Shown here: positions 1 to 64,000 of the stretch, piece after piece | How positions within the stretch are numbered: position 1 is the first letter of the stretch | Layout of the letters: the number at the start of each line of letters is the position of its first letter | From: Pseudomonas laurentiana | GTDB lineage: Bacteria; Pseudomonadota; Gammaproteobacteria; Pseudomonadales; Pseudomonadaceae | Assembly (NCBI RefSeq): GCF_014648275.1 | Contig: NZ_BMQU01000015.1 | Span: 62,001-126,000, forward strand | DNA length: 64,000 nucleotides | Reading direction: 5' to 3' | Translations under genes and position numbers: made by a program | Notes under the pieces: generated by a model | Seen by the model: only the letters and a program-made list of their open reading frames with translations | Told to the model about the DNA's origin: nothing | The model's database searches: none

Positions 1-1167
1 CAGTGGGCCGATGCCGACCCCGAGCAGTGTGCTGACGATGGTTTGCAGGGCCATGGCCGTACCGCGTCGGTTGGACGGTACCAACTGTGTGACGAGGTTG
101 TAGGACGGTGCTACCCACCAAACGGCGAAGAAGCTGTAGAGCGCACACCACACCATTGCCGTTGGAATCGGCACGCTGCCCAGCGTCATCAGCAGGGTGT
201 CGGGCCAGAGCAGGTAGGTGCTCAGGGTGGTGATAGCAGTCAAATGGCCCAGCACCGGAATCGAGAGTTGCCAGTGCGGGTTGCGTCGACTCAGGCGGTC
301 GCTCAACCAGCCGCTGAACAGGCCGCCGACCCCGGCGGCGGTGCCACAGATGACCCCGGCCAACAGGCCGGCATGTTGCAGTGAGAGGCCGTGGGAACGC
401 ACCAGGAAACTGGTGTTCCACATGCCGATGGCGTAGGAACTGAGCGTGGTCAGGCCGCCCGCCAGAATCAGGCAGCGATAGGCCGGTAGCGCCCATAGCT
501 TGCGCGCTTCAGCGCCCATGCTGAGCAGTGGTGCGTGGGCCGGGGCAGGGCTCAGGTCCCAGCGTCCCCGCACCGGGTCGCGCACCACAATGGCCATGAC
601 TGCGGCAAACAACAGGGCTGGCAGGCCAAGGGCAATGAATGCGGTACGCCAGCCATACACTTCGACCACCCAGGCACCGATACTCAAGCCGATGATCGAG
701 GAAAACGTAGGGGCTGCGGTGAAGCAACTGATGGCGAGTGAACGTCGATGAGGTGGATACAGGTCGGCGATCAAGGACAGGGATGCCGAGGTCGTCGGTG
801 ACTCGCTCACCGCGACCAGCATCCGGGCAATGGCCAGCACCAGAAAGCTGCCGGCCAGTCCGCAGGCCATTGTCGCTAGCGCCCAGAGCAGGCACGACAG
901 CGCGAGCAGGCGAGTGCGCGGCAGACGATCCACCAGGCGTCCGGCCGGTAAGCCCATGAGCGCATACACCGCCGCGAAGGCCAGCCCGGAGATCAGGCCC
1001 ATGGCGGTGTCGCCGACCCCGAACTCCGCCTTGATCGGCTCAATCATCACTGCCAGGATCTGGCGCCCGACAAAGTTGTCGGCGAATACCAGTGCCAGCA
1101 GCAACAACAAGCCGTGGCTTCGCCAGCCGACCGAGTTGGTCGGCATGACGTGTGCGTCGGCCGTCAT
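1..1167 (-). CDS. MFS transporter, C-terminus beyond window
   Basis: The minus strand reads open from an ATG at 1167 to base 1, giving 389 codons without a stop, so the C-terminus lies outside the window. The protein begins MTADAHVMPTNSVGWRSHG and runs straight into hydrophobic helices. The motif GLPAGRLVDRLPR between the second and third helices is the MFS signature loop, and GGLFSGWLSDRLSRR is the matching loop of the second half. This points to a spinster-like MFS permease of about 420-450 residues in the inner membrane. Its ATG overlaps the stop of the flavin reductase gene (ATGA), so the two are translationally coupled and cotranscribed. The context suggests transport of the compound, or of a breakdown product, handled by the neighbouring catabolic genes. 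The substrate cannot be read from the sequence. Confidence 0.85.
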   Translation of the reverse strand, partial: MTADAHVMPTNSVGWRSHGLLLLLALVFADNFVGRQILAVMIEPIKAEFGVGDTAMGLISGLAFAAVYALMGLPAGRLVDRLPRTRLLALSCLLWALATMACGLAGSFLVLAIARMLVAVSESPTTSASLSLIADLYPPHRRSLAISCFTAAPTFSSIIGLSIGAWVVEVYGWRTAFIALGLPALLFAAVMAIVVRDPVRGRWDLSPAPAHAPLLSMGAEARKLWALPAYRCLILAGGLTTLSSYAIGMWNTSFLVRSHGLSLQHAGLLAGVICGTAAGVGGLFSGWLSDRLSRRNPHWQLSIPVLGHLTAITTLSTYLLWPDTLLMTLGSVPIPTAMVWCALYSFFAVWWVAPSYNLVTQLVPSNRRGTAMALQTIVSTLLGVGIGPL

Positions 1168-2147
1168 CGTGGCGCCCAGAGGTCGGGCAAGCCGGGGTCG
1201 CTCACTACAATCAGGCGTTTGAGCAAGACCTTGAGCGCTTGCGCGTCGGCGCTGCCGAGCTTGGCCGACAGCTCTTCCTCCACCACCTTGGCCAATGCCA
1301 GCTGTTGCAGCGACAGCTCACGGCCGTTTGCCGTGAGTACGAAACGCAACTGATCGGCATCACCCTCGATTGCTACCAGATGCTGGCGCTCGAGAAAACG
1401 CATACCGGCCAGTGTGACTTCATGGCCGGTGTAGCTGACAAAGGTGTTGATTTCCTCAAGGCTCAGGTTGTCGCGGATACACAGCACCGACAGTATGAAA
1501 AAGGCCTGTTCGTCCAACTGCTGGTTGCTCACCATGCGCCGCAGGGTATTGAGCACCTGGTAGTGCCCGCGCCCGAGCAGGTAGCCGAGCAGGTCTTCGG
1601 TGTAGCTGCATTCCGGTGGTGGCGGGGTGGTTGCCAGGCGCAACTCACTGCGCGGCTTGCGGGTGGCCAGCGCATACTGGCCACTCTGGAATGCCAGCGG
1701 CGCCCGGTCGCTGTGATCGAAGGCCAGCACTTCCCCGACAAAAATCACATGGTCGCCGCCTTCATACTGGAAGGCGGTACGGCATTGAAAGCGTGCGGTG
1801 CAGTCCTGCAGCAGGGGCGCCTCGCTGACGCCATTGTCGAGTTGGACTTCGGCGAACTTGTCCTCGCCCTGTGTGGCGAAGCGCCCCGAGAGTTTTTCCT
1901 GCTCGGTGGACAGGACATGCACATTCCAGTGCTTGCCGTTGCTGAAGACCGGCAGGCTGCGGGCGTTCTTCGACAGGCTCCAGAGCACCAGCGGCGGGTT
2001 GAGCGATACCGAGTTGAAGCTGTTGGCAGTGATCCCCACAGGTGAGCCGTCCTCGGCCTGGGTCGTGATGATCGTGACCCCGGTAGTGAAGGTACCGAGC
2101 GCGGCGCGGAAGGCCTGGGGATCGAAGCTGGCATTTTGCATAGCCAT
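1164..2147 (-). CDS. Flavin reductase with C-terminal MarR-like domain
   Basis: The first 170 residues form a flavin reductase domain of the split-barrel type (FRALGTFTTGVTIITT, GITANSFNSVSLNPPLVLWS). The last 140 residues, from about LLGYLLGRGHYQVLNTLRR, look like a MarR winged-helix region. This two-domain layout is that of the C1 reductase of p-hydroxyphenylacetate hydroxylase, where the MarR-like part senses the phenolic substrate and stimulates FMN reduction. The partner oxygenase is not in the window. The start at 2147 (MAMQNASF) is chosen because GAGG lies 6 bases upstream; an open extension to 2210 has no better site. It is divergent from the aldehyde dehydrogenase gene, and a palindromic operator lies between them. 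The role as reductase for a flavin-dependent monooxygenase is inferred from the family. Confidence 0.8.
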   Translation of the reverse strand: MAMQNASFDPQAFRAALGTFTTGVTIITTQAEDGSPVGITANSFNSVSLNPPLVLWSLSKNARSLPVFSNGKHWNVHVLSTEQEKLSGRFATQGEDKFAEVQLDNGVSEAPLLQDCTARFQCRTAFQYEGGDHVIFVGEVLAFDHSDRAPLAFQSGQYALATRKPRSELRLATTPPPPECSYTEDLLGYLLGRGHYQVLNTLRRMVSNQQLDEQAFFILSVLCIRDNLSLEEINTFVSYTGHEVTLAGMRFLERQHLVAIEGDADQLRFVLTANGRELSLQQLALAKVVEEELSAKLGSADAQALKVLLKRLIVVSDPGLPDLWAPR

Positions 2148-2241
2148 GATAGACCTCATGGAGTGGAGTTTTCGTGTGGCCAGTATTGGTCGCCGCAGGG
2201 CGCTGTACATCGTCTCAACGGACTAACGCTTTTGTTCGACT

Positions 2242-2259
2242 CTCGTCCGATCGGACGAG
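2242..2259. promoter_or_regulatory. Perfect 18-bp palindrome, putative repressor operator
   Basis: CTCGTCCGATCGGACGAG is a perfect 9+9 inverted repeat in the divergent promoter region of the flavin reductase and aldehyde dehydrogenase genes. Related sites occur at 5500, 10784 and 20759, each ahead of a catabolic gene. The form fits a dimeric TetR-type repressor, but no such regulator is in the window. Confidence 0.65.
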
Positions 2260-2346
2260 GCGCCGGGCGCCAGCCCGCGACTAGTGTGGCCCCATGCGCA
2301 TCAGGCGCTTCCGGGCCTTGGGGCCAGTACCAGCGAGGGGACACGA

Positions 2347-3783
2347 ATGAGTTCAGCGACGTCATCCGTACAAACGCTTTCGAGCCTGTTATCCCGGCAG
2401 AGAGAGGCCTTCAACAGTGCCGGTGCGGTCAGTGCCGCTGAGCGCCGAGGGCGTATCCAGCGGGTGATCGATTTGCTGGTGCGCCATCACGGCGTGTTGA
2501 CCGAAGCGATGGATCTGGATTTCGGTGGCAGGCCTGCCGGCTTTTCCCTGATGAACGATGTACTGGGCTCCCTGGCATCGCTCAAGCATGCCCGGGACAA
2601 CCTGCATGCCTGGATGCAGGACGAGCCGCGCCAACCCTTTGCGCCCTACGATCAACTGGGTGCCAAGGCCTGGATCATGTATCAGCCCAAGGGGACAGTC
2701 GGCATCCTTGGTACCTGGAACGCCCCGCTGTTTACCTTGTTCAGCCCGCTGGCTTCGGCGCTGGCGGCCGGCAACCGGGCAATTCTCAAACCGTCGGAAG
2801 TCGTGCCGCGTACCGCGCAGTTGGTAGCGCAGTTGTGTGCCGAGCACCTTGACCCCCTGGAGGTCGCAGTGGTCACGGGGGGCGCTGAGCTGGCGGAAGG
2901 CTTCACCGCCCAGCCGTTTGACCACATGGTGTTCACCGGCAGTACCGCGATTGGCCGCTCGGTCATGCGCAATGCCGCGCAGAATCTGGTGCCGGTGACG
3001 TTGGAGTTGGGCGGCAAGTCGCCAGTGATCATCGGGCGCAGTGCCGACCTGAACAAGGCGGCCTTCAGCATTGCAGCCGCCAAAGCCTGCAATGGCGGAC
3101 AGATCTGCATCAACCCCGATCTGGTGTACGTACCGACAGCGCAGCTTGAAACCTTCCTCGACGCCCTGCGCAGTGCTTACTGCGAGCTCAATCCGTCGGT
3201 TGCCGGCAACCCGGATGTCGTCGCGGTGGTCAACCAGCGGCACCTGGCGCGTGTCGAAGGCTATGTGCAGGAAGCCCAGGCCCTGGGGGCCCGAATCGAA
3301 AGCCTGCCCGAAGTGCTGACGGCCGATAGCGAGGACCGTCGCCGGCCCCTGCGAGTGGTGGTCAATCCGCCGCGTGACAGCCAGATCATGCGTGAAGAAA
3401 TCTTCGGCCCGGCCATGGTAGTGCTCACGTATGAGGACCTCGACGTGGTGATCGCCGATATCAACGCCCGGCCACGTCCGCTGGCGTTGTACTACTTTGG
3501 CGAGGATCAACAGGAACAGCAGCGGGTACTGGAGCACACCCTGTCGGGCGGAGTCACCGTCAACGACGTCATGATGCACGCGGCGATGCACGACGCGCCG
3601 TTCGGTGGTGTGGGCGCCTCGGGCATGGGGCATTACCACGGCCGCGAAGGCTTCCTTGAGTTCAGTCACGTGCGCACGGTGTTCAAGGCGCCTGCACATG
3701 ACCCGCGCCGTGAGTGGGGCGTGCTGCCGCCCTATGGCGAGCACTACCTTGCGGCCATGACAGCCATGGTCACTGCCGACTGA
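2347..3783 (+). CDS. Aldehyde dehydrogenase, coniferyl-aldehyde-dehydrogenase type
   Basis: The protein has 478 residues and the class 3 / coniferyl aldehyde dehydrogenase (CalB-like) layout. It shows the NAD(P)-fold stretch [16 protein letters not shown], the catalytic glutamate in [10 protein letters not shown], the nucleophile cysteine in NGGQICIN, and [15 protein letters not shown]. It should oxidise an aldehyde to an acid with NAD(P)+ in the cytoplasm. In bile-salt-degrading Pseudomonas, an aldehyde dehydrogenase (Sad) oxidises the aldehyde released by side-chain retro-aldol cleavage. The Ltp2-like gene downstream makes such a role plausible here, though it remains inference. The start at 2347 has GAGGGG 7 bases upstream. 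It is the first gene of a plus-strand run behind the operator at 2242. Confidence 0.85.
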
Positions 3784-3802
3784 TTGTGCATGGGGCGCTT
3801 GC

Positions 3803-5494
3803 ATGAGCGTCTCGTCGCCTGTACGAGGTTTACCGTTGCTTATGTTCAACGCGATCACTATTGCCCAGCGCCTGTGGTTCTGGGCGTTGTTGGCCACACT
3901 GTTGTTTATCGTCGCAGTCGGTTTTGGTGGCTATGGCCTGCAACAGGCCCGCGACAGTCTTCGGGCTATCAATGAAGACAATCTGGCGACCCTGCTCACC
4001 TTTGGTGAAGTCCAGCACCGTCTCGACGAAGGTCGGCGGCTGGCGTTGCTTGCTATTCAGCATGACCCGGAAGGCCCACTGGTAGCAGCGTTCGATCGCT
4101 CAATCGATGTGACGCTTGCAGCCATCGAAGCCAACAATCAGGCGCTCGCACAGGTGTGGGCCGATTACCGTCAGCGCCCCCTCTCCAACGACGAGCAGCA
4201 GGCGGCCGTGGCCTTTGATAGCCATTACCAGGCCTGGTTGGGTGAGCTGGAGCTGCTCCTGGAATCCTTGCGTGCGGGTGACTATCGACTGTCTGGCATC
4301 ATTTCATTCCTGCGCATGGCCGAACCCGCGGGCGATGCGGCGGGTATTGAACTGGGCAAGCTGCAGGCGCTGCAGAAGGAAGCGGCGGCGCAGGCCTACG
4401 AAGTGGCCCAGCAACGCTACCGCTCGACCCTGCTGGCCTACCTGGCGTTGGCCGTGGTGGGGGTTCTGGCCGGCAGTGTTACCGCGTTCTCGACCTTGAG
4501 GCGCCTGAAACGGGCTTTTGCCCAGGCGGGTGCCAGTGTGCGAGCGATTGCCAGGGGTGACCTGTCGCAGCCTATCGAGGTCAATGGGCGCGATGAGTTT
4601 GCCCGGATGCTGAGCGATATCGCGACCATGCGCGACAGCCTGCACGGGTTGATCTCGCAGATGCGCTCGTTGGTGCAGCGTGTCAGTCACGAAGCGGCAC
4701 ACATGGCGGAATCGGCAGAGCTGGCCTCATTGGCTGCGCAGCAGCAGGCTGACGCCGTGCGCGGTATTTCCGGTGCGGTCGAGCAACTGTCAGGTTCGAT
4801 CAGCGAGGTCGACACCCACGTTGGGGTTTCGCGCAACATCACGCAGCATTCAGCGGGGCGCTCGGGCAAAAGCGAAGGCTTTATTCGCGATATGGCCCAT
4901 GAAATGAACCGCATCAGCGAGGTGATCAGCGAAACCGCCGTGCATATCCGCGAGCTGGAGGTGTTTTCCGGCGAAATCAGTACGGTGCTGAATGTCATCC
5001 GCAGCATTGCCGAGCAGACCAACCTGCTGGCACTGAACGCCGCCATCGAGGCCGCGAGGGCTGGAGAGCAGGGCCGCGGCTTTGCCGTAGTGGCCGATGA
5101 GGTCAGGCTGTTGGCGCAACGTACGGCCCGTTCGATTGGTGAAATCGACCTCACGGTGCAGCGCATCCAGGAAGGGACCCAGGCGGTGGTCGGCGGCATG
5201 GACCGGGTCGTCAGCCGTGTGCGCGATGGTGTGGGCCTGGCACAGGAGGCCGGCGACTCGGTGGCGCAGATTCGCAGTGGCACCGAGGACGTGATTCGAA
5301 GCGTCGACACAATTGCCGTGGTGATCACCGAACAGGTACGGGTTACCCAGGAAATGGTTGCCCGCGTCGAGAGCGTCTCGGCCGGCACGGGCGCGCTCTC
5401 GGCCAATGCGGGCCGCAGTGCCGCGACAGCCTCTGACCTGGAGCAGTTGGCGCGGGCATTGGATCAGTTGTCCGCCCGGTTCAATGTCGTCTGA
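3803..5494 (+). CDS. Methyl-accepting chemotaxis protein
   Basis: An N-terminal membrane helix ([19 protein letters not shown]) is followed by a periplasmic region of about 160 residues, predicted helical, that fits a four-helix-bundle sensor. A second helix ([17 protein letters not shown]), a HAMP-like region, and a signalling domain follow. The conserved hairpin tip is present ([18 protein letters not shown], then [17 protein letters not shown]). The protein would signal through CheW/CheA to the flagellar motor. It begins 19 bases after the aldehyde dehydrogenase and ends just before an operator, so it is embedded in the catabolic island. This suggests it senses the pathway substrate or a product. 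An alternative start is M14 at 3842, which begins MFNAITIAQ in the usual manner of these receptors; neither start has a strong ribosome binding site. Confidence 0.88.
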
Positions 5495-5499
5495 CGGGT

Positions 5500-5517
5500 C
5501 TAGTCCGCTTTGACGAT
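5500..5517. promoter_or_regulatory. Putative operator, imperfect copy of the 2242 palindrome
   Basis: CTAGTCCGCTTTGACGAT matches 13-14 of 18 positions of the perfect palindrome at 2242 and keeps both GTCCG and GACGA. It sits 6 bases after the chemoreceptor stop and ahead of the flavoprotein gene. It covers a possible TTG/ATG start at 5510-5518, which argues that translation of the flavoprotein starts further down, at 5618. Confidence 0.5.
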
Positions 5518-5617
5518 GAGAGCGCCCCGGTCAGCCCCGATCATGGGGCGCACACCGCCAGCGTCCCCGTATCGTCGTCGGCGGTCTTTCCTGACCTCAG
5601 CTAATGGCATAACAACA

Positions 5618-7327
5618 ATGACGGCTCAAGTTCAGTCTCAAACCCACTACGACGTGATCGTCGTCGGTTCGGGTGCAGGTGCGATGACGTCGGCAGTCTT
5701 CCTCGCCGACCAGGGTTTCAGCGTGCTGATCGTGGAAAAAAGCGACAAGTACGGTGGTACTTCGGCGATTTCCGGCGGTGGGATCTGGATCCCGAACAAT
5801 CACTATTTTGCTCGCCAGGGCGGCAACGACAGCTTCGAGCTGGCGATGCGCTACCTCAAGGCCGCCGCTGGCGAGCACGTCGATGACGCGCGCCTGCAGG
5901 CCTACCTGGACAATGCGCCAAAGATGATTGAGGCGCTGACCCGTACCAGTCGGGTGCGTTATGCAGTGGCTGCCAAGTACCCGGACTACTACCCGCATTT
6001 GCCCGGTTCGCTGCCTGGAGGGCGTACCCTCGACCCCGAGTTGTTCGACACCAGTGTGCTTGGCGAGGAGCTGGATAACCTGCGCAAACCGTCACCCTCG
6101 ACCTTGCTGATGGGGCGCATTGCCTGGACTGCACGGCATGCACACAAGGCCATGGCCCGCAGCTTCGGCTGGCGCTGGCTGATCATGGGGCTGATGCTGC
6201 GCTACAAGCTGGACTTCAAATGGCGGCGCAAAAGTAAATTCGATCGCCGAGCGGCCCTCGGCAGTTCGTTGGTGGCATCGCTGCGTCGCTCGCTGATGGA
6301 CCGTAACGTGCCGTTGTGGCTGAACACCGATTTTCGTGGGTTGCTCACGGAGCAGGGGCGGGTCACCGGGGTCACGGTGCAACGTGACGGTCAGGAAAAG
6401 CAGCTGCATGCCCGTTACGGGGTGATTCTCGGCTCTGGTGGCTTCGAGCAGAACCAGGCATTGCGCGAGCACTACCTGCCCAAGCCAACCCGCATGGCCT
6501 GGAGTGCAACGCCACCGGGCAACAACACGGGGGCTGCACTAGAGGCCGGATTGGCCCAGGGCGCAGCAACCGCGTTGATGGACTGGGCCTGGTGGGCGCC
6601 GACCATCGCCGTGCCGGGTGAGGAAAAACCACGGGGCATCTTTGCCGAGCGGGCATTCCCCGGGGCAATCGTGGTCAACGGCCAGGGGCAACGCTTCGTC
6701 AACGAAGCGGCTCCGTACCTCGAGTTCGTCGATGCCATGCACCGCGATAACCAGCGTACAGGCGGAAAGTCGGTGCCGGCCTGGGTGATTTTTGACGGGC
6801 ATTTCCGCTTCCACTACGCCATGGGGCCGTTGATGCCGGCCCAGGTCATGCCTGACAGTCGTCTGCGCAAAGAGTGGTTGAACACCTTGTACTGGAAGGC
6901 CGACACCCTGGCGCAACTGGCCGAACAGATCGGCGTCGATGCGGTGGGCCTTGAACACACCGTGGACAAGGTCAACGAGTATGCGCGCACCGGCAAGGAC
7001 GTGGATTTCGACCGTGGCGGCAACGTGTTCGACCGCTACTACGGCGATTGCAATATCAAACCCAACCCGTGCCTGGCGCCCTTGCGCAAAGGGCCGTACT
7101 ACGCCATGCGCCTGGATGCCGGCGACATCGGTACCAAGGGCGGCTTGCTGACCAACGAGCATGCGCAAGTGGTGCGCGATAACGGTACGCCCATCGACGG
7201 CTTGTACGCGATCGGCAACTGCTCCGCTTCCGTGATGGGTACCAGTTATCCGGGGGCGGGCGGCACCCTCGGGCCGGCGATGACGTTCGCCTATGTCGCT
7301 GCCAACCACCTCGCCAGCCAGCGTTAG
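5618..7327 (+). CDS. FAD-dependent 3-ketosteroid delta1-dehydrogenase-like protein
   Basis: This 569-residue flavoprotein has the FAD-binding motif VVGSGAGAMTSA at residues 15-26, the GGTSAISGGGIWIP segment, and SYPGAGGTLGPAM near residue 544. In 3-ketosteroid-delta1-dehydrogenases the C-terminal Tyr-Pro-Gly-x-Gly segment carries a catalytic tyrosine and an oxyanion glycine, and both are present. The expected reaction is flavin-dependent desaturation of ring A of a 3-oxo steroid or a similar cyclic ketone. The start at 5618 (MTAQVQSQTHYD) is chosen because it lies shortly before the Rossmann motif and because the upstream starts overlap an operator. No good ribosome binding site is visible. 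The stop is followed after 8 bases by a second flavoprotein of the same superfamily. The true substrate is not proven. Confidence 0.8.
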   Translation: MTAQVQSQTHYDVIVVGSGAGAMTSAVFLADQGFSVLIVEKSDKYGGTSAISGGGIWIPNNHYFARQGGNDSFELAMRYLKAAAGEHVDDARLQAYLDNAPKMIEALTRTSRVRYAVAAKYPDYYPHLPGSLPGGRTLDPELFDTSVLGEELDNLRKPSPSTLLMGRIAWTARHAHKAMARSFGWRWLIMGLMLRYKLDFKWRRKSKFDRRAALGSSLVASLRRSLMDRNVPLWLNTDFRGLLTEQGRVTGVTVQRDGQEKQLHARYGVILGSGGFEQNQALREHYLPKPTRMAWSATPPGNNTGAALEAGLAQGAATALMDWAWWAPTIAVPGEEKPRGIFAERAFPGAIVVNGQGQRFVNEAAPYLEFVDAMHRDNQRTGGKSVPAWVIFDGHFRFHYAMGPLMPAQVMPDSRLRKEWLNTLYWKADTLAQLAEQIGVDAVGLEHTVDKVNEYARTGKDVDFDRGGNVFDRYYGDCNIKPNPCLAPLRKGPYYAMRLDAGDIGTKGGLLTNEHAQVVRDNGTPIDGLYAIGNCSASVMGTSYPGAGGTLGPAMTFAYVAANHLASQR

Positions 7328-7335
7328 GAGCCGTC

Positions 7336-9033
7336 ATGGACATGTCTGACAACAGCACCTGTACGGCGATTCAAGCGCCATTGCGCGTCGCCGACAGCAG
7401 TACCGTGAAGTGGGATGAGCAGTGTGATGTGCTGATCATCGGTTGGGGAGCAGCCGGTGCCTGTGCGGCGCTGGAGGCCCGTGCCAATGGCGCCGATGTG
7501 CTGATCGCCGACCGTTTTACCGGCGGCGGAGCCAGTGCCAAGAGCGGTGGTGTCGTGTATGCCGGCGGGGGTACGCGGTATCAGCAGGCGGCAGGCTTCA
7601 CTGATACCCCCGAGGCGATGTTCGACTACCTCAAGCATGAAACCCAGGGTGTGGTCAGTGACGAGACCTTGCGACGCTTCTGTGCGGACAGTGTGGCCAA
7701 CCTTGACTGGTTGGAGAGTCACGGTGCTCCTTACGGCCATCAAATGCCTCCGGGTGGCAAGACCTCTTATCCACCTGATGGTTACTTCCTCTACTACTCC
7801 GGCAACGAGCTGGTGCCGCAGCACGGCGGTCCGTTGCCACCGGCGCCGCGGGGGCATCGCACCGTTGGCAAGGGGCAGTGCGGTGCGGTGCTGTATGCGC
7901 ACCTCCAGGCGGCCTGCCTGCGTGCCGGCGTGCGGCCACTGCTGCAATCAGCCGCCAAGCGCCTGGTGCTCGACCAGGAGGGCCGGGTGATCGGTGCCGA
8001 GCTGTGGTGCCTGCCGCCGGGCAGCCAGCAAGCGAAGCTGCACGCCCGATGGGCCGCCCGTGCCGAGCGTTTGCAGAACTTTTCCCCGGCCTACTGTGAC
8101 GCCTTACGCCAGCGGCTCAGTCGGTTGGAGCGCGAGTTCGCCCAGCCACGTCTGGTCAGGGCCCGGAATGGGGTGATCCTCAGCACGGGCGGATTCATCT
8201 TCAACCGTGAGTTGATCAAGCAGCACGCGCCGAAATTTCGCCGCAACTTCAAGGTGGGTGCCACGGGATGCGACGGCAGTGGCCTGCGCCTGGGCTTGAG
8301 TGTCGGCGGTGAAGGGGCTGCGCTGAATCGGGTCTCGGCCTGGCGATTCATCAATCCGCCCTACAGTTGGCACAAGGGCATTGTGGTCAATAGCCAAGGC
8401 CAGCGTTTCTGCAACGAAGAAGTCTATGGCGCGACATTGGGTCAGCCATTGATGGAGGAGCAGGGCGGCAAGGCCTGGCTGGTGCTCGATGCGCCGCTGC
8501 GCAAAAAGGCCATCCGTGAGGCGCTGTTCGGCGGTTACTGGTGGTTTCAGAGTGTTCCCGCCTTGGCGTTGATGTTGCTCAAGGTGCGCAAGGGCAAGCG
8601 TCTGGAACAACTGGCCACGGCCACCGGTATGCAGGCCAGTACCTTGCGCCAGTCGCTGCAGGCCAACAACGCCGCAGCGCGTGGTGCGGCCCCTGATCCG
8701 TTCGGCAAATCGCCGGGCGGTCGCCAGGTGCTTGAGCAGGGCCCGTTTTACGCCTGCGACATCTCGGTGACCAACCCGGTCTTCCCGTTAGGGGCATTGA
8801 CCCTGGGCGGTTTGCGGGTGGATGAAGGCAGTGGGGCGGCATTGGACGCCCAGGGGCAGCCAATCGCTGGCCTGTACGCTGCGGGGCGCACGGCCCTCGG
8901 TATTCCTTCACACCTGTATATCAGCGGCTTATCCCTGGCCGATTGCGTGTTCTCCGGGCGTCGTGCCGGGGCCGCAGCGGCCGTCAACCGTGCACAACCG
9001 ATGCAACAGAACCGCGCACACGAGATGACATGA
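7336..9033 (+). CDS. FAD-binding protein, 3-oxosteroid 4-dehydrogenase-like
   Basis: The 565-residue protein has an N-terminal dinucleotide fold (VLIIGWGAAGACAALEA, residues 32-48), the FAD-contact segment GGGASAKSGGVVYAGGG, a second FAD motif ILSTGGF, and a C-terminal LYAAGRTALGIPSHLYISG. It belongs to the fumarate reductase/KstD superfamily. It resembles the branch that contains 5beta-steroid delta4-dehydrogenases of bile-acid degraders, in which the catalytic C-terminus differs from KstD proper. Together with the preceding gene it could introduce two double bonds into one ring. Its TAGGAG ribosome binding site overlaps the upstream stop region, and it ends just before the SDR gene, so all three are likely one transcript. 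Assignment to delta4 chemistry is tentative. Confidence 0.75.
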   Translation: MDMSDNSTCTAIQAPLRVADSSTVKWDEQCDVLIIGWGAAGACAALEARANGADVLIADRFTGGGASAKSGGVVYAGGGTRYQQAAGFTDTPEAMFDYLKHETQGVVSDETLRRFCADSVANLDWLESHGAPYGHQMPPGGKTSYPPDGYFLYYSGNELVPQHGGPLPPAPRGHRTVGKGQCGAVLYAHLQAACLRAGVRPLLQSAAKRLVLDQEGRVIGAELWCLPPGSQQAKLHARWAARAERLQNFSPAYCDALRQRLSRLEREFAQPRLVRARNGVILSTGGFIFNRELIKQHAPKFRRNFKVGATGCDGSGLRLGLSVGGEGAALNRVSAWRFINPPYSWHKGIVVNSQGQRFCNEEVYGATLGQPLMEEQGGKAWLVLDAPLRKKAIREALFGGYWWFQSVPALALMLLKVRKGKRLEQLATATGMQASTLRQSLQANNAAARGAAPDPFGKSPGGRQVLEQGPFYACDISVTNPVFPLGALTLGGLRVDEGSGAALDAQGQPIAGLYAAGRTALGIPSHLYISGLSLADCVFSGRRAGAAAAVNRAQPMQQNRAHEMT

Positions 9034-9053
9034 TGACGATCAAGGAGAGCAAC

Positions 9054-9812
9054 ATGCCCGGACGGGTTCAAGGCAAGGTCGCGCTGGTCACTGGCGGGGC
9101 AAAGGGTATTGGCCGTGCCAGTGCGCGGCTGCTGGCGGCTGAAGGCGCACAGGTGCTGATCAGCGACATCGATGTCGTTGCCGGTGAGGCGCTGGCCGCC
9201 GAAATCGGCCCGGCTGCGGCGTTCATTCGCCATGACGCCAGTAGCGAGGCAGAGTGGAAACAGGTCATGGCGCACGTGCGCGAGCGCTATGGCCGCCTCG
9301 ACATCCTGCTCAACAATGCCGGCATACTGCTGAGCGGTTCCATCGAGGAAACCTCGCTGCAGGACTGGCAGAAGGTCATGCGGGTGAATGCCGACAGCGT
9401 TTTTCTCGGGTGTCGCGAAGGGATTGCACTGATGAAGGAGGGCGGTGGCTCGATCATCAACCTGTCGTCGATCGCGGCATTGGCCGGGCGTGATGATTTC
9501 ATGGCGTACAGTGCCTCCAAAGGCGCCGTGGCCGCCTTGTCGCGCTCTGTGGCAGTGCTCTGCCGACGCCGCAAGTACCGCATTCGCTGCAACACCCTGC
9601 ACCCCGATGGCGTGCTCACCGACATGACCCGCGGTGGCTTCCCCCAGGGCATCGACCCGACACGCCTGACCATCGACAGTGACCCGATGAATCGCATGTG
9701 TCTGCCCGAGGATGTGGCGGCCAGTGTTCTGTTTCTTGCCAGCGATGAGGCCCGGGCCATCAATGGTGTCGAACTGCGCATCGACAGTGGGCAGATGGTG
9801 ATGAGCATCTGA
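9054..9812 (+). CDS. SDR, 3beta/17beta-hydroxysteroid dehydrogenase-like
   Basis: This classical short-chain dehydrogenase has 252 residues. It shows TGGAKGIG (cofactor), NNAGIL, a catalytic Ser in NLSSIAAL, and YSASKGA. The stretch CRRRKYRIRCNTLHPDGV closely follows the arrangement in the 3beta/17beta-hydroxysteroid dehydrogenase of Comamonas testosteroni (Cys-Arg ... Tyr-x-Ile-Arg ... His-Pro-Asp-Gly). It probably interconverts a hydroxyl and an oxo group on the polycyclic substrate with NAD(H). The start at 9054 is chosen for AAGGAG six bases upstream; it follows the flavoprotein stop by 20 bases. A strong terminator hairpin follows it and closes this plus-strand unit. Confidence 0.82.
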   Translation: MPGRVQGKVALVTGGAKGIGRASARLLAAEGAQVLISDIDVVAGEALAAEIGPAAAFIRHDASSEAEWKQVMAHVRERYGRLDILLNNAGILLSGSIEETSLQDWQKVMRVNADSVFLGCREGIALMKEGGGSIINLSSIAALAGRDDFMAYSASKGAVAALSRSVAVLCRRRKYRIRCNTLHPDGVLTDMTRGGFPQGIDPTRLTIDSDPMNRMCLPEDVAASVLFLASDEARAINGVELRIDSGQMVMSI

Positions 9813-9833
9813 GCGTCGCGCTAGCGCTTGATT

Positions 9834-9877
9834 GCACAAGGCCGCTTGCCTGTTGAACGAGGCAAGCGGCCTTGTGC
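9834..9877. terminator. Bidirectional hairpin terminator
   Basis: Bases 9834-9850 and 9861-9877 form a perfect 17-bp stem around a 10-base loop (TGTTGAACGA). The hairpin sits between the convergent SDR and enoyl-CoA hydratase genes. There is no long T-run on either side, so it may work as a barrier for both directions and may stabilise transcript ends. Confidence 0.75.
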
Positions 9878-9931
9878 CGTGTTCCCGTGGTGCTGTCCTT
9901 CGAGTGGCTCTTTCTGGCGGGTGGCTACCGG

Positions 9932-10717
9932 TCAATGCCCTTCGAACTGCGCCGGGCGCTTTTCGATAAAGGCTTGCATGCCTTCTTTCTGGTCACGGGA
10001 GGCGAACAGCAGGGCGTTGGCCTTGCGCTCCAGTGCCAGGCCGGCCTCCAGCGGCGCATCCATGCCGGCGAGAATCACTTCCTTGATCTGTTCGGCAGCC
10101 AATGCCGGCATCGCCGCGATGACGCGGGCCAGTTCCAGGGCGTGGGCCTGGACCTGGTCATCGTCCACCAGGTCGCTGACCAGGCCGGCTACCCAGGCTT
10201 CTTCAGCGCTGATCGGTTGCCCGGTGAGGGCCATGCGCATGGCTTTTACCTTGCCTACGGCGCGGACCAATCGCTGTGTGCCGCCGATGCCCGGCATGAT
10301 GCCTATCCGAATTTCCGGTTGGCAGAAGCGTGCGCTGCGTCCGGCGACGATCAGGTCGGCGAGCATCGCCAACTCGCAGCCGCCGCCATAAGCGTATCCG
10401 CAGACTGCGGCAATCACCGGCTTCGGGCAGTGCTGAATCGGCGCCCAGAGCCGTTCGGTATGGCGCCGGTAGATCTCGATCGGGCCGACGCCGGCCATGC
10501 TGTTGATATCGCCGCCTGCAGCAAACACGTTGTCGCCGCCGGTCAGCAGGATGCAACGCACCTGAGGGTCGGCGCTCAGCTCACTGAAATAGCGCGACAG
10601 CAAGGCTTGCAACTCCAGGCTCAGGGCATTGGTCGCGTGCGGACGGTTGAGTCGCAGCAGGGCCACGCCAGGCAGCGGGCGTTCAAGCAAAACCGGTGGA
10701 GCGGATGAATCAGGCAT
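9932..10717 (-). CDS. Enoyl-CoA hydratase/isomerase family protein
   Basis: This crotonase-fold protein has 261 residues. The oxyanion-hole segments are GGDINSMAG and YAYGGGCELAM. Two acidic residues in the usual hydratase positions are present, the Glu of GGCELAM and the Glu of PEIRIGIMPG. The expected reaction is hydration of an enoyl-CoA, here presumably an intermediate of the side-chain or ring degradation encoded around it. It is the only minus-strand gene inside the plus-strand catabolic run and is divergent from the SDR at 10860, with a shared operator at 10784 between them. AGGA precedes its ATG at a normal distance. Confidence 0.85.
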   Translation of the reverse strand: MPDSSAPPVLLERPLPGVALLRLNRPHATNALSLELQALLSRYFSELSADPQVRCILLTGGDNVFAAGGDINSMAGVGPIEIYRRHTERLWAPIQHCPKPVIAAVCGYAYGGGCELAMLADLIVAGRSARFCQPEIRIGIMPGIGGTQRLVRAVGKVKAMRMALTGQPISAEEAWVAGLVSDLVDDDQVQAHALELARVIAAMPALAAEQIKEVILAGMDAPLEAGLALERKANALLFASRDQKEGMQAFIEKRPAQFEGH

Positions 10718-10783
10718 GAGCGTCCTCGTGAGCCAGGCGTCAGGTGAATGCCTGCCAGTGTCACGGCCGGGGGGTGATGATTC

Positions 10784-10801
10784 ATCGTCCGTTCAGACGA
10801 A
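10784..10801. promoter_or_regulatory. Putative operator between divergent catabolic genes
   Basis: ATCGTCCGTTCAGACGAA matches 14 of 18 positions of the perfect palindrome at 2242 and keeps TCGTCCG and GACGA. It lies 66 bases upstream of the enoyl-CoA hydratase start and 58 upstream of the SDR start, so one bound regulator could control both. Confidence 0.55.
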
Positions 10802-10859
10802 GAATGGGCCTGGCTTTGTCCCTAGAGTGAACCCTGTCAGCAGAATTAAGGAGCGCGAC

Positions 10860-11645
10860 ATGGGGCTGCATTCGGGGCTTGATTACAGTGGCAAGGTGGT
10901 GCTCGTCACCGGCGGCACCAAGGGCATTGGCGCAGGCATCGCGCTTGAGTTTCTGGCAGCACAGGCGCAGGTGATCGTCTGTGCCCGCAAAGCGCCTGAG
11001 CAGGTGCCGACACAGGAGGGCAATAGCGCCATCTTCATCCCTGCGGACGTGCGCGACCCGGACTCGCTACAGGCGCTGTTCGACACCATCAGTCGCGATT
11101 TTGGCCGCCTCGACGTGGTCATCAACAACGCTGGCGGTAGCCCGGCGGCCGAGGCCGCCAGCGCGTCGCCGCGTTTTCACGAGAGCATCATTCGTCTCAA
11201 CCTGATTGCGCCACTCAATGTCGCCCAGCTCGCCAACCGCCTGATGCAGGCACAAGTGCAGGGCGGTTGCATCGTGTTTATCGGCAGCATCAGCGCATTG
11301 CGCTCCTCACCCGGGACTGCGGCCTATGGTGCGGCCAAGGCTGGCGTGCTGTCGCTGGTGCAGTCGCTGGCGGTGGAGTGGGGCCCCAAGGTTCGTGTGG
11401 TCGCGGTCAGCCCAGGCCTGGTGCTGACTGAACAGGCTCACCTGCATTACGGCAACGACGCCGGTATCGCCGCCGTCAGTGCCGGTATTCCGGCCGGTCG
11501 CATGGCCGTGGCGTCGGATGTCGCCAATGCCTGCCTGTACATCGCCTCGCCGCTGGCCAGTTATGCCAGCGGTTGCAACCTGTTGCTGCATGGCGGTGGC
11601 GAGCGGCCGGCGTTTCTGGGTGCGGCGCAGGTTCTGCCCACCTGA
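10860..11645 (+). CDS. Short-chain dehydrogenase/reductase
   Basis: This SDR has 261 residues, with TGGTKGIGAG (cofactor binding), DVRDPDSL, NNAGGSP, a catalytic Ser in FIGSISALR, and YGAAKAG carrying the Tyr and Lys pair. It should oxidise a hydroxyl or reduce a ketone with NAD(P). It opens the long plus-strand operon that runs to the DUF1329 gene and follows the operator at 10784. The start at 10860 has AAGGAG 7 bases upstream. It could act as the 3-hydroxyacyl-CoA or ring-hydroxyl dehydrogenase of the pathway; the sequence alone does not settle this. Confidence 0.82.
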   Translation: MGLHSGLDYSGKVVLVTGGTKGIGAGIALEFLAAQAQVIVCARKAPEQVPTQEGNSAIFIPADVRDPDSLQALFDTISRDFGRLDVVINNAGGSPAAEAASASPRFHESIIRLNLIAPLNVAQLANRLMQAQVQGGCIVFIGSISALRSSPGTAAYGAAKAGVLSLVQSLAVEWGPKVRVVAVSPGLVLTEQAHLHYGNDAGIAAVSAGIPAGRMAVASDVANACLYIASPLASYASGCNLLLHGGGERPAFLGAAQVLPT

Positions 11646-11701
11646 TCGACCCATGGCGGCGACCGGGTCTGGATGCCGCCCTCAATTTGCAGGAGACGAC
11701 T

Positions 11702-12679
11702 TTGGCTGATCCACAATTGCTATCCAATGTGCGCGCCCTAGTGGGGCGCCAATACGGTCGTGTGTATGCCTGGGATGAGGTCAATGCACCGATGATCCGC
11801 CAGTGGTGCGAGATCATGGGTGTCGAAAACCCGCTCTACACCGATCCTGCGTTCGCCCTTGGCACGCCCCATGAAGGCCTGATCGCGCCACCGGCGATGT
11901 TGCAGGTGTGGACCATGGAAGGCTTCCATGCCAACCACTATCCGCCAGGCTCCACCGACGAAAACCCGTATGAAGTGCTCAAGCTGTTCGAGCAATACGG
12001 CTACAACTCAGTGGTGGCGGTCAACTCCGAGCTGAGTTTCACACGCCCGCTGCGCTTGGGTGAAAAGCTCTACTACACCACGCGCCTGGACGCGGTGGGC
12101 GATGAAAAAACCACGGCGCTGGGTACAGGCTTCTTTGTCACCCTGGTGATGAGTCACTTTGTCGAAAAGGCCGGTGGCGACGAGCCGGTAGGCGAGTTGT
12201 TGTTCCGCGTCTTCAAATTTCGTCCGGCCAACGCTCAGCCGGCAGCGCCTGCGCCGGCTGCCAGCGCTGCGCCTGCCAAGGCCAAGCGCCCACAACCGGG
12301 CATCAGTGACGACACCCGGTTCTTCTGGGAAGGCTGCGCACAGGGCCAACTGTTGATCCAGCGTTGCACGGCCTGCGCCACCTTGCGCCATCCGCCCGCG
12401 CCGGTCTGCATCCAGTGCCACAGCTTCGACTGGGACACCGTCCAGGCCAGCGGTCGCGCCAGCCTCTACTCGTTTGTGGTCATGCACTATCCGGAGGTCG
12501 CACCGTTCGATCACCCGAATCCCATCGGTCTGATCGAGCTGGAGGAGGGCGTACGCCTGATCGCCGGGTTGGTCGGCATTGAGCGTGAGCAGTTGCAGAT
12601 CGGCCAACGTTTGCAGGTTGAGTTCCAGACCTTCGATGACGCGCTGACCTTGCCATTGTTTCGGCCTGTCGGCGAGTAG
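11702..12679 (+). CDS. MaoC-DUF35 fusion, ChsH2-like hydratase/aldolase subunit
   Basis: The 325-residue protein has two parts joined by an Ala/Pro linker at about 176-198. The N-terminal part is hot-dog/MaoC-like (GLIAPPAMLQVW, NSELSFTRPLRLGEKL). The C-terminal part is DUF35/OB-fold with a zinc ribbon of four cysteines at residues 222, 225, 236 and 239 (CTAC and CIQC). This is the domain order of ChsH2 of Mycobacterium tuberculosis. ChsH2 pairs with ChsH1 to hydrate the side-chain enoyl-CoA, and its DUF35 part binds the aldolase Ltp2. The neighbouring MaoC and Ltp2-like genes fit exactly that complex. Translation most likely starts at TTG 11702, six bases after AGGAG; there is no ATG in a matching position. 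Confidence 0.82.
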   Translation: MADPQLLSNVRALVGRQYGRVYAWDEVNAPMIRQWCEIMGVENPLYTDPAFALGTPHEGLIAPPAMLQVWTMEGFHANHYPPGSTDENPYEVLKLFEQYGYNSVVAVNSELSFTRPLRLGEKLYYTTRLDAVGDEKTTALGTGFFVTLVMSHFVEKAGGDEPVGELLFRVFKFRPANAQPAAPAPAASAAPAKAKRPQPGISDDTRFFWEGCAQGQLLIQRCTACATLRHPPAPVCIQCHSFDWDTVQASGRASLYSFVVMHYPEVAPFDHPNPIGLIELEEGVRLIAGLVGIEREQLQIGQRLQVEFQTFDDALTLPLFRPVGE

Positions 12680-12690
12680 GAGTTGATCCC

Positions 12691-13824
12691 ATGAATTTTG
12701 AATTGAGCGAAGACCAGCGTGCGATTGCGCAGATGGCTGACAGCCTGTTTGTCGACCACTGCCACGACGACTACATGCGTCGCTGGGATACCAGTGGTGA
12801 GCCGCTGATGGCGCCGCTTTGGGCACTCTGCATTGAGACCGGGCTGCACGCCTTGGCGATTCCTGAATCCCACGGCGGCAGTGGCCTGGGCATGACCGAG
12901 CTGATGCTGGTGTTGCAGGCCCAGGGGAAGGGGTTGGCTCAGGTGCCGTTGTGGCGGCATCAACTGGCCGCAGCGACCCTTGCCGCGTTCGCGTTGCCCG
13001 AGGTCGCGGCCTGGGCCGAAAAAGCCGCGTCGGGTGAGGCCATGCTGACCCTGGCCATCGATGCCCTTGGCAGTGCCTGCGGCATCGAGCTTCAGGCCCG
13101 CCCGTGTGCCGAAGGTTGGGAACTCAATGGTCGGGTCGCGGCGGTGGCCTTGGGCGAGCAGGCACAGGCGGCGCTGGTGCTGGCTGAGGTCGACGGCCAG
13201 CCGCGTTTGTTGCTGCTCGACCTCTCGGTCGCACAGGTAACCCGCGTGCCCGCGGTGCTTACCCACGGTGAAGCCGTGGCCGATGTGCATGTCGAAGGCT
13301 TGCGCGTTCCGGCCCAGCAGTTGCTGCCCAGTACCGCCCTGGCCTGGCTGGAACCCCGCAGCGTGGCGGCCTTGGCCGCACTGCAGTTGGGCGTCAGCGA
13401 GGAGCAGATCCGCCGGACGGTGGCCTATGTCAGTGAGCGTCAGCAATTCGAACGGCGTATCGGCAGCTTCCAGGCGGTGCAGATGAGCATGGCCGATGCG
13501 CATATCGCCCTTGAAGCCCTGCGCAGTGTGCTCTGGCAGCTCTGCTATCGCGTCGACGCGGGTTTGCCGTCGCCCTCGGAAGCGCTGGCCACGGCTTACC
13601 TGGCGTGTGAAGCGGGACATCGCATTGGCCACATCGCACAGCACGTGCATGGCGGTATCGGCGTTGACCTGACGTACCCGATCCACCGCTTTCTCTATTG
13701 GAGCCGCGCCTTGGGCCTCGCCCTGGGTGGTTCGGCGGCAAGCCTGGAACGTCTCGGCGATTGGCTGAGCGATAACGACAAGCTGGGATGGAAATATGAC
13801 CTCGAAGAACACCAAGCGCTTTGA
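12691..13824 (+). CDS. Acyl-CoA dehydrogenase subunit (ChsE-like)
   Basis: This 377-residue protein has the acyl-CoA dehydrogenase fold (SEDQRAIAQMADSLF at the start, ERRIGSFQAVQMSMADAH and HVHGGIGVDLTYPIHRF near the end). The middle beta-domain is reduced and lacks the usual SEP-x-AGSD flavin contact segment. Such reduced subunits are known from steroid acyl-CoA dehydrogenases that work as alpha2beta2 heterotetramers, where only one chain supplies a complete active site. Its partner is probably the dehydrogenase at 15422. It overlaps the MaoC gene by 29 bases, which indicates tight coupling. Confidence 0.83.
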   Translation: MNFELSEDQRAIAQMADSLFVDHCHDDYMRRWDTSGEPLMAPLWALCIETGLHALAIPESHGGSGLGMTELMLVLQAQGKGLAQVPLWRHQLAAATLAAFALPEVAAWAEKAASGEAMLTLAIDALGSACGIELQARPCAEGWELNGRVAAVALGEQAQAALVLAEVDGQPRLLLLDLSVAQVTRVPAVLTHGEAVADVHVEGLRVPAQQLLPSTALAWLEPRSVAALAALQLGVSEEQIRRTVAYVSERQQFERRIGSFQAVQMSMADAHIALEALRSVLWQLCYRVDAGLPSPSEALATAYLACEAGHRIGHIAQHVHGGIGVDLTYPIHRFLYWSRALGLALGGSAASLERLGDWLSDNDKLGWKYDLEEHQAL

Positions 13825-14215
13825 AGACGTGCGCCCCGGCGAAGTGCTGCCTGAGCTGGCAGTTCCAATCACGGTCGGCCTGATCACCGGTGGCGCGATT
13901 GCCACCCGGGATTATTTCCCGGGGCACCATGACCTGGAGGCGGCTCGCGCACTGGGCTCACCGCACATTTTCATGAACATCCTCACCACCAACGGGCTGG
14001 TGCAACGTTACGTCGAGAGCTGGGCGGGGCCATTGGCCACGTTCACCTCACTGAAAATCAAGTTGGGCGCACCGAACTACCCCGGTGACTGCATGACATT
14101 CAGTGGCAGCGTGACCCGCCAGGACGCTGACACCCGCACGGTGGAAGTCACCCTCAGCGGCAAAAATTCCATGGGCAACCACGTGACCGGAACGGTCGCG
14201 CTGGTCCTGCCCTGA
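13796..14215 (+). CDS. MaoC-like hydratase subunit (ChsH1-like)
   Basis: This single hot-dog domain protein has 139 residues. The segment RDYFPGHHDLEAARALG, followed by PHIFMNILTTNGLVQRY, matches the hydratase motif of MaoC proteins, with the catalytic Asp and His expected in RDYFPGHHD. In the ChsH1/ChsH2 hydratase this subunit carries the catalytic residues and the two-domain partner completes the fold. The gene lies between the dehydrogenase and the Ltp2-like gene, overlapping the former by 29 bases and preceding the latter by 17. It would hydrate the alpha,beta-unsaturated side-chain CoA ester before retro-aldol cleavage. Confidence 0.83.
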   Translation: MTSKNTKRFEDVRPGEVLPELAVPITVGLITGGAIATRDYFPGHHDLEAARALGSPHIFMNILTTNGLVQRYVESWAGPLATFTSLKIKLGAPNYPGDCMTFSGSVTRQDADTRTVEVTLSGKNSMGNHVTGTVALVLP

Positions 14216-14232
14216 CAGCCGGAGACACAGAC

Positions 14233-15411
14233 ATGACGACTTCGTCGATTTCCGGACGCGCCGCGATAGTTGGTTTGGGCGCGACCGAGTTTTCCAAGAA
14301 CTCCGGGCGCACGGAATTGCGCCTGGCCCTTGAAGCCACGCTGAGCGCGCTGAAGGATGCGGGCATTGATCCGTCCGAGGTTGAGGGGTTCAGCTCGTAC
14401 TCGGTGGACAAGGTTCCGGAGTACGAAATAGCCCGCCTGCTGGGCTGCAAGGACGTTAAGTTTTTCTCGCAAGTACCCCACGGCGGTGGCGCGGCCTGTG
14501 CGCCGATCATGCACGCCGCCATGGCGGTGGCCACCGGGGTGGCGAAAGTGGTGGTGGTCTACCGGGCCATGAACGAGCGCTCCTGGTACCGCTTCGGTAC
14601 CGGCACCTACGGTTTTGCGTCGACGCCGATCTTTGAGAACGTCAACTACGGTTGGTACATGCCCCATGGTTTCCATACCCCGGCGGCCTGGGTTGGCATG
14701 TTCGCCCAACGCTACATGCACACCTATGGGGCCACTTCCGAGGATTTCGGTCGGGTCGCAGTGGCCGTGCGTGATTTCGCCGCGACCAACCCCCAGGCGT
14801 TTTTCTACGGCAAGCCGATTACCCTTGAGGAGCACCAGGCCTCGCGCTGGATCTGCGAACCGCTGCATCTGCTCGACTGCTGCCAGGAGTCCGATGGCGC
14901 CGTGGCCATGGTGATCACTTCGGCGGAACGTGCCCGTGATCTGCGCCAGAAACCGGTGATGATCAAGGCCGGTTCCCAGGGCATTACTGACGGTCAGCAG
15001 ATCATGACCTCGTTCTACCGCGACGACATTACCGGGCTGCCGGAAATGGGGGTAGTGGCCCGCGAGCTCTATCGCCAGTCAGGGCTGGGGCCGGAGGCGT
15101 TCCAGACGGCGGTGATCTATGACCATTTCACCCCGTTCGTGCTGCCGCAGCTGGAAGAATTCGGTTTCGCCAAGCGTGGCGAGGCCAAGGAGTTCATCCG
15201 CGCTGGCCATCATGCGCGTGGCGGCAAGTTGCCGATCAACCCCCACGGCGGACAACTGGGCGAAGCCTACATTCATGGCATGAACGGCGTCGCCGAAGCG
15301 GTGCGCCAAGTGCGCGGCACGGCGGTCAACCAGGTGCCGGATGTCGAAAACGTGCTGGTCACTGCCGGTACCGGCGTGCCGACCAGCGGCCTGATTCTCG
15401 GCGCGGCCTAA
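14233..15411 (+). CDS. Thiolase-fold lipid-transfer-type protein, Ltp2-like aldolase
   Basis: This 392-residue protein has the SCP-x/lipid-transfer thiolase fold: AAIVGLGATEFSKNSGRTEL at the start, VPHGGGAACAPIMHAAMAV in place of the normal thiolase cysteine loop, and INPHGGQLGEAYIHG near the end. Ltp2-type members work as retro-aldolases on 17-hydroxy steroid propionyl-CoA with a DUF35 partner, and here the DUF35 protein is two genes upstream. The expected reaction releases propionyl-CoA, or another acyl-CoA, and leaves a ketone or aldehyde on the core. The gene has a good ribosome binding site (GGAGACACAGAC-ATG). A plain thiolase role is possible but less likely given the neighbours. Confidence 0.82.
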   Translation: MTTSSISGRAAIVGLGATEFSKNSGRTELRLALEATLSALKDAGIDPSEVEGFSSYSVDKVPEYEIARLLGCKDVKFFSQVPHGGGAACAPIMHAAMAVATGVAKVVVVYRAMNERSWYRFGTGTYGFASTPIFENVNYGWYMPHGFHTPAAWVGMFAQRYMHTYGATSEDFGRVAVAVRDFAATNPQAFFYGKPITLEEHQASRWICEPLHLLDCCQESDGAVAMVITSAERARDLRQKPVMIKAGSQGITDGQQIMTSFYRDDITGLPEMGVVARELYRQSGLGPEAFQTAVIYDHFTPFVLPQLEEFGFAKRGEAKEFIRAGHHARGGKLPINPHGGQLGEAYIHGMNGVAEAVRQVRGTAVNQVPDVENVLVTAGTGVPTSGLILGAA

Positions 15412-15421
15412 GGAGGCGTTT

Positions 15422-16591
15422 ATGTTCGTTGACCTCACTCCCGAACAACACGCCCTGCGCCACAAGGTGCGGGACTATTTCCAGGCGTTGATGACCCCGG
15501 CGCTGCGTGAGCAATTGCGCGGCCAGGAAGGCGGCGAACTGTACCGGCAAACCATCCGCCAGATGGGCCGCGATGGCTGGCTGGCAGTCGGCTGGCCCAA
15601 GGCTCACGGTGGACAAGGTTATGCGGCCACCGAGCAATTGATTTTCTTTGAAGAAGCCAACATTGCCGGGGCACCGTTGCCGTTCGTGACGATCAGCACC
15701 GTAGGCCCGGCGCTGATGGCTCATGGCAGTGCGATGCAAAAGGAGCGGTTCCTGCCGGGTATCGCCGCTGGCGAGATCATGTTTGCTATCGGCTACTCCG
15801 AGCCGGACGCCGGCAGCGACCTGGCGGTCCTCAAGACCAGCGCACGCCTGGAAGGCGATGAGTTTGTGGTCAATGGCAACAAATTGTGGACCTCCGGCGC
15901 CGATGCGGCGGACTACATCTGGCTGGCAGCGCGCACCGACCCGACCCAGGCGCGTCACAAGGGGGTGTCGATCCTGATCCTCGATACCCAGGCGCCCGGG
16001 TTCTCCACGACGCTCATCCCGACCACCAGCATTGCGACGACGGCCACCTATTACGACAACGTGCGGGTGCCCAAGGACATGCTGGTAGGCGCGCTGCACG
16101 GTGGTTGGAAGCTGATCACCGAGCAACTCAACCATGAACGGCTTGGCCTTGGTTCCTGGTCAGACAAAGTCGTCGCATTGTTCCGCCGGGTCTACCTGTG
16201 GGCACGTTGCCGCGATGAACAGGGCCGACGGGCCATGGACAAGGGCTGGGTGCGCAGCTCGTTGGCCGAGTGCTATGCCCGTCTGGAAGCCATGCGCCTG
16301 ATCAACTTGCGTATCGCCGCCGACCTTGAGCAACAGCGCATGGACGTGGCCCTGAGTTCGACCACCAAGGTTTATGGCTCCGAGTCGGCCATCGAGATAC
16401 TGCGCAAGCTTGCCGCCATTCTCGGCGCCAACGGCTCCTTGCGCAGTGGTTCGTCCGCAGCCTTGCTGCAGGGGGAGCTGGAGTACGAATTACGCTCATC
16501 GGTCACCCTGACGTTCGGCGGTGGCACCAATGAAATCCAGCGTGAGCTGATCGCCCAGTTCGGTTTGGGCATGCCACGTACCCAACGCTGA
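15422..16591 (+). CDS. Acyl-CoA dehydrogenase, complete active-site segment
   Basis: The 389-residue flavoprotein keeps the standard landmarks: GYSEPDAGSDLA (flavin/substrate contact), NGNKLWTSGADAADY, and TLTFGGGTNEIQRELIAQFGLG at the C-terminus. It resembles FadE29/ChsE2 of the actinobacterial steroid side-chain operon and would desaturate the CoA ester of the side chain together with the reduced subunit encoded at 12691. AAGGAGG precedes the ATG, 10 bases after the Ltp2-like gene. Electrons would pass to electron-transfer flavoprotein encoded elsewhere. Confidence 0.86.
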   Translation: MFVDLTPEQHALRHKVRDYFQALMTPALREQLRGQEGGELYRQTIRQMGRDGWLAVGWPKAHGGQGYAATEQLIFFEEANIAGAPLPFVTISTVGPALMAHGSAMQKERFLPGIAAGEIMFAIGYSEPDAGSDLAVLKTSARLEGDEFVVNGNKLWTSGADAADYIWLAARTDPTQARHKGVSILILDTQAPGFSTTLIPTTSIATTATYYDNVRVPKDMLVGALHGGWKLITEQLNHERLGLGSWSDKVVALFRRVYLWARCRDEQGRRAMDKGWVRSSLAECYARLEAMRLINLRIAADLEQQRMDVALSSTTKVYGSESAIEILRKLAAILGANGSLRSGSSAALLQGELEYELRSSVTLTFGGGTNEIQRELIAQFGLGMPRTQR

Positions 16592-16674
16592 CAGCGCCCC
16601 GCGCCGCTCGGCCAATACAACAAGAACAGCACCCGCTTCGGACTGAGTCCGGGGCCGGGTCGAGGGTGAATTTC

Positions 16675-17880
16675 ATGAGCACGATTGAGCAATTCAGGCA
16701 CGAAACCCGTGCCTGGCTGGACGCCAACTGCCCGTTGTCGATGCGAACCGCCATGGCGGAGGGTGAGGTGGTGTGGGGTGCCAGCCAGCCGCAGTTCCCC
16801 AGCGAGGATGCCCGGTTGTGGTTTGAGCGCATGCGTGACAAGCGCTGGTTCTGCCCGGAGTGGCCCGAGGAATACGGCGGTGCGGGTTTAAGTGAAGAGC
16901 AATTGGCCGTACTTGAGAGCGAAATGCGCAGGCTCAAGTGCCGACCGCCACAGATCAACCTGGGTATCTGGATGCTCGGGCCGGTGTTGCTGGCCTTTGG
17001 CAGTGAAGCGCAGAAGCGTACCCTGTTACCGCCCATGGCCCGGGGTGAAGTGCGCTGGTGCCAGGGCTTTTCCGAGCCTAACGCCGGCTCTGACCTTGCC
17101 AGCCTGAAAATGGCTGCACGCGATGCCGGCGACCACTTCGTCGTTGATGGCAGCAAGATCTGGACATCCTACGGCGATAAATCCGACTGGATGTACGCGC
17201 TGGTACGAACCAACCCTGCGGCACCCAAGCATGAAGGGATCAGCCTGATTGTGCTGGACATGCGCAGCCCAGGGGTCAAGGCGGTACCGATCGACCTCAT
17301 CAGTGGCAAGTCAGCATTCTGCCAGGTGTTCTTCGATGCGGTGAAGGTGCCCAAGCAGCAGTTGATCGGCCCCTTGAACGGTGGTTGGAGCCTGGCCAAG
17401 TACCTGCTGCAGCATGAGCGCAAGGCCATGTCGAAGTTTGGTGAGATCAGCCTGCCCTCGCATTTCCATCTGCTCACGCTGCTGCGTGAATACCTGCCAC
17501 GCCCACAGACCCCTGGCGAACATGCGCTGCATGCCCGCGCCGTGGCCTGCGCGATGAATGAACACGCGTATGGCCTGACGGTCCAGCGCATGACCGAAGA
17601 AGCCAGGTCGGGCGATGACGTCAGTGGCCTGATGTCGATCATGAAACTGGTGCATACCGAACAGGAGCGCGACAAGTTTGAAGTCCTGCTCGATGCCATG
17701 GGCGGGCATGCCTTTGGTTGGCAAAGCGAAGCCTTCAGCGAACAGCAGCAGGCCATTACCCGGGCCTGGTTGAACAGCTACGCCCTGACGATTTCCGGTG
17801 GTGCCTCGGAGGTCCAGCTCAATGTCATCGCCAAGCGTGTGCTTGGCCTGCCCGATGCGAAGAAAGGAGTGACGCCATGA
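16675..17880 (+). CDS. Acyl-CoA dehydrogenase, complete active-site segment
   Basis: The 401-residue protein has EEYGGAGLSEEQLAVLESE, GFSEPNAGSDLASL and SGGASEVQLNVIAKRVLGLP, the usual contacts for FAD and acyl-CoA. It is a second complete dehydrogenase of the cluster and is coupled by an ATGA overlap to a reduced dehydrogenase downstream, so these two probably form one heteromeric enzyme. The start at 16675 (MSTIEQF) is preceded by GAGGG at 8 bases; an in-frame GTG at 16666 is a weaker choice. The substrate is presumably another CoA ester of the same pathway, for example a ring-derived acid. Confidence 0.86.
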   Translation: MSTIEQFRHETRAWLDANCPLSMRTAMAEGEVVWGASQPQFPSEDARLWFERMRDKRWFCPEWPEEYGGAGLSEEQLAVLESEMRRLKCRPPQINLGIWMLGPVLLAFGSEAQKRTLLPPMARGEVRWCQGFSEPNAGSDLASLKMAARDAGDHFVVDGSKIWTSYGDKSDWMYALVRTNPAAPKHEGISLIVLDMRSPGVKAVPIDLISGKSAFCQVFFDAVKVPKQQLIGPLNGGWSLAKYLLQHERKAMSKFGEISLPSHFHLLTLLREYLPRPQTPGEHALHARAVACAMNEHAYGLTVQRMTEEARSGDDVSGLMSIMKLVHTEQERDKFEVLLDAMGGHAFGWQSEAFSEQQQAITRAWLNSYALTISGGASEVQLNVIAKRVLGLPDAKKGVTP

Positions 17881-19031
17881 ACCTGCGCTACAGCGAAGAG
17901 CAGCGCCTGCTCGCCGACAGTGCCCGGGATTTTCTTGCGGCCCGCAGCCCTGTCGCGGCCCAACGTCGGCTGCGTGACGAGGGCTCGGCGCTCGGCTTTG
18001 ATCCGCAGCTGTGGCATGCCGCCGTGGACCTGGGCTGGAGTGCGATTCCATTTCCGGAAAATTACGGTGGCCTGGACTTTGGCTGCATGGGCCTTGGGCC
18101 GGTATTCGAGTCTCTCGGTCGCAACCTGGCGGCCACCCCCTTGCTGTCGAGCGTGGTGCTGGGCGGTTCGCTATTGCACCTGGCAGGCAACCCACAACAA
18201 CAGGACCGCTGGCTGAATGCCCTGATCAGCGGCGAGAAGCGCCTGGCCTTGGCCTTGGATGAACAGTCGCGTCATAACCCGTTGGGCACGGCCATCGAGG
18301 CCAGGGCCGAGGGTGACGGCTTCCGCTTGCAGGGTGACAAGTACTGGGTGGTCGACGGGCTGGGTGCCGATGCTTACGTGTTGGCCGCACGCACGTCGGG
18401 TCATGCCGGAGACGTGCAGGGTATCAGCCTGTTCCTGGTGCCTGCCGATACCCCCGGCGTGCACTGCAGTGCACTGCCTTTGATTGACTCGCGCAACTGC
18501 GCACGGCTGCATCTGGACGGTGTGCAGCTGGGCTGCGACGCGCTGCTGGGCAACCTCGGCGACGGTTGGACAGCTCTGGATGCGGCACTGGACCGTGGCC
18601 GCGCGTGCCTGTCTGCAGAACTGCTGGGCGTGGCTGAGCATGTGTTCCAGACCACCCTCGATTACCTCAAGACCCGCGTGCAATTCGACACGCCCATTGG
18701 CGCGTTCCAGGCCCTGCAACACCGTGCCGCCCAGTTGTACGTCGATCTGGCCCTGGCCCGCAGCGCAGTCATGGCCGGGCTGGCTGCCCTGGACGATGCC
18801 AGCCTCAGTGTGGCCGAGCGTGGCCGACTGGTCAGCCTGGCGAAATGGAAGGCCGGTGATACGGCCATCAAGGTCAGCAATGAAGCGGTGCAGATGCACG
18901 GCGGCATCGGGGTCACCGATGAGCTGGATATCGGCCTTTACCTCAAGCGTGTGCGCGTTGCCCAGGCCTGTTTGGGGGACCGGGATTTTCATTGCGAACG
19001 CTATTCGGCCCTCGACCAGGCTTGCGCCTGA
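17877..19031 (+). CDS. Acyl-CoA dehydrogenase, reduced partner subunit
   Basis: The 384-residue protein begins MNLRYSEEQRLLADSARDFL, carries IPFPENYGGLDFG, and ends with QMHGGIGVTDELDIGLYLKR. At the place where the SEP-x-AGSD flavin segment is expected it reads ALDEQSRHNPLG, so this contact is lost. This matches the partner chains of heteromeric steroid acyl-CoA dehydrogenases. Its ATG overlaps the stop of the upstream dehydrogenase (ATGA), with AAAGGAG before it, which supports an equimolar complex between the two products. The same pattern (one complete and one reduced chain) occurs for the genes at 12691 and 15422. Confidence 0.84.
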   Translation: MNLRYSEEQRLLADSARDFLAARSPVAAQRRLRDEGSALGFDPQLWHAAVDLGWSAIPFPENYGGLDFGCMGLGPVFESLGRNLAATPLLSSVVLGGSLLHLAGNPQQQDRWLNALISGEKRLALALDEQSRHNPLGTAIEARAEGDGFRLQGDKYWVVDGLGADAYVLAARTSGHAGDVQGISLFLVPADTPGVHCSALPLIDSRNCARLHLDGVQLGCDALLGNLGDGWTALDAALDRGRACLSAELLGVAEHVFQTTLDYLKTRVQFDTPIGAFQALQHRAAQLYVDLALARSAVMAGLAALDDASLSVAERGRLVSLAKWKAGDTAIKVSNEAVQMHGGIGVTDELDIGLYLKRVRVAQACLGDRDFHCERYSALDQACA

Positions 19032-19066
19032 GGGCGCAGTACCTCGGCTGTTCTGGAGAACGACAC

Positions 19067-20755
19067 ATGAGCATTGAACGATGGCAAACCGCGTGGCAGC
19101 AATTGATTGCGCCGGGCTCGCCTTTTGAAGTGATAAGCCCGGCGGACGGTGGCCCACGTTGCTTCCGGCATACCGCGCACGACCTTATGCAGGCAATCGA
19201 TGCCGGGCGAGTGCATGGCGATCGTGAGTTTCTGGTGTGGCAAGCGCAACGGCTGACCTTTGCCGAGTACTTCGATCAGGTTGACCGGCTGGCCGGGCAA
19301 ATGGTCGCCTGTTTTGACGTGCGTCCTGGTGATCGAGTTGCCATCGCGATGCGTAACCAGCCGGCCTGGCTGGTGGCGTTCGCTGCAACCCAGCGTTGTG
19401 GGGCGGTGTGTGTACCGCTCAACAGTTGGGGGCTGCGCGATGAGCTGCTGCACGGGGTGCAGGACAGCGGTGCCCGCCTGTTGCTGTGCGACGAGCCGCG
19501 GTTGAACGTGCTGCAGGACGACCTGGCTGGCGAGCAGTTGCCAACGATCGTTGTCGGAACGGAGCGTCAGGCCCAACTGCCTGAGTACTGCCTTCGTTAT
19601 GAAGACCTTTTGGCCGACGTGTGTTTGCCGGTTCCACCGGTGACGATAGATCCCGACGCCCCGGCACTGATCCTCTATACCTCGGGCACCACCAGCCGTG
19701 CCAAGGGTGTGCTGTCCAGCCACCGGGCGGTTTGTCAGGCGCTGACCGCGCTGGAGTTCCAGAGCGCATTCTGTGCGCTGAGTTCACCTGAGCGTATCAA
19801 CGTGGTGATCCAGAGTGGTTATCCACCGACCTCCCTGATGGCGGTGCCGCTGTTCCATGTCAGTGGGTTGCATGTGCAATTTCTCTCGGCGCTGCGCAGC
19901 GGTCGGCGCGTGCTGCTGATGTACAAATGGGACGTCGAGCGCGCCCTCGATCTGATCCGTGATGAACACTGCACTCAGTTCAACGGTGCGCCGGTCATGA
20001 TGCAGCAATTGCTCGCATCACCGCGCTTTGGCTCTGCGCAGACTGCCAGCCTGTTCGGGCTGGGCCTGGGCGGCGGCGCATCGTCCAGCAGCTTGCTGGC
20101 TGACATGATTGCGCGCAAACCCGACGCCATCGGTGGCAGCGGCTATGGGCTGACCGAAAGCAACGGTATCGGTGCAGCCATCGGCGGCGATCAGTTCGTC
20201 TACAAACCGACAACGGCCGGCTGGCCATTGCCGATAGTCGATGTGCGCATCGGCGATGACCCGCAGCAACCGTTGCCCAACGGGTCCAGTGGCTTGATCT
20301 GGCTGCGTTCGCCAACCCTGATGAGCGGCTATTGGAACCTGCCCCAGGCCAGTGCCGAGGCCTTGCGCGGCGGGTGGCTGGACACGGGTGATATCGGCTA
20401 CCTGGACGAGGAGGGGTTCCTCTGCATCACCGGGCGGCTCAAGGACCTGATCAACCGCGGCGGCGAGAAAATTTCAGCAGCGGAAATCGAAGCCTGTGCC
20501 TGCGAGATGCCCGGTGTTGACGAAGCCGCGGCATTTCCCATTCCCGATCCGGTACTGGGTGAGGCCGTGGCGTTGGTGATTCACGGCAACGCAGGGCCGA
20601 TGCCCGACCAAGAGCACGTCTGTGCCTTCATTGCCCAGCGATTGGCGGGCTACAAGGTACCGGCGCGGGTCTACTCGCAGGGTGAACCACTGCCCCGTAA
20701 CGCCACCGGCAAAGTGCTCAAGAGCGCGCTGAAAGAAAGGTGGAGCGCACCTTGA
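19067..20755 (+). CDS. Acyl-CoA synthetase (AMP-forming ligase)
   Basis: This 562-residue adenylate-forming enzyme shows the phosphate loop LILYTSGTTSRAKGV, the GYGLTESNG motif, the hinge segment LDTGDIGYLDEEGFLCITGR, and the C-terminal lysine in PRNATGKVLKSALK. It would activate the acid substrate to its CoA ester with ATP, the entry step for the dehydrogenases, hydratase and aldolase encoded upstream. GGAGA precedes the ATG at 19067. It is the last enzyme gene of the operon before the DUF1329 gene, from which it is separated by an operator-like site. Confidence 0.88.
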   Translation: MSIERWQTAWQQLIAPGSPFEVISPADGGPRCFRHTAHDLMQAIDAGRVHGDREFLVWQAQRLTFAEYFDQVDRLAGQMVACFDVRPGDRVAIAMRNQPAWLVAFAATQRCGAVCVPLNSWGLRDELLHGVQDSGARLLLCDEPRLNVLQDDLAGEQLPTIVVGTERQAQLPEYCLRYEDLLADVCLPVPPVTIDPDAPALILYTSGTTSRAKGVLSSHRAVCQALTALEFQSAFCALSSPERINVVIQSGYPPTSLMAVPLFHVSGLHVQFLSALRSGRRVLLMYKWDVERALDLIRDEHCTQFNGAPVMMQQLLASPRFGSAQTASLFGLGLGGGASSSSLLADMIARKPDAIGGSGYGLTESNGIGAAIGGDQFVYKPTTAGWPLPIVDVRIGDDPQQPLPNGSSGLIWLRSPTLMSGYWNLPQASAEALRGGWLDTGDIGYLDEEGFLCITGRLKDLINRGGEKISAAEIEACACEMPGVDEAAAFPIPDPVLGEAVALVIHGNAGPMPDQEHVCAFIAQRLAGYKVPARVYSQGEPLPRNATGKVLKSALKERWSAP

Positions 20756-20758
20756 TTT

Positions 20759-20776
20759 TTAGTCTTTCCGGACGAT
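20759..20776. promoter_or_regulatory. Putative operator upstream of DUF1329 gene
   Basis: TTAGTCTTTCCGGACGAT keeps GTC and CGGACGA of the perfect palindrome at 2242 (11-12 of 18 positions). One half-site is good and the other is degraded. It starts 4 bases after the ligase stop, so the DUF1329 gene may have its own regulated promoter. Confidence 0.4.
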
Positions 20777-20843
20777 GTTGGCGCCGCCAGAACACGAACA
20801 ATAGGCCCATACACGCAAGCCTTATCAGCGAAGGAGGCAATAC

Positions 20844-22226
20844 ATGAAAATAACAAGAACAGGTGTCGTGCTCGCAGCCGCAATAACCGCCCATGTCGGG
20901 ATTATCGGTAGCGCATACGCCGAGGTATCGCCTCAGGAAGCCGCCAAGCTGGGCAAGGAACTGACCTGCGTCGGTGCCGAGCAGGCCGGTAATGCTGAAG
21001 GAACCATTCCCCCGTACACGGGTAAATACCTGGGCGAAGTACCGGGCTGGAATCACGTGAAGTTCTCGGGGGACCAGCCTGTGGACCCTTACGCGGCGGA
21101 GAAGCCGATCCTGGTGATCACCGCACAGAACATGAGCCAGTACGAGACGCACCTGACCGAAGGTCAGAAAGCCCTGCTGAAGAAGTACCCCACCACGTAC
21201 AAGATGAACATCTACCCTGGGCATCGGGATTTTCGCTACCCGGATTACGTGTGCCGGCGAGCGATGCAGAATGCGCTGACTGCCAAGCTGGTCAATGACG
21301 GCCTGGGCATTGAAGGCCTCGGCCAGGTACCGTTTCCGATTCCGAAAAACGGCATGGAAGTGCTTTGGAACCATCAGTTGCCGGCGCGTGCCTACACCGA
21401 GGAAAAGATCAGCGACCTGGCCTCCGTGTTGCCTAACGGCAGCATCGGTTGGGGCCGTGCCCATGCGCGCAACCTGTCACAGGCCAACTCGCCAACGGTC
21501 GAACCCAAGACCGAAGACAAGGTGCAGGCCATGAGCTACAACACGACGCTGAAACCGGCCCGTGACAATGGCGTGATCAGCATTGCCCACGAACCCTACA
21601 ACTTCGCCACCGAATCCCGTCAGGCCTGGAGCTACAGCCCGTCGACTCGACGTGTACGGCAAATGCCGGGTTACGGCTACGACCAGCCAATGATCGGCAC
21701 CAACGGCACCATGACCGTCGATGAGGACCGTTTGTTCAACGGTGCGCCGGAACGCTACACCTGGAAGCTGATTGGCAAGCGTGAAATCTACAGCCCGGCC
21801 AACGCGTTCAAGCCGAACGCAGGGAACATCAAGTACGCTGACATGCTGACGCCCAACCACCCCAATCCTGAGTTCATGCGCTATGAATTGCGGCGTGTCT
21901 GGGTGGTCGAGGCCGACCTGAAGGAAGGCTATCGCCACGTGTATGGCAAGCGGGTGCTGTTCATTGACGAAGACACCTGGAACGCAGTCATGGCGGACAA
22001 CTACGACGCCCGTGGGCAGCTGTGGAAGCATGCGATGATCAACTACTACTACCATCCGGACATGAGCGGCTGGCAGGCCGGTTCGCAGTTTTTCATGGAC
22101 TTGAACTCGGGCCAGTACACCGGGTACGGGATGACCAACGAAGCGAAGAGGGGGCCAATCCTGAACGAGAGCAAGTTCACGCCGGACATGTACACCTCCG
22201 ACGCGGCGCGGGCTATCGGTCGCTGA
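20844..22226 (+). CDS. DUF1329 periplasmic/outer-membrane-associated protein
   Basis: The 460-residue protein has a signal peptide (MKITRTGVVLAAAITAHVG...AYA, cut after residue 26) and then the DUF1329 body with repeated Tyr- and Trp-rich strands (WSYSPSTRRVRQMPGYGYD; YADMLTPNHPNPEFM). DUF1329 proteins resemble LolB-type lipid carriers and are often found beside DUF1302 proteins in clusters for hydrophobic substrates, where they are thought to help move the substrate across the envelope. No DUF1302 gene is seen in the window. GGAGG lies close upstream of the ATG. It ends the island and is followed by an intrinsic terminator. Confidence 0.85.
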   Translation: MKITRTGVVLAAAITAHVGIIGSAYAEVSPQEAAKLGKELTCVGAEQAGNAEGTIPPYTGKYLGEVPGWNHVKFSGDQPVDPYAAEKPILVITAQNMSQYETHLTEGQKALLKKYPTTYKMNIYPGHRDFRYPDYVCRRAMQNALTAKLVNDGLGIEGLGQVPFPIPKNGMEVLWNHQLPARAYTEEKISDLASVLPNGSIGWGRAHARNLSQANSPTVEPKTEDKVQAMSYNTTLKPARDNGVISIAHEPYNFATESRQAWSYSPSTRRVRQMPGYGYDQPMIGTNGTMTVDEDRLFNGAPERYTWKLIGKREIYSPANAFKPNAGNIKYADMLTPNHPNPEFMRYELRRVWVVEADLKEGYRHVYGKRVLFIDEDTWNAVMADNYDARGQLWKHAMINYYYHPDMSGWQAGSQFFMDLNSGQYTGYGMTNEAKRGPILNESKFTPDMYTSDAARAIGR

Positions 22227-22253
22227 TCGGCACACTGTCGTCGCTGCACCTTC

Positions 22254-22283
22254 AAACCCTGCCGGTCACCGGCAGGGTTTTTT
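22254..22283 (+). terminator. Rho-independent terminator
   Basis: AAACCCTGCCGGT and its reverse complement form a 13-bp stem closely followed by a run of six T. It ends the long catabolic operon 28 bases after the DUF1329 stop. Confidence 0.9.
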
Positions 22284-22314
22284 GTCTGGGTAGGCCTGGA
22301 AACCCTCGTTGGCA

Positions 22315-22704
22315 TTACGCCATCGGCGTACACAGCTCTACCAGCAGCCCATCAGGGCAGCGCAGGTATGAGACGGTTTGCCCCCAGGGCTTTTGCTCGG
22401 GAGCCTTGAGTTCGGTTGCGCCGCAGGCCAATGCCTGGGTGTGGGCGGCCTCGACGGCGTCGGTGGCGAGTGCGATTTCCATGCCCAGCGGTCGGGTTGA
22501 TTCAGCCGCCAGCACCAGGCCTTCTGGCAAGTTGGCCTGGCCTAGCGCCTGCGAGGCAAAAGCCAGTGTGGTGGCCCCGGTGTCCAGTTCGCCATAGTCG
22601 CCGGACTCATGCAGAAAACGCCGGGTAATGCCAAAGGCACGTTCAAAGAACGCCAGCGATGCGGCGACATCGGGTACGTAGAGAATGGTGTACGCAAACT
22701 TCAT
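22315..22704 (-). CDS. VOC family (glyoxalase-fold) protein
   Basis: The 129-residue protein has two beta-alpha-beta-beta-beta modules of the vicinal oxygen chelate fold: KFAYTILYVPDVAASLAFFERAFG at the start and WGQTVSYLRCPDGLLVELCTP at the end. Such proteins are metal-dependent lyases, dioxygenases, isomerases or antibiotic-binding proteins; nothing here fixes which. The start at 22704 is chosen for AAAGGA 7 bases upstream. It is convergent with the DUF1329 gene and lies ahead of topB on the same strand. Confidence 0.82.
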   Translation of the reverse strand: MKFAYTILYVPDVAASLAFFERAFGITRRFLHESGDYGELDTGATTLAFASQALGQANLPEGLVLAAESTRPLGMEIALATDAVEAAHTQALACGATELKAPEQKPWGQTVSYLRCPDGLLVELCTPMA

Positions 22705-22752
22705 GGGTAGTCCTTTACTGTAAGTTGATCCAACTTCTATACACATTTTATT

Positions 22753-24708
22753 TTAGCGGGCTTTCGGCGCCGCCGCTTTTCTGGGGCGTTTTGCGTTGGT
22801 CGATGGTTTGCGTGCGGGTGCTTTGCGTTTCTTTTTCCACGGCGCGCCGTTACGCCCGGCCGGAATGGCCGGGCCGCTGATGGTGAGGGTGAGCCCGACG
22901 CATCGCTCGACCTGCTTGCTCATCCATGCCGATTGTTTGGCGACGAACGCCTCCAGGCTCATTTCGCCGCTTTGCACCATGTCCAGCGCCTGCTCCCAGA
23001 TGGCGGTAGTGCCGGGGTCGGCAATGGCCCGAGGTACGGCGTCGATCAGGCTGCAGGCCGCTGGGGTGGCCGACAACGCCTTGCCGTTCTTCACCAGATA
23101 GCCCCGGTCGAGCAGGCCCTGGATGATCCCGGCACGTGTCGCTTCGGTACCAATACCCGTGGTGTCCTTGAGCTTTTGCTTGAGCCGTGGATCGTCAACC
23201 AGCTTGGCGACGTTCTTCATGGCCTTGATCAGGTCGCCTTCGGTGAACGGTTTGGGCGGTTGAGTCCAGAGGTCCTTGAGGTTGACCCCGGCCACGGCGC
23301 AGTGCTGGCCCTTGCTCAGTGCCGGCAGCACCTGTGCTACCGGTGCTTCGCGACCTTTGCCTGGGGTCAGGGCTTCGGGCAGGGCGCGGCGCCACCCCGG
23401 CTCGATGATGCGCTTGCCAACGGCGCGCAGGGCCTGGCCGGCACAGTCGAAGTCGGCTTCGGTGCGGTCGTACTCATGGTGGGGCAGGAACTGCGCCAGG
23501 TAGCGTGCGCGGATCAGGCTGAACACGGCCTTGTGCTTGCTTGGCAAGCGTCCCAGGTCGATAGCTGCAGCGGTGGGGATGATGCCGTGGTGGGCACTGA
23601 CCTTTGCATCGTTCCAGGCCCGTGAGCGGCGTTGTGGCTCCAGGTAGGGTTGCAGCGCTGCCAGGCTGGCGTCAGCCCGGCCCAGTGCGGCGAGAATCGC
23701 CGGAGCCTCGCTGTGCTGGCTCAGCGGCAGGTAGCCACAGTCACTGCGTGGGTAGGTGATGACCTTGTAGGTTTCGTACAGCGCCTGGGCAATGTCGAGG
23801 GTTTCCTGGGCGCCCAGGCCCAGCTTTTTCGAGCAGAGCTCCTGCAGGGTGCCGAGGTCGAAGGGCAAGGGTGCGGTTTCGCGTACCCGTTCGGTACTGA
23901 CGTTCACCACCTCAGCACTGGTCTCGCCGCCAATGGCCTCGGCGGCGTGCTGTGCCAGGGCCTGGTTGAGGCAGCGGCCCTGATCGTCACAGGCGTCTTC
24001 CGGAGCACGCCATTGCGCGGTAAAGCGCGCATGGGCGCTGCTCAGCGTAACCTCGATGGCCCAGAACGGTACCGGCACAAAATCGGCGATGCTGCGGTCG
24101 CGGTCGACCACCAGGCGCAGGGTAGGGGTTTGCACCCGGCCAACCGGCAGCACGCCCTGGTAACCGGAGCGGCGGCCGAGGAGGGTGAACAGGCGGCTCA
24201 TGTTCATGCCGATCAGCCAGTCGGCCCGTGAACGACCCAGTGCCGAGTGGTAGAGGTTGAAGGTGGCTGCACCGGGCTTGAGCGCGGCCAGGGCCTTGCG
24301 GATCGAGGCGTCGTCGAGTGCCGACAACCACAGGCGCTGGATTGGCCCGCGGTAGCGGCAGTGCTCGACCAGTTCACGGGCGATCATTTCACCTTCGCGG
24401 TCGGCGTCGGTGGCGATGACCAGTTCACGGGCTTCGCCAAGCAGGCGTTTCACCGCCTTGAACTGGCTGGCGGTTTTCGGCTTGACCAGCATCTTCCACT
24501 GTTGCGGAACGATGGGCAGGTCTTCCAGTACCCAGCGTTTATAGCGGGCATCGTAGGCGTCAGGTGGTGCGGTTTCCAGCAGGTGACCAATGCACCAGGT
24601 GACGCAGAGGTCGTTGCCGACCCAGCAGCCATCGCCTCGCCGGTTGGCGCCGAGGACTTTGGCGATATCTTTGGCCTGGGAGGGCTTTTCGCAGAGAAAG
24701 AGGCGCAT
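22753..24708 (-). CDS. topB: DNA topoisomerase III
   Basis: The 651-residue type IA topoisomerase has an N-terminal Toprim domain (FLCEKPSQAKDIAKVLG; ATDADREGEMIARE with the metal-binding acidic triad), the ALGRSRADWLIGMN segment, and the catalytic tyrosine in ITYPRSDCGYL. The last 40 residues are a Lys/Arg/Pro tail (KKKRKAPARKPSTNAKRPRK) typical of Pseudomonas TopB. It relaxes negative supercoils and decatenates replication intermediates. It stands alone with no operon partner. Its start, MRLFLCEKPSQ, is the usual family start. Confidence 0.95.
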   Translation of the reverse strand: MRLFLCEKPSQAKDIAKVLGANRRGDGCWVGNDLCVTWCIGHLLETAPPDAYDARYKRWVLEDLPIVPQQWKMLVKPKTASQFKAVKRLLGEARELVIATDADREGEMIARELVEHCRYRGPIQRLWLSALDDASIRKALAALKPGAATFNLYHSALGRSRADWLIGMNMSRLFTLLGRRSGYQGVLPVGRVQTPTLRLVVDRDRSIADFVPVPFWAIEVTLSSAHARFTAQWRAPEDACDDQGRCLNQALAQHAAEAIGGETSAEVVNVSTERVRETAPLPFDLGTLQELCSKKLGLGAQETLDIAQALYETYKVITYPRSDCGYLPLSQHSEAPAILAALGRADASLAALQPYLEPQRRSRAWNDAKVSAHHGIIPTAAAIDLGRLPSKHKAVFSLIRARYLAQFLPHHEYDRTEADFDCAGQALRAVGKRIIEPGWRRALPEALTPGKGREAPVAQVLPALSKGQHCAVAGVNLKDLWTQPPKPFTEGDLIKAMKNVAKLVDDPRLKQKLKDTTGIGTEATRAGIIQGLLDRGYLVKNGKALSATPAACSLIDAVPRAIADPGTTAIWEQALDMVQSGEMSLEAFVAKQSAWMSKQVERCVGLTLTISGPAIPAGRNGAPWKKKRKAPARKPSTNAKRPRKAAAPKAR

Positions 24709-24877
24709 GGCCGATGACGAGTCTGGCGGCTATAGAAGGTGCATAGCATGCGCAGGGTGGCAGCGAGAGGCAAGCGATATCTGTATGGATGTACAGTTTT
24801 GTGTGTCTGCTGGTTTGCCAGGGGGCTGAGCAATCCGCGGGTGCGGTCTTGCCAGCTGCCTGACTCTCGCAGGGTGT

Positions 24878-24892
24878 GCGGGCCTTGCCCGC
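24878..24892. repeat. REP-like hairpin
   Basis: GCGGGCCTTGCCCGC is a perfect 6-bp inverted repeat with a 3-base loop, followed by GATGCAGGC. This is the form of the REP palindromes scattered in Pseudomonas genomes. It sits in the 250-bp gap between topB and the sulfhydrylase gene, where nothing else is evident. Confidence 0.55.
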
Positions 24893-24958
24893 GATGCAGG
24901 CACCGCGAACTCATGGGCCCCCACCGATAGCAACCCTGCTAACGGGACAAAACCCGGC

Positions 24959-26239
24959 TCAGCCTTGTTTAGAGGCGTCCAGCGCCTGGGCCAGGTCGGC
25001 CAGGATGTCGTCGCTGTGCTCGATGCCAATGGACAGGCGCACCATGTCTCGTGGCACACCGGCCTTCTCCAGTTCTTCGTCGTTCAACTGGCGGTGGGTC
25101 GTGGAAGCCGGGTGGCAGGCCAGCGATTTGGCGTCGCCAATGTTCACCAGGCGCACGACCAGTTTCAGCGCATCGATGAAGCGCGCGCCTGCTTCCTGGC
25201 CGCCCTTGATGCCGAACGAGAGAATCGACGCCGGCTTGCCGCCGGTGTAGCGCACGGCCAGGTCATGTTCGGGGTGGTCCGACAGGCCGGCGTACTTCAC
25301 CCAGGCAACCTGTTCATGCTCACGCAGGTAGTTCGCCACTTTCAGGGCGTTCTCGGTATGGCGTTCCATGCGCAGGGCCAGGGTTTCCAGGCCTTGCAGG
25401 ATCAGGAAGGCGTTGAACGGCGACAGTGCCGCGCCGGTGTTGCGCAGCGGTACTACGCGGCAGCGGCCAATAAAGGCTGCAGGGCCGAAGGCTTCGGTGT
25501 AGGTGACGCCGTGGTAGGACGGGTCGGGGGTGTTGAGCAGGGCAAAGCGCTGCTTGTGCTCGGCCCAGGGGAAGTTGCCGGAGTCGATCACGATGCCGCC
25601 GATGCTGGTACCGTGGCCGCCGATGTACTTGGTCAGCGAATGCACGACGATGTCGGCACCGTGTTCGAACGGGCGGCACAGGATCGGGGTGGCCACGGTG
25701 TTGTCGACGATCAGCGGCACGCCATGGCGGTGCGCGGCGTCGGCCAGTGCCTGGAGGTCGACGATGTTGCCCGCCGGGTTGCCGATGGACTCGCAGAACA
25801 CTGCCTTGGTCTTGTCGTCGATCAAGGCCTCGAGTGCGGCGATGTCGTCATGGGCGGCGAAGCGGGTCTGGATACCGAAGCGCGGCAGGGTGTGGGCCAG
25901 CAGGTTGTAGGTGCCACCGTAGAGCTTGGCCACCGAGACAATGTTGTCGCCAGCCTCGGCCACGGTCTGGATGGCGTAGGTGATGGCGGCCATGCCCGAT
26001 GCCACGGCCAGCGCACCGACACCGCCTTCAAGCGCGGCCATGCGCTTTTCCAGGACATCGTTGGTGGGGTTCATGATCCGCGAATAGATATTGCCAGCCA
26101 CCTTCAGGTCGAACAGGTCGGCACCGTGTTGGGTATCGTCAAAGGCGAAGGAGGTGGTCTGGTAGATCGGTACGGCAACGGCCTTCGTGGTTGGATCGGG
26201 GCTGAAGCCCGCGTGAATGGCCAAGGTTTCCAGCTTCAT
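24959..26239 (-). CDS. O-acetylhomoserine/O-succinylhomoserine sulfhydrylase
   Basis: The 426-residue PLP enzyme of the Cys/Met metabolism family begins MKLETLAIHAGFSPDPTTKAVAVP and has the PLP-lysine segment VHSLTKYIGGHGTSIGG and the phosphate-binding region MAAITYAIQTVAEAGDN. It combines an O-acylhomoserine with sulfide to give homocysteine in the cytoplasm, a direct sulfhydrylation step towards methionine. The start at 26239 is chosen because AGGGA lies upstream and because the protein then begins at the family position. The sulfite reductase gene at 31241 makes the sulfide such an enzyme would need. Whether acetyl- or succinyl-homoserine is preferred cannot be read. Confidence 0.88.
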   Translation of the reverse strand: MKLETLAIHAGFSPDPTTKAVAVPIYQTTSFAFDDTQHGADLFDLKVAGNIYSRIMNPTNDVLEKRMAALEGGVGALAVASGMAAITYAIQTVAEAGDNIVSVAKLYGGTYNLLAHTLPRFGIQTRFAAHDDIAALEALIDDKTKAVFCESIGNPAGNIVDLQALADAAHRHGVPLIVDNTVATPILCRPFEHGADIVVHSLTKYIGGHGTSIGGIVIDSGNFPWAEHKQRFALLNTPDPSYHGVTYTEAFGPAAFIGRCRVVPLRNTGAALSPFNAFLILQGLETLALRMERHTENALKVANYLREHEQVAWVKYAGLSDHPEHDLAVRYTGGKPASILSFGIKGGQEAGARFIDALKLVVRLVNIGDAKSLACHPASTTHRQLNDEELEKAGVPRDMVRLSIGIEHSDDILADLAQALDASKQG

Positions 26240-26340
26240 GCATTCATTCCCTGAGAGTTTGGTTGGAGGAGCGTGAGCATGGGCTGCAGTATCAGCGTCG
26301 GTCAAGAGCCGCCAGCCTGCTGAAACGCTCCTCCTGTAGC

Positions 26341-27792
26341 TTACTCGCCAGGTGTGTGCATGCCCGCACGCTTGAGCAGTTGCCTGCAGCGTTCAGACAG
26401 GTGCAGTACGCGCAGGTGCTTGCCCGCATTGGCATAGCGTTCGCGCAGTGTTTTCAGCGCGGCGATTGCCGAGTAGTCGACGAAGCTCAGGTGGCGGCAA
26501 TCGAGCGTCACCTGGGCGGGGTCGTTGGCCGGGTCGAACTGGTTCAGGAATTGGGTGGTCGAGGCGAAGAACAGTGTGCCATGCAACTGGTAACGCTTGC
26601 TGCCGTCGGCTTCCAGATGACCGTCGGCGTAAAGCTCGCGGGCTTGCTGCCAGGCAAAGTTCAGTGCGGCAATGATGATCCCGCACAGCACGGCGGTGGC
26701 CAGGTCGGTGAACACCGTGATGACGGTCACCGAGATGATCACCAGTACGTCGTTCAAGGGCACCTTGTTGAACACCCGCAGCGAAGCCCAGGCGAAGGTC
26801 TGCTGCGAGACCACGAACATCACCCCGACCAGCGCAGCCAGGGGGATGCGTTCGATCAATGGCGAGAGAAACAGCACGAACAGCAGGATCATCACCCCAG
26901 CGATCACGCCCGATAGGCGACCACGGCCAGCGGAGCTGAGGTTGATCACCGTTTGGCCGATCATCGCGCAACCGCCCATGCCACCGAACAGCCCCGAAAC
27001 CATGTTGGCCGCACCCAGTGCGACACACTCACGATCCGGGTAACCGCGGGTTTCGGTAATCTCATCGGTCAGGTTCAGTGTCAGCAGGGTTTCCAGCAGG
27101 CCGATCAAGGCCATCAATATGGCATAGGGGGCGACGATGCCGAGGGTTTCAAGGTTCCAGGGTAGCTGGGGCAGTGCAAATACTGGCAGGCCTCCGGCGA
27201 TGTGGGCCATGTCGCCCAGGGTGCGGGTCGGCAGACCCAGCAGGTACACCGCAAGGCCGACACCCAGAATCGCAACCAGCGCCGGTGGCACTGCACGAGT
27301 GAGGCGTGGCAGCAGGTAGACGATGGCCATGGTCAGCGCGACCAGCCCCACCATCAGGTAGAGCGGTGTGCCGCTCAGCCAGGTCTCGTCACGTTTGAAG
27401 TGTTCCAGTTGGGCCAGGGCAATGATGATGGCCAGGCCATTGACGAACCCCAGCATGACCGAGTGCGGCACCATGCGCACCAGTTTGCCCAGCCGCAGCA
27501 GGCCGAAGGCGATCATGAGCAGCCCACCCAGCAGCACCGTGGCGAGCAGGTACTGCACGCCGTGCTGCACCACCAGTGCCACGATCACCACCGCCATCGA
27601 CCCGGCAGCGCCGGAAATCATCCCTGGCCGCCCACCGAACAGGGCGGTCAAGGTACAGATGATGAACGCACCGTATAACCCCATCAACGGGTTGAGGTGT
27701 GCGACCAGGGCGAAGGCGATGCATTCGGGCAGCAGGGCAAAGGACGTGGTGAGGCCGGCCAAGGCCTCGGCGCGCAGGCGAATGGGTTTCAT
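26341..27792 (-). CDS. SulP family anion transporter with STAS domain
   Basis: The 483-residue membrane protein has about ten or more helices (LAGLTTSFALLPECIAFALVAH; ISGAAGSMAVVIVALVVQHG) and a C-terminal STAS domain from about residue 395 with the conserved DYSAIAAL segment. SulP proteins carry sulfate, bicarbonate or other anions in the inner membrane; the ion is not clear here. The start at 27792 (MKPIRLRAEAL) is chosen over longer options because the family begins just before the first helix. It is a separate gene between the sulfhydrylase and fusA2. Confidence 0.87.
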   Translation of the reverse strand: MKPIRLRAEALAGLTTSFALLPECIAFALVAHLNPLMGLYGAFIICTLTALFGGRPGMISGAAGSMAVVIVALVVQHGVQYLLATVLLGGLLMIAFGLLRLGKLVRMVPHSVMLGFVNGLAIIIALAQLEHFKRDETWLSGTPLYLMVGLVALTMAIVYLLPRLTRAVPPALVAILGVGLAVYLLGLPTRTLGDMAHIAGGLPVFALPQLPWNLETLGIVAPYAILMALIGLLETLLTLNLTDEITETRGYPDRECVALGAANMVSGLFGGMGGCAMIGQTVINLSSAGRGRLSGVIAGVMILLFVLFLSPLIERIPLAALVGVMFVVSQQTFAWASLRVFNKVPLNDVLVIISVTVITVFTDLATAVLCGIIIAALNFAWQQARELYADGHLEADGSKRYQLHGTLFFASTTQFLNQFDPANDPAQVTLDCRHLSFVDYSAIAALKTLRERYANAGKHLRVLHLSERCRQLLKRAGMHTPGE

Positions 27793-27977
27793 GGGGTACC
27801 TGAAAAATACCGACCGGCGAAACCGGCCGTGGTCAAAGGTGCGTGCAAGAGGGGGGCGGATGTTACGCAATTGCCGGGATCACGGCCAGCCTGCCGGTTG
27901 GCCGTGTCGCCTGGATTGGCGCCTGCCGACAGCTCACGGCATTGCAAGCCAGGCAGTCGATCTGCGCAGGGCAGGGG

Positions 27978-30083
27978 CTAGCCCTGTTTCTTGATGATCA
28001 CATCGGCGATGCTTGCTGGCGCTTCCGAATAGCGAATGAACTCCATCGAGTAACTGGCCCGGCCCTGGGACATCGAGCGCATGTCGGTGGAGTAGCCGAA
28101 CATTTCCCCCAGTGGCACTTCGGCACGCACCACCTTGCCAGCCGGGGTGTCTTCCATGCCCTGGATCAGACCGCGCCGACGGTTGAGGTCGCCCATCACA
28201 TCACCCATGTATTCTTCCGGTGTGACCACTTCGACTTTCATCACCGGCTCCAGCAGCACGGCACCCCCTTTTTGTGAAAGTTGCTTGGTGGCCATCGACG
28301 CGGCGATCTTGAACGCCATCTCGTTGGAGTCGACGTCATGGTAAGAACCGTCGAACACCGCCGCTTTCAGACCGATCAGCGGGTAGCCGGCCAATACCCC
28401 GTTCTGCATCTGCTCTTCGATGCCTTTCTGGATGGCCGGGATGTACTCACGGGGAATCACCCCGCCGACCACTTCACTGGTGAATGCCAGGCCTTCCTTG
28501 CCCTCATCATTGGGTGAAAAGCGAATCCAGCAATGGCCGAACTGGCCGCGACCGCCCGACTGGCGGACGAACTTGCCTTCGATTTCGCAGGTGTTGCGGA
28601 TCTTCTCGCGGTAGGCCACTTGGGGTTTACCGATGTTGGCGTCGACGCCGAATTCGCGCTTCATGCGGTCGACGATGATGTCCAGGTGCAGCTCACCCAT
28701 GCCGGAAATGATGGTTTGTGCGGTTTCCTCGTCGGTCTTGACCCGGAACGAGGGGTCTTCCTGGGCCAGTTTGCTCAAGGCGATGCCCATTTTTTCCTGG
28801 TCGGCTTTGGTCTTGGGCTCCACGGCCACCGAGATCACCGGGTCAGGGAAATCCATGCGCTCAAGGATAATGGGCTTGTTTATGTCGCACAGGGTATCGC
28901 CGGTGGTGACATCCTTCATGCCGATCAGGGCGGCAATATCGCCGGCGCACACGGCCTTGATCTCGGCACGCTGGTTGGCGTGCATCTGTACCATACGGCC
29001 GACCCGCTCTTTCTTGCCCTTCACCGAGTTGAGTACCGCATCACCCGAGGACAATACCCCGGAGTAGACCCGGACGAAGGTCAGGGTACCCACGAATGGA
29101 TCAGTGGCAATCTTGAAGGCCAGGGCCGAGAAAGGCTCGTTGTCGTCGGCGTGACGCTCCAGGTGCTTGTCTTCGTGCTGTGGGTCGGTGCCGTTGATGG
29201 CCGGGATTTCCGAAGGGGCCGGCAGGTAGTCGATCACCGCATCGAGCATCAGCGGCACGCCCTTGTTCTTGAACGATGAACCGAGGATCGTCGGCACGAT
29301 TTCGTTGGCCAGGGTGCGCTGACGCAGTCCCGCCTTGATTTGCGCCGTATTCAGTTCGATACCGTCCAGGTACAGGCTCATCAGTTCGTCGTTGGCTTCG
29401 GCGGCGGCCTCGATCATATGGGCACGCCATTCCTCCGCCAGTGGCCGCAGCGCGTCGGGGATATCCTCTTCGCGGTAGCTGGTGCCCTGGTCATCGTCGC
29501 TCCAGTAGATCGCTTTCATCTTCACCAGGTCGATCTGCCCGACAAAGTGCTCTTCGGCACCGATAGCCAGTTGAATCGGCACCGGGTGGTGGCCCAGGCG
29601 CTGGTCAATCTGTTTGACCACCCGCAGGAAGTCGGCGCCCTGGCGGTCCATCTTGTTGATATAGGCCAGCCGTGGCACATGGTATTTATTGGCCTGGCGC
29701 CAGACGGTTTCAGACTGCGGCTCGACGCCATCGGCGCCGCTGAACACCACCACTGCGCCATCAAGTACGCGCAGCGAACGTTCTACCTCGATGGTGAAGT
29801 CAACGTGGCCGGGGGTGTCGATGATGTTGAACCGATACTTGTTCGGGAACTGCTTGGTCGAGCCTTGCCAGAAAGCCGTGGTGGCTGCCGAGGTGATGGT
29901 GATGCCGCGTTCCTGCTCCTGGGCCATCCAGTCCATGGTCGCGGCGCCGTCGTGCACCTCGCCCATTTTATAGTTGACCCCGGTGTAGAACAGGATGCGT
30001 TCGGTGGTGGTGGTCTTGCCGGCGTCTACGTGTGCAACGATGCCAATGTTGCGGTAGAGCTCAATGGGGGTGGTGCGCGCCAT
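27978..30083 (-). CDS. fusA2: Elongation factor G, second copy type
   Basis: The 701-residue translational GTPase has the P-loop AHVDAGKT, the switch segment [22 protein letters not shown] and NKMD, and domains II-V including the C-terminal [17 protein letters not shown]. It lies away from the str operon (rpsL-rpsG-fusA-tufA) and matches the stand-alone FusA2 of pseudomonads. Pseudomonas EF-G1A and EF-G1B are reported to share translocation and ribosome recycling. It precedes the tautomerase-fold gene downstream of it on the map but is transcribed after it; the gap is 91 bases. Confidence 0.92.
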
Positions 30084-30174
30084 GATGGGTCACCTGTACG
30101 TGTGCGTGCTGGGTATTCCCAAAGTAGCAGAACAATCGACACCCGGCGGGCGCCACCCGGACGTACGGCGCCTG

Positions 30175-30564
30175 TTAGACCTCCACCGTGTAGTTCAGCC
30201 CCAGTTCGTCCCCTGGCAGCCCGCGGATTCCCCAGTTCAGCCGTGGCGTTTCAAACAGGGTAATTTCCACATCCTGGGCGCAGATGCCGGTGTGTTCGCC
30301 GATGTACTGGAACAACAGGCGAATCAGGTTTTTCTTTGCCTGTACCGAGCGGCCCTCGAACAGGCTGATTTCAATGATGGTGTAGTGCTGTGAGCGGTCG
30401 TCGGGGTAGATGAAATCCACGGGGTCCAGCGCAATGAAACGGTGGAATCGTTTCTCGATCGGGTACTCCAGCGCAGCCATCACTGCGGCATGAATCGCCT
30501 CCGACAGTCCTGTGCGGTGGCGCTCCAGCGTCGAGCGCAGGCCATAGATTTTTACTTGTGCCAT
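30175..30564 (-). CDS. Tautomerase-fold protein without N-terminal proline
   Basis: The 129-residue protein resembles the Tautomerase_2 family: short strand MAQVKIYGLRSTL, helix, then YTIIEISLFEGRSVQAKKNLIRLLFQYI. Active tautomerases use Pro1, freed after removal of Met, as catalytic base. Here the residue after Met is Ala, so classical tautomerase chemistry is doubtful. The start at 30564 follows the shared family beginning; a longer frame starts at 30636 with no support. It lies 91 bases ahead of fusA2 and after a small unknown gene, all on the minus strand. Confidence 0.75.
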   Translation of the reverse strand: MAQVKIYGLRSTLERHRTGLSEAIHAAVMAALEYPIEKRFHRFIALDPVDFIYPDDRSQHYTIIEISLFEGRSVQAKKNLIRLLFQYIGEHTGICAQDVEITLFETPRLNWGIRGLPGDELGLNYTVEV

Positions 30565-30593
30565 GGGCAGTCCATCCTTGGGCGCGTGGGGTT

Positions 30594-31013
30594 TCAGGTT
30601 GCTGTACTGGTTGCAATGTAACGGCCTTGTTGCCACTGCGTATAGCGCTCGTCCAGGCGCGGTTTCAGCCGGTCGAAGTTATCCCAGCTGTCGGCCACGC
30701 GACAGGGGCTATCAGCCGTCGTTGCCAGCAGTTCCAGGCAATCGGAGGCAAACGGGCCGTTCTCGATGGCCAGGTAGTGGGCGACGAAGGCATTGCCTTG
30801 GCGGTTGAGGTCTTCGGCGTTGAGCGTGCCCTCGCAGCACTGGCGAAAGAACAGGCCGGGTGTGATGGTACGCTCTACCAGCGAATTGATCTCGAAGTCG
30901 AAGTCTGCCTGAAAGTTACGGCTGGTCAGGGACTGTTGCACGGCCCAGGCGACGAACAAGGCGGTCTGGGCCAGCGTGCCAAGGGATTGCAAGGAGGCGT
31001 CATCGTACGTCAT
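30594..31013 (-). CDS. Conserved-looking protein of unknown function
   Basis: The 139-residue protein starts MTYDDASLQSLGTLAQTALFVAWAVQQSL and has no signal peptide, no clear membrane helix and no motif I can name. It has two cysteines side by side (FFRQCCEG) and one each in DCLEL and PCRVADS. The start at 31013 is taken because AAGGATGA lies 5-7 bases ahead; an ATG at 31022 is too close to that site. It is 29 bases upstream of the tautomerase-fold gene and probably cotranscribed with it and possibly with fusA2. Confidence 0.65.
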   Translation of the reverse strand: MTYDDASLQSLGTLAQTALFVAWAVQQSLTSRNFQADFDFEINSLVERTITPGLFFRQCCEGTLNAEDLNRQGNAFVAHYLAIENGPFASDCLELLATTADSPCRVADSWDNFDRLKPRLDERYTQWQQGRYIATSTAT

Positions 31014-31240
31014 GGGGCTCATCCTTTTTTAGCGTCATTATTCTTCCCGGGCAGCTAGCCTACACTACATCGTTGTCTGCCCGTAGCCAGGGGCGTGCAT
31101 TCCAGCCGTGGGCACGCCAGCAGCGCACGCATGGCACCTGTCGATGAGGTGTTCTGATCCGTAGTAATCGGCCGAACCTGAATCTGTAACCCAGTACACC
31201 CAAACGCCATAGTAGCGGCCTCCCTGATGAGGTCCGAGCC

Positions 31241-32923
31241 ATGTATCACTATGACGAGTATGACCGTGCGCTGGTGTTTGAGCGCGTGGCGCAGTTCCGT
31301 GACCAGGTGCAGCGCTTTATGGGTGGCGAACTCAGTGATGAGGAGTTTTTGCCGCTTCGCTTGCAAAATGGTCTTTACCTGCAGAAGCATGCCTACATGC
31401 TGCGGGTGGCGATTCCCTACGGCACCCTGAGCGCCACGCAGATGCGCACGTTGGCGCGTATCGCCAACGATTACGACCGTGGCTACGGCCATTTCACCAC
31501 TCGCCAGAACATTCAATTCAATTGGATCGCGCTGGAGCAGGTGCCGGATATCCTCCAGCGCCTGGCAGAGGTCGATATGCACGCGATCCAGACCTCCGGC
31601 AACTGTGTCCGCAACATCACCACCGAGGCCTTTGCCGGCGTGGCGGCTGATGAGTTGCTTGACCCGCGACCATTGGCCGAGATCCTGCGTCAGTGGTCGA
31701 CCATCAACCCGGAATTCCTGTTTCTGCCGCGCAAGTTCAAGATTGCCATCTGCTCGGCAGCGCAGGACCGTGCGGCAATCATGATGCATGACATCGGCCT
31801 GTACCTTTACCGTGATGAGCAGGGCGAGATGTGCTTGCGGGTGATCGTCGGCGGTGGGCTGGGGCGCACACCGATCCTGGGCCTGCAGATTCGCGATGGT
31901 TTGCCATGGCAGCATTTGCTGTCATACGTTGAAGCAATTCTTCGGGTGTACAACCGCCATGGGCGGCGCGACAACAAGTACAAGGCGCGTATCAAGATTC
32001 TGGTCAAGGCGCTGGGTATCGAAGCCTTTGCCCGTGAAGTGGAGCAGGAGTGGCAGCACATCAAGGATGGCCCGGCTCAACTCACCGCCGAGGAGTTCCA
32101 GCGGGTGGCTGCGGGTTTTGCTGCTCCGGCCTACCAGCGCCTCGACGATGCCGACCTTGAGTTTGGTACCCAGCTTTCGCTGAATCCGGCCTTTGCGCGC
32201 TGGGCCTCGCGCAGTGTGCAACCGCACAAGGTGCCGGGGTACGCCAGCGTGGTGCTGTCGACCAAGCCCGGCCTGGCATCACCACCGGGCGACCTGACGG
32301 CGGCTCAGATGCAGGCCGTGGCGGACTGGTCCGAGCAGTTCGGTTTTGCCGAGATTCGCGTGGCCCACGAGCAGAACCTGATCCTGCCGGACGTGCGCAA
32401 GGCTGACCTGCATGCGCTCTGGCAACTGGCCTGTGAGCAGGGCCTGGGCACAGCCAACAGCGGTTTGCTGACCGACATCATTGCCTGTCCGGGCGGCGAT
32501 TTTTGCGCGCTGGCCAATGCGACCTCGATTCCGATTGCCCAGGCCATTCAAGCGCGATTCGACGATCTGGACTACCTGCATGACCTGGGTGAAATCAGCC
32601 TGAACATTTCTGGCTGCATCAATGCCTGTGGCCATCACCACATCGGTAATATCGGCATTCTGGGCGTCGACAAGAACGGCAGTGAGTGGTACCAGATCAC
32701 GCTGGGTGGTGCGCAGGGCAAGGACAGCCAGTTGGGCAAGGTGATCGGGCCGTCCTTCAGTGCGGCGCAAATACCTGGTGTCATCGAGCGGATCATTGCC
32801 ACCTACTGCGCCTACCGCGAACTGGACGAACCGTTTCTGGAGACCCTGCACCGTGTCGGGCTTGAACCGTTCAAGGAACGGGTCTACGCCGTTCACGAGG
32901 AGGCCCCGACATGCGCAATGTAA
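31241..32923 (+). CDS. cysI: Siroheme sulfite/nitrite reductase
   Basis: The 560-residue hemoprotein has the two-fold nitrite/sulfite reductase layout: YGHFTTRQNIQFNWIAL and TSGNCVRNITTEAFAG in the first half, and the four 4Fe-4S/siroheme cysteines at 416, 422, 459 and 463 (CPGGDFC and CINAC). It reduces sulfite (or nitrite) to sulfide (or ammonia) with six electrons in the cytoplasm. Pairing with the DUF934 gene, which overlaps its end by 13 bases, is the usual arrangement of the assimilatory sulfite reductase in pseudomonads, so cysI is preferred. GAGG lies before the ATG. Confidence 0.88.
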   Translation: MYHYDEYDRALVFERVAQFRDQVQRFMGGELSDEEFLPLRLQNGLYLQKHAYMLRVAIPYGTLSATQMRTLARIANDYDRGYGHFTTRQNIQFNWIALEQVPDILQRLAEVDMHAIQTSGNCVRNITTEAFAGVAADELLDPRPLAEILRQWSTINPEFLFLPRKFKIAICSAAQDRAAIMMHDIGLYLYRDEQGEMCLRVIVGGGLGRTPILGLQIRDGLPWQHLLSYVEAILRVYNRHGRRDNKYKARIKILVKALGIEAFAREVEQEWQHIKDGPAQLTAEEFQRVAAGFAAPAYQRLDDADLEFGTQLSLNPAFARWASRSVQPHKVPGYASVVLSTKPGLASPPGDLTAAQMQAVADWSEQFGFAEIRVAHEQNLILPDVRKADLHALWQLACEQGLGTANSGLLTDIIACPGGDFCALANATSIPIAQAIQARFDDLDYLHDLGEISLNISGCINACGHHHIGNIGILGVDKNGSEWYQITLGGAQGKDSQLGKVIGPSFSAAQIPGVIERIIATYCAYRELDEPFLETLHRVGLEPFKERVYAVHEEAPTCAM

Positions 32924-33393
32924 TCGCCTTGCAGGGCGGGCGGGCGCAGTGGCAGCAGGCGGATGCCTGGACGTTGGTTCGTGAACCGGGTGAGCCCATG
33001 CCTGCGGGACCGCTAATCGTGCCGCTGGCTTGCTGGATCGCGCAGCCAAGCCATGAGCACGGCCTGTGGCTCGGTCCCGACGACGATGCCGAGCCGCTGC
33101 GGCCCTGGTTGGCGAGCGTGCCGTTGATTGCCGTCGACTTCCCCAGTTTTCGTGACGGTCGCGGTTACAGCCAGGCGTACCTGTTACGCACCCGCTTGGG
33201 CTGGGCCGGCGAGTTACGCGCCATCGGCGACGTGTTGCGCGACCAGCTTGGGCACATGCGCCAGTGTGGTTTCGACAGCTTTGCCGTGCGCGAGGACAAG
33301 TCCGTTGAGGATGCGTTGAAAGGCCTGGGCGGCGTGAGTGTGCTGTACGGACGTTCGGTCATCGAACCCCGACCCTTGTTCAGGCGTCGCTAG
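32911..33393 (+). CDS. DUF934 family protein, sulfite-reduction partner
   Basis: The 160-residue protein belongs to DUF934: the C-terminal half reads VDFPSFRDGRGYSQAYLLR, then RQCGFDSFAVREDKSVEDAL. Its gene overlaps the cysI end by 13 bases, so translation is coupled. DUF934 proteins accompany CysI in many proteobacteria and are thought to help sulfite reduction, but the activity is not established. No signal peptide or membrane segment is seen. Confidence 0.83.
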   Translation: MRNVIALQGGRAQWQQADAWTLVREPGEPMPAGPLIVPLACWIAQPSHEHGLWLGPDDDAEPLRPWLASVPLIAVDFPSFRDGRGYSQAYLLRTRLGWAGELRAIGDVLRDQLGHMRQCGFDSFAVREDKSVEDALKGLGGVSVLYGRSVIEPRPLFRRR

Positions 33394-33417
33394 CGGCGAG
33401 CAGGTGCTGCTGGGGGA

Positions 33418-33762
33418 TCAGGTGGCACGAAACTGCCAGACAATTTCTACCACGCGCACCGCCAATAGCATGTAGACCACGCACAGGATGATCTGCAGGA
33501 GCAGCGGGTGGCGGGCCTTGGCCAGCTTGCGCAGGCCGTCGGCCATGTTCAGCAGCATCAGAAACACCGCCAGCGCGATCAGCCCGACACCGGCCATGTG
33601 GGCTGTGAACAGGCCGAAAAACACCCTGCCGTCACCCGTGAGTGTGCTACTGCCAGCCGCCAGTAGCAGCGAACACATGAGGAAGTTGCGCAGGTTGTCG
33701 AAGACGTCCTTGTTCAGCCCATTGTCCAGCAGACGGCAGATGTGGCGCAGCAGTTCAGCCAT
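33418..33762 (-). CDS. Small inner-membrane protein, function unknown
   Basis: The 114-residue protein has an amphipathic start (MAELLRHICRLLDNGLNKDVFDNLRNF) and about three hydrophobic segments, around residues 28-40 (LMCSLLLAAGSST), 50-70 (FTAHMAGVGLIALAVFLMLL) and 85-105 (LLLQIILCVVYMLLAVRVV). I do not recognise the family. It is convergent with the cysI-DUF934 pair and lies 55 bases after the Pit start-side gene end, on the same strand. GGAG precedes its ATG. Confidence 0.65.
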   Translation of the reverse strand: MAELLRHICRLLDNGLNKDVFDNLRNFLMCSLLLAAGSSTLTGDGRVFFGLFTAHMAGVGLIALAVFLMLLNMADGLRKLAKARHPLLLQIILCVVYMLLAVRVVEIVWQFRAT

Positions 33763-33817
33763 AGTAAGGCTCCGCGAGGTGGCGACGGTGCCTTGAGTAT
33801 GGCTGCTGCTTGCCGTT

Positions 33818-35416
33818 TCAGAACACCTGCCGCAGTAACCAGTACAGACTGCCCGACAACAGGATCGCCGCCGGCAGGGTCAGCACCCAGGCCATCAGCA
33901 GGTTGACGATGGTCCGAACCTGCAGGCCCGAGCCATTGGCGGTCATGGTGCCGGCCACCCCGGAAGACAGCACATGGGTGGTCGAGACGGGCAAGCCATA
34001 CATGTCTGCAGCGCCAATGGTGAACATCGCCACCAGCTCCGCACTGGCGCCCTGGGCGTAGGTCAGGTGGGTCTTGCCGATCTTTTCGCCAACGGTGACC
34101 ACGATTCGTCGCCAGCCCACCATGGTGCCCAGCCCGAGGGCGATGGCCACGGCCACCTTCACCCACAGGGGAATGTAGTGCGTGGCGTCGTCGATCTGCC
34201 GTTTGAAGTCCTGCAGGGTGGCTTGGGTCGCCGGATCAAAGTGAAGCCGCTTCTGCTTGTCCATCAGGCGAATGGCTTCGCTGGTCAGGTACATGTCGTT
34301 GCGCACATTGGCCATGGCTTCGGCCGGCACGCCGGCGAAGGAGCCATAACCCTCGACCTCGCGGCCAATCAGGCCCGCCAGAGCCGCCAGGGCCGGCAGC
34401 AGATCGGCACTCGCGTGCTGACTGCGGATGAAGGCGGTCAGGGTTTGTCGCGGATCGTTGGGCGCCGGTTCTGGCGCCGTGCGCACCAGCGCCTGTTGGG
34501 TGGCCTCGGCCACGCGGGCGAATTGCACCGATTGTTCTGCGGGCATGGTGCGGTTCAGTGCATAGGCCATCGGCAGGGTCCCGACCAGAATCAGCATGAT
34601 CAGCCCCATGCCTTTTTGCCCGTCGTTGGAGCCATGGGCGAAGGACACCCCGGTACAGGTCAGGATCAGCATCCCGCGAATCCACCAAGGCGGTGGTGCG
34701 CTGCCGACGGGGGCCTGGTACAGCGCCTTGCGCTTGACCAGCAGGCGCAAGGTCAGCAGCAACAAGGCCGCGCAGACAAAACCGACCACCGGTGACAGCA
34801 GCAACGAGTAGCCCACCTTGCTGGCCTGGGTCCAGTCTACGCCACTGGTGCCGTCTCGACCGTGCATCAGGGCATTGGCCACGCCGACGCCGATGATGGA
34901 GCCGATCAAGGTGTGTGACGATGAGGCCGGCAGCCCCAGCCACCAGGTGCCCAGGTTCCAGACAATGGCCGATAGCAACAGTGCGAAGACCATGGAGAAT
35001 CCGGCCGATGAGCCGACCTGCAGGATCAGCTCAACCGGCAGCAATGCGACGATACCAAAGGCGACTGCGCCACTGGAGAACAGCACCCCGAGGAAGTTCC
35101 AGCAGCCCGACCAGACCACGGCGAACGAGGCGGGAAGCGAATGGGTATAGATGACCGTGGCTACCGCGTTGGCAGTATCGTGGAAACCATTGACGAACTC
35201 GAACCCCAGGGCAATGACCAAGGCCACGCCCAGCAGGACGAAGGGCGTCCAGGTGGTGATCACCGTACCGCTGGCACTGACATCGCGGAACAGGCTCCAG
35301 GCGGTGTATACCAGCCCGGCCAGTAACAATGAAAAAAACAGGGTAAGTGTGGCGCGGCTGGGGGTTTGGCTAACGCTTGAAAGTGGGGAGCGTGTCGCCA
35401 GTGTCGAGGTGGTCAT
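33818..35416 (-). CDS. Inorganic phosphate transporter, Pit family
   Basis: The protein of about 532 residues has the Pit repeat signatures GFEFVNGFHDTANAVATVIY (first half) and FAHGSNDGQKGMG (second half), with ASSSHTLIGSIIG and PVSTTHVLSSGVAG in the two symmetric parts. It is a low-affinity proton-driven phosphate (metal-phosphate) carrier in the inner membrane. A central hydrophilic loop of about 100 residues with helix content separates the two halves. The start at 35416 (MTTSTLATR) is uncertain, since neither it nor 35473 has a clear ribosome binding site. Confidence 0.88.
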   Translation of the reverse strand: MTTSTLATRSPLSSVSQTPSRATLTLFFSLLLAGLVYTAWSLFRDVSASGTVITTWTPFVLLGVALVIALGFEFVNGFHDTANAVATVIYTHSLPASFAVVWSGCWNFLGVLFSSGAVAFGIVALLPVELILQVGSSAGFSMVFALLLSAIVWNLGTWWLGLPASSSHTLIGSIIGVGVANALMHGRDGTSGVDWTQASKVGYSLLLSPVVGFVCAALLLLTLRLLVKRKALYQAPVGSAPPPWWIRGMLILTCTGVSFAHGSNDGQKGMGLIMLILVGTLPMAYALNRTMPAEQSVQFARVAEATQQALVRTAPEPAPNDPRQTLTAFIRSQHASADLLPALAALAGLIGREVEGYGSFAGVPAEAMANVRNDMYLTSEAIRLMDKQKRLHFDPATQATLQDFKRQIDDATHYIPLWVKVAVAIALGLGTMVGWRRIVVTVGEKIGKTHLTYAQGASAELVAMFTIGAADMYGLPVSTTHVLSSGVAGTMTANGSGLQVRTIVNLLMAWVLTLPAAILLSGSLYWLLRQVF

Positions 35417-35495
35417 GAGGATGGGGTCCGGGTAACGAGTGCCTTGAAGGAACAAGCCTTGCGTGACCAGCATAGAAACAAATAGTCACTGCGAT

Positions 35496-35509
35496 CTGAT
35501 CTTGATCAA
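35496..35509. promoter_or_regulatory. Candidate ANR/FNR box
   Basis: CTGATCTTGATCAA fits the ANR/FNR consensus TTGAT-N4-ATCAA at nine of ten specified positions. It lies between the divergent Pit transporter and GNAT genes and could link either one to oxygen supply. Such short matches also occur by chance. Confidence 0.35.
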
Positions 35510-35595
35510 GTAAACCTTGAAGTGTGTGGGTTTTACTGACCAGCGTTGTACTGTTCCCACCTTCGCGTCGTCGCTGCTACCGTGTTGATCCCTTT

Positions 35596-35616
35596 ACCGG
35601 CAAGGCCGGTTTTTTT
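35596..35616 (+). terminator. Hairpin with T-run just before GNAT gene
   Basis: ACCGGC-AAG-GCCGGT followed by seven T forms a short rho-independent terminator 15 bases ahead of the GNAT start. No plus-strand gene ends within 2 kb upstream, so it either attenuates the GNAT leader or ends a small RNA. Confidence 0.6.
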
Positions 35617-35630
35617 CGGCTGATCGTTCA

Positions 35631-36077
35631 ATGACCCTGCAACTGATTCGTGCCACTGACCTGCATCTGCCGTTTGCTCGCGCGTTGACGTGCCGCAACA
35701 TGCTGCCGTACTACCGAGAGTACGACCTGCTCTGGATGGACGAAGCGTTTGATCAGGCCTGGACCTGGCGTGAACAATGGCTGATCGTCGACGGTGAGCA
35801 GCTATTGGGCTTCTGCAGCCTGAGCCAGGACGCCCGGGCGTTGTTCATTCGCGAGCTGCAGGTGACGGAAAGCGCCCGGGGGCAGGGCGTCGGTTCCTGG
35901 GCATTGGAGCAGTTGGCCGCCTGGGCCGCAGCGCGGCGCCTGCCGTTGTTGCGCCTGACCGTGTTCAAGAGCAACCCGGCGCAGGGCTTGTACCGACGCC
36001 GGGGCTTTGAAGCGGTGGGGGAGGATGATTGCTTTGTACGCATGCAGCGCGTTATTGCACGGCCGCCACCTGGTTGA
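35631..36077 (+). CDS. GNAT family N-acetyltransferase
   Basis: The 148-residue protein has the acetyl-CoA motif VTESARGQGVGSWALEQLAAW, where Arg-Gly-Gln-Gly-Val-Gly is the pyrophosphate loop, and a C-terminal YRRRGFEAVGEDDCFVRM. It transfers an acetyl group to an amine; the target is unknown. Its last 26 bases overlap the end of the convergent algG-like gene. It occupies the place beside the exopolysaccharide operon where algA stands in classical alginate clusters, but has no relation to AlgA. Confidence 0.82.
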   Translation: MTLQLIRATDLHLPFARALTCRNMLPYYREYDLLWMDEAFDQAWTWREQWLIVDGEQLLGFCSLSQDARALFIRELQVTESARGQGVGSWALEQLAAWAAARRLPLLRLTVFKSNPAQGLYRRRGFEAVGEDDCFVRMQRVIARPPPG

Positions 36078-37515
36078 CGCGGATCACCTGGTGCTGACGC
36101 AGGGTTGCGTCGAGCAGCAGGCTCTGGACGGGCAGCAGATCGCCGATCAATAGGTTCTGTAGCAGGGGGGTACCGTTGAAGCGGTTAGGCCCCAGATCCA
36201 CCTGGTTCAAGCCTTCGACCCGCACCACCGCCTTGCCGACCTGGCCCAGGGTGTTGCCACTGAGGATCAACGGGCCGGGCAGGGCGCTGGCGTTGCGCAG
36301 GCTGATGGCATACTCCGGGGTGTTGCCGATACGGTTGTTGATCAAGGTTGCCGCTGAGACGTCGCTGGCATCTATCGCACTGCCCTGGCTGCTGCCGATC
36401 AGGTTGTCGTCAATCAACAGGGGGGCCTCGGCAGTGGAGTGCACGCTGCGCAGCAGGATACCGTTGCCCCGGCTGGCGCCAATGCGGTTGCGGCTCAGCA
36501 TCAGCGCACCGTGTTGTTCACTGACCTCGATGGCCGCCTTGTTGGCGCCAAGGATCAGGTTGCCCTCGACCAGGGCCCGTGTGTTCCCGCGCAGGCGGAT
36601 GGCGCTGTTGTTGTCGACGCCGCGAATCTGGTTCTGGCTGACCAGCGCCTGGCTGTCGCGGATATCCAGGGCGTACTGCTGCGATTGCTCAAAGCGATTG
36701 CTGTCGAATTGGGCCAGCGTATGTTGCAGTTCTACCGCACTGAGTTCGTTGAACTGGCTGTTGCGGACCAGCAGCGTTGCCGGCCGGCTGTTGACGGGCT
36801 GCTGCACACTGAGCGCGGTACTCAGGCCGCGCGACAGGTTGGCGTTGTAGCCCAGGCGATTGAGGGTCGAGTTCAGGACCTGGGTGTGGCTGCCAGCCCA
36901 GGCCACCACGAACGGTCGCCAAGCACGGTCGGTGCTGCCGGGCTTGTCGCCCGCGACGCTTTCCAGGCGCGACTGGTTCAGGCCCAACCAACCCTGGTTG
37001 ATCAGCGCCGTACCGGAATAGCTGTACAGGTACAGGCTGGTGCCTTCGAGCAGCAGACCGCCGTCGCTGGCGATCATCAGCGGGTAACTGAGCAGGTAGC
37101 CGTCCTTGTAGCGCTTGAGGATGCGCTCGTCCTTGAGGGCATCATGCAGTTGCGCAAGGGTGACGCTGCCTCCGCGAATCAGTACCACCTGCGGGTGGTG
37201 CGCCTGATAGCCAGCAATGGCACGGAACAGGCCGTTATTGACGAAGGGCTCGAACGGCCAACTGCCGCCCTGGGAGGAGAACATCGGTTGCAGGCTGACA
37301 CTGCCCCGCCCGGCGGGACGGGGTCGCTCCGGGGGACTCATCTGCACGGCCTCGCGGGCCTGGGTTTGCAGCTGTTGCAGGTGTGCCTGATGCTCAACCG
37401 TGGCGACGGTGCTGAGCGACTGCTGCAACGGCAGGCTCTGGCTGGCGGCCTGAGCGCTGCTGGCCAGCAGCAGTGCCAGGCAAGGAAAGTAGAGGTGACG
37501 GGCAAACAAGGCCAT
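36052..37515 (-). CDS. algG: AlgG-like beta-helix protein lacking the epimerase His
   Basis: The 487-residue protein has a signal peptide (cut near SSAQA, residue 23) and a right-handed beta-helix with CASH-like repeats from about residue 200 (SQNQIRGVDNNSAIRLRGN and following coils). It is the homologue of AlgG, the periplasmic mannuronan C5-epimerase and scaffold. The catalytic DPHD motif of AlgG is replaced by DIRD at residues 284-287, so the catalytic His is an Arg. Epimerase activity is therefore unlikely, while a structural role in protecting the polymer remains possible. In the P. alkylphenolia epm cluster the AlgG homologue (EpmG) is required for multicellular structures. It is the last gene of the operon, 17 bases after algL. 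Confidence 0.8.
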   Translation of the reverse strand: MALFARHLYFPCLALLLASSAQAASQSLPLQQSLSTVATVEHQAHLQQLQTQAREAVQMSPPERPRPAGRGSVSLQPMFSSQGGSWPFEPFVNNGLFRAIAGYQAHHPQVVLIRGGSVTLAQLHDALKDERILKRYKDGYLLSYPLMIASDGGLLLEGTSLYLYSYSGTALINQGWLGLNQSRLESVAGDKPGSTDRAWRPFVVAWAGSHTQVLNSTLNRLGYNANLSRGLSTALSVQQPVNSRPATLLVRNSQFNELSAVELQHTLAQFDSNRFEQSQQYALDIRDSQALVSQNQIRGVDNNSAIRLRGNTRALVEGNLILGANKAAIEVSEQHGALMLSRNRIGASRGNGILLRSVHSTAEAPLLIDDNLIGSSQGSAIDASDVSAATLINNRIGNTPEYAISLRNASALPGPLILSGNTLGQVGKAVVRVEGLNQVDLGPNRFNGTPLLQNLLIGDLLPVQSLLLDATLRQHQVIRVNQVAAVQ

Positions 37516-37532
37516 GGCGGTTCGTCCTTGGG

Positions 37533-38648
37533 TTACGGCAGTTTGGGGTAGAACGGCTTGAGCGGGCCGCCGAGCTGGCTGTAGTTGTCGACATCGCCGT
37601 CTTCGCTGTCATACAGCTGACGGGCCAGGCGGTTGTCCGGGGCGCGTTGCAGAAACGGGATCAACCACGCCAGCTTGTACGGCGCGACATCGGTCTGTGA
37701 CTGGCCCTTGAGCTCCGGCAGGTTGTCGGGGTCAAGGATGCTGCGTGCGGCGAAGTTGGCCAGCAACTCCAGGGTGTGCTGGTCCTCACTGCTCCAGGGC
37801 AGGTGGTTGGCCCGCGCCGATTCGGCCAGCAGCACCAACGGCACCAGGGCGTACTGGCTGTAGGTCGCGGCCAGTTTGCTGCGCGCTACTTCCAGCGGCA
37901 GGTAGGCATAGCTGCCATCGCTGCCACGCACGGCCTGCTGCAGGCCCCGGCGCAGGTTACCGTCGGCCCACTGGATGAAGTCGTCGCGCTGCACCAGCAT
38001 GCCGGTCGCGGCAACCGCCCAGGCAGCCCAGTAGTCATGGTTGTTGAACCAGGTGAAACCCGGGGTCTGACGCGGCTGGTACTCACGAATGATCAGTTCG
38101 CCAAGGTGCTCGAACCAGGCTTTTTGCGTGGGCGTCAGTTGAACCTGACCATTGCTCGCGGCCTGGGTCAGCAACAGGTTCGAGGCCATGGCCGCAACCG
38201 CCCATTTACGCGCGGCCATACCGGTGCTGCTGGCGTCGGGGTTGAGCAGGGCGCCCGCCTGGGCCCAGTGCTCCAGCCACTGGTCCTGACAGGCCAGGGC
38301 CATGTTCGCTTCTTGTGGCGTTTTGGCCCGCAGGAAGCGTTTGTTGGCGTAGATCAGCCCGCTGATAAAGGCTTTCACCTGCTTGCCGACCTTTTCCGTG
38401 CCAGCGTCCGGGTCACTGCGCAGGGTAGATTTGCTGGCGTCGCTCTGGTCGTACTTGCTCTGCAGTTGCAGATTGCCGGTGTAGGGCGGTGGCGGCGCTT
38501 TGCTACAGGCCAGGCTGCGGTAATCGGCAATCATCGCCGACTGTGCGCTGGCCCGTGCCGGCCAGATCGAGGTGGCGGCCAGGCTACTGCCCAGGTGCAA
38601 CGCGGCGCACAGGCCAAGCCCGGCGACGCTCCAGCGTTTTACAGGCAT
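37533..38648 (-). CDS. algL: AlgL-like mannuronate/alginate lyase
   Basis: The 371-residue periplasmic protein has a signal peptide (cut near SLAA, residue 25) and the AlgL alpha-barrel. NNHDYWAAW at 202-210 carries the Asn and His of the active site; Arg256, Tyr263 and Lys65 (QSKYD) stand where P. aeruginosa AlgL has its Arg249, Tyr256 and Lys66. All catalytic residues that I can align are therefore present, although the region between is divergent. It would cleave polymannuronate by beta-elimination and clear stray polymer from the periplasm. Its start overlaps the algX end by 10 bases. Confidence 0.83.
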   Translation of the reverse strand: MPVKRWSVAGLGLCAALHLGSSLAATSIWPARASAQSAMIADYRSLACSKAPPPPYTGNLQLQSKYDQSDASKSTLRSDPDAGTEKVGKQVKAFISGLIYANKRFLRAKTPQEANMALACQDQWLEHWAQAGALLNPDASSTGMAARKWAVAAMASNLLLTQAASNGQVQLTPTQKAWFEHLGELIIREYQPRQTPGFTWFNNHDYWAAWAVAATGMLVQRDDFIQWADGNLRRGLQQAVRGSDGSYAYLPLEVARSKLAATYSQYALVPLVLLAESARANHLPWSSEDQHTLELLANFAARSILDPDNLPELKGQSQTDVAPYKLAWLIPFLQRAPDNRLARQLYDSEDGDVDNYSQLGGPLKPFYPKLP

Positions 38649-40042
38649 AGTCGGGTTTCCACTTCAGTGGCAGCAGTGCCGGGTTTGGTGGGCTCAAGAA
38701 ACACCGAAAGCAGGTTGGCGCCGGCGAATTCCTTGGCCTTGCTCAGTTCCAGGTAGTACTGCCCGCCAGTGACAGCCGCCTCGCGGCGGAACCAGACCTT
38801 GTCACGGGCGCCGTTGTCGTAATAGACAATGACGTAGAAGTCCTTGACGTTCTTGTCGCTGATCTTGATGTCGAGAAAACCCTGGCCACTGCTGAGGTTC
38901 TTGCGCGCCTCACCGGCATTGCTGAGCAGCTCGATGCGGTCGCTGACCTTCAAGGCCGGGTGCTGCACGTGGTTGCCGAGCACGGCTGTAGAGGTCGAGC
39001 AGCCGCCTTTGATCGCCGGAATCAGTTGCCGGTACATGAGCTCGGACTCCAATTGGTAGTTGGCGGGTAACTCCCAGATGATCAGCTTGGGTGGCGCCTT
39101 GGGCTTGTAGTTCTCCGAGAGCAGGTATTCCAGTAGTGAACCCTCCTGGCCGACGCCGGGAAGGGCGTAGTTGAGGATGTCCACTTCCAGGTACTGCTTG
39201 AGGTAGCCGTCGAAGTTGAACTGCTTGCTCTCGTCCTCACGCGCGGCCGCGTTACTGTCGCCGACCAGAATGACTTCCGGGTCTGGTGCTTCGTCGAACA
39301 GTGCATTGGCGTCGTCGGCCATGGGGATGGTCTGGTGGCCACGCACGTACTGGAAGCCATAGTTGTTGCCGCAGATGTAGCTCATCGCCAGGTTCAGGGT
39401 GCCGTCCTTGGGCACCATGACGCCGGGTTCAGTGCGGTACTGCTTTTTGCTCAGCTCGTTATAGAACGGTTGCCGCCGCACCTCTTCTGCCAGCAAGCGG
39501 GCGGTCGCCTCGGCGCCACTGGGGGTCCAGTGGTGGTCACGACGAAAGAAGTACTCGCCCTTGGGCGGGGTGCGCACCAGTTGCATTGTGTCGGGCACCA
39601 CCGCGCCGGCATTACGCAGCTGTTGCAGGTAATTGCTCAGGTTGCCGCTGGCCCGGGTGAAATCGAAGCCGTGCAGTTGGTTGGCGTAGAGCTTGTCGCG
39701 GTGCATCAGCCCACGGGTGGGCTGGATCGCCATGGCGACATGGATGCCTTGTTGGCGAAACGCAGCCATCAGCCGGGCAAACTCTGGACGCATCGGCGCC
39801 GGGATACCGAAATCGTTGGTCAGGTCGACCATCGAACGGAACAGCCAGCGATTCTTGCCCGGGACAATTTCACGCATCAGCTTCATGCGCCCTTCGGCGT
39901 ACTTCTGCGGGTCGCTCAGGGCGGGGCAGGTCATGCACTCAAGGCTCTCGCAGGCACCACGCTTGCCGGGTACAGTCGCCGTGGCGGGCAGGCTGAAGCA
40001 GGCAAGGACGGCTACAAGGCCCAGGGGGAGTAAAGTCTTCAT
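38639..40042 (-). CDS. algX: AlgX-like polysaccharide O-acetyltransferase
   Basis: The 467-residue protein has a signal peptide, a cysteine-rich beginning (CESLECMTCP), an SGNH-like domain with catalytic Asp169 and His171 (DHHW), and Ser263 in GDSN, followed by a C-terminal carbohydrate-binding region. AlgX transfers acetyl groups directly to mannuronate residues in the periplasm. The Ser context is GDSN, the classical SGNH form, rather than the GTS form seen in the AlgJ of this cluster. It lies between algF and algL. In classical alginate operons AlgX precedes AlgL as here, but both stand before algI. Confidence 0.83.
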   Translation of the reverse strand: MKTLLPLGLVAVLACFSLPATATVPGKRGACESLECMTCPALSDPQKYAEGRMKLMREIVPGKNRWLFRSMVDLTNDFGIPAPMRPEFARLMAAFRQQGIHVAMAIQPTRGLMHRDKLYANQLHGFDFTRASGNLSNYLQQLRNAGAVVPDTMQLVRTPPKGEYFFRRDHHWTPSGAEATARLLAEEVRRQPFYNELSKKQYRTEPGVMVPKDGTLNLAMSYICGNNYGFQYVRGHQTIPMADDANALFDEAPDPEVILVGDSNAAAREDESKQFNFDGYLKQYLEVDILNYALPGVGQEGSLLEYLLSENYKPKAPPKLIIWELPANYQLESELMYRQLIPAIKGGCSTSTAVLGNHVQHPALKVSDRIELLSNAGEARKNLSSGQGFLDIKISDKNVKDFYVIVYYDNGARDKVWFRREAAVTGGQYYLELSKAKEFAGANLLSVFLEPTKPGTAATEVETRLCL

Positions 40043-40083
40043 GTGCGCGATTCATCATCCTGTTGAATAAGGGCCGTGGTCAT

Positions 40084-40737
40084 TCACTCGCTGGGGTCAA
40101 TGCTGTTGGCCAGGCTCAGGCTGCGGTAGCCGTTGCCCTGAGGCAGCAGCACATAGCTGTAGGAGCGACCTTTCTTCAGGAACAGTTCCTCGAACCGGGC
40201 CACGTTCTGTTCCTCGACATAGGCGGCGAAGCCGATCTTGATTTCGTTGACCATGCGGCTGCCGGTCTGGTCCTTGCCCAGCGGGTCGACGATCACGTGC
40301 TTGCCGTCCACGGTTTTCAACGCCGCCTTGGCTGGTGTCAGGTTGTAGAAGGCCACCTGGGCTTTCTTTGGTTCGTTGACGTACTTGTCGGCAATCAGGG
40401 TCAGGCTGTTGCCGTCATAGACCACGGTACTGGCTGCGTTCTTGATCAATTGCGGTTCGATCGACTTGCTACCGACCGCGATCTTGTGTGTGCCGGCAGG
40501 GGTGAAACGGTAGCCGCTCAGTTGTCCGGGGGCGACCTTTTGCGGGGTTACCTTGCCGCTCAGGGTCACGTCGATCGTGCTGTTGCTCAGGTTCAATACC
40601 CGAACAAAGGCCGAGTCGGCCGGGGCCACGGCGTCGTAAAGGTCGGCGTTGCCTTCGGCGGCGAGCACCACCGGCGTGTTCAGTACGCCAAAGGCCAGGG
40701 CGCTGGCGGCCAGGAACTGTTGCAAGGTGCGGGTCAT
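40084..40737 (-). CDS. algF: AlgF-like alginate acetylation adaptor
   Basis: The 217-residue secreted protein has a signal peptide (cut near VVLA, residue 26) followed by two beta-rich domains (DSAFVRVLNLSNSTIDVTLSG; QVAFYNLTPAKAALKTVDG). AlgF connects AlgJ and AlgX in the acetylation machinery of the periplasm. It is not catalytic. AAAGGAAGATCCCC precedes the ATG. It comes 12 bases after algJ and 41 bases before algX. Confidence 0.82.
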   Translation of the reverse strand: MTRTLQQFLAASALAFGVLNTPVVLAAEGNADLYDAVAPADSAFVRVLNLSNSTIDVTLSGKVTPQKVAPGQLSGYRFTPAGTHKIAVGSKSIEPQLIKNAASTVVYDGNSLTLIADKYVNEPKKAQVAFYNLTPAKAALKTVDGKHVIVDPLGKDQTGSRMVNEIKIGFAAYVEEQNVARFEELFLKKGRSYSYVLLPQGNGYRSLSLANSIDPSE

Positions 40738-40749
40738 GGGGATCTTCCT

Positions 40750-41844
40750 TTAAAAGTGTTGGGGCTGGGCTGGGCGGCTGAGTGAACCGATCCGATGGGC
40801 AAGCAGGGTGCGCAGCGGGAACTCCCAGACCACGGTGTCGATCTGTGGGTTGGCCAGTTGGTCGCTTTGCAGGAATTGGGTCATGGCCTCGAAGGGTCCC
40901 CGGGCCTCGACGGCGACACTGAGCAGGTCACGGTTAAGCGCTTCCTTGAGGAAGCCGACGAAGTTCCAGTCATCGATCTTGCTGTAGCTGGTGCCGACCA
41001 ACAGCAGGCTCTGGTGTTCCTCGGCGAACAGCTCATCGGCGCTCTGCCCGGCCTTGAGGGTCTCGTAGACGGCGATCGAATTGGCACCGAACTGTGGGGC
41101 CAGAGGGCTTTGCCCAAACTGGATGTAGTTCATCAAGTCGCCCTTGACGACTTTTTCCGCCACCTTGTTCGACACGTAGCGTTCGTCACCGAGCAACTCT
41201 GGCCGCTGGCGGGCCAGTTCATAGGCGGTCAGGCGGGCACCTTCCGGGCTCCAGTGGGTGTCGGACTTGAGGAACAGTTCATGCCCGTCCAGGTGCTGCA
41301 GGAAGGTCGAGCGCACCGGCGTGACAGTGATGTGTCGCGCCTGCAGCTGGCTGACGAAGCGGTCATACAGGCTGACTGCCCGAGGGTCGAAGGGGCGCTG
41401 GGTATGAGCCGCATAGATGTCCAGCTTCATCGGCAAGGGCAGCACGATCAGGCGCTTGTTGTGCTGTTTGAGTTGCTGCTCGACCGCGGCAATTTTTGCC
41501 AGTTGCCCCTCAAGGTTGGCGTCCAGGTCGTTGGGTACGCGGTACTCCTGGTTGGTGTAGAGCCAGCCATCCTTGCCCAGCACCACACCTTTGGTGCCTT
41601 CGCCAAACAGTTGGTATTGGGCGTTGGCCCACAGTGCTACAGAGGGTTCGCGCAGGAAGAAACGCTTGTCGTAGGCCTGCTCGAACTTGCGCAGCAACTT
41701 GCCATCGACGAACAGCGTCCAGGCGTCGCTCTGGTTTTTGGCAAAACTGAAAACGGGCGGCAGCGAGTAGATGAACATCCCCGCCAACACCAGGCAGAAC
41801 AGAATGCCGTTGACCTTGCTTGCCGAGTTGAACACCGGGTACAT
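40750..41844 (-). CDS. algJ: AlgJ-like O-acetyltransferase
   Basis: The 364-residue protein has an N-terminal signal anchor (ILFCLVLAGMFIYSLPPVF) and an SGNH-like domain with Asp195-Thr-His197 (DTHW) and Ser288 in GTSYS, the same triad positions as known for AlgJ. It receives acetyl groups through AlgI and passes them on for O-acetylation of the polymer. All catalytic residues are present, so acetylation should work. AGGAGACTGCC lies before its ATG; it directly follows algI by 9 bases. Confidence 0.85.
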   Translation of the reverse strand: MYPVFNSASKVNGILFCLVLAGMFIYSLPPVFSFAKNQSDAWTLFVDGKLLRKFEQAYDKRFFLREPSVALWANAQYQLFGEGTKGVVLGKDGWLYTNQEYRVPNDLDANLEGQLAKIAAVEQQLKQHNKRLIVLPLPMKLDIYAAHTQRPFDPRAVSLYDRFVSQLQARHITVTPVRSTFLQHLDGHELFLKSDTHWSPEGARLTAYELARQRPELLGDERYVSNKVAEKVVKGDLMNYIQFGQSPLAPQFGANSIAVYETLKAGQSADELFAEEHQSLLLVGTSYSKIDDWNFVGFLKEALNRDLLSVAVEARGPFEAMTQFLQSDQLANPQIDTVVWEFPLRTLLAHRIGSLSRPAQPQHF

Positions 41845-41853
41845 GGCAGTCTC

Positions 41854-43281
41854 CTAGAACTGGAAGTACAGGAAGGGCGAGAAGGAGTGCGCAGCCAGGC
41901 TGCTCAGCGCCAGGCCGAAGCCGCACCACAGCAGCATGGCCTTGAGGCCGCCGACGTGGCGCATGAAGTAGTGCTCCTTGTTGCCGGCGTAATAGCGCAC
42001 GTTGTTGGTCCCGGCCAGGATCAGCCAGCACAGCGCCACCGCGGCGAAGGACATGGCCATCTTCGAGGCGCCGAGTACGTACAACTCCAGTGAGCCGACG
42101 CCGTTGAAGCCGAACAGTGCCTGGTAGATGTCCAGGCTATGGCGCAGGTCGTTGGTGAAGAACAACGGCATGCTGAGGATGATCAACAGCGCAGTGCGCA
42201 GGTTGCGGCCCAGGTGGTAGGGCGTGGTGACTTTGGTCGCCAGGTCGAATGTGCGTTCGATCACCATGCCGAAGCCGAAGAACAACCCCCAGCAGATGAA
42301 CGCGAAGCTGGCGCCGTGCCACAAGCCCGACAGCAGCATGGTGTAGACCAATGCGGGCAGGGCGCCGGCAATGCGTTTGCGTACCAGCGGCATGTACACG
42401 TAGTCGCGCAGGAAGTGCGCCAGGGTCATGTGCCAGCGGGCCCAGAACTCGGTGATGCTCTGCGAGACGTAGGGTTGGTTGAAGTTCTCCGGGAAACGGA
42501 AGCCCATCATCAAGGCCAGGCCCAGGGCCATATGGCTGTAGCCGGCGAAGTCGAAGTACAACTGCAGGGTAGAGACCACCAGGCCAAACCAGGCATCGCT
42601 CAACTGCAGGGTGCCCTCACTGACAAACAGCACGTTGATTGGCGCCAGTTGGTCGGCAATCAGCACCTTCATGATGAAGCCGAGCATGAACCGGCATACG
42701 CCCAGGGAGAACAGCTCCAGCGAATGGGTGCGCTGGCGCAGCTGCGGGGCCAACTGGCTGTAGCGCAGGATCGGCCCGGCCACCAAGTGAGGGAACAGGG
42801 CGACGAAAGCCGCGAAGTCGATGAAGTTGTTGGTCGGCGTGGCGTCCTTGCGGTAGATATCGACGATGTAGCTCAGGGCATGGAACACATAGAAGGAGAT
42901 GCCCAGCGGCAGGAAAATCGTCTCCAGGGTAAAGGTATTGATGCCCAGTGGCGCCAGCAGCGCGGCCAGTACTTCGGCGCCGAAGTTGGCGTACTTGAAG
43001 TAGCCCAGGGTCGACAGGTTGCCGATGATGCCGATCCACAACAGCCGAAATGCCCAGCGTTTGTCGCCGGCATCCAGGCGAGCCTTGATGCGCAGGCCGA
43101 ACCCGTAGTTCCAGTAGGTGATGGCAACGAACAGCAGCAAAAAGTCCGGACGCCACCAGGCGTAGAAGATGTAGCTGGCGGCCACGATCACCGTTGAACG
43201 CCACTGCGGCCGGGCAAGGAAGTAGACGGCCAGGAACAGCGGCAGGTAGAGGAACAGAAAGACGTTGGAGGCGAAGATCAT
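41854..43281 (-). CDS. algI: AlgI-like membrane-bound O-acyltransferase
   Basis: The 475-residue MBOAT protein has about ten or more membrane helices, with the conserved SGLWHGASF segment holding the catalytic His and LGYFKYANF and NQPYVSQSITEFWARWHMTL before it. It moves acetyl groups across the inner membrane to AlgJ/AlgX. In this operon it follows algE directly, whereas in the classical alginate operon algG, algX and algL stand between. The start MIFASNVFLFLYLPLF is the family start. Confidence 0.88.
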   Translation of the reverse strand: MIFASNVFLFLYLPLFLAVYFLARPQWRSTVIVAASYIFYAWWRPDFLLLFVAITYWNYGFGLRIKARLDAGDKRWAFRLLWIGIIGNLSTLGYFKYANFGAEVLAALLAPLGINTFTLETIFLPLGISFYVFHALSYIVDIYRKDATPTNNFIDFAAFVALFPHLVAGPILRYSQLAPQLRQRTHSLELFSLGVCRFMLGFIMKVLIADQLAPINVLFVSEGTLQLSDAWFGLVVSTLQLYFDFAGYSHMALGLALMMGFRFPENFNQPYVSQSITEFWARWHMTLAHFLRDYVYMPLVRKRIAGALPALVYTMLLSGLWHGASFAFICWGLFFGFGMVIERTFDLATKVTTPYHLGRNLRTALLIILSMPLFFTNDLRHSLDIYQALFGFNGVGSLELYVLGASKMAMSFAAVALCWLILAGTNNVRYYAGNKEHYFMRHVGGLKAMLLWCGFGLALSSLAAHSFSPFLYFQF

Positions 43282-43295
43282 CTCGGGGCCCGTCC

Positions 43296-44753
43296 TTAGT
43301 AGCTGATCACGACGCCGAGCGTCAGCTGGTAGTCATCGCCGGTGTCCAGCGCGTTACCTGCATTCAGGTAGCTGGCGCTGACCAGGGTGTTGACGTCCAG
43401 GTGTTTGCCGTCGATGGCCACCGGAAACATCTTCCAGTAGTAGTTGAGGTCGAGCATTTGCCCGACGGTCTTGCCACCGGTAGGGGTGCCTTGGTTGATC
43501 GCCTGGTTGCGCGCACTGCGCTGGTCGCCGTCGATGCGAATCGGCAGGGTACCTTCGGCGTCGCGCAGCTTGAGCTCGGTAAGTCGCAGGTCCAGAGCGC
43601 TGCGTGGGGTTGGCTGGGTTTCCAGAGCGAAGCCGTAGTAACTGAGGTTGCGCAGGTCCAGGCTGACAAAGGAACTGGTCAGGCGGGTGCTGTAGGAGCC
43701 CTGGCGGGTGATGCGGTCAGACTGGATGGTGTTCAGGCGAAAGCCATCGTTATCATCACTGGGCTTGTCGGTCAGGCCACCGCGCAATGCCACGCGGGGG
43801 GTCCAGGGCAGGTCGTGAAAGCGCTTGCCGATCTCGCCCAGCGCGGCCCAGCCGCGGGTACTGTGGCCGGTGCTGGTGATGCCCTTGCCGTCGGTGTTGT
43901 CGATCTCGCCGTCGAGCCCGGCCAGTTCCACGTGGTAGTCGCTGAACAGTGGGCTGACCTGCAAGTCATCGGCCTTGAAGAACAACCCGTAGCGCATGCC
44001 CGTGAAGTCGTAGCGGTCTTCGGGGTCGTGGCCGCTGTGGTCGTCTTCATGCATCAGGCGTACGCCCGCCCAGTTATGCTCGCTCCAGCGGTAGGCATAC
44101 TCACCCATCAAGTAGGTGGTGCGCTCTTCGCTGTCGGCCAGGGTGTTGACGTCACTGTTGTAGTTGTAGAACTTCTGCGCGACGGCGAGAAAGCCATGGG
44201 CGAAGGTGTCGTTGTAGTTGAAACGCAGCGACTCAAGGCTGTCATCCCACCAGATCCCGTAGTCGTCAAAGTAGCGCTGGCGGCCTGCTGACAGTGAAAA
44301 GCGCGGGTCGTCGCCCAGCAGGTTGCGTTTGACGTACAGTTCGCGCATTTCGGCGTACCAGCCTTCAGGCTGCTCACGGTCGACGCTGTTGGCGTTCTCG
44401 TTTTGCACGCTGATCGATTGGCTGGAGTCATAGTCCAGCCACAGGCGGCCGTAGACCTGCCACTTGGCCCAGCGTTTTTCCGGCGAGTACCAGACGAACG
44501 AGGGCTCATAGCGCAGGCTGTAGAACATTTCGCGACTACGACCGACCTGGGAGTTTTCCGGGCCGTAGCCGGTTTGCAGCGTAAGCTTGTTGAAAAACTC
44601 CGAGGTAATCACCGGCTCGCTGCCATCGTTGGCGGCAACCCGCACCGGCTCGTTGCTGTCGGCTTCCGGGCCGGTGATTTCTTCGGCAGCCAAGGCCGTG
44701 TAAACAGGGGTCAGGGCGAGCAGGGCGCCGAACAGGGAATGGTGCGCTTTCAC
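43296..44753 (-). CDS. algE: AlgE-like outer-membrane export porin
   Basis: The 485-residue protein has a signal peptide (cut near TALA, residue 22) and a beta-barrel with alternating aromatic strands, such as WAKWQVYGRLWLDYDSSQS and the end DDYQLTLGVVISY with a terminal Tyr. AlgE exports alginate through an 18-stranded arginine-rich pore. The gene begins with GTG, which overlaps the algK stop (GTGA), and AAGGAGG stands 6 bases ahead. It is followed by algI, a break from the classical order. Confidence 0.85.
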   Translation of the reverse strand: MKAHHSLFGALLALTPVYTALAAEEITGPEADSNEPVRVAANDGSEPVITSEFFNKLTLQTGYGPENSQVGRSREMFYSLRYEPSFVWYSPEKRWAKWQVYGRLWLDYDSSQSISVQNENANSVDREQPEGWYAEMRELYVKRNLLGDDPRFSLSAGRQRYFDDYGIWWDDSLESLRFNYNDTFAHGFLAVAQKFYNYNSDVNTLADSEERTTYLMGEYAYRWSEHNWAGVRLMHEDDHSGHDPEDRYDFTGMRYGLFFKADDLQVSPLFSDYHVELAGLDGEIDNTDGKGITSTGHSTRGWAALGEIGKRFHDLPWTPRVALRGGLTDKPSDDNDGFRLNTIQSDRITRQGSYSTRLTSSFVSLDLRNLSYYGFALETQPTPRSALDLRLTELKLRDAEGTLPIRIDGDQRSARNQAINQGTPTGGKTVGQMLDLNYYWKMFPVAIDGKHLDVNTLVSASYLNAGNALDTGDDYQLTLGVVISY

Positions 44754-46195
44754 AGGGTAGCCTCCTTCAACAGATCGTTACGGGCCACCAGGGCGCGTTC
44801 GATGTCATCCTTTTTCAGGGTTTTTTCCAGACGTTTGAGCAGGCTGCGCGCACCGTTCTCGCCCAGGTCCAGGGCGACCCGTGCATAGGTGTAGGCCTTG
44901 ACCGGGTCATGACAGATGGCCCGGCCATAGGCGTGCAGGGTCGCCATGCGGTACCAGGCCGCGGTGGAGCCGGCTTGTGCCTGTTGCTGGAAAATCGCCA
45001 GGGCTTTTTGCTGGTCGGGTTCATCCTCGACACCCTTGCTGTAGTACTCGCCAAGCAGCAGTTGGGCATCGGGGTAGTGGCTGGCGATCAACTCGTCGAT
45101 CAGTGCTCGGGCTTTGTCCGGGTCGAGGGTGAGCCAGTTGTTGACCATGTAGAACGAGGCTTGCAGTGCCTTGGCCCGGGTTGGCTCCTGGGTCTTTACC
45201 TGATCGATCAGGCTTTGGGTTTCCTCGGCATTGTGCTCGGTCGGGTTCGAGATCATGTAGTTGGCCTTGGACACCATCGCCGGGACAAAGCCGCGCTCCA
45301 CTGCGTTGTCACGCCAGCGATGTGCCTCGGCGGTGGCAACATCGAGGGCCTCGGCCTCGGCCTTCTCCCGCGCCAGTTGCTGTGGGCTCGGTTGCGCTTT
45401 GTCCGGGCCCATGCCGTTGGCCTGGCGCTCGTAGCGGTCAGCGTCCTGTTCGGCACGGCGGACACTGGTAATGCTGTCGAGCAACGAGCCGATACGGTGA
45501 ACGATGTCCACCGGCAGCTTGGGGCGCTCGCTTTCCAGGGTTCGGGCGAACGCCGGAAAGGCCGTGTCCTGATCGTCCCCAAGGAAGCGGTAATAGCGGT
45601 CGATGGCCCGCAGGTCGACCCGCACCGCCTGTTGATAGCCTCGCTCGGCAGCAACGCGGTCGCCCTGGCGCTCGGCCAGAACGGCGCGGTACAACTCGGG
45701 GCGGCAGTTAAGCAGGCACGATTGCTCATACAGGCCAAGCACCTGCGCCGCCTCACGAGGTGGCACCAGTTCCGGGTACACCAGGAACACTTCCAGGGTC
45801 GTGCTGGCGTTACGCGGATCGAGGTTACTCGGGTAACGCGTGAGCGCCTGTTCGACCCAGGCGCGCTGGCCCTGACGCAGGCCGGGGCTACGGTCGAGCA
45901 GGCGCGCCAGTGAGGCCAGCGCCGGGACCAGCCCGCGACCGTCGGCAAAGGCCTCGTGGTACAGGCGAATCACTTCCTGGCGGCTGGCACCGTCACTGCT
46001 CGACAGCAGGTCGCCCAGCAGCAGCTTGGACGCCAGGTCACCACGCTCGGCCAGCACCCGCAGATCGGCCGTAACCTCGGCGCTGGGGTCTTTGTACAGC
46101 GCATAGCGGATTTGCTCCAGGCTCTGTCCGGCCAGTGCAGGGGCAGTGCAGGCCAGGGCTCCGAACAGCAACCAGGTGGGCGTCATCGGTTTCAT
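44750..46195 (-). CDS. algK: AlgK-like periplasmic TPR/Sel1 scaffold
   Basis: The 481-residue protein has a signal sequence and then Sel1-like helical repeats (ASKLLLGDLLSSSDGASRQEVIRLYHEAFADG; AAWYRMATLHAYGRAI...VKAYTYARVALDLG). AlgK links the inner-membrane polymerase to the AlgE pore and is a lipoprotein in P. aeruginosa. Here the cysteine lies in GALACTAP, a poor lipobox (Ala at -3, Leu at -2), and a normal cleavage site ALA-GQ follows. Lipidation is therefore uncertain. The body is divergent, and the assignment rests partly on gene position. Confidence 0.75.
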   Translation of the reverse strand: MKPMTPTWLLFGALACTAPALAGQSLEQIRYALYKDPSAEVTADLRVLAERGDLASKLLLGDLLSSSDGASRQEVIRLYHEAFADGRGLVPALASLARLLDRSPGLRQGQRAWVEQALTRYPSNLDPRNASTTLEVFLVYPELVPPREAAQVLGLYEQSCLLNCRPELYRAVLAERQGDRVAAERGYQQAVRVDLRAIDRYYRFLGDDQDTAFPAFARTLESERPKLPVDIVHRIGSLLDSITSVRRAEQDADRYERQANGMGPDKAQPSPQQLAREKAEAEALDVATAEAHRWRDNAVERGFVPAMVSKANYMISNPTEHNAEETQSLIDQVKTQEPTRAKALQASFYMVNNWLTLDPDKARALIDELIASHYPDAQLLLGEYYSKGVEDEPDQQKALAIFQQQAQAGSTAAWYRMATLHAYGRAICHDPVKAYTYARVALDLGENGARSLLKRLEKTLKKDDIERALVARNDLLKEATL

Positions 46196-46205
46196 CGCTC
46201 GACCC

Positions 46206-47354
46206 TTAGCGCGACAGCGACGGCAGACCGAGGAACAGGTCTACTGCCACCGGTTTCAGATAGGCCTGGGCTGGCAAGCGCGTGTCCGTACGGATCGTCA
46301 GGGCCAGGTTCTTGTTCAGTTCATCCACCCGCGAGTCCACCACCGTGCCGGTGAAGCGTTCGTCGAGGCCGAATACCTGCAGGTCGACCGAGGTCACCCG
46401 GGTAATGTCGGTGAGCTTGTCGAACGGCACGTTGGCGGTGACGAACAGGTCTTCGTTTTTGGGCAACAGGTGCATCAGTGGAGCCTGCTTGTAGCCGAAG
46501 CCATCAAGCGGCTTGCTTGGGAAGTACACCTGGCAGTCGCACGGGCTGTTGATCACGGTTTCGATGGTGGCGCGCCCGAGCAGGGTTTGCAGGTCGCCGG
46601 GCGACAGGTCGGCGACTGCCTTCATGTCGGCCGGGCTGGTAAAGCTGGTGGCCAGTTGCGTGGAGATACTGGCTACCGGCTCGCCGGCCTTGACCTCGGT
46701 TTGCCCCGGTTGCAGCAGGAACTTCACATAGCCGTTGTCGGGCATGCTGATGACTTGGGCATTGGCCGACACCTGGGCTTGCACGGCCGGGATGCGGAAC
46801 AACAGCAGGTAGCTTTTGTACGCGACGAAACTCAGTGCGGCGATCCCTGCCACGGTATACAGCAGGGTGCCGGTCATGGCTTTGAGACGGTCGCCAGCCG
46901 TACGCGCACTGGCATACGTGTGCTTGCGTTCCTTGATGTAGTTTTCGCGCTGCATCACATTGAACAGGCCATTGATGTCAGCGATCTCGCCGGACATGTA
47001 GGCGGTGATGATGTAGCGCAGGATGTCGCGCTTCTGTGTATCGAGGTCAACGAACTGTGCGCCGACCTCCTGGCCGCGCTGGGAAACGATCTTGACCTTG
47101 CTGTCGATGTTCAGGTCGATCTGATTCAGGCGCAGTTTGATCGAGGCGGTGTACAGGCTGCCGATTTTCAGCGGATCGGCATGAACCAGGCCTATGCCAC
47201 CCAGGGAAATGTCCTGCAGCGTGCTCTCGAATGCGGGTTGTCCCGTCGCGCTGAGCAGGACCCGGGCATTGAGTTTGGTGCGCACGTACTGACGTTCGTC
47301 AATCGCTTCATGGACCACATTGGCCGGTACTGTTGGGGTGCTGGAGTTACTCAT
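46206..47354 (-). CDS. alg44: Alg44-like c-di-GMP receptor of the polymerase
   Basis: The 382-residue protein starts with a PilZ domain whose c-di-GMP-binding residues are intact: RQYVR at residues 21-25 and DISLGG at 48-53. A single membrane helix follows near residue 150 (TVAGIAALSFVAYKSYLLLF), then a periplasmic part of membrane-fusion-protein type. Alg44 binds c-di-GMP and is needed for Alg8 polymerase activity, so production here is expected to depend on c-di-GMP. It follows alg8 by 15 bases. Confidence 0.86.
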   Translation of the reverse strand: MSNSSTPTVPANVVHEAIDERQYVRTKLNARVLLSATGQPAFESTLQDISLGGIGLVHADPLKIGSLYTASIKLRLNQIDLNIDSKVKIVSQRGQEVGAQFVDLDTQKRDILRYIITAYMSGEIADINGLFNVMQRENYIKERKHTYASARTAGDRLKAMTGTLLYTVAGIAALSFVAYKSYLLLFRIPAVQAQVSANAQVISMPDNGYVKFLLQPGQTEVKAGEPVASISTQLATSFTSPADMKAVADLSPGDLQTLLGRATIETVINSPCDCQVYFPSKPLDGFGYKQAPLMHLLPKNEDLFVTANVPFDKLTDITRVTSVDLQVFGLDERFTGTVVDSRVDELNKNLALTIRTDTRLPAQAYLKPVAVDLFLGLPSLSR

Positions 47355-47369
47355 GACAGGCGCCTTTCC

Positions 47370-48902
47370 TTAACGTTGCGTGAGTTCGAGAAGAACCGAG
47401 ATGACCCCGAAGAAGATCGCGATGGAAGAAAACAGCATCGCCTTGGAGGACCAGCGGTTCAGGGCCGCATCGAAGTTGACGCGGCCGTTGCTCAATGTGG
47501 TTTTCTGTCGGGTCCAGCGTTGTTGGTCCATGTGGAACATTGCGTAAACCTTCATCACCGAGCCGACGATCTGGTTGTAATAGAGAACGAAGGGGTACAC
47601 CGGGCTGACCGGGTGCCCGGCGAACAGGAACATCACCGTGACCAGGGTGCGCGACAGCAGTACCCAGAACAGGTACACCAGCAGGTACTGAATGCCGAAC
47701 ACCAGGCCGGCCACCACCGATGCGGTCAGGCCCATCAGGCACGTCCACATCGATACCCGCTGATCCAGCAGCACATACAGGGTGAACAGCCCCAGCCGCG
47801 CACGACCCAGCAGGTGGGTTGCGCGAAAATTCTGCCGTAGCGAGTTGCCGTACCAGCGGAACATCAGTTGCCGGGTTGCGCGCCAGAAGCTGTTATCTGG
47901 CGGATGCTCCACGGTCAGGGTGTTGCTGTCGGGCACGTAGAAGGTGTCCCAGCCAGCGCGCATCAGGCTCAACCAGGATGACTTGTCGTCACCGGTGAGG
48001 AACTGGAAGCGGCCCAGGCGCCAATGTTCGAGGAAGTCGGCCTCGACATCCCTGATGAACTCGGGGTCGGTCATCACGCTGGCGCGGAAGAACGACAGCC
48101 GCCCGGTGAGGGTCAGCACCCGATGCGACAGGGCCATCGAGCACATATTGATGTGCCGTTGAACAAAGCGCATCGAGTGCCATTCGCGCATCAGGCGGCT
48201 GCCCTCGACCTCGCAGAACTCGTTGGTGGTCAGGCCACCGACATTGGGCAGGTAGGCAAACAGCTTGACCGCGCGTTCGACACAGCCAGGCAGCATCATG
48301 GTGTCGCCATCGACCACGCCGACCACCGAGTCTTCCATGGGCATCTGCCGCGACAGTGCGCGAAAGGCATGCGCCAGGCCATCACGTTTACCGGTGCCCC
48401 GGGCGCGGACGATTACCAGCTTGATGTCGTCGCGGTCCTTGACCTCGTTGCGCATGATGTCCTTGATAAAGTGCTCGTCGCCTTTCTCGACGATCGAGGC
48501 AATCACCGTGCACGGGACCTTGAGCCGTTGCACTTCCTGAAACACCGACTGGTAGACCTTGAAGGTGGTGTGGGTCGGAATGCGGAAGCTGGTGACCACC
48601 ATGAACAGGTGGGCGGGCAGTGCCGCATCGCCCATGCGCTCGACGGCCTTGCGAATGCGTGGAAACTTCCAATGCAGGAAGTACATGCCGCGCAGGTAGT
48701 GGACAATGGCGTTGCCATAGCGCCACAGGCCCAGCGTACCGATGACGAAAATGAACAGGTGGTGGTCAGGGTCGAGGTACTGCGGCGCGATCATTTCCGA
48801 GGCCAGCGCGATGAGGCCGAACAGGCAGGCCCAGGCACAGAAACGTGCGCTGGCCCTGAGCGTGTTCGATTGACCTGCAGGCTGGCCTGAGTGTCGTTCC
48901 AT
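47370..48902 (-). CDS. alg8: Alg8-like glycosyltransferase, polymannuronate synthase
   Basis: The 510-residue family 2 glycosyltransferase has membrane helices at the start (CAWACLFGLIALASEMI) and end, and a cytosolic catalytic domain with VVGVVDGDTMML (DxD-type metal site), the acidic pair in TGDDKSSW, and a RHINMCSMALSHRV segment. It polymerises GDP-mannuronic acid, supplied by AlgD. AAGGAG stands before the ATG at 48902. The 138-base gap to algD holds only a small hairpin (48961-48975, GCCCGC-AGG-GCGGGC). Confidence 0.86.
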   Translation of the reverse strand: MERHSGQPAGQSNTLRASARFCAWACLFGLIALASEMIAPQYLDPDHHLFIFVIGTLGLWRYGNAIVHYLRGMYFLHWKFPRIRKAVERMGDAALPAHLFMVVTSFRIPTHTTFKVYQSVFQEVQRLKVPCTVIASIVEKGDEHFIKDIMRNEVKDRDDIKLVIVRARGTGKRDGLAHAFRALSRQMPMEDSVVGVVDGDTMMLPGCVERAVKLFAYLPNVGGLTTNEFCEVEGSRLMREWHSMRFVQRHINMCSMALSHRVLTLTGRLSFFRASVMTDPEFIRDVEADFLEHWRLGRFQFLTGDDKSSWLSLMRAGWDTFYVPDSNTLTVEHPPDNSFWRATRQLMFRWYGNSLRQNFRATHLLGRARLGLFTLYVLLDQRVSMWTCLMGLTASVVAGLVFGIQYLLVYLFWVLLSRTLVTVMFLFAGHPVSPVYPFVLYYNQIVGSVMKVYAMFHMDQQRWTRQKTTLSNGRVNFDAALNRWSSKAMLFSSIAIFFGVISVLLELTQR

Positions 48903-49040
48903 GTTGCCGTTTCTCCTTGTTGATGGCGGCACCCGTCATTGACGCGGCTGCACGTCGCCGGCCCGCAGGGCGGGCAGACGCTGGCAGGTCATGTCAATGG
49001 ATGATCGGGGCCGCGTGCTCTCTTGGTGGAGCGTTCAGGC

Positions 49041-50348
49041 TTACCAGCAGATTCCTTCGCGGGAGGCATCGCTGGTATGCGGCATGAAGCCCACCAGGTC
49101 GACGATCTGCTTGTTGTCGTCTCTTTCCAGTGCCTGGGCGAAACGACTGTCGTTGTTGCCGAGAACGATCACGTCCGAGTGGTCGATCACCTGCTGCAAG
49201 TCGTTGCAGAGCAGTGAGGAGACGTGCGGGATTTTTCCTTCGATGTAATCGCGGTTGGCCCCGAACACCCGTGCGTACTCGACATTGGCATCGTAGATGC
49301 GCAGGTCATAACCTTTGCCGATCAGCATCTCGGCCAGTTCCACCAATGGGCTTTCACGCAGGTCATCGCTACCGGCCTTGAAACTCAAACCGAGCAGTCC
49401 GATACGACGCTTGTCGAACCCGGTCACCAGGTCGAATGCGTTTTGTACCTGGCTACGGTTGCTGGCCATGATCGAGGCCAGCAGTGGGTGTTCGACGTCC
49501 AGCTGGCCGGCGCGGTAGGTGAGGGCGCGCACATCCTTGGGCAGGCACGAGCCGCCAAAGGCAAAACCAGGGCGCAGGTAGTAGCGTGACAGGTTGAGTT
49601 TGTGGTCCTGGCAGACCACATCCATCACTTCACGACCATCCACGCCCGAGGCTTTGGCGATGTTGCCGATCTCGTTGGCAAAGCTGACCTTGGTCGCATG
49701 CCAGACGTTGCAGGTGTACTTGATCATCTCTGCGACTTCGATCGACTTGCGAATCACCGGTGCGTCCAGACCCTCGTACAGCGACTGCAACAGATCACCG
49801 GACTGGCTGTCGAGCTCACCGATGACGGTCATTGCCGGGAAGTCGTAGTCTTTGATGGCCGTACTTTCGCGGAGGAACTCCGGGTTCACTGCGACGCCGA
49901 AGTCGACACCGGCACGTTTGCCGGATGTGGCTTCGAGCAGCGGGATGACCACAGTGTTCACCGTGCCGGGCAGCACGGTGCTGCGCACCACGACGGTATG
50001 CCGGGAAGGCTTGTCACGCAGCGCTTCACCGATCTGGCGGCACACCGCCTCCATGTAGACCAGGTCCAGGTCGCCGTTTTTCTTGCTTGGTGTGCCAACG
50101 CAGAGCAGCGAAAGATCGGTGTCCAGCACAGCGCCTTGAACATCCGTCGTGCCATGCAGAAGCCCTTTGCGTAGCCCCTCCTGCAGCAACGCCTCCAGGT
50201 CGGGCTCAACAATAGGTGATTTGCCCTGGTTGATCATCTCGATCTTGGCCTGGGAAATATCGACGCCGATCACCTGATGTCCGCGGGCCGAAAGGCAACC
50301 GGCGCAGACAGCTCCAACATAACCCAATCCAAAAATACTGATTCGCAT
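49041..50348 (-). CDS. algD: GDP-mannose 6-dehydrogenase
   Basis: The 435-residue protein is very close to AlgD of P. aeruginosa throughout, for instance FGLGYVGAVCAGCLSARGH (NAD fold), NQGKSPIVEP, the catalytic cysteine in FGGSCLPKDVRAL, and the end PHTSDASREGICW. It oxidises GDP-mannose to GDP-mannuronic acid in two steps, the committed step of the pathway. GDP-mannose supply is not encoded here, since algA is absent. It heads the 11-gene operon, with GAGGGAACT before the ATG, and matches epmD of the P. alkylphenolia epm cluster by position. Confidence 0.95.
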   Translation of the reverse strand: MRISIFGLGYVGAVCAGCLSARGHQVIGVDISQAKIEMINQGKSPIVEPDLEALLQEGLRKGLLHGTTDVQGAVLDTDLSLLCVGTPSKKNGDLDLVYMEAVCRQIGEALRDKPSRHTVVVRSTVLPGTVNTVVIPLLEATSGKRAGVDFGVAVNPEFLRESTAIKDYDFPAMTVIGELDSQSGDLLQSLYEGLDAPVIRKSIEVAEMIKYTCNVWHATKVSFANEIGNIAKASGVDGREVMDVVCQDHKLNLSRYYLRPGFAFGGSCLPKDVRALTYRAGQLDVEHPLLASIMASNRSQVQNAFDLVTGFDKRRIGLLGLSFKAGSDDLRESPLVELAEMLIGKGYDLRIYDANVEYARVFGANRDYIEGKIPHVSSLLCNDLQQVIDHSDVIVLGNNDSRFAQALERDDNKQIVDLVGFMPHTSDASREGICW

Positions 50349-51015
50349 AGTTCCCTCTTCCCCGGTTCATCAGATGACCCAGGATAGTTAGTTAGACGTG
50401 TTTATAGGGCGGCAGGCGCACGCTGACAGCCAGCGCAACGTTGTACAGCGCAGGTGGTTTTTCTGTTTTTTTTACATCCTATAGGACGACTTTTAATCGT
50501 TGCAAGACGTTGATACTTGATAAGTTGCTAAACGTTGAAATTAACGTGGTTAAGTTTAAAAAACTGTTATAAAACAATGACTTAAAGTTTGATGTAAGTT
50601 AGGCGTCAAAAAACCGAATGCTTATTTGTGGTGATTTTTCTGGCGCCAAAATACAGCCATTGTGCGTTTTTAGCCTTGATTTCCCGGATCTTGTTCATTT
50701 TTTTGGCGCAGGTGTACACGCTGTGCCGGTCGCCGAAGTTTGGGTGTTTTAGTGTGTGATGGAAAAATGCCAGCAATGCATGGCTATAACTTTCAATGGC
50801 CTGCAGTGTGGTCGTGATATTGAACTTTTATAGGGCGGACAATAACGTTAAGCCGGTTGTGCCTATCGGCGGATATGGCCTGTCTTGCGTGACGCTGCCG
50901 AAGGTTGGCTTGTATTGCGTGCAGCATCGCGTGCATAGTTTGGGTGCTGTTTCGTTACCTACTGTTGTTTTCAGGGAACACCCTTGGGGTGTCGTGTAAG
51001 GGATTGTGTATTCAG
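50349..51015. other. Long AT-rich regulatory region of the exopolysaccharide operon
   Basis: This 667-bp gap between algD and the XRE gene holds no supported gene. It is far richer in A and T than the flanks. It contains the palindrome TCCTATAGGA at 50477-50486, two copies of TTTATAGGGCGG at 50401-50412 and 50827-50838, and repeated ACGTTGA around 50510-50540. No AlgU-type promoter pair is visible for algD. The length and the repeats fit a complex promoter with distant regulator sites, as at algD of P. aeruginosa. Confidence 0.5.
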
Positions 51016-51381
51016 ATGACTGGAATCGGTTCGCGTATCAGGGAAGAAAGAGAACGGCTCAGGCTGACTCAGCGGGCTTTTGGCGACATCGGTGGCGTCG
51101 AGCCCAACGCACAGGGCAAGTACGAGAGTGGCGAGCGCACCCCCAAGCTGGATTACCTGGCTGCAGTGGCGGGGCGGGGAGTCGATGCCTTGTATGTGCT
51201 CAGCGGGGTGCATACCCCGGTGGCGGCCACCGGCTTGTCGCCGGCTGAAGGCCAGTTGCTCGACTGCTATCGTGCATTGCCGCAGGCTGATCAGGAGGCT
51301 GTGGCGCAGTTGCTGCACAGCTTGTCCAGGGGCATGCAGCGACCTGTGGTGGGTGTAAGGAAATTGACGTCGGTATCATGA
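51016..51381 (+). CDS. XRE family transcriptional regulator
   Basis: The 121-residue protein has an N-terminal Cro/CI helix-turn-helix (IGSRIREERERLRLTQRAFG, then GKYESGERTPKLDYLAAVAG) and a short C-terminal helical tail. The start at 51016 (MTGIGSR) is chosen because it places the HTH as usual; the ribosome binding site is weak. It stands between the exopolysaccharide operon (divergent) and gacA (same direction, 79 bases). Either neighbour could be a target, but nothing shows this. Confidence 0.8.
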   Translation: MTGIGSRIREERERLRLTQRAFGDIGGVEPNAQGKYESGERTPKLDYLAAVAGRGVDALYVLSGVHTPVAATGLSPAEGQLLDCYRALPQADQEAVAQLLHSLSRGMQRPVVGVRKLTSVS

Positions 51382-51411
51382 CGCTTTCCGTTAGGATTCG
51401 TGCCGGGTTTT

Positions 51412-51440
51412 TTGTTAAAGTGGCGGGATCCAATTTAAGA
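51412..51440 (+). promoter_or_regulatory. Candidate sigma70 promoter of gacA
   Basis: TTGTTA, 17 bases, then TTAAGA, 20 bases before the TTG start of gacA. The spacing is right and the -10 is moderate. Readthrough from the XRE gene is also possible. Confidence 0.35.
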
Positions 51441-51460
51441 CCGTAACGCGAGGTGTCAGC

Positions 51461-52099
51461 TTGATTAGGGTCCTGGTGGTCGATGATCACGATCTGGTGC
51501 GTACAGGCATTACCCGGATGCTGGCTGATATCGACGGTCTGCAGGTGGTCGGCGAGGCGGATTCGGGCGAGGCTTCATTGAAGGTCGCGCGTGAACTCAA
51601 GCCGGATGTCGTCTTGATGGACGTCAAGATGCCGGGGATCGGCGGCCTGGAAGCCACTCGCAAGTTGCTGCGCAGCCATCCGGATGTGAAGGTGGTGGCC
51701 GTTACGGTCTGTGAAGAAGACCCGTTCCCGACGCGCCTGCTTCAGGCGGGCGCTGCTGGCTACCTGACCAAGGGCGCCGGGCTGGATGAAATGGTGCAGG
51801 CCATACGCATGGTGTTTGCCGGGCAGCGTTATATCAGCCCGCAGATCGCCCAGCAGCTTGCGCTCAAGCCTTTCCAGCCACAGGGCTCGCCTTTTGACGC
51901 CTTGTCGGAACGTGAGATCCAGATTGCGCTGATGATCGTTGGTTGCCAGAAGGTGCAGATCATTTCCGACAAGCTGTGCTTGTCGCCGAAAACCGTGAAC
52001 ACGTACCGTTACCGTATCTTTGAAAAGCTTTCGGTCACCAGCGATGTGGAACTCACCTTGCTGGCGGTCCGTCACGGCATGGTCGACGCCAACCTCTGA
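51461..52099 (+). CDS. gacA: Response regulator GacA
   Basis: The 212-residue regulator has a receiver domain with the acidic pair DDHD, the phosphorylated Asp in [13 protein letters not shown] and the Lys of YLTKGAG, and a LuxR-type HTH ([33 protein letters not shown]). It responds to GacS and drives the small RNAs that titrate RsmA/RsmE, controlling secondary metabolism and biofilm. The start codon is TTG at 51461, as known for Pseudomonas gacA. It is followed by uvrC after 2 bases, the standard order in gamma-proteobacteria. Confidence 0.96.
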
Positions 52100-52101
52100 A
52101 C

Positions 52102-53925
52102 ATGATCCCTGTTTTTGACTCAAGCGCCTTCCTCGCGACCTGCAGTGGTCGCCCGGGCGTCTATCGCATGTTCGACGAGGACGCGCGCCTGCTTTATGTG
52201 GGCAAGGCGAAGAACCTCAAAAAGCGCTTGGCCAGCTATTTCCGCAAGACCGGTCTTGCGCCGAAAACGGCAGCGCTGGTGGGCAAGATCGCCCAAGTGG
52301 AAACCACCATTACCGCCAACGAGACTGAGGCGCTGCTGCTGGAGCAGACGCTGATCAAGGAATGGCGACCGCCTTACAACATCCTGCTGCGTGACGACAA
52401 ATCCTACCCCTATGTCGTGCTTTCCGAGGGTGACTACCCGCGCTTGGGTATTCACCGTGGTGCCAAGAAGGCCAAGGGCAAGTACTTCGGGCCCTATCCC
52501 AGCGCGGGCGCTATCCGCGAGAGCCTGAACCTGCTGCAGAAAACCTTCCTGGTGCGCCAGTGCGAAGACAGCTATTACAGCAACCGCACGCGACCCTGCC
52601 TGCAATATCAGATCAAACGCTGCAAGGCACCCTGTGTGGGCCTGGTCGAGCCGCAGGTGTATGCCGAAGATGTCCGTCACTCGGTGATGTTCCTGGAAGG
52701 GCGCAGCCACCAACTGACCGATGAGTTGAGTGCGGCCATGGAGCGTGCAGCCATGGCCCTGGAGTTCGAGCGGGCAGCCGAGCTACGTGACCAGATCGCC
52801 TTGCTGCGTCGGGTCCAGGACCAGCAAAGCATGGAAGGCGGTAGTGGTGACGTTGATGTGGTGGCTGCGTTCGTCAACCCGGGTGGTGCCTGCGTACACC
52901 TGATCAGTGTGCGTGGCGGGCGGGTACTGGGCAGCAAGAACTTCTTTCCGCAGGTGGGTATTGAAGAGGACGTGGCCGAAGTCATGGCCGCGTTTCTCTC
53001 GCAGTATTATGTGGGGAACCCTGAACGCGACCTGCCGGGCGAGTTGATCGTCAACGTGGTGCATGAGGACTTCGAGGCGATCACCGCCGCGATCCATAGC
53101 CTGCGTGGCCGCGAGTTGAGCATCAGCCACCGGGTGCGCGGCACGCGCGCGCGCTGGCAGCAACTGGCGGTTACCAACGCCGAACAGGCGCTGATGGCGC
53201 GCTTGGCCAACCGCCAGCACATGGCGGCGCGATTTGAAGCACTGGCTCAGGTGCTCAAGCTCGACGAGATCCCTCAGCGACTGGAATGCTATGACATCAG
53301 TCACTCCAGCGGTGAGGCGACCGTGGCGTCCTGCGTGGTGTTCGGGCCGGAAGGCCCGCTCAAGTCGGATTACCGTCGCTACAACATTGAAGGCGTGACG
53401 GCTGGCGACGACTATGCGGCCATGCACCAGGCGTTGACCCGACGCTTTGCCCGGCTCAAGGAAGGCGAGGGTAAGCTGCCCGATATCCTGCTGGTGGACG
53501 GCGGCAAGGGCCAACTGAACATGGCTCGGGATGTACTGCAGGAACTGGCCGTACCCGAGCTGATTCTGCTGGGCGTGGCCAAGGGCGTTACGCGCAAGGC
53601 TGGCTTTGAAACCCTTTACCTGAATGATGCCGCCCACGAGTTCACGTTGCGCGGGGATTCACCGGCGTTGCACCTGATCCAGCAGATTCGCGACGAGGCC
53701 CACCGGTTTGCCATTACCGGCCACCGTGCCCGACGCGGCAAGGCGCGGCGTACCTCCAGCCTTGAAGGTGTTGCCGGGGTAGGGCCCAAGCGTCGTCGCG
53801 ACCTGCTCAAGCACTTCGGTGGCTTGCAGGAATTGACCCGTGCCAGCGTAGAAGAAATCGCCAAAGCGCCCGGAATCAGTAAAAAGCTTGCTGAGTCGAT
53901 TTATGACAGCCTGCATAGCGAGTAG
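52102..53925 (+). CDS. uvrC: UvrABC system protein C
   Basis: The 607-residue nuclease has the N-terminal GIY-YIG domain ([20 protein letters not shown]), the UVR motif ([18 protein letters not shown], about residue 215), an RNase H-like domain in the middle ([27 protein letters not shown]), and C-terminal helix-hairpin-helix repeats ([19 protein letters not shown]). It makes both incisions in nucleotide excision repair together with UvrA and UvrB. It follows gacA closely and shares its transcript. Confidence 0.97.
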
Positions 53926-53957
53926 AATGCCCGCTCACTTTGCAGCCAGTTGTGCCG

Positions 53958-54518
53958 ATGAATATTCCTAATTTGCTTACCGTTCTTCGCGTCCTGCTCA
54001 TTCCGATCTTCATTTTGTTGTTCTATATGCCGTACCACTGGAGCTATCTTGCTGCCAGCACGGTCTTTGCCATTGCCGCAGCGACCGACTGGCTGGATGG
54101 CTACCTGGCCCGGCGCCTGCAACAGAGCACACCGTTCGGTGCGTTTCTGGACCCTGTTGCCGACAAACTGATGGTTGCGGTAGCACTGGTACTGCTGGTT
54201 CAGGTGCATGCCAACCTGTGGCTGACCTTGCCGGCGGCGGTCATCATCGGGCGCGAAATCGTTGTCTCGGCATTGCGCGAGTGGATGGCCGAGCTTGGCG
54301 CCCGCGCGCACGTGGCGGTATCGAACCTGGGCAAATGGAAGACTGCCGCACAGATGCTGGCGTTGGTGATCCTGTTGGCCAACCCCCCCGTGCTCAGTTT
54401 CTGGGTAGTGCTGGGGTATTCGCTGCTGATGATCGCGGCGGGCCTGACCCTGTGGTCGATGCAACAGTACCTGCGGGCGGCCTGGCCACACCTGCGGGAA
54501 GGTTCAGAAAAAAAATAA
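53958..54518 (+). CDS. pgsA: CDP-diacylglycerol-glycerol-3-phosphate 3-phosphatidyltransferase
   Basis: The 186-residue integral membrane enzyme has the CDP-alcohol phosphotransferase motif [20 protein letters not shown], continued by LDPVADK, with the conserved aspartates. It makes phosphatidylglycerophosphate. The start at 53958 ([16 protein letters not shown]) is the family start; an upstream ATG at 53940 would add six residues. It follows uvrC by 32 bases and precedes tRNA-Gly. Confidence 0.95.
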
Positions 54519-54539
54519 AACTTTTTTTGAATCAAAGGC

Positions 54540-54567
54540 TTGACGGGGTTTTTAAAATCGCTAGAAT
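54540..54567 (+). promoter_or_regulatory. Sigma70 promoter of tRNA-Gly
   Basis: TTGACG, 16 bases, TAGAAT, ending 18 bases before the tRNA 5' end. Both hexamers are close to consensus. Confidence 0.7.
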
Positions 54568-54585
54568 AGCCTCCATCAAGACGAC

Positions 54586-54661
<76 letters not shown>

Positions 54662-54705
54662 AATTTGGTGCAGCGAATCTTGATAGTAAAGGTGCGCTGC
54701 ACATG

Positions 54706-54738
54706 AAAAACCCCAAGGTGAAAGCCTTGGGGTTTTTT
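54706..54738 (+). terminator. Rho-independent terminator after tRNA-Gly
   Basis: CCCCAAGG and CCTTGGGG pair around a TGAAAG loop, flanked by A and T runs, with six T at the end. It ends the tRNA transcript. The next 158 bases up to the AraC gene show nothing further. Confidence 0.9.
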
Positions 54739-54896
54739 GTTGTGCGTTATTTTGATAGCAAGATGAGCATCCGGCCCCGACGCTGTTCAGGCGCTCGCGA
54801 TGCCACGCTCAGGTGCCACCGCTCGACAAGCCTACCCATCGCTCCAGGAAGGTGCTCTGACCCCTATCAAGCGGGTGGTCACGCAACGGCAATGAG

Positions 54897-55892
54897 TCAG
54901 CAACGCGTCAGCCAGGCCGCCTGTTCACAGGTCACGCCACTGCCGAACCGTTCACGGTAGACGGAGGGCGGTAGGCCGACAGTGTTGCGAAACGCTTTGC
55001 GAAAGCTTTCCACCGAGCGATAGCCGCACACTTGCGCAATGCTGGTGGTGCTCTGGTCGGTGCTTTCCAGCAAATCCCGGGCGCGGCTCAGGCGTTCCTG
55101 TTGCAGCCAGGCCTTGGGCGATAACCCGGTGGTTTCAACAAAGCGCCTGAGAAAGGTGCGTTCGCTCATGGCCACCTGGCTGGCCATCTCACAGACGCTC
55201 AACGGTTCGTCCAGGTGTTCGCGAGCCCATTGCAGCACGCGGGTCAGTTCGTTGCGCGGTGATTTGCTCACCGGTGTCACGATGAATTGTGACTGGCCGC
55301 CGGTGCGCTGGGGCGCCATGACCAGGCGTCGGGCCACCGAGTTGGCGATGTGTGTGCCGAAGTCGCGGACGATCAGGTGCAGGCAGGCATCAATGCCGGC
55401 GGCGCTGCCCGCCGAGGTAATCAGTTGCCCCGAATCGACGTACAGCACGTTCGGGTCAACCGTGATCAGCGGAAAGCGTTCGGCCAGCTCATCGGAGAGT
55501 TGCCAGTGGGTCGTTACCGTTTTGCCATCGAGCAAACCGGTGGCGGCGAGGAGGAACACCCCGGAGCAGATCGACAACAAGCGGGCGCCCCGTGCGTGGG
55601 CACTGCGCAATGCGTGCAACAACGCCTCGGGAGGAGCTTCGTGGCGACTGCGCCAGCCCGGAATAATGATGGTCTGTGCGCTGTCGAGCAGCTCCAGCCC
55701 GGCATCGACACTGATTTGAATGCCGCCCAGCGCATACATGGGGCCGGAGTCGACGGCAGCAATCTGGCATTTGTACCAAGGGACATCGAGTTCCGGGCGC
55801 GGCAGGCCGAAAATCTCCAGCGCGATGCCAAACTCGAAAACGCAGAGGCCTTTATAGGCCAGGATGGCGACAGTTCCAGGGTGGTCGTGCAT
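54897..55892 (-). CDS. ftrA: GlxA/FtrA-type AraC family transcriptional regulator
   Basis: The 331-residue protein has an N-terminal DJ-1/PfpI-like domain (VAILAYKGLCVFEFGIALEIFG; the nucleophile-elbow cysteine in SICSGVFLLAATGLLDG) and a C-terminal AraC HTH pair (LSVCEMASQVAMSERTFLRRF; SIAQVCGYRSVESFRKAFR). This layout is that of FtrA/GlxA-type regulators of amine and amino-acid use. It is divergent from the aspartate-semialdehyde dehydrogenase gene across a 446-base gap. Its effector and targets are unknown, and the name FtrA is by similarity only. Confidence 0.8.
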   Translation of the reverse strand: MHDHPGTVAILAYKGLCVFEFGIALEIFGLPRPELDVPWYKCQIAAVDSGPMYALGGIQISVDAGLELLDSAQTIIIPGWRSRHEAPPEALLHALRSAHARGARLLSICSGVFLLAATGLLDGKTVTTHWQLSDELAERFPLITVDPNVLYVDSGQLITSAGSAAGIDACLHLIVRDFGTHIANSVARRLVMAPQRTGGQSQFIVTPVSKSPRNELTRVLQWAREHLDEPLSVCEMASQVAMSERTFLRRFVETTGLSPKAWLQQERLSRARDLLESTDQSTTSIAQVCGYRSVESFRKAFRNTVGLPPSVYRERFGSGVTCEQAAWLTRC

Positions 55893-56338
55893 TTGGCGGA
55901 AACTTACCGTTTATTGTCGAATGCCGCACTGTAGCCGACCGATTGAGTCCCCTACAATCACGGCCGGACAATCACCGAGTGAACAGGCGACAGCGCTTTA
56001 CCCAAGCGACAGTCGCATTGTCGGCGGCCAGTGCGAGTTGTCTCGATCTGTTACATGAACGGGTTCAAGTTCCCCCGTTGTTTGGTTTATGCCGTTAAAT
56101 CACTGAGTTGTTTCAGGGTCTGAGCTGCCAGAATAATACGGATTGATAACCCGCAGAAGTTAGGCGGTAGCGAGCGGGTGCTCGTTAAACAGCGCTTGCT
56201 CTATAAGGGTTATTCAGGACGCTGTGAGGTAAGGGACTCGTGCTGATGGTCCCGGCGGCGTTCGCGTTTGTCTGGCTGGCGCTAACGTTGTTCACCTGGA
56301 ACTCGATTCGGGCGCAACGGACGTATAAGGAGATTGAA
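55893..56338. other. Long upstream region of the aspartate-semialdehyde dehydrogenase gene
   Basis: This 446-bp gap has no supported gene. A possible promoter lies at 56108-56137 (TTGTTT, 18 bases, AATAAT), which would give a leader of about 200 bases. The leader holds a small hairpin CGAGC-GGGT-GCTCG near 56172. I see no known riboswitch pattern. Confidence 0.3.
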
Positions 56339-57328
56339 ATGAAAAAAATCGCTGTGGTTGGATGCACCGGCGCCGTGGGCATGACCATGCTCCAACTGCT
56401 TGAAAATACCGCGTACGAGGTGGTGTGCATGGCCTCGCCACGCTCGGCCGGCAAGCGACTGAAGGTCGGCGACAGCGAGCACTTGATCGAGCCCTTTTCG
56501 GTCGAAGGCTGCGCCACCTGCGACATCGTCTTCCTGTGTGTTTCAGGGGCGTTTGCCCTGGAGTACGGCGAGCGCCTCGCCCAGTCTTCCTATGTCATCG
56601 ATAACTCGTCGGCGTTCCGCTATGCCGATCACGTTCCGCTGTTGGTCCCACCCATCAACGGCCAGCGCTATGCCGGTGAAAAACTCATCGCCAACCCCAA
56701 CTGCTCGTCGGCCATTGCCTTGATGGTGCTTGGCCCGTTGCACCACGAGTATCAGCTCGACAGCGCGATCATTTCCACCTACCAGGCCGCCAGCGGCGCC
56801 GGGCAACCGGCGATGGAAGCGCTTCGGGAACGGGCCAAGGCTTTCACCGACTACGGCGATCACAACGGCGCCGAGCATTTCGCGCATAACCTAGCGTTCA
56901 ACGTGATCCCTCAGGTCGACTCGTTTGAAGACAACGGCTACACCCGCGAAGAAATGAAAGTGGTCTGGGAATTGCGCAAGGTGTTGGGCGAACCGGACCT
57001 GGCGATCAGCACCACCGCTGTGCGCGTGCCGACCCTGCGTTCCCATGCCGAAGCCTTGAGCCTGCGCTTCAAACAACCGATCCGCTCTCTGGCTCGCGTT
57101 CGCCAACTGCTCAGCGCCGCTCCAGGGGTTGAAGTGGTGGATGCGCCCGAGCAGGGCCGTTATCCGATGCCCATGACCTCGACCTACAAACACGCGGTAG
57201 AGGTCGGGCGGATCCGCTACAACCTGATCTACAAGGAGCACGGCCTGGACCTGTTCATCAGCGGCGATCAGCTGTTGCGCGGAGCGGCGCTGAACGCGTT
57301 CGAGATCATGCAATTGATCGACGATTGA
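56339..57328 (+). CDS. Aspartate-semialdehyde dehydrogenase family protein
   Basis: The 329-residue protein has the NADP motif VVGCTGAVGMTMLQLLE, the catalytic cysteine in NPNCSSAIAL, and the YQAASGAGQPAMEAL segment of aspartate-semialdehyde dehydrogenase. The family converts aspartyl phosphate to aspartate semialdehyde for lysine, threonine and methionine synthesis. It is of the short (about 330-residue) type and stands alone, away from leuB, usg or other asd genes, so it is probably an additional copy. AAGGAG precedes the ATG at 56339. A role with a related acyl phosphate is possible. Confidence 0.85.
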   Translation: MKKIAVVGCTGAVGMTMLQLLENTAYEVVCMASPRSAGKRLKVGDSEHLIEPFSVEGCATCDIVFLCVSGAFALEYGERLAQSSYVIDNSSAFRYADHVPLLVPPINGQRYAGEKLIANPNCSSAIALMVLGPLHHEYQLDSAIISTYQAASGAGQPAMEALRERAKAFTDYGDHNGAEHFAHNLAFNVIPQVDSFEDNGYTREEMKVVWELRKVLGEPDLAISTTAVRVPTLRSHAEALSLRFKQPIRSLARVRQLLSAAPGVEVVDAPEQGRYPMPMTSTYKHAVEVGRIRYNLIYKEHGLDLFISGDQLLRGAALNAFEIMQLIDD

Positions 57329-57914
57329 CGTCTGGTCCTTGCCGATCTCGCCATCAGGCCATTAGCCTCTGTCCACATGTTGCGACCAACGGATCTCTAC
57401 CGCCCTCAAGGCTATAATGACTCGTCCAAAACTGATCATTGAGCCTTGCATGGGCTTAGCTTGTGCATGAACAGGATTGATAGGCGTTTGCGATTTTGAT
57501 CAATCACTTTTGCGATATTTTTGATTAGATTGATCAGTGCAATCTTTCGCTAGGTGCTAGCGCTGAATCAGCGTGTATTGATTGCTAAAGGCATCGCGCT
57601 GGGCATCCAGGTAGCGCAGATGGGCATCTGCTCCGTCCTAGGCTCTGTACGAAAAGAGATGTCGCAAACACCGCATGGAACAAGCCAGCGAGACCATGGC
57701 TGCATAGCTTTTCGCGAGCTTGTCGAAGGTCGCAAAATACCGACCACGATAATGATTTCGCTGCGACGAGTGGCGTCAGCCAACTGCTTGAGGGCTGGGC
57801 CGCCAACATGAGCTCGTCGGGATGCCTGGTCAGCATCGCCGCATTCGACTACCTCAAAGCTTGCCCTCCAGAAAATTAGATAATATGTTAATTAAAATGG
57901 ATTCTGGAGGTGCC
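57329..57914. other. Intergenic region with AT-rich repeats and IS remnant
   Basis: This 586-bp region has no intact gene. An AT-rich part holds two direct copies of TTTGCGAT followed by TTGAT, at 57487-57500 and 57509-57525, 22 bases apart, and further TTGAT units. Their spacing of two helical turns suggests a regulator site. The right half contains a transposase fragment at 57638-57775. It marks the joint between the asd-like gene and the PQQ module. Confidence 0.5.
57638..57775 (-). pseudogene. C-terminal remnant of an IS5-family transposase
   Basis: Read on the minus strand, this stretch gives a 45-codon tail ending HLFSYRA-stop that contains RGRYFATFDKLAKSYAAMV and SLACSMRCLRH. This is the usual C-terminal helix of IS5-family DDE transposases (Tyr/Phe-Asp-Lys-Leu-Ala followed by a hydrophobic helix). 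An in-frame stop lies directly upstream, and no catalytic residues remain. The end GGCTCTGTACGAAAAG on the plus strand may be part of the terminal repeat. Confidence 0.6.
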
Positions 57915-58847
57915 ATGTTCTTGTCATCGAGCGAGCAAATCGGATTTGAATGCTGGTCTCAGTCTCTACGCAGTATCTGCGGCAGTTTCAGCACGTTGCC
58001 TTCGAGTCTTACCCGGCATTTCATCGGGGAAATCCACAGTCAGACGATTGGGGCGCTTGATACGGCGCATATTCGTACGAATGCCCGTTTGATCAGCCGT
58101 GAGCTGATTGGCGTCGAAAGTGACGACAGTCACTGCTTTCTCATTTTTCAGCGCAGTGGCCGCCAGCGGATCCGTCAGGCCGGGGTGGAGGTGGAACTGG
58201 GTCCGGAGGACATCGTGCTGGTGGACTCGGCGAGGTTGTTCGAGATCGAGCCGTTAGGGCTGGTGGAGAATGTATCGGTGCATCTGTCCCGGGATATCGT
58301 CACCCGTCAGTTCAAGGGCAATAGCCTCTTCGGCAAATTGTCGCGCAACAACGTTTCCAGTCGTATGATTCGTTCGCTGGTGCAGTCAATTGGCATGATT
58401 GGCGATGGTGCCGCCAATGGCGATGACGGACAGGCTATCCAGAGTGCGCTGGTGAGTCTGATGTTGCCGGCGATGTCCGACCGGGCGCAAGGGCAGGAGC
58501 ATCCACTGGAAAGCAGCACTCTATTTTTCACTGCGCTGCGTCTGGTGGATGAGTCGCTGCAGGATGTTGACCTAGGCCCAGCCTATCTCGCTGATCAGTT
58601 GCACACTTCAGTGCGCAGTCTTTACCGCCTTTTTGAAGAGCACGGTGAAAGCGTATCGCGCTATATACTCCGCACCCGCCTGAGCAAAGTGGCCCATGAC
58701 CTGTGCAGCCACCCTATGCGTAGTCAGTCGATTACGCAGATTGCCTTCAAGTGGGGCTTTGTCGATGTCGCCCATTTCAGCCGGGCGTTCAAGCGTCAGT
58801 TCGAAGTCTCGCCCCGTGACTATCGGGCTCATGCGTTCCAGAAGTGA
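57915..58847 (+). CDS. AraC family regulator, FeaR-like
   Basis: The 310-residue protein has an N-terminal AraC-binding-like domain (SRELIGVESDDSHCFLIFQRSGRQ) and a C-terminal HTH pair (AYLADQLHTSVRSLYRLFEEHG; ITQIAFKWGFVDVAHFSRAFKRQF). It resembles FeaR-type activators of genes for aldehydes, amines and alcohols. The start at 57915 is chosen for GGAGG four bases upstream. The next gene, a PQQ-dependent alcohol dehydrogenase in the same direction 177 bases on, is the likely target. Confidence 0.82.
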   Translation: MFLSSSEQIGFECWSQSLRSICGSFSTLPSSLTRHFIGEIHSQTIGALDTAHIRTNARLISRELIGVESDDSHCFLIFQRSGRQRIRQAGVEVELGPEDIVLVDSARLFEIEPLGLVENVSVHLSRDIVTRQFKGNSLFGKLSRNNVSSRMIRSLVQSIGMIGDGAANGDDGQAIQSALVSLMLPAMSDRAQGQEHPLESSTLFFTALRLVDESLQDVDLGPAYLADQLHTSVRSLYRLFEEHGESVSRYILRTRLSKVAHDLCSHPMRSQSITQIAFKWGFVDVAHFSRAFKRQFEVSPRDYRAHAFQK

Positions 58848-59024
58848 ACTCGGCGGTACTGGCAGAAAATGCCAACTGGATTGGCGGTCACAGTCAAGCG
58901 CAGTCCTCCCACAAAATTTCTAATAACACTATGTAGCGCAAGCTCTGCTATTGCGTGATCTGCGGGTGCTTTATGCCCTGTGGATTCATAAAAACAATAA
59001 AAGTGTCGTTGGAGTCTGAAATAC

Positions 59025-61136
59025 ATGAAAGCCCTCTTTCTGCTAGCGGGTCTCCCGTTACTGCTTTCCTCCCTGCATGCCTCGGCTGCCCAAAACGCGC
59101 ATCCGGCGCAGGTAGATGCGAAACGCCTGATTAATGCCAACCTCGAACCTGGCAACTGGATGAGCCACGGTCGTACCTATGACGAACAGCGTTACAGTCC
59201 GCTCAATGGTGTCAATGACAAGAATGTCAGTCAGCTCGGTGTGGCCTGGACCACCCGCCTTGACATCGACAGCGGTACCGAAGCGACGCCCTTGGTGGTT
59301 GATGGGGTGATGTATACCACCGGTGCCTTCAGCATCGTCTACGCGATGAATGCAGCCACCGGTGAACTGCTGTGGAAATACGATCCGAAAGTTCCGCCGG
59401 CCAACCTTAGCCAGGGCTGCTGCGGTCCAGTCAATCGCGGTGTCGCAGTATGGAACGGTAAAGTCTATGTCGGCAGTTTCGACGGTCGTCTTATCGCCCT
59501 GGATGCAGTTACTGGTCAGGAAGTCTGGTCGGTGGATACCATCCTCGATCGCTCCAAGAGCTACTCCATCACTGGCGCTCCGCGCATCGTCAAAGGCAAA
59601 GTGCTGATTGGCAACGGTGGCGCCGAGTTCGGTGTACGTGGCTACGTTACCGCCTACGACGCCGAAAGCGGCAAGGAAGCCTGGCGCTTCTACACCGTAC
59701 CGGGCGATCCGAAGCTGCCGCCGGAAAATCCGGCGATGGCCATGGCCCTCAAGACTTGGACCGGCGATAGCTGGGTAAAGTGGGGCGGCGGAGGCACGGC
59801 TTGGGACTCCATGGCCTATGATCCGGAACTGGATTTGCTCTACATAGGCACCGGAAACGGCTCGCCGTGGAATTACCAGTTCCGCAGCGAGGGCAAGGGC
59901 GACAACCTGTTCGTTTCGTCGATCCTGGCTCTGCGTCCGGACACTGGTGAGTACGTCTGGCACTATCAGGTCACGCCGCAGGACCGTTGGGACTACACCG
60001 CAACCCAGCACATGATTCTCGCCGACATCAAAGTTAACGGCCAGGTTCGTAAGGTGTTGATGCAGGCGCCGAAGAACGGCTTCTTCTATGTCCTGGACCG
60101 CACCAACGGCAAGCTGATCTCGGCGAAGAACTACGTGCCGGTGAACTGGGCCAGTGAGATTGATCTGAAGACTGGCCGTCCTGTGCTGACTGGAGCCGCG
60201 GACTACTCCAAGGAGCCGAAAGTTGTACAGCCAAGCTTCCTAGGCGGACATAACTGGCACCCAATGTCCTACAACCCCAACACCGGTTATGTGTACATTC
60301 CGGCCCAGCACACCCTGGCTGAGCTGAAGGCGGCCAAGGAGCCGGTTTTCTTCCCGAACAAGTCGGTGGTGAACTTCGGCCTGGACGTGCCCGACCTACC
60401 GGAGGATCCGAAAATCCTCAAGCAGATCCGCGACGCCTGGACCGGCGAGTTGATTGCTTGGGACCCGGTCAAGCAGGCGCCGGCCTGGAAGCAGCAGTAC
60501 ATCAGTGCAGGCAACGGCGGCACCCTGAGCACTGGCGGCAACCTGGTGTTCCAGGGCACCGCCGATGGAAGGGTTGTGGCCTACAGCGCCGACAAGGGCG
60601 AGATACTCTGGGAGCACCGTGCCAACTCCGGAGTGATGGCCGGACCCATTACCTACACCGTTGGCAACGACCAGTACGTGGCGTTTTCCGTGGGCTGGGG
60701 CGGTATCCTGCCGTTGCTGACCGGGCCGCTGACGAATAAGGGCAAGGTGCAGCCAGAGTCACGGATCATCGCCTTCAAGCTTGGCGCCAAGGGTGAACTA
60801 CCGCCGCCGCGTCAGGCACCAGTGTTCCCCAACGTCGACTTGGAGCTGACTGCCACGCCGGAGCAATTGGTCCAGGCGCGCGGTATGTTCAATGGCCTGT
60901 GCGCCGGCTGTCATGGCCTCAACGCCATCAGCGGCGGTGTGGTCCCGGACCTGCGCTACCTGACCAAGGACAAGCACGCGGCCTTCCCGGCGTTCGTCAG
61001 CGGCGCGCTGATCTATCGTGGCATGCCGAACTTCTCCGACATCCTTAAGCGCGAGGATATGGAGCTGATCCGTCAGTACCTGATCAAGCGCACCCACGAC
61101 CTCCAGGCCGACCTGAAGGCCACTGCCGCGCACTAA
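59025..61136 (+). CDS. PQQ-dependent quinohemoprotein alcohol dehydrogenase
   Basis: The 703-residue periplasmic enzyme has a signal peptide (cut near ASAA, residue 22), an eight-bladed propeller with tryptophan-docking repeats (GKVYVGSFDGRLIALDAVTG), the vicinal disulfide Cys132-Cys133, and a C-terminal cytochrome c domain with CAGCH at 626-630 and distal Met in GMPNF. It is a type II quinohemoprotein that oxidises alcohols and passes electrons to an external acceptor. GGAG precedes the ATG. PQQ synthesis genes are not here, but a PQQ-receptor-like gene is two genes downstream. Confidence 0.92.
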   Translation: MKALFLLAGLPLLLSSLHASAAQNAHPAQVDAKRLINANLEPGNWMSHGRTYDEQRYSPLNGVNDKNVSQLGVAWTTRLDIDSGTEATPLVVDGVMYTTGAFSIVYAMNAATGELLWKYDPKVPPANLSQGCCGPVNRGVAVWNGKVYVGSFDGRLIALDAVTGQEVWSVDTILDRSKSYSITGAPRIVKGKVLIGNGGAEFGVRGYVTAYDAESGKEAWRFYTVPGDPKLPPENPAMAMALKTWTGDSWVKWGGGGTAWDSMAYDPELDLLYIGTGNGSPWNYQFRSEGKGDNLFVSSILALRPDTGEYVWHYQVTPQDRWDYTATQHMILADIKVNGQVRKVLMQAPKNGFFYVLDRTNGKLISAKNYVPVNWASEIDLKTGRPVLTGAADYSKEPKVVQPSFLGGHNWHPMSYNPNTGYVYIPAQHTLAELKAAKEPVFFPNKSVVNFGLDVPDLPEDPKILKQIRDAWTGELIAWDPVKQAPAWKQQYISAGNGGTLSTGGNLVFQGTADGRVVAYSADKGEILWEHRANSGVMAGPITYTVGNDQYVAFSVGWGGILPLLTGPLTNKGKVQPESRIIAFKLGAKGELPPPRQAPVFPNVDLELTATPEQLVQARGMFNGLCAGCHGLNAISGGVVPDLRYLTKDKHAAFPAFVSGALIYRGMPNFSDILKREDMELIRQYLIKRTHDLQADLKATAAH

Positions 61137-61229
61137 GCCTCTCCGCCGCCCAACCAAAGCCTTGGCGGCCCCTGAAAAGGGGCTGCTCGGGGCTCTTCAC
61201 GCCAACAAAAACAACAACGAGAGTTCACC

Positions 61230-62090
61230 ATGAAGATCATCAGTCCCTCGACCCTGGCGACCGGCCTGGCTATGTTTGGTATTTCCCTGTCCACTCTGGC
61301 CGACGTAAAGCCCGATCCGGGTGACTACACGGCGCTGCCCAAGGGCACCGACGTGGTCGTGCTTTACCAGCAGAACCCGCGCGGAGACAAGGTTTACTCC
61401 GGCGGCAAGAAGGTCGCCGACGACCTCGACTTGGATATGACTGTCGGCGTTCTGCGTTTGATCCACTTCACCGACTTTTTCGGCACCGGGTACACCTGGG
61501 ATCCACAGATCGTTATCCCCTTCGGCCAGCAGGACATCGGCGCTAGCCATAGCAAGACGTCGGGGCTGGGCGATATCACCTTCGGCGGCACCTTGTGGAC
61601 CATTGGCGATCTGGAACACAACGAGCACCTCGGCTGGTCGGTGTTCTTTACTGCGCCTACCGGCAGCGACAAGAACGAAGGTTTTGCCCTCAGCAACAAC
61701 CGCTGGGCCGTGGACTTTCAAGTAGGCTACATCAAGGGCCTGACTGACAAAATCAGTTGGGATGTGATCGCCGAAGCTGAGTTCTATGACGACCAGCGCT
61801 CTACCGACGCGAAAAAGGACACGCTGCTGCAACTGCACAATCACTTGCGCTACAACTTCACACCTGACACTTATGCCGCTATCAGCTACAGGCACAACTG
61901 GGGCGCACGGGAAACCCTCGACGGCGAGACCTTGGCCACCAGTCACAACAACGGCACCGTCGGTTTCACCATGGCGACCATGGTCAACAAGCAATTGCAG
62001 TTGATGGGGCAGGTGATGCACGACACCTCGGTGCGTGAGGGTGTGAAGATCGATAATTCGCTGCAGTTTCGGCTGGCATATTTCTATTGA
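61230..62090 (+). CDS. SphA/MetA-type outer-membrane protein of degradation clusters
   Basis: The 286-residue protein has a signal peptide (cut near TLA, residue 24) and a beta-rich body of the family annotated as putative MetA-pathway of phenol degradation (PF13557). It starts GDYTALPKGTDVVVLYQQ and ends NSLQFRLAYFY with a terminal aromatic residue as in outer-membrane barrels. It probably forms a channel or sensor for the hydrophobic substrate of the alcohol dehydrogenase encoded 93 bases upstream. Its function is not established. Confidence 0.8.
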   Translation: MKIISPSTLATGLAMFGISLSTLADVKPDPGDYTALPKGTDVVVLYQQNPRGDKVYSGGKKVADDLDLDMTVGVLRLIHFTDFFGTGYTWDPQIVIPFGQQDIGASHSKTSGLGDITFGGTLWTIGDLEHNEHLGWSVFFTAPTGSDKNEGFALSNNRWAVDFQVGYIKGLTDKISWDVIAEAEFYDDQRSTDAKKDTLLQLHNHLRYNFTPDTYAAISYRHNWGARETLDGETLATSHNNGTVGFTMATMVNKQLQLMGQVMHDTSVREGVKIDNSLQFRLAYFY

Positions 62091-62296
62091 TGCCATTCGC
62101 TGGGGTAATGGGCTGCAAGGCGGCCCCAATCTCCTGCTTTCGAGTGAGCAACCTTCGTACCCTGCGCTTTTAACTCCCGCTTAAATAGTCATGTGCTTTT
62201 GAGTTTGCGCATGGTCGCCCTGAAGAGCGTTCAACCCAAGTGTGAGGGTGAGCCGGTACGTTGGAGAACTTTCAGCGGGACCAAGTGGAACAGTCC

Positions 62297-64000
62297 ATGA
62301 AGAATAATGAGCGGCACCGGGCCGCACAGCGCCGTAGTGCATTCGGCGCACTTTTACTGACCACCACCGGGGTACTGGCGGACTCATCCGTCGAAGTCGA
62401 ACCGGTAGTCGTCACTGCCACGCGCACCGGTGACCAGTGGGCTCAGAGCGCGTTGTCGGCCAGCGTCGTAGATGCCGCCGACAGCCGTGGCGATCAGGCG
62501 CTGACCCTCGGCAATATGCTTTCCAGTGTGCCTGGTGTCGTCGTGCACAGCCGCTACAACGCCGCCCAGGGTTTGCGGCCGGCGATCCGCGGTTTCGGCT
62601 CGCGCTCCAGTTTTGGCGTCCGTGGCATCCGCGTGCTGGTGGACGGCGTGCCCCTGACTATGCCCGACGGCCAGACAGAACTCGACGGCGTCGATATCGG
62701 CCTGGTGGAGCGTATGGAAGTAATCCGCGGCCCAGCAGCGGTGCTCTATGGCAATGGCGCCGGTGGCGTACTGGCGATCAACACCCGCGAGCCGGGCGAT
62801 CATCCGAACGGATCTGGTGACTTCATTTTTGGTAGCGATGGCTATCGCCGGCAAAGTGTCGAGGCCAGCGGTACCGAAGGCAATTTCGGCATGCTGGCGG
62901 CAGTCAGCTCGACCCAGATGGATGGCTATCGCGATCACGCTACCAGCGAAGCCAATAATCTCACAGGCAAACTGCGTTGGTGGGGTGAGACCGGCCGTCT
63001 GGCGCTGACCCTGCATGCCCTCGATAATCGATCGGAAGACCCCGGTGGACTGACGCTTGATCAGGTTCGTGTTGATCGTAATCAGGCGCGCCCGCAAAGC
63101 CTGAGTTTCGACGCTGACGAACGCATCACCCAGCAGCGTCTATCGCTGGTTTGGGACGGTCAGTCAGTGGGTGAGGATGCTTATCAGGTACGCAGCTATG
63201 TCGGTCAGCGCAACTTTACCAACCGCCTGCCGCTAGCCGCCAACGGGCAGACCAGCTACGGGCGACTGTTCGGTGGAGTCGGTGCGCACTACAGCCATGT
63301 CGCAGACTGGTTCGGCCTGAGCCACAAGCTGACTTTTGGTGCGGATCTGGAATCCCTGCGCGACGATCGTGATCGTAACAACAACATCATTGGAGGGGAA
63401 AAAGGCGCCTTGACTCAACGTCAGCGTGAAGAGGCTCAGAGCCTTGGACTATTCATTGAAAACCAGACTGCGCTAGGCGAAAACTGGATACTCAGCCTCG
63501 GCCTACGCCATGATGAGGTTCGTCTGAGCATCGACGATCACTTCCTCAGTGATGGCCGCGATGACTCAGGTGATCGGGTGTTGCGTGACCTTAACTACAG
63601 TGCTGGCCTCAGTTACCGCCTGGGCGAGCACCACACCCTTTACACACGCGTCGCGACCGCCTTTGAAACCCCGACTGTCAGCGAACTGGCGAACCCCTCG
63701 GGAGGTGGTTTCAACAATAGCCTGGAGCCGGCTCACGCCCTCAACCAGGAACTCGGCCTGAAGGGCGAAACCGCCCACTGGCGCTACGAAGCTGTGGTCT
63801 ATCGCATCGACACACGAGATGAGTTGGTGCCTTATGTTGATGGCCGCACCTTCTACCGCAACGCTGGCTCCACCCGCCGCGATGGTCTTGAACTGAGTGC
63901 GCGCTGGCAGCCCGACGAGTACTGGCAACTGACCACCGCCTACAGCCTAAATGACTATAGCTACCGCAGCTTCCAAAATACCGATGGCAAGCGCCTGCCT
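62297..64000 (+). CDS. TonB-dependent receptor, PqqU/YncD-like, C-terminus beyond window
   Basis: From the ATG at 62297 the frame stays open to the window end (568 codons). A signal sequence ends near GVLADSS, followed by a TonB-box-like EPVVVTATRTG, the plug (IRGFGSRSSFGVRGIRVLV, then DGVPLTMPDGQTELDG; EVIRGPAAVLYGNGAGGV), and barrel strands. The plug and landmarks GYRDH, DPGGLT, DSGDRV, AFETPTVSELA and YRNAGSTRRDGLELS follow the order in E. coli YncD, now known as PqqU, the high-affinity PQQ importer. Next to a PQQ enzyme gene, a role in PQQ uptake is a strong inference; a catabolic substrate is the alternative. Confidence 0.85.
   Translation, partial: MKNNERHRAAQRRSAFGALLLTTTGVLADSSVEVEPVVVTATRTGDQWAQSALSASVVDAADSRGDQALTLGNMLSSVPGVVVHSRYNAAQGLRPAIRGFGSRSSFGVRGIRVLVDGVPLTMPDGQTELDGVDIGLVERMEVIRGPAAVLYGNGAGGVLAINTREPGDHPNGSGDFIFGSDGYRRQSVEASGTEGNFGMLAAVSSTQMDGYRDHATSEANNLTGKLRWWGETGRLALTLHALDNRSEDPGGLTLDQVRVDRNQARPQSLSFDADERITQQRLSLVWDGQSVGEDAYQVRSYVGQRNFTNRLPLAANGQTSYGRLFGGVGAHYSHVADWFGLSHKLTFGADLESLRDDRDRNNNIIGGEKGALTQRQREEAQSLGLFIENQTALGENWILSLGLRHDEVRLSIDDHFLSDGRDDSGDRVLRDLNYSAGLSYRLGEHHTLYTRVATAFETPTVSELANPSGGGFNNSLEPAHALNQELGLKGETAHWRYEAVVYRIDTRDELVPYVDGRTFYRNAGSTRRDGLELSARWQPDEYWQLTTAYSLNDYSYRSFQNTDGKRLP

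Follow-up and report, generated by a model that had tools for sequence, protein, structure and literature searches.

We analysed a window of 64,000 nucleotides and found that positions 36052-50348 hold eleven open reading frames, all intact and all on the minus strand, in the order algD-8-44-K-E-I-J-F-X-L-G (positions read in the window). A preliminary description of this DNA had proposed these eleven minus-strand genes in this order, and every frame was found where it had been placed. Intergenic gaps range from -10 to +41 bp, but 108 bp separate algD from alg8. The features are, from the upstream end:

50548..50613, minus strand: conserved block, about 200-265 bases before the algD start, from upstream alignment and motif scan
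49041..50348, minus strand: algD/epmD homologue, GDP-mannose dehydrogenase, 435 aa, Pfam UDPG_MGDP_dh
47370..48932, minus strand: alg8 homologue, GT2 polymerase, 520 aa, GTG start, Pfam GT2
46206..47354, minus strand: alg44 homologue, PilZ co-polymerase, 382 aa, Pfam PilZ
44750..46195, minus strand: algK homologue, TPR/Sel1 periplasmic protein, 481 aa, Sel1 and partial AlgK match
43296..44753, minus strand: algE homologue, outer-membrane exporter, 485 aa, GTG start, Pfam Alginate_exp
41854..43281, minus strand: algI homologue, MBOAT protein, 475 aa, Pfam MBOAT
40750..41844, minus strand: algJ homologue, SGNH-like, 364 aa, Pfam ALGX domain
40084..40737, minus strand: algF homologue, 217 aa, Pfam AlgF
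38639..40042, minus strand: algX homologue, acetyltransferase with CBM, 467 aa, Pfam ALGX and CBM_26
37533..38648, minus strand: algL homologue, alginate-lyase family, 371 aa, Pfam Alginate_lyase
36052..37515, minus strand: algG/epmG homologue, beta-helix protein without the DPHD epimerase motif, 487 aa

For D, 8, 44, I, J, X and L, we checked motifs across 68-74 epm-type rows, with residue roles as known for these families. GGSCLPKD of the AlgD homologue is present in both epm-type and canonical rows, and the Alg8 homologue keeps DGD and TGDDKSSW. By its Pfam match and motifs, the window Alg44 carries the c-di-GMP receptor PilZ domain of canonical operons, and its RxxxR and DxSxGG are retained across 74 epm-type rows. 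The acetylation proteins keep WHG and RWH (AlgI), DTHW and GxSY (AlgJ), and DxHW and GxSN (AlgX, in epm-type rows; the canonical Ser motif of AlgX is poorly aligned in the 5 canonical rows). The AlgL homologue scores above the NF001469 'polysaccharide lyase' cut-off and keeps NNH and R...Y. The AlgK homologue matches the NF038194 AlgK model partially and below its cut-off. A loosely defined lipobox-like pattern occurs in 16 of 74 epm-type AlgK rows and is weak in the window AlgK (44750-46195); by this pattern match, most epm-type AlgK are candidates for plainly secreted proteins, unlike the canonical AlgK of the relative L028.

The conserved upstream block was delimited in an alignment of 32 regions (the window and L034-L064), and pieces of it recur elsewhere, for example in P. 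otitidis and P. citronellolis. By eye, partial conservation is also visible for a TTGCAA-17-TATAGG pair about 157 bases ahead of algD. Two promoter searches were unproductive: the AlgU-type pattern GAACTT-N17-TCTGA, scanned with a 17-base spacer and at most 2 mismatches, gave 5 window matches against 7.8 expected and none near the operon start, and no consensus sigma-70 promoter was found in the scan of 50300-51100. A divergent HTH_3 gene (51016-51381, plus strand) lies upstream of the operon, with conserved counterparts in 28 of the 32 loci L034-L065; it may be an epm regulator or a gene of the gacA neighbourhood. Also upstream are genes that, by their domains, are taken to encode a GacA-type regulator and UvrC. 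In 29 of these 32 loci the cluster is flanked by gacA-uvrC on one side and a GNAT gene on the other; contig ends truncate L034 and L065, and none of the flanks is matched in L064.

Canonical operons are arranged differently. The genes run D-8-44-K-E-G-X-L-I-J-F in the relative L028, and an algA of the TIGR01479 family stands at the far end of the canonical operon of P. alkylphenolica xwS2; the window operon departs from the canonical order D-8-44-K-E-G-X-L-I-J-F-A. An exchange of two blocks had been suggested, and I-J-F have indeed moved ahead, but the change is not a mere swap, since G-X-L became X-L-G. The rearrangement is therefore more than an exchange of two blocks: G went from first to last within its own block.

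The genes and their order are the same as in the epm clusters of two genomes that carry the label P. alkylphenolica (xwS2, L036, and PSB00016, L038), which bears out the proposed match; these genomes, not strain KL28, served as the epm reference. The eleven window proteins share 74-94% protein identity with theirs. In an AlgI tree of 76 rows, built by a quick method, the window falls in a starred clade (98) of 33 algA-free rows that includes L036 and L038, and 4 canonical rows separate at 100. The cluster itself is real and of the known epm type.

We collected 67 named loci by scanning genome contigs with an AlgE-type alignment (A1). The full order D-(A)-8-44-K-E-I-J-F-X-L-G is present in 59 of them; among the other eight, L081, L087 and L089 reach contig ends, L072, L091, L094 and L095 start at alg8, and L078 has algA and algD inverted at the far end. 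L021 is also among the alg8-first clusters that have no algD and algA in the stretch, and there a transporter gene precedes alg8. By our count, epm-type AlgE at 51% identity or more occurs in 47 of 399 genus genomes searched. Epm-type Alg8 at 66% or more occurs in 15 of 198 family genomes searched; the host is counted in both cases. Distant copies are present in Marinobacterium, Shewanella and an Oceanospirillaceae MAG. Two loci, L020 (16658-17767) and L075, carry, right behind the epm-type cluster, a second alginate-lyase-like gene that shares 47-48% identity with the window AlgL. Another, L061, is titled Pantoea sp. Cy-639, yet its epm cluster resembles that of P. mosselii and is flanked by gacA-uvrC; it is probably a mislabelled Pseudomonas. 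The closest named locus is that of P. defluvii WCHP16 (L034), at 95-97% identity per protein and 92.4% DNA identity over 17 kb. At these identities, the host is near P. defluvii and probably a distinct species. The dN/dS of the window genes against P. defluvii is 0.04-0.10.

As had been noted, there is no algA within the window operon, where canonical operons have one. Across the 67 named loci, algA is present in 29, in 28 of which it sits between D and 8; in five loci outside these 67 (L015, L017, L019, L020 and L026), the open reading frames in the D-8 gaps all score above the TIGR01479 cut-off (5/5). The gene is missing from all 32 loci L034-L065 and from L072, L087, L091, L094, L095 and L100. 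Lacking algA is consequently no defining feature of the epm type. We call L034-L065 the P. putida side from their species names, and presume that one of them, L064 (P. costantinii), belongs to another group. Because most copies outside this side have algA as the second gene, its absence from the window cluster is a derived state. The window and the 32 loci share one starred clade, so a single loss of algA explains them; mapped on the AlgI tree by the same quick method, algA presence requires four changes in all. A loss confined to this strain was rejected, since all 32 loci L034-L065 are without the gene.

The host genome has one GMP_PMI gene, located on another contig, C4, and scoring 557 bits against a family cut-off of 373. 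Genes of this score class (555-597 bits, our own grouping) were found in 11 of the 14 relatives searched, which also hold GMP_PMI genes of more than 720 bits, with alg-operon copies among them. Since the host's class is common in relatives beside the higher-scoring genes, the host appears to have kept a general GMP_PMI copy.

The possibility had been raised that the host carries a second, true alginate operon. A search of its genome found one alg8, one GMD-type algD and no canonical algG. It revealed no further full-length GMD-type algD (other matches reached 36% and 31%, and one piece of 74 residues 43%) and no AlgG-type match beyond the window G. The host genome is a draft of 223 contigs, which could hide a gene; the alg site lies within one contig. 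In xwS2, the canonical operon sits between a 154-aa gene and a gene that by eye is yaaA-like, and the host's contig C14 has both the 154-aa gene and, from the other flank, a phoH-like gene. Homology to the xwS2 stretch ends at base 5467 and resumes at 22421, where the host has about 75 bp instead of about 17 kb. On these gene counts and the syntenic site, we reject a second alginate operon in the host. The same idea fares well elsewhere: of the 67 named loci, we searched the genomes of 50, and 43 of these other epm-bearing genomes gave an additional alg8 match, split or partial in a few cases, with a single alg8 in the remaining 7.

The alg site of P. defluvii is syntenic and colinear with that of the host over 12 kb (92.5%), and its genome has one alg8 and no canonical AlgG. 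On this evidence, the simplest reading is that the canonical operon was lost before the host and P. defluvii split. Because of this loss, the epm cluster is the only alginate-like system found in either. A different reduced system occurs at L029 (G127:C1:4037400-4057300), a canonical-type D-8-44-K-E-G-X-L-A operon in whose stretch algI, algJ and algF were not found; it is possibly a non-acetylated alginate system, and the same genome also has an operon with I, J and F (L030).

We compared the window G with canonical AlgG. It matches Beta_helix, and the AlgG model hits it weakly, below cut-off, over residues 14-234; the closest solved chains to its profile are AlgG 4ozy/4nk6 (E about 4e-26). 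Where canonical AlgG has DPHD, the mannuronan C5-epimerase motif, the window G has DIRD. The same deficit extends through 71 distinct epm-type G proteins, a set from which 8 of the 14 loci L014-L027 were dropped as duplicates of named loci, judged by the AlgE C-terminus, and in which the named L081, L087 and L089, ending before G, have no member. DPHD is missing in 71/71, the second canonical His is gone in 71/71, and His occupies the catalytic column in 3/71 and never follows Pro. The Tyr before DPHD is kept in 68/71 and its first Asp in 71/71, and an Arg aligns to the canonical Arg in 46/71, in a gapped stretch where the alignment is unsure. By comparison, canonical AlgG from genomes that also carry epm keeps DPHD, SREV and Tyr in 30/30 (30 of the 31 genomes having it; the G206 copy is split in two and was left out), and DPHD is present in 5/5 other canonical AlgG. 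The loss of the active site of G is read from the sequence alignment.

The gene has nonetheless been retained. Its dN/dS against P. defluvii is 0.078. Against L039 and L036 the ratio is 0.23-0.24, and in both of these comparisons G exceeds the other ten genes in dN and dN/dS, although its dN/dS stays well below 1. Judged by these substitution rates, G is kept under purifying selection though its epimerase motif is gone. A conserved QxGSWPFE stretch has no canonical counterpart in the alignment. In lists drawn from 31 sequences, H107 is the only invariant or nearly invariant His, and it lies well before the active-site helix stretch.

According to PMC4444821, the proton is probably abstracted by the DPHD His, and mutants without AlgG give oligomers; a title in the reference list of PMC4432689 states that polymer formation requires the AlgG protein but not its activity. 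From these statements one would predict a polymannuronate machine in which G is structural. We consider it quite probable that this epm-type operon serves polyuronate secretion and makes acetylated polymannuronate, with a structural G, in a host that has lost the canonical alg operon. GDP-mannose would come from the single GMP/PMI gene on the other contig and be oxidised by the AlgD homologue. Alg8 and Alg44 would polymerise the chain, putatively under c-di-GMP control through the PilZ domain. I, J, F and X would O-acetylate it, K and E would export it, and the lyase L would remove misrouted chains. The G protein, without the C5-epimerase motif, would be a structural, chain-guarding part. With the catalytic motif of G lost, the predicted product is acetylated polymannuronate without guluronate.

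Could G still be an epimerase that uses another base, so that the product is true alginate with guluronate? The protein belongs to the same beta-helix family, is under purifying selection, and keeps the Tyr and first Asp of the canonical site with an aligned Arg in 46/71, so other chemistry is conceivable. We regard this as unlikely: DPHD and the second His are gone from all 71 proteins, H107, the sole (nearly) invariant His, is far ahead of the active-site stretch, and the host genome has no other AlgG-type match. Even less likely, in our judgement, is a different backbone or decoration, such as a mixed uronan on which G acts as a lyase or another epimerase. The strong divergence of the export proteins would suit such a polymer (E is only 26-30% identical to canonical AlgE, over part of its length, and K is 26-27% identical in 2/5 canonical loci and not found in 3/5), as would the QxGSWPFE stretch of G. 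Yet the Alg8 motifs TGDDKSSW and RWYGN and those of AlgD and AlgL are the same as for alginate, an alginate-lyase family gene is kept, and a published title names poly-beta-D-mannuronates.

Finally, the cluster might be non-functional in a host that has neither algA nor the canonical operon, as the operon's missing algA and the single GMP_PMI gene of the genome would allow. Eleven intact frames with low dN/dS against P. defluvii, and a remaining GMP_PMI gene well above its cut-off, make this very improbable. Returning to a structural G, we think it probable, with somewhat less confidence than in the operon's product, that G is a structural pseudo-epimerase throughout the clade, in a long-lived natural polymannuronate system; that most of these cells keep a second operon with an intact epimerase; and that in the P. 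defluvii lineage the epm cluster outlived the true alginate operon and is now the sole system.

A 2015 review (PMC4444821) states that no organism producing mannuronan had been identified in nature, for which it offers the stiffness of the chain as a reason. A title in the reference list of PMC5851621 presents P. alkylphenolia as a platform for poly-beta-D-mannuronates. Poly-beta-D-mannuronates were thus already named for that species, at least by title; the sequences add a likely cause and generality across the clade. In the open-licence literature, we found no paper on the loss of DPHD in epm-type G. What appears to be new is this motif loss throughout the epm clade, together with a host whose only alginate-like system is epm. 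A widespread cluster with a seemingly dead epimerase would be genetic grounds for expecting many Pseudomonas species to make pure polymannuronate. If G is indeed a pseudo-epimerase, these clusters separate the scaffold and catalytic roles of AlgG naturally, and the scaffold role becomes testable without point mutants. Hosts with epm only, such as P. defluvii and this strain, would offer clean polymer sources, free of canonical alginate.

Among known systems, the nearest is the epm cluster of P. alkylphenolica, reportedly described by Lee et al. in 2014 as making a substituted polymannuronate needed for aerial structures and pellicles. The window cluster likewise has eleven genes in one direction and the same order, for an alginate-like exopolysaccharide; it differs in its species and in a host without a canonical alg operon, whereas both P. 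alkylphenolica genomes have a second alg8. The epm cluster of P. alkylphenolica is also named in PMC5890197. Compared with the canonical alginate operon algD-8-44-K-E-G-X-L-I-J-F-A, the window has homologues of all parts except algA and retains the motifs that were checked in D, 8, 44, I, J, X and L, but the gene order is different, there is no terminal algA, G is without DPHD, and epm-type AlgK is mostly without a lipobox-like pattern. The wss operon for acetylated cellulose, whose WssGHI are homologous to AlgFIJ according to PMC4148444, shares acetylation genes of the AlgI-J-F type, there serving another polymer; unlike wss, the window cluster has a polymerase, an exporter and a lyase of alginate families.
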